The position numbers and the translations under genes were made by a program. The notes beneath the pieces are model-generated. The model worked only from the letters and a program-made list of their open reading frames with translations, ran no database searches and was not told where the DNA came from. From Thiotrichaceae bacterium (lineage in GTDB: Bacteria; Pseudomonadota; Gammaproteobacteria; Thiotrichales; Thiotrichaceae), in contig JALVDQ010000006.1 in the NCBI GenBank assembly GCA_027008885.1, forward strand, positions 1 to 18,714: 18,714 bases of DNA, given 5' to 3'. This document shows, piece by piece, positions 1 through 18,714 of this stretch; the first letter of the stretch is position 1; each line of letters begins with the position of its first letter.

Positions 1-46
1 CTCTCTATTACTGCATTACTACCCCCCCTCTTCCGCGTTTACTCCG

Positions 47-334
47 TTATTTATGCCATCCCCGAATATCATAGGGTCCTGTCATACCAGGATGATTAAA
101 AGGGGTATACCAGGCACCCTGATTCTCCAGAAAATGAAGACTCGCTGGATAAGGCGGTACAACACCATGTAATGCCCTGGCGTACCATTCAGCATCTTTT
201 TTAAACTCTTTGATTACTGGCGCACCCTCGGGTCGCTGATCCGGTTTCACTCCGGCAATGGGATAGGCTGAAACCCCGGTTATTAACAAGACAGAGCTTG
301 CACAAAGCAAGCCTTTAATGATTAAGTTTTGCAT
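47..334 (-). CDS. Small exported protein of unknown family
   Basis: I do not recognise this family. The start is placed at the ATG at 334 because a strong GGAGGA ribosome site lies just upstream; an in-frame ATG at 346 overlaps that site and is less likely. The 95-residue product begins with a classical signal peptide: Lys7, a hydrophobic stretch, and a VSA-Y cleavage site after residue 23. This leaves a mature periplasmic or secreted protein of about 72 residues. The mature part has no cysteine but is rich in Trp, Tyr, His and Pro, with conspicuous segments ENQGAWYTPF and GPYDIRGWH near the C-terminus, suggesting a compact binding protein rather than an enzyme (inference). It is divergent from the kinase/regulator operon and preceded by a sigma54-type promoter, so it is the probable target of that system. 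The call as a real gene rests on ribosome site, promoter and signal peptide together. Confidence 0.8.
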   Translation of the reverse strand: MQNLIIKGLLCASSVLLITGVSAYPIAGVKPDQRPEGAPVIKEFKKDAEWYARALHGVVPPYPASLHFLENQGAWYTPFNHPGMTGPYDIRGWHK

Positions 335-405
335 ATTTTCCTCCATTTTCTGTTACAGTTTTTTTGCTACATGATTTTTCATTTGTGTCTTCAATACACT
401 TTGAA

Positions 406-422
406 TGCAAAAAATATACCAG
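406..422 (-). promoter_or_regulatory. Sigma54 (-24/-12) promoter of the small exported protein
   Basis: Read on the minus strand the site is CTGGTATATTTTTTGCA. It has TGG at -24 and TTGCA at -12 with exactly ten bases between GG and GC, one mismatch from YTGGCAYRNNNNTTGCW. The predicted transcript start is near 395, about 60 bases before the ATG at 334. The adjacent operon encodes a sigma54 activator, which makes a chance match less likely. Upstream activator sites would be expected at roughly 450-560; a short inverted repeat CAAC-GAATT-GTTG at 526-538 is one weak candidate. Confidence 0.72.
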
Positions 423-584
423 GAATAGTTCAACAGAAGAATAAAGACATATAAAAAGCTCAATCTATGCCTTTCTGCGCAACGACTTATGCTTCGGGCA
501 GGAATTTCTGAAGGATACCGAGATCCAACGAATTGTTGTTTCTTTATCCCGGTTGAAAGGATATGCTAATTACTCTTTTGAAAA

Positions 585-2495
585 ATGATGCTAAGCATGC
601 CAGCTTGTCAGTCAATTATGCTACAACAAATATACCACTGGATAGAGAGTAAGCTAAACCGCAAATATATTTTGGGTATGGCGTCCGGTTTATTGGTTAT
701 CTCGGTTCTTTTTGCGATTCTGTTTATCAGCATGTATCAAAAGCAGTTGACGACTGAGCGCGCCAATACCTCCCTTCATCTTAACAAGCTGCTGCAAACC
801 TCGCTTGAAAACTCCATGTTAAAGCGCGATCTTGATGGTCTGCGGGATATTCTCAGACGCTTTGGGCAGCAGGATGAAATTCAGCGCGTAATGATTTTTA
901 ATCCCCAGGGAACGGTGCGCTTTTCATCTGAAAAAAAGTTTCTTGGTCATGTCGATCAGCAAATAGGAAGCACCACAAAAGACAAAACCGTTTTTATTAA
1001 ATCTGATGAAACCGGAGAAGTACTCAGAAGTATCAACCCGATTCACAATAAAAAGGAATGTGGAGTGTGTCACGGTGACAGCAACAAAACACCCATTAAC
1101 GGGGTGTTGGTTGTAGATTTTGATGCCAGCACGCTGCGCAAACACGCCAGAGATACAACCCTTGCCTTAATGGGTGCGGGTTCAACCGTTATGTTGATAA
1201 CACTCTTCGGTGGCTGGTGGTTTATGGGTCAGTTTGTTTTAAAACCAGTAAAGAAATTATTACGCGCCCAGGAAAAGTTTACCTCTGGCGACCTGCAGGC
1301 GCGCGTTCACCTAACCGGGAATGATGAAATCTCACAGCTTGGGGAGTCATTTAACAATATGGTTCAAACCATTGAGACACAGTGGAATACCATCAACAAG
1401 CGTCAGCAGTTTTTACAATCATTAATTGACGGGATTCCCGACGGCATTCGGGTTCTGGATCAGGATTATAATATCCTGCTTTATAACAAGGCTTATGCCG
1501 AACAGGTTACAGGAAACCCTGAAAGTATTATTACGCATAAATGTTACGCAGTTCATCAGCGTGACAAGCCTTGCATCCCTACCATGGAAACCTGCCCTTT
1601 ATTTGAGATAAAAGAACATGCCCAGGCAGTCAAGGCGGTTCATCATCATTTCAATATTCAGGAATATGAAACACAGTCGGTAGAAATTTTTGCCGCACCT
1701 GTTTTCGCCGCAGATGAACTGGGAAAGCAACCCATTATTATCGAAGTGATTCGTGATCTTGCAAAATCAGTCGATTATTCACAGGAACAGCGACTGACTG
1801 CACTCGGTATGCTGGCATCCGGAGTCGCGCATGAAATTCACAATCCACTGGGTTCCATACAAATTGCCTTTCAGTCAATCAATCAACTGATTGACTCTGA
1901 TGAACCCATTCTTGAGCAGTTAAAATATTATATCCAGTTGATTGAAGGCGAGATTGACAAATGCGTTGATATCACCGGTCGTTTACTAAAACTTGGAAAC
2001 CTGCCTGACACTCATCTACAACCAATTAACGTCAATACGGTCATCTCTGAAACAAGTTCCTTGCTTCAGTGGGAGGCAGCTTCAAAAAATATCAGGATGA
2101 ATCTCGAATTAATGCATCAAAATGACGCTAATCAGGCACAACTAAGGGTTATGGCGACCGATAATGAGTTTCGCATGATGATACTTAATCTCATTCAGAA
2201 TGCCTATCATGCCATGCCAGATGGAGGTGACCTGTATATTCGCGTGCAGACAACCGAGCAAAACAAATACATTTTGATCATAATAGAAGATACCGGCGTT
2301 GGTATCTCAAAAGAGATGCAGAAGAGGATTTTTGATCCCTTTTTTAGCCATCGCTCAGATAATCAAAAAGGCACGGGGCTGGGGCTTTCCATAGCCCAGG
2401 CAATCGTAAAGCGTTTTAGCGGCAGTATTACGGTATCGAGTGAACTTGGTAAAGGTTCTGTTTTTACCATAAAATTACCTAACGCAGACACTTGA
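585..2495 (+). CDS. Membrane sensor histidine kinase with periplasmic c-type heme motif
   Basis: A 636-residue two-component sensor kinase. Visible in order: membrane segment about 29-50; periplasmic sensor about 51-192 carrying CGVCH (Cys159, Cys162, His163), the covalent c-type heme attachment motif; second membrane segment about 193-215; HAMP about 216-268; PAS about 275-395 with a Cys/His cluster (Cys320, His324, Cys330, Cys337); H-box with phospho-acceptor His416 (VAHEIHNPLG); N-box Asn539; G1 box EDTGVGIS (569-575); FDPFF; and G2 box GTGLG (596-600). It should autophosphorylate and hand phosphate to the regulator encoded 16 bases downstream. Periplasmic sensors with CxxCH are known from redox and gas-sensing kinases and chemoreceptors, so heme binding is likely; the ligand is unknown. 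The start is uncertain: ATG codons at 585, 588, 597 and 618 all precede the first membrane segment, and none has a good ribosome site. Confidence 0.9.
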   Translation: MMLSMPACQSIMLQQIYHWIESKLNRKYILGMASGLLVISVLFAILFISMYQKQLTTERANTSLHLNKLLQTSLENSMLKRDLDGLRDILRRFGQQDEIQRVMIFNPQGTVRFSSEKKFLGHVDQQIGSTTKDKTVFIKSDETGEVLRSINPIHNKKECGVCHGDSNKTPINGVLVVDFDASTLRKHARDTTLALMGAGSTVMLITLFGGWWFMGQFVLKPVKKLLRAQEKFTSGDLQARVHLTGNDEISQLGESFNNMVQTIETQWNTINKRQQFLQSLIDGIPDGIRVLDQDYNILLYNKAYAEQVTGNPESIITHKCYAVHQRDKPCIPTMETCPLFEIKEHAQAVKAVHHHFNIQEYETQSVEIFAAPVFAADELGKQPIIIEVIRDLAKSVDYSQEQRLTALGMLASGVAHEIHNPLGSIQIAFQSINQLIDSDEPILEQLKYYIQLIEGEIDKCVDITGRLLKLGNLPDTHLQPINVNTVISETSSLLQWEAASKNIRMNLELMHQNDANQAQLRVMATDNEFRMMILNLIQNAYHAMPDGGDLYIRVQTTEQNKYILIIIEDTGVGISKEMQKRIFDPFFSHRSDNQKGTGLGLSIAQAIVKRFSGSITVSSELGKGSVFTIKLPNADT

Positions 2496-2511
2496 TTTTC
2501 CTGGACAAAAC

Positions 2512-3906
2512 ATGAGCACATCAACAACAGCCAATAAAGCACCCAATGAAGCGGGTAAAATTAAAAAGAAACCAGCCATTAGCGTATTGCTGGTAGAAGA
2601 TGACCGCGTTTTTAGCAAGCTACTTGTAGACCATCTGAGTCGCAATAATTATCTGATTGACAGCGCTCAGTCATGGAAAGAAGCCAAAGCTTTTCTTGCC
2701 AAAAATGAACCTGACCTGATCTTGCTTGATGTGCAACTGCCTGATGCAAATGGGCTGGATATTTTGAGCGAAATCACCCCGCAAATACCTACCCTGATAT
2801 TAACTGCCTTTGGCTCAGTACAAAACGCCGTCACCGCAATGCGCCGGGGAGCTGCCGACTATTTAATGAAGCCTATTAATATTCAGGAGCTTGAGCTTGT
2901 TATTGAGCGTGTTTTGGAAAACGAGTCAATACGTCGTGAATTACAGATTCGTAAAAACATTGATAATCGCCCACAAAATAAATTCATTGGCAAAAGTGAT
3001 GCGCTGATGCACGTTAAAAAACACATTCAGGCGGTTGCACAAAGCGATATTAATGTACTGATTCAGGGAGAAAGTGGCGCAGGCAAGGAGCTGGTCGCTC
3101 ATGCCATACACAAGGCAAGCCCGCGTGCCAAACACGGTTTTATTGCGGTTGATTGCTGCACCCTGACTGAAGACCTGTTTGAATCTGAATTATTTGGACA
3201 TGAAAAAGGCGCATTTACCGGCGCAAGCGGACAAAAAAAGGGACTCATCGAAGGCGCCAAAAATGGCACCTTATTTCTTGATGAAATCGGCGAAATATCA
3301 CCCTCAATTCAGGCAAAATTGTTGCGCGTGATTGAAACCGGTATTTTCAGACGCGTGGGAGGCACCAAAGATTTGCGCTCAAACGCACGTTTTGTAGTCG
3401 CAACCAATCGAAATCTGGCAAAAATGAGTGAAAAAAACGAATTTCGTGCCGACCTGTTTTATCGCCTCAGTGCTTTTATTATAGAAGCACCGCCACTGCG
3501 TCACCGACCGGACGATATTCCATTACTTGTAGATCATTTCCTTAAAAATCATAGCTTTTCAAGGCGAATCAATGTAACCGTTGATAAAGATGCACTGCAT
3601 GATTTAATGCAATACCATTGGCCAGGCAATGTGCGTGAACTCAAAAATGTCATAGAACGTGCCATTATTCTTATGGGAGATTCCCATGTCTTGACAAGTG
3701 AACATCTGGTTTTCAACTACCCAAATGCCAAAACAAGCTCAAATACTGTTCTAAGTTTTAAAAATGAACCCACACTGGAAGAAATCGAAGAAAACTACCT
3801 CAAAAAAACATTGATAAAATATTCCAACCACAGAGGCAAGACAGCCGAGGTTCTGGGTATTAGTGAAAGAACGCTTTATCGGCTTGTGAAAAAGTACAAG
3901 TTGTAA
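2512..3906 (+). CDS. NtrC-family sigma54-dependent response regulator
   Basis: A 464-residue activator with all three NtrC-class domains. Receiver, about 23-140: acidic pair Asp30/Asp31, phospho-acceptor Asp73, Thr98 and Lys120. AAA+ domain, about 158-395: Walker A GESGAGKE (186-193), the sigma54-contact loop GAFTGA (233-238), Walker B LFLDEIGE (254-261) and the arginine-containing FRADLFYRL segment. Fis-type helix-turn-helix at the C-terminus, about 437-461. All catalytic signatures are intact, so it should remodel sigma54 polymerase once phosphorylated. An N-terminal tail of about 20 polar, Lys-rich residues precedes the receiver. It follows the kinase by 16 bases, in one operon. The nearest visible sigma54 promoter is that of the divergent small exported protein, making that gene the likely target. 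Confidence 0.93.
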   Translation: MSTSTTANKAPNEAGKIKKKPAISVLLVEDDRVFSKLLVDHLSRNNYLIDSAQSWKEAKAFLAKNEPDLILLDVQLPDANGLDILSEITPQIPTLILTAFGSVQNAVTAMRRGAADYLMKPINIQELELVIERVLENESIRRELQIRKNIDNRPQNKFIGKSDALMHVKKHIQAVAQSDINVLIQGESGAGKELVAHAIHKASPRAKHGFIAVDCCTLTEDLFESELFGHEKGAFTGASGQKKGLIEGAKNGTLFLDEIGEISPSIQAKLLRVIETGIFRRVGGTKDLRSNARFVVATNRNLAKMSEKNEFRADLFYRLSAFIIEAPPLRHRPDDIPLLVDHFLKNHSFSRRINVTVDKDALHDLMQYHWPGNVRELKNVIERAIILMGDSHVLTSEHLVFNYPNAKTSSNTVLSFKNEPTLEEIEENYLKKTLIKYSNHRGKTAEVLGISERTLYRLVKKYKL

Positions 3907-3958
3907 CTGAATTATTGGTTTTATCTTCTTTAAACAACTTCCACAAAAACAATATATC

Positions 3959-4010
3959 CACTTTTACCTACTGAAACTCACTTCAATTTCAGGTAAAGTG
4001 CCTCATTTAT
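3959..4010 (+). terminator. Probable terminator after the kinase/regulator operon
   Basis: An imperfect inverted repeat, CACTTTTACCTACTGAAA pairing with TTTCAGGTAAAGTG (ending at 4000), follows the regulator's stop and is trailed by the T-rich CCTCATTTATTTT. The arms pair with small bulges. It could equally be a structured leader of rpe, whose ATG is 39 bases further on. Confidence 0.45.
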
Positions 4011-4038
4011 TTTGCTTAATTTTAAAAAGGAAACAAAC

Positions 4039-4737
4039 ATGGCACGACTACCTGATCTTATTTCACCTTCAATTCTTTCCGCCGATTTTGCCAAGCTTGG
4101 TCAAGAAGTGGACAATGTTCTAAAAGCAGGTGCCGATGTAGTGCACTTTGATGTCATGGACAACCACTATGTACCAAACCTGACTATTGGTCCTCTGGTA
4201 TGTGATGCACTGCGTAAACACGGAGTCACCGCCGAAATTGATGTTCACCTCATGGTACAGCCTGTAGATCAACTTATCGGTGATTTTGCAAAAGCCGGAG
4301 CCAGTTACATCACTTTCCACCCTGACGCAACAATTCACGTTGATCGCTCATTATCACTGGTGCGTGAACTGGGCTGCAAATCCGGTTTGGTCTTTAATCC
4401 TGCGGCATCACTGGATGCTCTTGAATATGTAATGGACAAAGTCGATTTGATTATGTTGATGTCCGTAAACCCTGGTTTCGGCGGACAGAGCTTTATCCCC
4501 TCAACAATGGATAAACTCAGACAGGTACGCAAAATGATTGACGATTCCGGCTATGACATACGCCTCGAAGTGGATGGTGGCGTAAAGGCAAATAATATCA
4601 AGGAAATCAAAGAGGCAGGCGCAGATATGTTTGTAGCTGGATCAGCTATCTTTGGCGCAAAGGACGAGAATGACCCAAATCATTACGATTCAATTATCAA
4701 GGCATTTAGAGAACAGCTAGCGGAAGCTAAAGTCTAA
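4039..4737 (+). CDS. rpe: Ribulose-phosphate 3-epimerase
   Basis: Interconverts D-ribulose 5-phosphate and D-xylulose 5-phosphate in the cytoplasm, serving the pentose phosphate pathway and the regenerative part of the Calvin cycle. The 232-residue product is the usual length for the family. It shows the TIM-barrel signatures: SPSILSADF near the start, HFDVMD with catalytic Asp38, metal ligand His70 in DVHLMV, the phosphate-binding loop VNPGFGGQ (143-150), and EVDGGV with catalytic Asp179. The start is set at the ATG at 4039, preceded by AAAAAGGAAAC at a good distance; an upstream TTG at 4012 adds nine residues not found in the family. A very strong terminator follows, so gph probably needs its own promoter although the genes are neighbours on the same strand. 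Confidence 0.96.
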
Positions 4738-4746
4738 AAATATATA

Positions 4747-4790
4747 AGAACCTGCCTATTGCGGAAACTCATATTTCCAGACAGGTTCTA
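4747..4790. repeat. Palindromic repeat, TAGRA..CTGTCTG family, copy 1
   Basis: Arms AGAACCTG (4747-4754) and CAGGTTCT (4782-4789) enclose an inner GGAAA/TTTCC pair. Read on the minus strand it runs TAGAACCTGTCTGG, ATATGAG, CCGCAATAGG, which aligns with the copy after dnaK (14091-14148) as an internally shortened form. It lies just after the rpe stop. It has no T-run in the rpe direction, so it is not itself the terminator. Confidence 0.7.
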
Positions 4791-4839
4791 AAAAAAGGGG
4801 GGGGATGGATAATACTGATACCCATCCCCCCCTTTTTTT
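4790..4839. terminator. Strong two-way terminator between rpe and gph
   Basis: A7 followed by G8 and ATGG (4790-4808) pairs with CCATC7T7 (4822-4839) across a loop of about 13 bases. The G:C stem flanked by A7 and T7 makes a near-perfect intrinsic terminator in both directions. Each arm is a copy of the core repeat (TACCCATCCCCCC then a T-run and TATATATTTT) found alone at five other places in the window, so the hairpin consists of two cores in inverted orientation. Confidence 0.88.
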
Positions 4840-4851
4840 ATATATTTTGAG

Positions 4852-4897
4852 CGGGTACTTAACCACTCAGCTTATGAATTACACTGAGTAATACCCG
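4852..4897 (+). promoter_or_regulatory. Two-tier inverted repeat in the gph leader
   Basis: CGGGTA (4852-4857) pairs with TACCCG (4892-4897), and inside it ACTCAG (4865-4870) pairs with CTGAGT (4884-4889). It lies between the terminator and the gph ribosome site. It may be an RNA fold in the leader or an operator; nothing assigns a ligand. Confidence 0.35.
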
Positions 4898-4921
4898 GAA
4901 ATAAACAAAAGGAAAACCAGC

Positions 4922-5602
4922 ATGACTAAAATTTTTACCCCGGAACTTATTATGATTGATGTAGATGGTACTTTGGTCGATTCAGTCCCGGATCTTGCCT
5001 GGTGCGTTGATGAAACACTCAAGGCGGTTGGAATGCAGCCACGAGGTGAAGCCGCCGTGCGTAACTGGGTGGGGAATGGAGTAGTACGCCTGATGGAGCG
5101 CGCTATTGCGAATGATCTTGATGCTCCCCATGATGAAGCCATTATGCAAAAGGCAATGCCTATTTTCATTGAGCTGTATTCTGAAAACACATCCAAACGC
5201 AGCGTTCTTTATCCGGGCGTTCGTGAAGGCATGGACTACCTGAAAACGCTGGACATTAAAATAGGCTGTATTACCAATAAAAATGAACAGTTTACCCACC
5301 CTATCCTGAAAGATCTGGGCTTATGGGATGACTTTGAAATTGTCATTAGCGGGGACACCCTGGAAAAGAAAAAGCCAGACCCCCTGCCCCTCTTGCATGG
5401 AGCCAAAGAACTCGGTGCCGACCCGCAAAAATCACTAATGCTGGGGGATTCAACATCGGATGTAAAAGCAGCCCGCGCAGCGGGTTTTGATATTATCTGC
5501 ATGTCTTATGGCTATAACCACGGCGCCGACATTCGTGACTCCAGCCCCGATGCCGTAATCGACTCCTTTGTTGAACTCAAAGATCTGATTAAGGCAGCCT
5601 GA
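4922..5602 (+). CDS. gph: Phosphoglycolate phosphatase (HAD family)
   Basis: Hydrolyses 2-phosphoglycolate to glycolate. The substrate arises from RuBisCO oxygenation or from DNA repair, and in autotrophs the gene is also called cbbZ. The 226-residue product has the full HAD set: motif I DVDGT with nucleophile Asp13 and acid Asp15, motif II Thr118-Asn119, motif III Lys in KKKPDPLPL (149-157), and motif IV GDSTSD with Asp176 and Asp180. The alpha-helical cap between motifs I and II matches the Gph subfamily. The start ATG at 4922 has the ribosome site AAAAGGAAAA. The rpe-gph order is common in proteobacteria; trpE, often next, is absent, and the convergent cbbO takes its place. Assignment within the HAD superfamily rests on length, cap and neighbourhood. 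Confidence 0.9.
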   Translation: MTKIFTPELIMIDVDGTLVDSVPDLAWCVDETLKAVGMQPRGEAAVRNWVGNGVVRLMERAIANDLDAPHDEAIMQKAMPIFIELYSENTSKRSVLYPGVREGMDYLKTLDIKIGCITNKNEQFTHPILKDLGLWDDFEIVISGDTLEKKKPDPLPLLHGAKELGADPQKSLMLGDSTSDVKAARAAGFDIICMSYGYNHGADIRDSSPDAVIDSFVELKDLIKAA

Positions 5603-5653
5603 TTGTTTGTCATACAAAAGGTCGGAGAATATGATGCTTGCAGAAAATCAGGT

Positions 5654-7948
5654 CTACTTTGTCAAAGACAAAAATAACTGCGGCAGTTTTTCCGGCAAGC
5701 GATTGACATTATCAATCACTGTATAGTGGTTGCCAAAAATATCGCTCACATATTCATCCGCTTTGGGATCAAGACTGATGCAGTGGGTATAAATACCATT
5801 GGAATCCAGTTCCGTCGTCGCCTTGTGTGCGTCTTTAAGTAATAATTTACTGTCATGCACATCAATATCAGAGGGTTCGCCATCGGTCAAAACCAGCAAC
5901 AGCTTTTTATCTGCTTTTTGCTTGCCCAGATAATGTCCGGCGTGGCGTATCGCAGCACCCATGCGGGTTGAAAAGCCTGCTTCCATTTTGGCAAGACGGG
6001 CTTTTACATTGTCATCCCAGCGCTCATTAAAGCCTTTCAGGTGCAAATATTTGACATCATGGCGGGTATTGGAGAAAAAGCCGCCTATTGAGAATTTGTC
6101 ACCCAGTTTGTCAATTGCCCATGCCAGCAGGGACACCGCTTCCTGGCTTAATTCCAGCAGACTTTGGGTGCTGCCGGCAGGAATATCGTCCAGAGAGGCA
6201 GACAAATCCAGCAATAAAGTCACTGCAATATCACGACCATCGTGTTTATGACTCATATTAATGCGTGGATCAGGTGTTGCACCGCTTTTGAAGTCAATTA
6301 AGGAACGAATTGCCACATCCAGATCAAGTTCGCTTCCTTCTTCCTGATAACGGATACGCACATAATTCTGCGGTTTGAGCATATCCAGGATTTGTTTGAG
6401 CTTTTTCGCCAGGCTTGCGTGTTTTTCAAGCAGACGATCAATGATGGCAGGGTCACCTGAAGGATGCAGACTTTCGTACAGGCTTACCCAGTCGGGTCGG
6501 TAAGTCTTGGTATGATAATCCCATTCGGGATAATGGCGTGGCGGAAGTGTATTTAACTCTTCCTCAGTGTCCTTTTCTGGTGGCTCGCTGTCAAATTGCT
6601 CTTCTTCGTCACCATCTTCAATGAACACCCAAAGTCTGCGGTTATCATCGCGGTAATCGACGATAGTGTTGTCAAAATAGACACGCGCTGCCAGGTCTTC
6701 CTGGCGACGGGTGCGGGTAATAAAACCCAGACCAATATTGACACTGTCCTTTGAGGTGCTTTCTGCCCCTTTTTCTGCCATTAGTTCATGGAACTGTTTA
6801 ACTGAAAGCAGCACGTCTTTGTTTTTGTAGCCATGCTCAGGGTTTAAAATGGCATAGGAGAGCATTGCCAAACGATGACGAATACAGGAAACACCCTCCT
6901 CACTGCATTCATCTTCAAGTGGTCTGGGATGCAGTGAAAGCCACAGCTTGCGCAAGCCAGGGTATTCCTGCATGGCAAGATATTCAACACGCGAATCTTC
7001 GATAATCTCTATTGAAATGCGCTGAAAGGGGCTAAAATTATCGGCGACCAGTGGGGTACTCCAGCGTCGATGTGCGACCATGTGCGCCAGCAAGGCACGA
7101 TAACGATCAATGCCTGCAACCTTGCCTTCACCTGTTTTTGACTCAATATCATCATAAACATCCGGGATACGCATACCCAGCTTATCGTAATAAGGCACGG
7201 GCGCGCGCAGCTCATCAAAGCCCATTGAGTAGGGAATCAGAAAATCCTTGTCTTCCCACATGCCCTGCAAATACATGCCAAGATTACGTTCATTATCTGC
7301 AAACAGCGTACCATGCCGCTCGCGTTGCAACATCGCCTTTGAATCCGCCGATTGCAGGGTAAAATAATCTTTTTGCCGTTCAGGATGATCAGCGTAGTTA
7401 CGCACACCGTAATCAATCCAGTTTTTTAGACCTTCCAGCGAAATCTGGCTTAACAGATAAGGAATCTGATTGAGTAAATCCGGTAAACCAGGGCTTGGCA
7501 TGGTGGTATGATGACCATGAATTGAGCTGGTAGTGCGCTCCATCATATCAAACAGAATTTCAAAATAATGCCTGATCTGCTCCAGACTTCGCAGGCGTCG
7601 TCCTGCCTCACCCAGCGTTGCCATAAAGGGGGGAATAGAGACACCGTTGGGGCTGCGCGAAATTTCCCAGACACGATCTGAAACCAGTTTAATGACTTCT
7701 TCACCTACCCTCTGTGCCAGTTCGGGGATGACTTCAAGATATTGCAGAACAGGCTCTACGCCACGCCCTATCATACAGATCAGGGATGCACCATTGAGAT
7801 AGTCCCTGATTCCCTGCTCACTTAAATGCGCCTGGGCATCAGCAATAAAGCCTTCAAACACATCATCAATCTGCTCAAAACTGCATTTGAGCTGATCCCG
7901 ATAAGACTGCAATTCAGGTGTCAGTGGTTTTTTTTCAGTGATAGTCAT
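5654..7948 (-). CDS. cbbO: RuBisCO activase subunit CbbO (VWA protein)
   Basis: A 764-residue protein with a C-terminal von Willebrand factor A domain, about 572-764: MIDAS motif DLSAS (581-585), Thr661 in the GFSTRMG segment, and LTDGEPSD (Asp689). The long N-terminal part and an acidic, Pro-rich linker before the VWA domain match CbbO; NorD proteins of denitrifiers are noticeably shorter. In CbbQO systems a CbbQ ATPase ring carries one CbbO, which docks on RuBisCO through its VWA domain so that inhibitory sugar phosphates are released. The gene starts five bases after the cbbQ stop, with only a weak ribosome site, consistent with translational coupling. No RuBisCO gene is present here. NorD remains the alternative, but no nitric oxide reductase gene is near. 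Confidence 0.86.
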   Translation of the reverse strand: MTITEKKPLTPELQSYRDQLKCSFEQIDDVFEGFIADAQAHLSEQGIRDYLNGASLICMIGRGVEPVLQYLEVIPELAQRVGEEVIKLVSDRVWEISRSPNGVSIPPFMATLGEAGRRLRSLEQIRHYFEILFDMMERTTSSIHGHHTTMPSPGLPDLLNQIPYLLSQISLEGLKNWIDYGVRNYADHPERQKDYFTLQSADSKAMLQRERHGTLFADNERNLGMYLQGMWEDKDFLIPYSMGFDELRAPVPYYDKLGMRIPDVYDDIESKTGEGKVAGIDRYRALLAHMVAHRRWSTPLVADNFSPFQRISIEIIEDSRVEYLAMQEYPGLRKLWLSLHPRPLEDECSEEGVSCIRHRLAMLSYAILNPEHGYKNKDVLLSVKQFHELMAEKGAESTSKDSVNIGLGFITRTRRQEDLAARVYFDNTIVDYRDDNRRLWVFIEDGDEEEQFDSEPPEKDTEEELNTLPPRHYPEWDYHTKTYRPDWVSLYESLHPSGDPAIIDRLLEKHASLAKKLKQILDMLKPQNYVRIRYQEEGSELDLDVAIRSLIDFKSGATPDPRINMSHKHDGRDIAVTLLLDLSASLDDIPAGSTQSLLELSQEAVSLLAWAIDKLGDKFSIGGFFSNTRHDVKYLHLKGFNERWDDNVKARLAKMEAGFSTRMGAAIRHAGHYLGKQKADKKLLLVLTDGEPSDIDVHDSKLLLKDAHKATTELDSNGIYTHCISLDPKADEYVSDIFGNHYTVIDNVNRLPEKLPQLFLSLTK
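5670..5693. terminator. Weak two-way hairpin at the gph/cbbO junction
   Basis: AACTG-CGG-CAGTT (5676-5688) flanked by an A-run and T5 can fold on either strand. It lies inside the last codons of cbbO and about 75 bases after gph. The stem is short, so its value as a terminator is doubtful, but no better one exists between the convergent genes. Confidence 0.3.
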
Positions 7949-7953
7949 AAGCT

Positions 7954-8763
7954 TTAGGCAAATACTGCATCAATGGCATGATCCAGTGTTTGACGAATAT
8001 CGGCATCATCTGTTATTGGGCGAACCAGCGCCATGCGACAGGCATCTGGAGCAGCAATCCCCTGATTCATCAGGTTTGCCGCATAAACCAGCAAGCGGGT
8101 TGAGATACCTTCATCCAGTCCATGACCTTTCAAATTACGCGCCACACCACCGATTTTAACCAGTTTTTTTGCCGTATCAGCATCAACACCCGTTTCTTTC
8201 TCAATAATACCTGCTTCAACTTTTGCAGGTGCATAATCAAAATCCATTGCCACAAAACGCTGTTTGGTGGACTGCTTTAATTCCTTCATAAGGCTCTGGT
8301 AGCCCGGATTATAAGAAATAACCAGTTGAAAATCGGGGTGCGCGGTGACTGTTTCACCCTTTTTATCAAGCGGAAGTGTGCGCCGATGGTCAGTCAACGG
8401 GTGAATAACGACAGTCGTATCCTGACGCGCTTCAACTACCTCATCCAGATAGCAGATCGCCCCAATTCGTGCTGCAACAGTAAGCGGACCATCCAGCCAG
8501 CGGGTGCCATTGGCATCCAGCAAATAACGACCCACCAGATCAGATGCAGTCATATCTTCATTACAGGCAACCGTAATTAACGGTTTATCAAGCTTATACG
8601 CCATGTGTTCAATAAAACGGGATTTACCACAGCCCGTTGGACCCTTGACCATGACAGGCAAACGCGCATCATAAGCTGCCTGATACCACTTAACCTCATC
8701 ACCCTGGGCATAATAAAAAGGTTCTTCGCTGATTTTATATTGCTCGATATCTAACTCTGACAT
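7954..8763 (-). CDS. cbbQ: RuBisCO activase subunit CbbQ (MoxR-type AAA+ ATPase)
   Basis: A 269-residue AAA+ ATPase of the MoxR/CbbQ/NorQ group. Walker A is GPTGCGKS (41-48), Walker B ICYLDEV (103-109), and the sensor-1 region is VISYNPGYQ (148-156). The C-terminal part, about 178-265, has the CbbQ_C look, with GISTRLLVYAANLM. It forms a hexameric ring whose ATP hydrolysis powers CbbO-dependent remodelling of RuBisCO. The ATG at 8763 is preceded by AGGATT. It is the first gene of a cbbQ-cbbO operon and stands alone, since a repeat-filled gap and hda lie upstream rather than cbbL/S or cbbM. NorQ is the closest alternative; the long CbbO partner favours CbbQ. Confidence 0.86.
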   Translation of the reverse strand: MSELDIEQYKISEEPFYYAQGDEVKWYQAAYDARLPVMVKGPTGCGKSRFIEHMAYKLDKPLITVACNEDMTASDLVGRYLLDANGTRWLDGPLTVAARIGAICYLDEVVEARQDTTVVIHPLTDHRRTLPLDKKGETVTAHPDFQLVISYNPGYQSLMKELKQSTKQRFVAMDFDYAPAKVEAGIIEKETGVDADTAKKLVKIGGVARNLKGHGLDEGISTRLLVYAANLMNQGIAAPDACRMALVRPITDDADIRQTLDHAIDAVFA

Positions 8764-8796
8764 GATTAATCCTGATTCTTCAAATAGTTCAATGAA

Positions 8797-8812
8797 GCGC
8801 AGTATATACCAG
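8797..8812 (-). promoter_or_regulatory. Candidate promoter of cbbQ-cbbO
   Basis: On the minus strand the segment CTGGTATATACTGCGCT can be read in two ways. As sigma54 it has TGG at -24 and GC at -12 with ten bases between, and shares CTGGTATAT with the promoter at 406-422, but it lacks the TT of the -12 box. As sigma70 it contains the -10-like TATACT (8801-8806) with a poor -35. Either start lies 20-35 bases before the cbbQ ATG. Confidence 0.3.
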
Positions 8813-8867
8813 AAGAAAATAAATAAAACTGATTAAATAGAATGAAAAGATAATTATTTCTTATGAT

Positions 8868-9090
8868 TACCCATCCCCCCTGTTTTTTATATATTTTCCG
8901 TAGGAGTAATGGTTATGTCCTGCACTATCCCGTGTTTCGCATACTCAATGCAGGTTATGCTCCAGCATTACAAACGGGACGCTGGAGCGTCCGGGCTGCA
9001 TTCCCATGTGGAATGAGGGAACGAGAAATAGCGTACTACCCCCGCGTCTCTGTCCTCTGTCCTCTATTGAGTGACGAAACGCAAGCTACA
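8868..9090 (+). repeat. Composite repeat block 1 (single)
   Basis: This fills most of the 322-base gap between hda and cbbQ. The core at 8868-8900 (TACCCATCCCCCC, TGTTTTTTATATATTTTC) is followed by GTAG and an insert containing CACTATCCCGTGTTTCGC with CTCAATGCAGG (8925-8953), a 72-bp palindromic repeat (8956-9027), and three heptamers TCTCTGT-CCTCTGT-CCTCTAT (9047-9067). The block ends with ATTGAGTGACGAAACG and CTAC at 9090. The final bases overlap the hda stop codon. No gene is visible in it. Confidence 0.8.
8956..9027. repeat. 72-bp palindromic repeat, copy 1
   Basis: It begins TATGCTCCAGCATTAC and ends GGGAACGAGAA. GACGCTGGAGCGTC is a perfect short palindrome, and a second hairpin follows at TTCCCAT..ATGAGGGAA. 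It matches the copy at 12579-12650 with about seven differences, mostly transitions. Confidence 0.85.
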
Positions 9091-9796
9091 TGCTCTCTAA
9101 CACCTTCCTCACAAATGGTATTGTTATGACCTTTTTTTCGCGTAAACTTTCTTTATCCAGTGTATCAAGAAGTTGCATCAATGATTCAATATCTCTGGGA
9201 TAGCGACGATAAAGATACTCTATGACCTTATCAGATAACTCAAAGCCGCGTAGTTCAGCACGCGCTTGTAATGCTTTTGGCTTGTCAGTATCGCTTAAAG
9301 CATGTAGCTGGTAGGTTTCGCCCCAAATCAGCCTTGATGCGAGGTCGGGCAAGACGCAATCCATTCTGCGGGGATTGTTACGACTGCTCATCAACAATTT
9401 TTGAGCTGATTCACGACACTGGTTAATCAGCTTGAACAGTGCCATTTCCCAGTCTTTATTGCCAATAATGCAATCAATGTCATCAAGTGCTATCAACTTT
9501 GAAAAAGATAATCCGCTAAATATCTCAACTCCATAGTGCATCATGTGTTTCAGTGGAATATAGCTGATGACATGCTGCGACGCGGTTAGCCTGGCGCAAC
9601 AGGACTGTAATAAATGAGTTTTTCCAGACTGCGGCTGTCCCCATAATATGACTTGTTGAGAATCTCCTGAATCAGTGAAATTGCTTAGAATTGCGACTGT
9701 TTCAGCATTTTTGCTTTGCGCCTCGACAAAAAATGAGCGAAACCGAAAACCATCGCGCAAGCCAACGTTTAATGTGAGTTGTTGAGGTGAAGGCAT
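9086..9796 (-). CDS. hda: DnaA regulatory inactivator Hda
   Basis: A 236-residue DnaA-related AAA+ protein that works with the DNA-loaded sliding clamp to make DnaA hydrolyse its ATP, limiting replication to one start per cycle. The N-terminal QLTLNV (6-11) fits the clamp-binding motif. Walker A is GQPQSGKT (53-60), Walker B LIALDDID (101-108), sensor-1 region LLMSSRNNP, and box VII DLASRL (151-156) with the arginine finger Arg155. No DNA-binding domain IV is present, which separates it from DnaA. It lies 24 bases after the AI-2E permease gene, an arrangement seen in other gammaproteobacteria, and is probably co-transcribed with it. Its ribosome site is weak. The TAG stop falls inside the terminal GTAG of a palindromic repeat. 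Confidence 0.93.
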   Translation of the reverse strand: MPSPQQLTLNVGLRDGFRFRSFFVEAQSKNAETVAILSNFTDSGDSQQVILWGQPQSGKTHLLQSCCARLTASQHVISYIPLKHMMHYGVEIFSGLSFSKLIALDDIDCIIGNKDWEMALFKLINQCRESAQKLLMSSRNNPRRMDCVLPDLASRLIWGETYQLHALSDTDKPKALQARAELRGFELSDKVIEYLYRRYPRDIESLMQLLDTLDKESLREKKVITIPFVRKVLESM

Positions 9797-9820
9797 TGAT
9801 TATCTTACACGGTGAATATG

Positions 9821-10909
9821 CTAAGCGATATGAGAGGGGTCGTTATCCTTGCTCCTGGGAACCCCGTAAATAATACTGTTTTTATAGGTTTCATGGAAAT
9901 ATCGCATAATCACGGCAAGCACCGCAAATACCGGAAGCGCCAGCAAGATACCAAAAAAGCCAAAAAGCTGTCCGCCTGCCAACACAGCAAAGATAACAGC
10001 GACAGGATGCAACCCAATGCGATCACCAACCAGCAATGGCGTGAGTAACATGCCTTCAATCATCTGCGCGACACCAAAAACCAGTGCCACCCAGAGCAGA
10101 TTCACAGGCTCATGTGTTTGCAACATCACCGCAATGCCCGCAACGATAATGCCAACAATGAGTCCCATATAGGGAATAAAGCTGAGGAGACCAGCCAACA
10201 TGCCAATCAGCAAGGAAAATTCCAGTCCAACAAATTTTAATCCAATCGCATAAATAATCCCCAGTGCAAGCATTACCATCATTTGACCGCGCAAGAAAGC
10301 ACCCAACACCTCATCAGACTCTTTTACCAGGCGGGTAACCGTTGGCTCTATATCTCTTGGCAATAAATCATGCATATACACGACCAGTCTGTCCCAGTCA
10401 CGCAATAAATAAAAGCTGATCACCGGAATCAGGAACAGATTGGCAGCCCAACCAGCAACAACCATACCGGAATGGGTTACGGTTCTGATGAGCCCCTTGA
10501 AGAAACTTCCTGCGGTAGAAAACTGCTGATTAAAGGTTTCTTTTAACTGATCCGCTTCAAGCGCAGGAAAATTAATACCAAAGGTTTTTTGCAAGATCGG
10601 CTCAAAGTTTGTTATCACCCAGTCAATATAGCCGGGGGCTTTTTCCAGGAGTAATTTTATTTGGGATTCAAGCAGTGGAATTAAAAACAGAATCAGCGGA
10701 AAAACCAGCAGAAAGAGCACGAAAAAAAGCACCACTACTGCCAGAGTGCGTGAAATATGTAGCCTTTCGAGACGATCAACAATGGGATCGCCCAGATAGG
10801 CAAGCAGCGCACCCGCAACAAAAGGCAATAATATGGGGGAAAGCAGGTACAACAGTGCGGATGTAATCAGAAAAATTGTTAACCAGAACCAGCGTGTACT
10901 TTGCGTCAT
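9821..10909 (-). CDS. AI-2E family inner-membrane transporter (PerM-like)
   Basis: A 362-residue polytopic membrane protein of the AI-2E transporter family, typically with about eight membrane segments. Visible are an N-terminal hydrophobic pair (about 8-40), a long hydrophobic run at 58-85, a polar periplasmic stretch, and four to five C-terminal segments including GLKFVGLEFSLLIGMLAG and LAGGQLFGFFGILLALPVFA, which carry the glycine-rich signature of the family. The substrate is unknown; members have been linked to autoinducer or small-molecule export and to sodium/proton exchange, so no function is claimed. It lies upstream of hda and downstream of the pgsA-type gene on the same strand. The ATG at 10909 has no clear ribosome site. 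Confidence 0.88.
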   Translation of the reverse strand: MTQSTRWFWLTIFLITSALLYLLSPILLPFVAGALLAYLGDPIVDRLERLHISRTLAVVVLFFVLFLLVFPLILFLIPLLESQIKLLLEKAPGYIDWVITNFEPILQKTFGINFPALEADQLKETFNQQFSTAGSFFKGLIRTVTHSGMVVAGWAANLFLIPVISFYLLRDWDRLVVYMHDLLPRDIEPTVTRLVKESDEVLGAFLRGQMMVMLALGIIYAIGLKFVGLEFSLLIGMLAGLLSFIPYMGLIVGIIVAGIAVMLQTHEPVNLLWVALVFGVAQMIEGMLLTPLLVGDRIGLHPVAVIFAVLAGGQLFGFFGILLALPVFAVLAVIMRYFHETYKNSIIYGVPRSKDNDPSHIA

Positions 10910-10955
10910 CAGTAATGTTTTTATATTCCCAAGCGTTATTAGCTATTTTAGCTTT

Positions 10956-11513
10956 TTATTTATCGGTTTGCTTTCCCTGAAATTTTTTATAATAGCCTAG
11001 CCAGCAAACAACATAAGCAATGCCACTATACAATGTTGTCATCACAACCAGCACCTGCATCACCAGCAGCAAGTTTGGCGGCAGTGGTGATATAGCCAGA
11101 TGATACATAAGCCCAAGAACAAAAACTATCTGTAATGCTGTGTTAATTTTGCTACTTAAAAGAGGGGCTATTTTCAGATCCCGGGTAAGCCTCTGATAGG
11201 CTATTGCACCAAAGAGTATAATAACATCACGGGCAATCACCAGAAACGCAAGCCACTCGGAAATAATATCACGATACGCCAGAGTGACGAACAGAACCAC
11301 TAAAAGCAGCTTGTCTGCAAGCGGATCAAGTATTGAGCCCAATTTGCTCTGCCAGTGAAATGTACGCGCCAGAAAGCCATCGAAAGCATCAGAGATACCC
11401 GCAATAAAAATCAAAACCAGTGCCGCTTTCCACGCTCCATTAAGTAACAGGTGTGCAATAGGCAACACGAGTATTATTCTTAATATACTGATTATATTAG
11501 GTATATTGTGCAA
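10956..11513 (-). CDS. pgsA: CDP-alcohol phosphatidyltransferase, PgsA-type
   Basis: A membrane enzyme that transfers a phosphatidyl group from CDP-diacylglycerol, most likely to glycerol 3-phosphate, giving phosphatidylglycerophosphate. The family motif DG-x2-AR-x8-G-x3-D-x3-D is complete (Asp45, Gly46, Ala49, Arg50, Gly59, Asp63, Asp67). Several hydrophobic membrane helices follow. The reading frame has no ATG before the conserved IPNIISILRI segment. The likely start is TTG at 11513, preceded by GGAGA and giving 185 residues; an upstream TTG at 11555 would add 14 residues encoded partly by a heptamer repeat. The last residues are basic, with GYYKKFQGKQ. A shorter paralogue of pgsA beside the perM-like gene and hda is common in gammaproteobacteria, so this may not be the cell's only copy. 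Confidence 0.82.
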   Translation of the reverse strand: MHNIPNIISILRIILVLPIAHLLLNGAWKAALVLIFIAGISDAFDGFLARTFHWQSKLGSILDPLADKLLLVVLFVTLAYRDIISEWLAFLVIARDVIILFGAIAYQRLTRDLKIAPLLSSKINTALQIVFVLGLMYHLAISPLPPNLLLVMQVLVVMTTLYSGIAYVVCWLGYYKKFQGKQTDK

Positions 11514-11548
11514 TGCAAAAATAATCTCCAGTTTTGGGTGGCAGCCAT

Positions 11549-11569
11549 GTGGCAAGTGGCAAGTGCCAG
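11549..11569. repeat. Heptamer repeat GTGGCAA, three units
   Basis: GTGGCAA-GTGGCAA-GTGCCAG lies between dapB and the pgsA-type gene, five bases after the dapB stop. It has the same three-by-seven architecture as the CTCTGTC-type heptamers elsewhere in the window but a different unit. Confidence 0.7.
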
Positions 11570-11573
11570 GAGC

Positions 11574-12377
<804 letters not shown>

Positions 12378-12408
12378 TTATTCCTGAATTAAGCGGAGAA
12401 ATGATAAA

Positions 12409-12505
12409 ACCCATCCCCCCTGTTTTTTACATATTTTTCGTAGTCCCCGTATTCCGCAGGGCTTCATACGGGCTACGGTGCTGTCCTCTGTCTTCTGTCC
12501 TCTGA
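12409..12505 (+). repeat. Composite repeat block 2 (first of a tandem pair)
   Basis: Core at 12409-12440, then a palindrome running from GTAG to CTAC (12440-12476), then heptamers TCCTCTG-TCTTCTG-TCCTCTG (12484-12504). Three bases later the next core starts, so blocks 2 and 3 are directly repeated. Together they fill the dapB-dnaJ gap; no gene is visible in it. Confidence 0.82.
12440..12476. repeat. Short GTAG...CTAC palindrome
   Basis: GTAG and CTAC ends enclose CCCGTAT and ATACGGG with a GCAGGGC centre. It looks like a REP-type palindrome and forms the insert of block 2. Confidence 0.7.
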
Positions 12506-12507
12506 CA

Positions 12508-12681
12508 TACCCATCCCCCCTGTTTTTTATATATTTTTCGCAACCTGTGTTAGAGAAACGAAACACAATAGCAATGCTTATGCTCCAGCGTTACAAACGG
12601 GACGCTGGAGCGTCTGGGCAACATTCCCACGTGGAACGTGGGAACGAGAATGCTCTGCCCTCTCTGTTCTCTGTCCTCTGT
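12508..12681 (+). repeat. Composite repeat block 3 (second of a tandem pair)
   Basis: Core at 12508-12540, then a degraded piece TGTGTTAGAGAAACGAAACA (12547-12566) related to the inserts of blocks 1 and 5. Next come the second 72-bp palindrome (12579-12650) and heptamers TCTCTGT-TCTCTGT-CCTCTGT (12661-12681). It ends 16 bases from the dnaJ stop. Confidence 0.82.
12579..12650. repeat. 72-bp palindromic repeat, copy 2
   Basis: Same unit as at 8956-9027. In this copy the second hairpin is better preserved: TTCCCACG, loop TGGAA, CGTGGGAA. Confidence 0.85.
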
Positions 12682-12697
12682 AACCCAGGCAGCCAAC

Positions 12698-13861
12698 TTA
12701 TTCCTTTTCTGTCTCAAACCAGCCTTTTACATCTTCAAAGAATGATCTGGCTTTATTACCCCAGCCGTGTTGTTGCGGGCTGTGTTTTTCTCCGCCTTTT
12801 GACAGTGCAGCCTGAAATTGCTCCAGCAGTTTTTTCTGTTTTGAGGTCAGGTTTACGGGTGTTTCAACATTAATCTGGCAAAACAAATCGCCTGTGACAC
12901 TGCTACGCACTGACTTCACGCCTTTGCCACGCAAGCGGAATACTTTTCCCGTCTGGGTTTCAGCAGGTATTTTTAAATTCACCTCGCCACTTAATGTGGG
13001 TACTTTCAGGGTGCCACCCAGGGCTGCCATAGTGAACGGTATGGGCATAACGCAGTGCAGGTCATTTTCTTCACGGGTAAACAGTTCATGCGGCTTGATG
13101 TGCATTTGCACATATAAATCACCTGCCGGACCACCGTTAATGCCCGCTTCACCTTCACCACTGAGGCGAATACGATCACCCGTATCAACACCTTCAGGGA
13201 TTTTAACCTCAAGCGTCTTTTTCTTTTCAACACGACCTTCGCCATGGCAGGTGTTACAGGGGTTGGAAATAATCGTGCCTGCGCCCTGACAGTGTGGACA
13301 GGTTTGCTGAACCGAGAAGAACCCTTGCTGAATGCGTACCTGACCCTGACCATGACAGGTAACACAAGTCTCGGGCTTGCTGCCATCTTTTGTGCCAGTA
13401 CCATGACAGGTTTCGCAGGTTTGCTTGCTGGGTACACGAATATCAACCGTTGTACCAAACACGGCTTCTTCCAGGGTTAGCTCCAGATTGTATTGCAGAT
13501 CACTGCCACGATAAGCGGCATTTGCACCACCTCGCTGAGAACGTCCACCACCAAAAATATCCTCAAAAATATCACCAAAGCCACCGAATCCGGCTCCACC
13601 GCCACCAAAACCGCCAAAGCCACCGCCCGCGCTATTGTCTACGCCAGCGTGACCAAACTGGTCATAAGCGGCACGTTTTTGCGGGTCAGACAAGACTTCA
13701 TACGCCTCTTTGACTTCTTTAAATTTATGTTCGGCTTCCTTGTTATCAGGATTACGATCAGGGTGGTACTTCATTGCCATACGGCGATAGGCTTTTTTTA
13801 GCTCACTTTCGCTACAGTTTTTCTGAACCTTGAGAACTTCGTAATAACATAACTTGGACAT
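12698..13861 (-). CDS. dnaJ: Chaperone DnaJ (Hsp40)
   Basis: Co-chaperone that delivers unfolded substrates to DnaK and stimulates its ATPase. The J domain spans 1-70 with HPD at 33-35. A Gly/Phe-rich linker (about 78-105) follows, then four zinc-binding CxxCxGxG units starting at Cys149, Cys166, Cys188 and Cys202, and the C-terminal substrate-binding domains. With the start at the ATG at 13861 the product is 387 residues, close to the usual length; a TTG at 13882 would add seven atypical residues. The usual DYYEVLGV start is CYYEVLKV here, a mild departure. It follows dnaK on the same strand after a 284-base gap that contains a terminator-like hairpin and repeats, so its expression may be partly uncoupled from dnaK. 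Confidence 0.96.
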
Positions 13862-13883
13862 TTTAGATAACCCGTTTTCCAAA

Positions 13884-13911
13884 AACCTGCCTGAAAACCA
13901 GACAGCTTCTA
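13884..13911. repeat. Palindromic repeat, TAGRA..CTGTCTG family, copy 2 (short)
   Basis: On the minus strand it reads TAGAAGCTGTCTGG, TTTT, CAGGCAGGTTTTT. It can fold as a CTGTCTG/CAGGCAG hairpin in the dnaJ leader, about 22 bases before the ATG. It keeps only the ends of the longer copies. Confidence 0.55.
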
Positions 13912-13951
13912 AAACAAAACAAGGCGCATAGATTTTTGACCTATGAGCCTT
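13912..13951 (-). terminator. Terminator-like hairpin between dnaK and dnaJ
   Basis: On the minus strand AAGGCTCATAG pairs with CTATGCGCCTT across a nine-base loop (one mismatch), followed by GTTTTGTTTTAG. This is the shape of an intrinsic terminator between two genes normally co-transcribed, so it may reduce transcription into dnaJ. Confidence 0.55.
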
Positions 13952-14000
13952 ATTAAAATTTGCAGAGTTTTGACAACTCCAAACCTGTATTTGCTATTGT

Positions 14001-14078
14001 GTAGGTTGAATTAACTTAGCTTATAATCAACAACGTGCCACGGCTATGTCGGATTACGCTCACGCTAATCCGACCTAC
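14001..14078. repeat. GTAGGT...ACCTAC double palindrome, copy A
   Basis: Two imperfect palindromes flank a GTGCCAC centre. The left one (about 14001-14028) is degraded; the right one, GTCGGATTACG / CGCTAATCCGAC (14049-14075), is well kept. Whole-element ends GTAGGT and ACCTAC are inverted. It matches copy B at 17951-18027 in layout and length. Confidence 0.75.
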
Positions 14079-14090
14079 AATTCAATAACC

Positions 14091-14148
14091 AGGAGACTGT
14101 CCGAGAATAGTGAGCCTACTGCGGCTCATATTCTCAGACAGGCTCCTA
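14091..14148. repeat. Palindromic repeat, TAGRA..CTGTCTG family, copy 3 (full)
   Basis: AGGAGACTGTCCGAGAATAG and TGAGCC pair with GGCTCA and TATTCTCAGACAGGCTCCT, giving a stem of roughly 24 bp with a few mismatches. It is the longest copy and best shows the consensus. The TAG at its dnaK-proximal end is the dnaK stop codon. It lacks a T-run in the dnaK direction. Confidence 0.82.
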
Positions 14149-16071
14149 GGCTTTTTTATTGTCATCGACTTCTTCAAACTCGGCATCAACCACATCGTCG
14201 TCTTCTGCCTTGCTTTCTGCGCCAGCAGCACCAGCTCCCGCTGTTTGCGCGCCCGCATCACCGCCAGCGGCTGCCTGAGCCAGGCTACCCGATGCTTCCA
14301 TGAGCTCCTGAGATTTTTTCTCAATGGCTTCCTTGTCATCGCCCTGGGCAACTTCCTTAAGCTCTGCAAGCAGACCTTCGACTTTGCTTTTCTCTGCGGC
14401 ATCAACCTTGTCACCGTAATCTTTCAGTGATTTTTCAGTGGCATGCACCAGTGCATCAGCCTGATTTCGTGCATCCACCAGCTCACGCGCCTTCTTGTCT
14501 TCTTCAGCGTGTGCTTCGGCATCTTTCACCATGGCTTCAATCTCTTCATCTGAGAGACCGGATGATGCCTTGATGACAATAGACTGCTCCTTGCCTGTTG
14601 CCTTGTCTTTGGCAGATACATTCAGGATACCGTTGGCATCAATATCAAACGTTACCTCGATTTGAGGCTGACCGCGTGGCGCAGGGGGGATATCCGTCAG
14701 GTCAAAACGACCCAGTGATTTATTGTCTGCAGCCATTTCACGCTCACCCTGCAATACATGAACCGTTACCGCATTTTGATTGTCTTCAGCAGTGGAGAAC
14801 ACTTGCGATGCCTTGGTTGGAATGGTTGTGTTCTTGTCGATAAGCTTGGTCATTACCGCGCCCATTGTTTCGATACCCAGTGACAGCGGGGTAACATCCA
14901 GCAACAGAACGTCGGTTACACTTCCACCCAGAACACCGCCCTGGATAGCAGCACCAACCGCTACTGCTTCATCAGGATTCACGTCCTTGCGTGGCTCTTT
15001 GCCAAAGAAGTCTGTTACCGCCTGTTGTACCAGTGGCATGCGTGTTTGACCACCGACCAGAATCACATCGCTAATTTCTGAGGCACTCATGCCGGCATCT
15101 TTTAAGGCAACTTTACAAGGCTCAATCGTGCGTTTTACCAGGTCTTCAACCAACGACTCAAGTTTGGCGCGTGTTACTTTTACGTTCAAGTGCTTGGGTC
15201 CTGAGGCATCTGCTGTTACATAAGGCAGGTTGACCTCGGTTTGCTGCGCTGATGAAAGCTCAATCTTGGCTTTTTCAGCGGCCTCCTTAAGACGTTGCAA
15301 CGCCAGCGGATCATTGTGCAGATCAACGCCGTTGTCCTTTTTAAACTCATCCGCCAGATAATCAATCAGGCGCATATCAAAGTCTTCACCACCAAGGAAA
15401 GTATCACCATTGGTTGACAATACTTCAAACTGGTATTCGCCATCTATTTCTGCGATTTCGATAATGGATATATCAAATGTACCACCACCCAGGTCATAGA
15501 CTGCAATGGTGCTGTCACCTGATGTTTTGTCCATGCCATAAGCAAGCGCTGCGGCAGTTGGCTCGTTGATAATACGCTTTACGTCCAGACCCGCGATTTT
15601 ACCCGCATCTTTTGTCGCCTGACGCTGAGAGTCATTAAAATAGGCAGGAACAGTAATAACCGCTTCTGAAACGGATTCACCCAGATAATCTTCTGCGTCT
15701 TTTTTAAGCTTTTGCAAAATACGCGCAGAAACTTCAGGCGGCGACATTTTTTTGCCATTAACCTCAACCCAGGCATCACCATTATCCGCCTTGATGATTT
15801 TATAAGGCACAAGCTTAATATCTTTTTGTACCGCTTCCTCATCAAAGGTACGACCTATCAAACGCTTGATGGCAAACAGGGTGTTTTCAGGGTTTGTGAC
15901 TGCCTGACGCTTGGCTGGCTGACCAACCAGGACTTCATCATTGGCAAATGCAACAATCGAAGGGGTTGTGCGATCGCCTTCTGAATTTTCAATAACTTTA
16001 GGTTTGTCGCCTTCCATCACTGCAACGCAGGAATTGGTAGTTCCTAAATCTATTCCGATTATCTTTCCCAT
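14146..16071 (-). CDS. dnaK: Chaperone DnaK (Hsp70)
   Basis: ATP-driven chaperone that binds exposed hydrophobic peptides, cycling with DnaJ and GrpE. The 641-residue product is full length. ATPase signatures are IDLGTTNSC (7-15), YDLGGGTFD (192-200) and GGEDFD (227-232). The interdomain linker [13 protein letters not shown] follows at about 390, then the beta-sandwich with QGERE. A helical lid and an Ala/Gly-rich tail end in EEVDDNKKA. The ATG at 16071 is preceded only by AGAGAGATTT. It lies 156 bases after grpE on the same strand. A second, weaker heat-shock-like promoter may sit in that gap. The stop codon lies in the edge of a palindromic repeat. Confidence 0.98.
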
Positions 16072-16143
16072 TTTTTAAATCTCTCTAAAATTTAACTTGT
16101 AAACTAATTTATGATTGTGTAGCTGTTTTTAACAATGCTTTAA

Positions 16144-16171
16144 ATGTGTGGTTATCTTTCTACTTATCAAG
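16144..16171 (-). promoter_or_regulatory. Possible internal heat-shock promoter before dnaK
   Basis: On the minus strand CTTGATA, 13 bases, CCACACAT resembles the sigma32 pattern and has the same spacing as the grpE promoter, but the -10 is poor. It would start transcription about 65 bases before dnaK. Confidence 0.3.
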
Positions 16172-16189
16172 CTATCCTGGTAAAAAAAT

Positions 16190-16230
16190 TGGAACTTGTC
16201 TGAAATTATAAATCGCAGGACAACTTCCTA
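16190..16230. repeat. Palindromic repeat, TAGRA..CTGTCTG family, copy 4
   Basis: GGAACTTGTCTGAAATTATA on the plus strand aligns with the dnaK-distal repeat, and ATCGCAG with CCGCAG of that copy. Arms GGAACTTGTC and GACAACTTCC pair. The TAG at its right edge (minus strand) is the grpE stop codon. This copy is in the opposite orientation to copies 1-3. Confidence 0.68.
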
Positions 16231-16872
16231 ATTTTTAACAACCATCACCATTGCCGGGCGAACCAGCCTGCCATTTAGCGTATAACCCTTTTGCATCACC
16301 GCACTTACATGACCTTCCTCATATTCGTCACTGGGCTGCATTGCCATTGCCTGATGCAAATCAGGATTGAATTTCTCACCGAGGGGATCAACCACCTCAA
16401 GCCCAAACTTCTCCATTGCCGTGTCAAACATTTTTTTGGTGAGTGCCACACCCTCACGAATCTGCTCGACATCACCTTCGGCTGCCATACCCATTTCCAT
16501 GCTATCGGCAACCGGCAGCAACTCTTCAATAAATTTTTGGGCGGCAAACTTGTGCGCATCTTCAACCTGTTTTTCATTACGACGTCGCTGATTATCCAGG
16601 TCAGCCTTCAAGCGCAGCACAGTCTCCCAGTTTTCATCGGCTTTCGCCTGCGCCTTCTCAAGCTCCTCCTGAAGCTGCTCTACGCTTAAAGGCTGTTCAC
16701 TCCCGTTGGCAGCGTCAGCAGATGCTTCTTGCGCTTCTTGTGCTTCCTGCGCCTCATTTAATTCTTCTGTTTCCTGTGTTTGTTCGCCTTGTTCGGCATC
16801 CGACAAGCCTTCCTGCTTGTCCTTGATCTCGTCATTTAAAGACTCATTGCGATCATTTTTAGATTGGCTCAT
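16228..16872 (-). CDS. grpE: Nucleotide exchange factor GrpE
   Basis: Promotes ADP release from DnaK and acts as a thermosensor of the chaperone cycle. The 214-residue product has an acidic, Gln-rich N-terminus (1-60), a long coiled coil (about 62-120) with the conserved RRRNEKQVEDAHKFA segment and LLPVADSMEMG, and a C-terminal beta domain containing the GYTLNGRLVRPAMVMV signature. The N-terminal tail carries an EAQ tripeptide repeated three times (40-48), an in-frame nucleotide slippage product in a disordered region. It is the first gene of the chaperone cluster and has a near-consensus heat-shock promoter. AAGGTAGAG precedes the ATG at 16872. Confidence 0.96.
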   Translation of the reverse strand: MSQSKNDRNESLNDEIKDKQEGLSDAEQGEQTQETEELNEAQEAQEAQEASADAANGSEQPLSVEQLQEELEKAQAKADENWETVLRLKADLDNQRRRNEKQVEDAHKFAAQKFIEELLPVADSMEMGMAAEGDVEQIREGVALTKKMFDTAMEKFGLEVVDPLGEKFNPDLHQAMAMQPSDEYEEGHVSAVMQKGYTLNGRLVRPAMVMVVKN

Positions 16873-16918
16873 AGCTTCTCTACCTTAATCTCTTTATGGT
16901 TAATTTTGAATGGCTAAA

Positions 16919-16946
16919 ACGTGGGGATTTAGATTAATTTTTCAAG
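16919..16946 (-). promoter_or_regulatory. Sigma32 heat-shock promoter of grpE
   Basis: On the minus strand the -35 is CTTGAAA (16940-16946), the spacer 13 bases, and the -10 CCCCACGT (16919-16926), against the consensus CTTGAAA-N13-CCCCATNT. The start would be near 16911, about 40 bases before the grpE ATG. Location and sequence agree with RpoH control of the chaperone cluster. Confidence 0.85.
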
Positions 16947-17306
16947 GTGTTTTTTTAGAAAGCGGGAATTGATATCTGTTTTGAAAACTACTGAAAGCAT
17001 GAGTCACAGTCCTGATTCTGCAAAAAATCAAAATGAGCATTTTAGGTATTTGAACAAATATTGTTTGCAAGCCTCTATAGCTTTTATACTCTTTGCGGTT
17101 GAAAATTTCAGAATTAGAGTACATCATTTTTGTGAAGAGCAAGGATGTAAAATACACAGAATAGTTATTCTTTTCAGCATAGAGCAATACTTTCAAGTAT
17201 TTACAACGTAAGCTATTCACAAAACAAGATGTATCTCTAATAGGGATGGGGATTTTTGACCGCAAAAAGTATAATTTACAAGCAGAAAAACACCCTGGAA
17301 AATTAA
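16947..17306. other. A+T-rich intergenic stretch, no convincing gene
   Basis: About 360 bases between the grpE promoter and the lipoprotein gene. Open frames of 80 and 107 codons exist on opposite strands, but both lack ribosome sites and recognisable motifs. A -10-like TATAAT lies at 17270-17275, 31 bases before the lipoprotein ATG, without a matching -35. Composition resembles the lipoprotein gene rather than grpE, so the two may have arrived together. Confidence 0.5.
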
Positions 17307-17735
17307 ATGAAAAAAAACTTAAAAACTATATTTATTGCAGTATTCTTATTGTCTTTATCTGCTTGTTGTAATGATGATATTGAAAAAAATGTGAATCTTG
17401 TTAAAAGCAATAAAACTAATTACAAATATAAAGTTTTACTAAATGGTATCCGTTGCTATTTGGGTCACCCTACAGACCCACTATCTCCTTTTTTCATATC
17501 AAAAAAACAACATAAGGTTCAGGATATTATCCAGTTTAATAAACGATTTGGAACGCTAACCCCAAAAGAGTTTAGACTCAAAATGACAGATTTTGACAGT
17601 ATTGTTCCTCAAAAGGCATTGCAAGGCAGTATTACCCTGAATAAAGACAGCATAAAAATAGATTTAAAAATAGAACAATTAAAAAATAAGTACATCCCGT
17701 ATTACTTTAATGGTACTTATGCAATAAATAACTAA
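17307..17735 (+). CDS. Predicted lipoprotein of unknown function
   Basis: I do not recognise this family. The 142-residue product starts with a Lys-rich n-region, a hydrophobic stretch and the lipobox LSAC with Cys20, so it should be lipid-anchored in the envelope; an adjacent Cys21 follows. The mature part has one further cysteine (Cys50 in IRCYLG). It is strongly basic, rich in Lys, Asn and Ile, and its C-terminal half has alternating polar and hydrophobic residues suggestive of beta strands. GGAAAA lies nine bases before the ATG. Codon use is much more A+T-rich than that of the chaperone or carbon-fixation genes, a sign of horizontal acquisition. It stands alone, between grpE (divergent) and a repeat cluster. 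Confidence 0.75.
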   Translation: MKKNLKTIFIAVFLLSLSACCNDDIEKNVNLVKSNKTNYKYKVLLNGIRCYLGHPTDPLSPFFISKKQHKVQDIIQFNKRFGTLTPKEFRLKMTDFDSIVPQKALQGSITLNKDSIKIDLKIEQLKNKYIPYYFNGTYAINN

Positions 17736-17789
17736 AGTTTTGGTGTTCTAAAATAATCATAAAAAATAAAATTGATAAAACATCCACCC

Positions 17790-18059
17790 CAGAGGACAAA
17801 GCAGATGACAGCCTGCGTTGAGGATGCGAAACGCGGGATAGTGCAGTATTAATCATCGCTCCTGTGTTTCGTCCCTCAACACAGACTACAAAAAATATAT
17901 AAAAAACAGGGGGGATGGGTATCAGAGAACAGAAGACAGAAGACTGTTCCGTAGGTCGGGTTAGCCCAAGCGTAACCCGACAAGATCGTGGCACTATGTT
18001 GGATTACGCTACGCTAATCCAACCTACGCAAAAATATATAAAAACAGGGGAGATGGGTA
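17790..18059 (-). repeat. Composite repeat blocks 4 and 5 (inverted tandem pair)
   Basis: Read on the minus strand: core 18059-18028; double palindrome insert 18027-17951; heptamers 17943-17923 (TCTTCTG-TCTTCTG-TTCTCTG); core 17921-17889; insert 17889-17812 built of CTGTGTTGAGGGACGAAACA and CCCGCGTTTCGCATCCTC halves; degenerate heptamers 17812-17790. The order core-insert-heptamer matches blocks 1-3 but on the opposite strand. It fills most of the 382-base gap before sanA. Confidence 0.82.
17951..18027. repeat. GTAGGT...ACCTAC double palindrome, copy B
   Basis: GTAGGTCGGGTTAGC with GCGTAACCCGAC, then a GTGGCAC centre, then GTTGGATTACGC with GCTAATCCAACCTAC. Both halves are well preserved. 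It is the insert of block 4 and pairs with copy A at 14001-14078. Confidence 0.82.
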
Positions 18060-18064
18060 ATATA

Positions 18065-18088
18065 CTGTTACCAGAAAAACCGTAACAG
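18065..18088. promoter_or_regulatory. Inverted repeat upstream of sanA
   Basis: CTGTTAC, ten bases, GTAACAG is a perfect 7-bp inverted repeat overlapping a -10-like TATACT (18061-18066) and ending 29 bases before the sanA ATG. It has the form of an operator or a small hairpin; no regulator can be named. Confidence 0.35.
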
Positions 18089-18117
18089 AGTAGAGTATAA
18101 AAGCTCAAATAAAAACC

Positions 18118-18714
18118 ATGTCAAACACAAAAAATATCATTAGATTCGTACTCGTTTTTAGTGTACTTACCCTTATCGCCTCCTATCTTATTAATCATCA
18201 TATTGATTCTGCCTACAACGACAGAGTTTACAGCGATCCACAGCGGATCCCCCATAATCATGTGGCGCTCTTGCTCGGTACTGCAAAGAGCTTTAATGGC
18301 AGGAGTAATCTGTATTTTTCAACCCGCATTGAGGCGGCAGCGGACTTGTATCATGCAAACAAAATCGACAAGATTATTGTCAGCGGCGACAACTCACGCA
18401 AGGATTATGACGAACCTACCGACATGCAGCAGGCACTGATCCAGAAAGGCGTAAAAGCAAGCGATATTTACCTCGATTATGCCGGCTTTAGAACACTCGA
18501 TTCAGTCATACGCCTGAAAAAGATTTTCAAAACCCGCAAAGCCACCATTATTTCACAAAAAACACACTGCCAGCGCGCCCTGTTTATCGCCACACAAAAT
18601 GGCATTGATGCGATTGCCTATAGCGCTCAGGATGTCATACACCCCGGTAAAATCATGTTACAAATCAGAGAATACCTGGCACGGGTAAAAGCCTGGCTGG
18701 ATGTCTTTATTCTA
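18118..18714 (+). CDS. sanA: SanA/ElyC/YdcF-family envelope protein (partial, runs off the window)
   Basis: The visible 199 residues match SanA, an inner-membrane protein with a DUF218 domain linked to envelope barrier function and vancomycin resistance at high temperature in Escherichia coli. A single N-terminal membrane anchor (about 8-24) is followed by a periplasmic domain with the family hallmarks: ALLLGTAK, the STRIEAAADLY segment, KIIVSGDNSRKDYDEPTDM, LDYAGFRTLDSV, IISQKTHCQRALF and the C-terminal REYLARVKAWLD. No stop codon is reached, but the family length suggests few residues are missing. No clear ribosome site precedes the ATG at 18118. The repeat cluster immediately upstream means its promoter must lie within about 60 bases. 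Confidence 0.9.
   Translation, partial: MSNTKNIIRFVLVFSVLTLIASYLINHHIDSAYNDRVYSDPQRIPHNHVALLLGTAKSFNGRSNLYFSTRIEAAADLYHANKIDKIIVSGDNSRKDYDEPTDMQQALIQKGVKASDIYLDYAGFRTLDSVIRLKKIFKTRKATIISQKTHCQRALFIATQNGIDAIAYSAQDVIHPGKIMLQIREYLARVKAWLDVFIL

Follow-up and report, generated by a model that had tools for sequence, protein, structure and literature searches.

The molybdenum enzyme MtsZ of Haemophilus influenzae is reported to reduce methionine sulfoxide (MetO). As far as the parts of the publications covered here go, Rhodobacter DorA reduces protein-bound MetO and, of two peptides tested, prefers QWGAGM(O)QAEED (PMC7402097); Escherichia coli DmsABC reduces MetO and its dmsA gene is induced by hypochlorite (PMC12096835); and the DMSO reductases of giant Thiotrichales are annotated as respiratory (PMC5728499). 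In the same partial coverage, perchlorate reducers encode an exported Met-rich protein, MrpX, together with a molybdenum methionine sulfoxide reductase, YedYZ (PMC4623255, PMC10746228), an sCache_heme signalling protein acts as an NO sensor (PMC12889525), and GSU0935 and GSU0582 are swapped dimers (PMC3460858).

The locus studied here lies in a window, i.e., the whole stretch of 18,714 nucleotides that was analysed (C6:1-18714), which begins at base 1 of contig C6 of a Thiotrichaceae genome. Sequence comparison predicts that a small exported protein encoded there, hereafter SP, is the product of the first gene of a widespread sigma54-dependent operon; the open-licence literature that we searched held no description of this operon, nor of SP or a (Gly-Met-x)n protein with DmsA. 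The features are:

1..46, no strand: start of contig C6; the downstream operon genes are missing here, with the SP stop codon 46 bp away
47..334, minus: SP, 95 aa, exported, without Cys, predicted operon gene 1 (ORF calls, homologues)
406..421, minus: predicted sigma54 promoter (-24/-12 type) driving the SP operon, TGGTATATTTTTTGCA, with GG-N10-GC spacing and a predicted start near 395
585..2495, plus: membrane histidine kinase with Cache-heme sensor, HAMP, PAS, HisKA and HATPase regions (profiles, alignment)
735..1136, plus: periplasmic sensor domain of predicted Cache fold (AF2 model)
1059..1073, plus: CGVCH, predicted heme-c attachment motif (sequence, relatives)
1542..1595, plus: Cys cluster CYxxHxRDxPCxPTxxxCP in the cytoplasmic PAS domain
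2512..3906, plus: NtrC-type response regulator, 3′ of the kinase in the same orientation, with receiver, sigma54 AAA+ and Fis HTH domains and GAFTGA at 3208-3225

All the parts named in the preliminary description are thus present: a kinase with a periplasmic CGVCH, a GAFTGA-bearing NtrC-type regulator, a divergent gene for a 95-residue exported protein, and a -24/-12 site (421-406, minus strand).

The predicted heme-sensing kinase, its regulator and the promoter

The HAMP, HisKA and HATPase domains of the kinase score above their Pfam cut-offs and the PAS domain slightly below. By eye, two hydrophobic stretches flank the CGVCH, and the AF2 model of the sensor places this motif (109-113) in a helix (H107-113) between strands E94-104 and E121-130, i.e., immediately before the last strand, with the Cache domains of WalK and CitA as the best structural matches. 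CxxCH is found in 57/60 kinases of the cluster, and together with the modelled fold this supports the c-type heme sensor proposed earlier, in the form of a putative heme-binding Cache domain. The window kinase falls below the cut-offs of both PF11845 (Tll0287) and PF21563; at E<=0.01, PF21563 is matched by 10 and PF11845 by 8 of the 23 kinases in alignment A4. In A4, the PAS residues C319 and C329 are nearly invariant and C336 is invariant, and the Cys cluster might possibly form a second redox site. Alignment A5, with 19 of these kinases, omits L019, L060 (which contains X), and L031 and L036 (both lacking CxxCH). The L019 kinase appears to be a different, hybrid kinase (20% identity).

The regulator displays all the hallmarks of an NtrC-type activator in profile searches and sequence, i.e., a receiver, an AAA+ domain with GAFTGA and a Fis-type HTH. 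Among the 47 ORFs of its cluster, 33 have GAFTGA, 4 GSFTGA and 10 neither, 9 of the last being shorter than 300 aa. Kinase and regulator genes lie divergent from, or downstream of, the SP operon. The kinase is present in 50 of the 72 loci with at least 3 kb upstream, in keeping with the proposed link between SP and the kinase. As a side observation, several of the 22 loci without it are truncated by contig ends downstream, which is the kinase side in some lineages; at L037 the upstream side lies almost entirely beyond its contig.

Mononucleotide shuffles predict 0.1 matches to TGGYAY-N5-TTGCW, and the window has two, the second of which (7313-7298) falls inside ORF 5654-7948. In a scan of 80 loci, from which four were excluded (L003, too short; L073, L074 and L076, no core found), the predicted site is conserved in the divergent layout, with 34/36 such loci showing it, which supports the sigma54 control proposed at the outset. 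The preliminary description had also held that SP homologues lacking both the kinase/regulator and a -24/-12 promoter would speak against the circuit. Such evidence against it exists in part: where the kinase is encoded downstream, no -24/-12 site was recognised in 8/12 loci, and the planctomycete locus L070, which encodes a fusion of the SP domain with a cytochrome c-like protein and has oxidase genes adjoining, showed no kinase within the 3.1 kb downstream examined.

A predicted molybdoenzyme operon led by SP

The SP ORF (47-346, minus) offers two candidate starts, ATG 334, with GGAGG just upstream and yielding 95 aa, and ATG 346; we prefer the former because the closest homologues are 95-96 aa long. 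Searches with SP recovered 522 relatives at E<=1. Membership of a known family was dropped, as no Pfam or NCBIfam profile matched at E<=0.1 and the best match among PDB sequences had E = 1. The AF2 model of SP is poor (pLDDT 65), too weak for a fold search.

Sequence extends 4.2 kb or more beyond SP in 43 loci; among these, a DmsA-like molybdoenzyme gene follows on the same strand in 42, a cytochrome gene in 42, a DmsB gene in 40 and a TorD gene in 39. The usual order is SP, a (Gly-Met-x)n exported protein, a pentaheme cytochrome c, the DmsA-like enzyme, a DmsB-like protein, TorD and often a polyferredoxin. SP and the DmsA-like enzyme occur together in 10 of 274 genomes, with SP only in 1 and the enzyme only in 3 (Fisher 6e-15); in 63 genomes of the order the respective counts are 16, 1 and 1. 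Genome G132 has the operon with the Gly-Met-x gene, and SP was not found there. A tie of SP to thiosulfate oxidation was discarded: soxB exceeds its cut-off in 8/11 SP genomes vs 112/274 overall, which is not significant (Fisher p = 0.055), with no match in G067 and G145 and a match below the cut-off in G211.

These neighborhoods bear on the earlier proposal of a circuit dedicated to a single small protein. The window as given indeed shows no further gene after SP; however, the contig ends 46 bp beyond the SP stop codon, and the operon is found in nearly all the loci counted above and, via synteny, in the same genome. There, contig C263 terminates inside a Gly-Met repeat and carries, in order, the end of a Gly-Met-x gene, the pentaheme cytochrome, DmsA-like, DmsB-like and TorD genes; C6 and C263, joined by synteny only, would be two pieces of one operon. 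Less than 1.3 kb is likewise left after SP in 36/80 related loci, many ending within the Gly-Met repeat. We consider the single-target circuit extremely unlikely and abandoned it as a contig-end effect.

The DmsA-like enzyme has a TAT signal, and a Ser in its WS[VI]PSY motif (43/43 loci), which we take to be the Mo ligand, aligns with the Mo-ligand region of the DMSO reductase 1eu1 and of E. coli DmsA. The third Cys of FS0 is replaced by His, giving CAHNCGSRH in 43/43 loci vs CTVNCGSRC in E. coli DmsA. The best-scoring models are those of DmsA/YnfE, at 600.5 bits in the same genome and 624.5 in L044, short of the TIGR02166 cut-off of 777.7. No DmsC-like gene was recognised within the operon, a statement that falls short of a profile search of all loci; further along C263, beside another molybdoenzyme, lies a ferredoxin-DmsC fusion (PF04976, L093:3-1271).

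The best scores with DmsA/YnfE models, together with the TorD chaperone and multiheme partner that suit a respiratory chain, and the respiratory annotation, in the part of the source covered, of the enzymes from giant Thiotrichales (PMC5728499), favor plain respiration by sulfur oxidisers of small S- or N-oxides, a group that comprises DMSO, TMAO and similar compounds, with SP and the Gly-Met-x protein merely helping to build or anchor the complex. Respiration of this kind, which shares the operon and its control with our preferred explanation and differs in the substrate, is a substantial possibility that still falls short of being probable.

The Gly-Met-x repeat protein

The repeat protein is exported and, in 35 complete examples, has medians of 25% Met and 71 Met residues. 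Met occupies 3158 of 3186 flanked triplets and Ile or Leu just 4, while Gly codons differ synonymously and the third triplet position varies; Met is specifically conserved. A DNA pattern for the repeat has at least 8 matches in 13/14 genomes with SP or the DmsA-like enzyme vs 2/260 others (Fisher 2e-19), and at least 1 match in 60/274 genomes, the reversed pattern occurring in 2/274. Chance or the GGM tail of GroEL was rejected as the source of the repeat: the tail may explain the many genomes with 1-3 matches, not those with at least 8. Clusters 9, 12, 13 and 16, whose ORFs run antisense to the repeat or to GC-rich genes, were regarded as shadows.

The Gly-Met-x gene was not found beside SP in L003, L017, L025, L031 and L052, where the operon is otherwise present, and it lies upstream in L022; the pattern occurs elsewhere in 4/5 of the former genomes (that of L003 with 1 match, that of L025 with none). 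Its absence from some loci would suit the respiration of small oxides, which, however, explains neither why Met rather than any hydrophobic residue fills the repeat nor the tight association of repeat and enzyme.

Alternatively, the protein could be a copper(I)-binding array of M-x-x-M thioethers for cytochrome or oxidase assembly, the operon then responding to copper or redox stress. The M-x-x-M spacing runs all along the protein, and in a planctomycete the SP-cytochrome fusion adjoins oxidase genes and a Gly-Met-x gene adjoins Qrc-like genes (below cut-off), which are related to ACIII; hence, neither protein is tied to sulfoxide reduction alone. Against a copper role, no copper transporter or regulator was recognised among seven annotated neighbour proteins, and the repeats contain little His (8/3186), a residue often seen at copper sites. 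We regard a copper array as improbable.

Proposed function

We consider it probable that the locus specifies a sigma54-dependent SP operon for a periplasmic S- or N-oxide reductase, a judgement that covers operon, control and reaction class and leaves aside any oxidant sink; the first two are predicted from sequence, while we infer the substrate and what SP does. Most likely, NO or redox stress sensed at the heme induces this reductase. The periplasmic heme c would bind NO or report redox state, the kinase would phosphorylate the regulator, and the phosphorylated regulator would drive sigma54 transcription of the operon. Electrons would pass through the pentaheme cytochrome and the DmsB-like protein to the Mo site, where an S- or N-oxide would be reduced, with SP as a small accessory of the complex.

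The likeliest single substrate, tentatively proposed, is MetO, above all in the neighbouring Gly-Met-x protein. If so, enzyme and repeat protein would act as a rechargeable oxidant sink. The fullest version of this idea, rather unlikely as a whole, is a previously undescribed heme-sensed, sigma54-controlled periplasmic redox buffer, in which an exported (Gly-Met-x)n protein of ~70 Met takes up oxidants as MetO, and a dedicated enzyme of the DMSO-reductase family, carrying the FS0 His and fed by the pentaheme cytochrome, recharges it, with SP as a new small accessory subunit.

In any case, there is now strong genetic evidence connecting two exported proteins without a family to a single type of molybdoenzyme, the heme-c sensor class from a 2026 preprint gains a candidate target operon, and the function of sulfur-oxidiser enzymes annotated as DMSO respiration is reopened. 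Were the substrate of the enzyme its neighbour protein, bacteria would own a protein-based, rechargeable periplasmic oxidant sink.

Comparison with known systems

The predicted sensor resembles the sCache_heme proteins (Tll0287, GSU0582 and GSU0935), as presented in the covered part of PMC12889525, in its Cache fold, its CxxCH helix before the last strand and its fusion to HAMP and kinase domains. It differs in that the family Pfam profiles match the kinase weakly and the model superposes loosely on GSU0935/GSU0582 (rmsd about 14); the part of that text searched mentions neither the operon nor DMSO. On the enzyme side, the operon shares with E. coli DmsABC a DmsA-like protein (35% identity) with a TAT signal and a Ser at the Mo-ligand position, a DmsB-like ferredoxin (41% identity) and a TorD-family chaperone, whereas the FS0 His, pentaheme cytochrome, Gly-Met-x protein and SP set it apart. 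Rhodobacter DorA and H. influenzae MtsZ belong to the same superfamily, with MetO reduction reported for both; we know of no DmsB partner for either, and the text covered for them mentions no Met-repeat partner. As with MrpX/YedYZ, at least in the covered text on that system, an exported Met-rich protein is encoded with a Mo enzyme. Unlike there, the enzyme here is DmsA-like and of the DMSO-reductase family rather than YedY-type (YedY belongs to the sulfite-oxidase family), a heme kinase and sigma54 are predicted to take the place of sigF/nrsF control, and the Met-rich protein has a (Gly-Met-x)n sequence.

The sigma54 locus of the window

The preliminary description had proposed a heme-sensor/sigma54 circuit controlling one small secreted protein, and all the elements it claimed were found in the sequence:

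47–334, minus strand: SP, the exported protein of 95 aa, with a signal peptide recognized by eye and without Cys
421–406, minus strand: sigma54-type promoter, GG-N10-GC, before SP
585–2495, divergent from SP: membrane kinase, with CGVCH located between hydrophobic stretches
2512–3906, divergent from SP: NtrC-type regulator, with GAFTGA present

The pattern TGGYAY-N5-TTGCW occurs twice in the window, in the SP promoter and at one intragenic site, against 0.1 expected in the shuffled window. Elsewhere, a near-perfect, terminator-like hairpin (4790–4839; arms A7-G8 and C7-T7) separates rpe from the gene that follows, and rpe and a phosphatase-like gene are followed on the minus strand (5654–8763) by genes for a CbbQ-type AAA protein and a VWA-domain protein, presumably CbbO/NorD-like.

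SP heads a DmsA-like operon

The own genome is in 494 contigs; the window covers bases 1–18714 of one of them, C6, which begins 46 bases beyond the SP stop. At E≤1, all 522 candidates of a protein search (120 of them listed) count as SP relatives, and scanning the genome contigs yielded 98, from which 80 loci were retained; their neighbor genes were clustered and then recounted by tblastn. In the 43 of these 80 loci with at least 4.2 kb beyond SP, a DmsA-like molybdoenzyme gene lies downstream on the same strand in 42, alongside genes for a multiheme cytochrome (42), a DmsB-like protein (40) and TorD (39), usually preceded by one for an exported (Gly-Met-x)n repeat protein; in L031 the gene order differs. 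The sole exception is L037: a Gly-Met-x gene lies immediately upstream of SP, the 10 kb downstream lack the enzyme, and the contig extends only 622 bases upstream. Another 36 of the 80 loci have less than 1.3 kb beyond SP, many of the contigs ending within the Gly-Met-x repeat, and the operon is therefore easily missed.

In the own genome the DmsA-like profile finds a single gene at E≤1e-20, on contig C263. Read backwards, this contig carries, in this order from its start, the end of a Gly-Met-x gene, a five-CxxCH cytochrome and DmsA-like (866 aa), DmsB-like (224 aa), TorD-like (297 aa; PF02613) and BacA/UppP genes; unlike in many relatives, no polyferredoxin follows TorD on it. C6 and C263 both terminate at or before the repeat, and we infer from synteny that they are probably adjacent.

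Several further observations concern these neighborhoods. Past BacA/UppP, the same contig and strand (L093, 3–3692) encode a second molybdoenzyme of 765 aa (formate dehydrogenase/nitrate reductase models nearest, below cut-off) together with a ferredoxin-DmsC fusion partner. In L044 (8503–9345) and 12 other loci, a gene upstream of SP encodes a secreted protein built from short 'GW..xxDGs.i..P' repeats, matching nothing in Pfam or NCBIfam; if both SP and the kinase are visible, this gene lies between them. Genome G211 has two nearby SP copies (C45:13048-13326 and 14822-15130). The otherwise mostly proteobacterial operon also occurs in L050 (CP059262.1), titled Exiguobacterium profundum, a name that may be wrong.

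Within 300 bases ahead of the SP core, 51 of the 76 scannable loci among the 80 carry a sigma54-like site (p<0.05 against 200 mononucleotide shuffles). Loci with a divergent kinase have one in 34 of 36 cases, those in which the kinase lies downstream, mostly alphaproteobacteria as named, in 4 of 12; thus, sigma54 control is a feature of the divergent layout. The other loci have either a different control or a site that escaped recognition.

Co-occurrence across genomes

Of 274 genomes of the class, 11 have SP, 13 have an enzyme of the clade and 10 have both (Fisher 6e-15, ignoring shared ancestry), though with at most three enzyme candidates scored per genome some enzymes could have been missed. 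The order gives 17, 17 and 16 of 63 genomes (8e-13, likewise ignoring ancestry), and a set of 57 relatives, overlapping with these, gives 10, 10 and 9. Five Gly-Met-x triplets, searched as a DNA pattern, match at least eight times in 13 of the 14 genomes that have SP or the enzyme versus 2 of 260 others, again ignoring shared ancestry; the fourteenth, G157, has five matches, and the two others are G071 and G272, of which G272 belongs to the genus of G157. SP was not found in G132, which has the operon, nor the enzyme in G307, where kinase, SP and repeat lie at a contig end.

The repeat protein and the enzyme

In 35 complete Gly-Met-x proteins, Met makes up 18–31% of residues (median 25%; median 71 Met). 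Among 3186 triplets flanked on both sides by Gly-Met, from 64 arrays and with counts inflated by recent tandem duplication, position 1 is Gly in 3182 and position 2 Met in 3158, otherwise Gln (23), Ile/Leu (4) or Asn (1), while the third is free (Ser, Gly, Asn, Gln, Asp and others). All four Gly codons are in use; hence, silent positions in the arrays have drifted. What is conserved is some property of the thioether, which points to oxidation chemistry or soft-metal binding. Many arrays are interrupted by a 'YF+I.P.G.I.FYP' motif similar to the above 'GW..xxDGs.i..P' repeats.

NCBIfam places the enzyme with DmsA/YnfE below cut-off (600.5 and 624.5 versus 777.7 bits). A full-length alignment gives the enzyme 35% identity to E. 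coli DmsA, and its partner has 41% to DmsB. A Ser occupies the position of the DMSO-reductase ligand. At FS0, 43 of 43 loci read CAHNCGSRH versus CTVNCGSRC in E. coli, with His replacing the third Cys. In a protein search 2560 of 7998 scored proteins match at E≤1e-100, and several among the 120 matches listed bear the JGI name 'anaerobic dimethyl sulfoxide reductase subunit A'. The gene is split over two frames in one Thiothrix (L053, 12158–14718) and has an internal stop in G335:C5:331300, possibly through decay or sequencing error.

Candidate substrates

DorA reduces protein-bound MetO, and of the two peptides tested QWGAGM(O)QAEED was turned over at an about three-fold higher rate (PMC7402097). 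In E. coli, MetO is a substrate of DmsABC, and dmsA responds to hypochlorite (PMC12096835). Perchlorate reducers pair YedYZ with a Met-rich peptide in a 'methionine-cycling mechanism' (PMC4623255). Because of these precedents we prefer MetO in the Gly-Met-x protein as the putative substrate: its methionines would take up oxidants and be recharged by the DmsA-like enzyme. Against this, the Gly-Met-x gene is not in place in five operons (L003, L017, L025, L031, L052), and the genome of L025 has no pattern match at all. Plain respiration of small S- or N-oxides, taken as a class, is about as probable as such an oxidant sink; for giant sulfur bacteria, DMSO respiration has been claimed from annotation of this kind (PMC5728499).

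Planctomycete arrangements also count against MetO in the repeat as the substrate, pointing to a broader role around cytochrome complexes. In a Pirellulaceae MAG (L070, 2–3575) the SP domain sits C-terminally in a cytochrome c-like (CxxCH) protein encoded directly before COX2 and COX1; five further SP fusions are found in the protein database (P0241–P0245), two with PF00034. In that genome a Gly-Met-x gene (L096, 4750–5375) also diverges from QrcA/B/C-like genes, presumably ACIII-related, and a repeat-cytochrome-DmsA-DmsB-TorD operon lies elsewhere (L097).

Comparison with known systems

The literature searched gave no description of the gene combination, SP, the Gly-Met-x protein or the His-variant FS0. 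Each part of the system has a known likeness, and we regard the whole as a variant among DMSO-reductase systems under a sensor of known kind.
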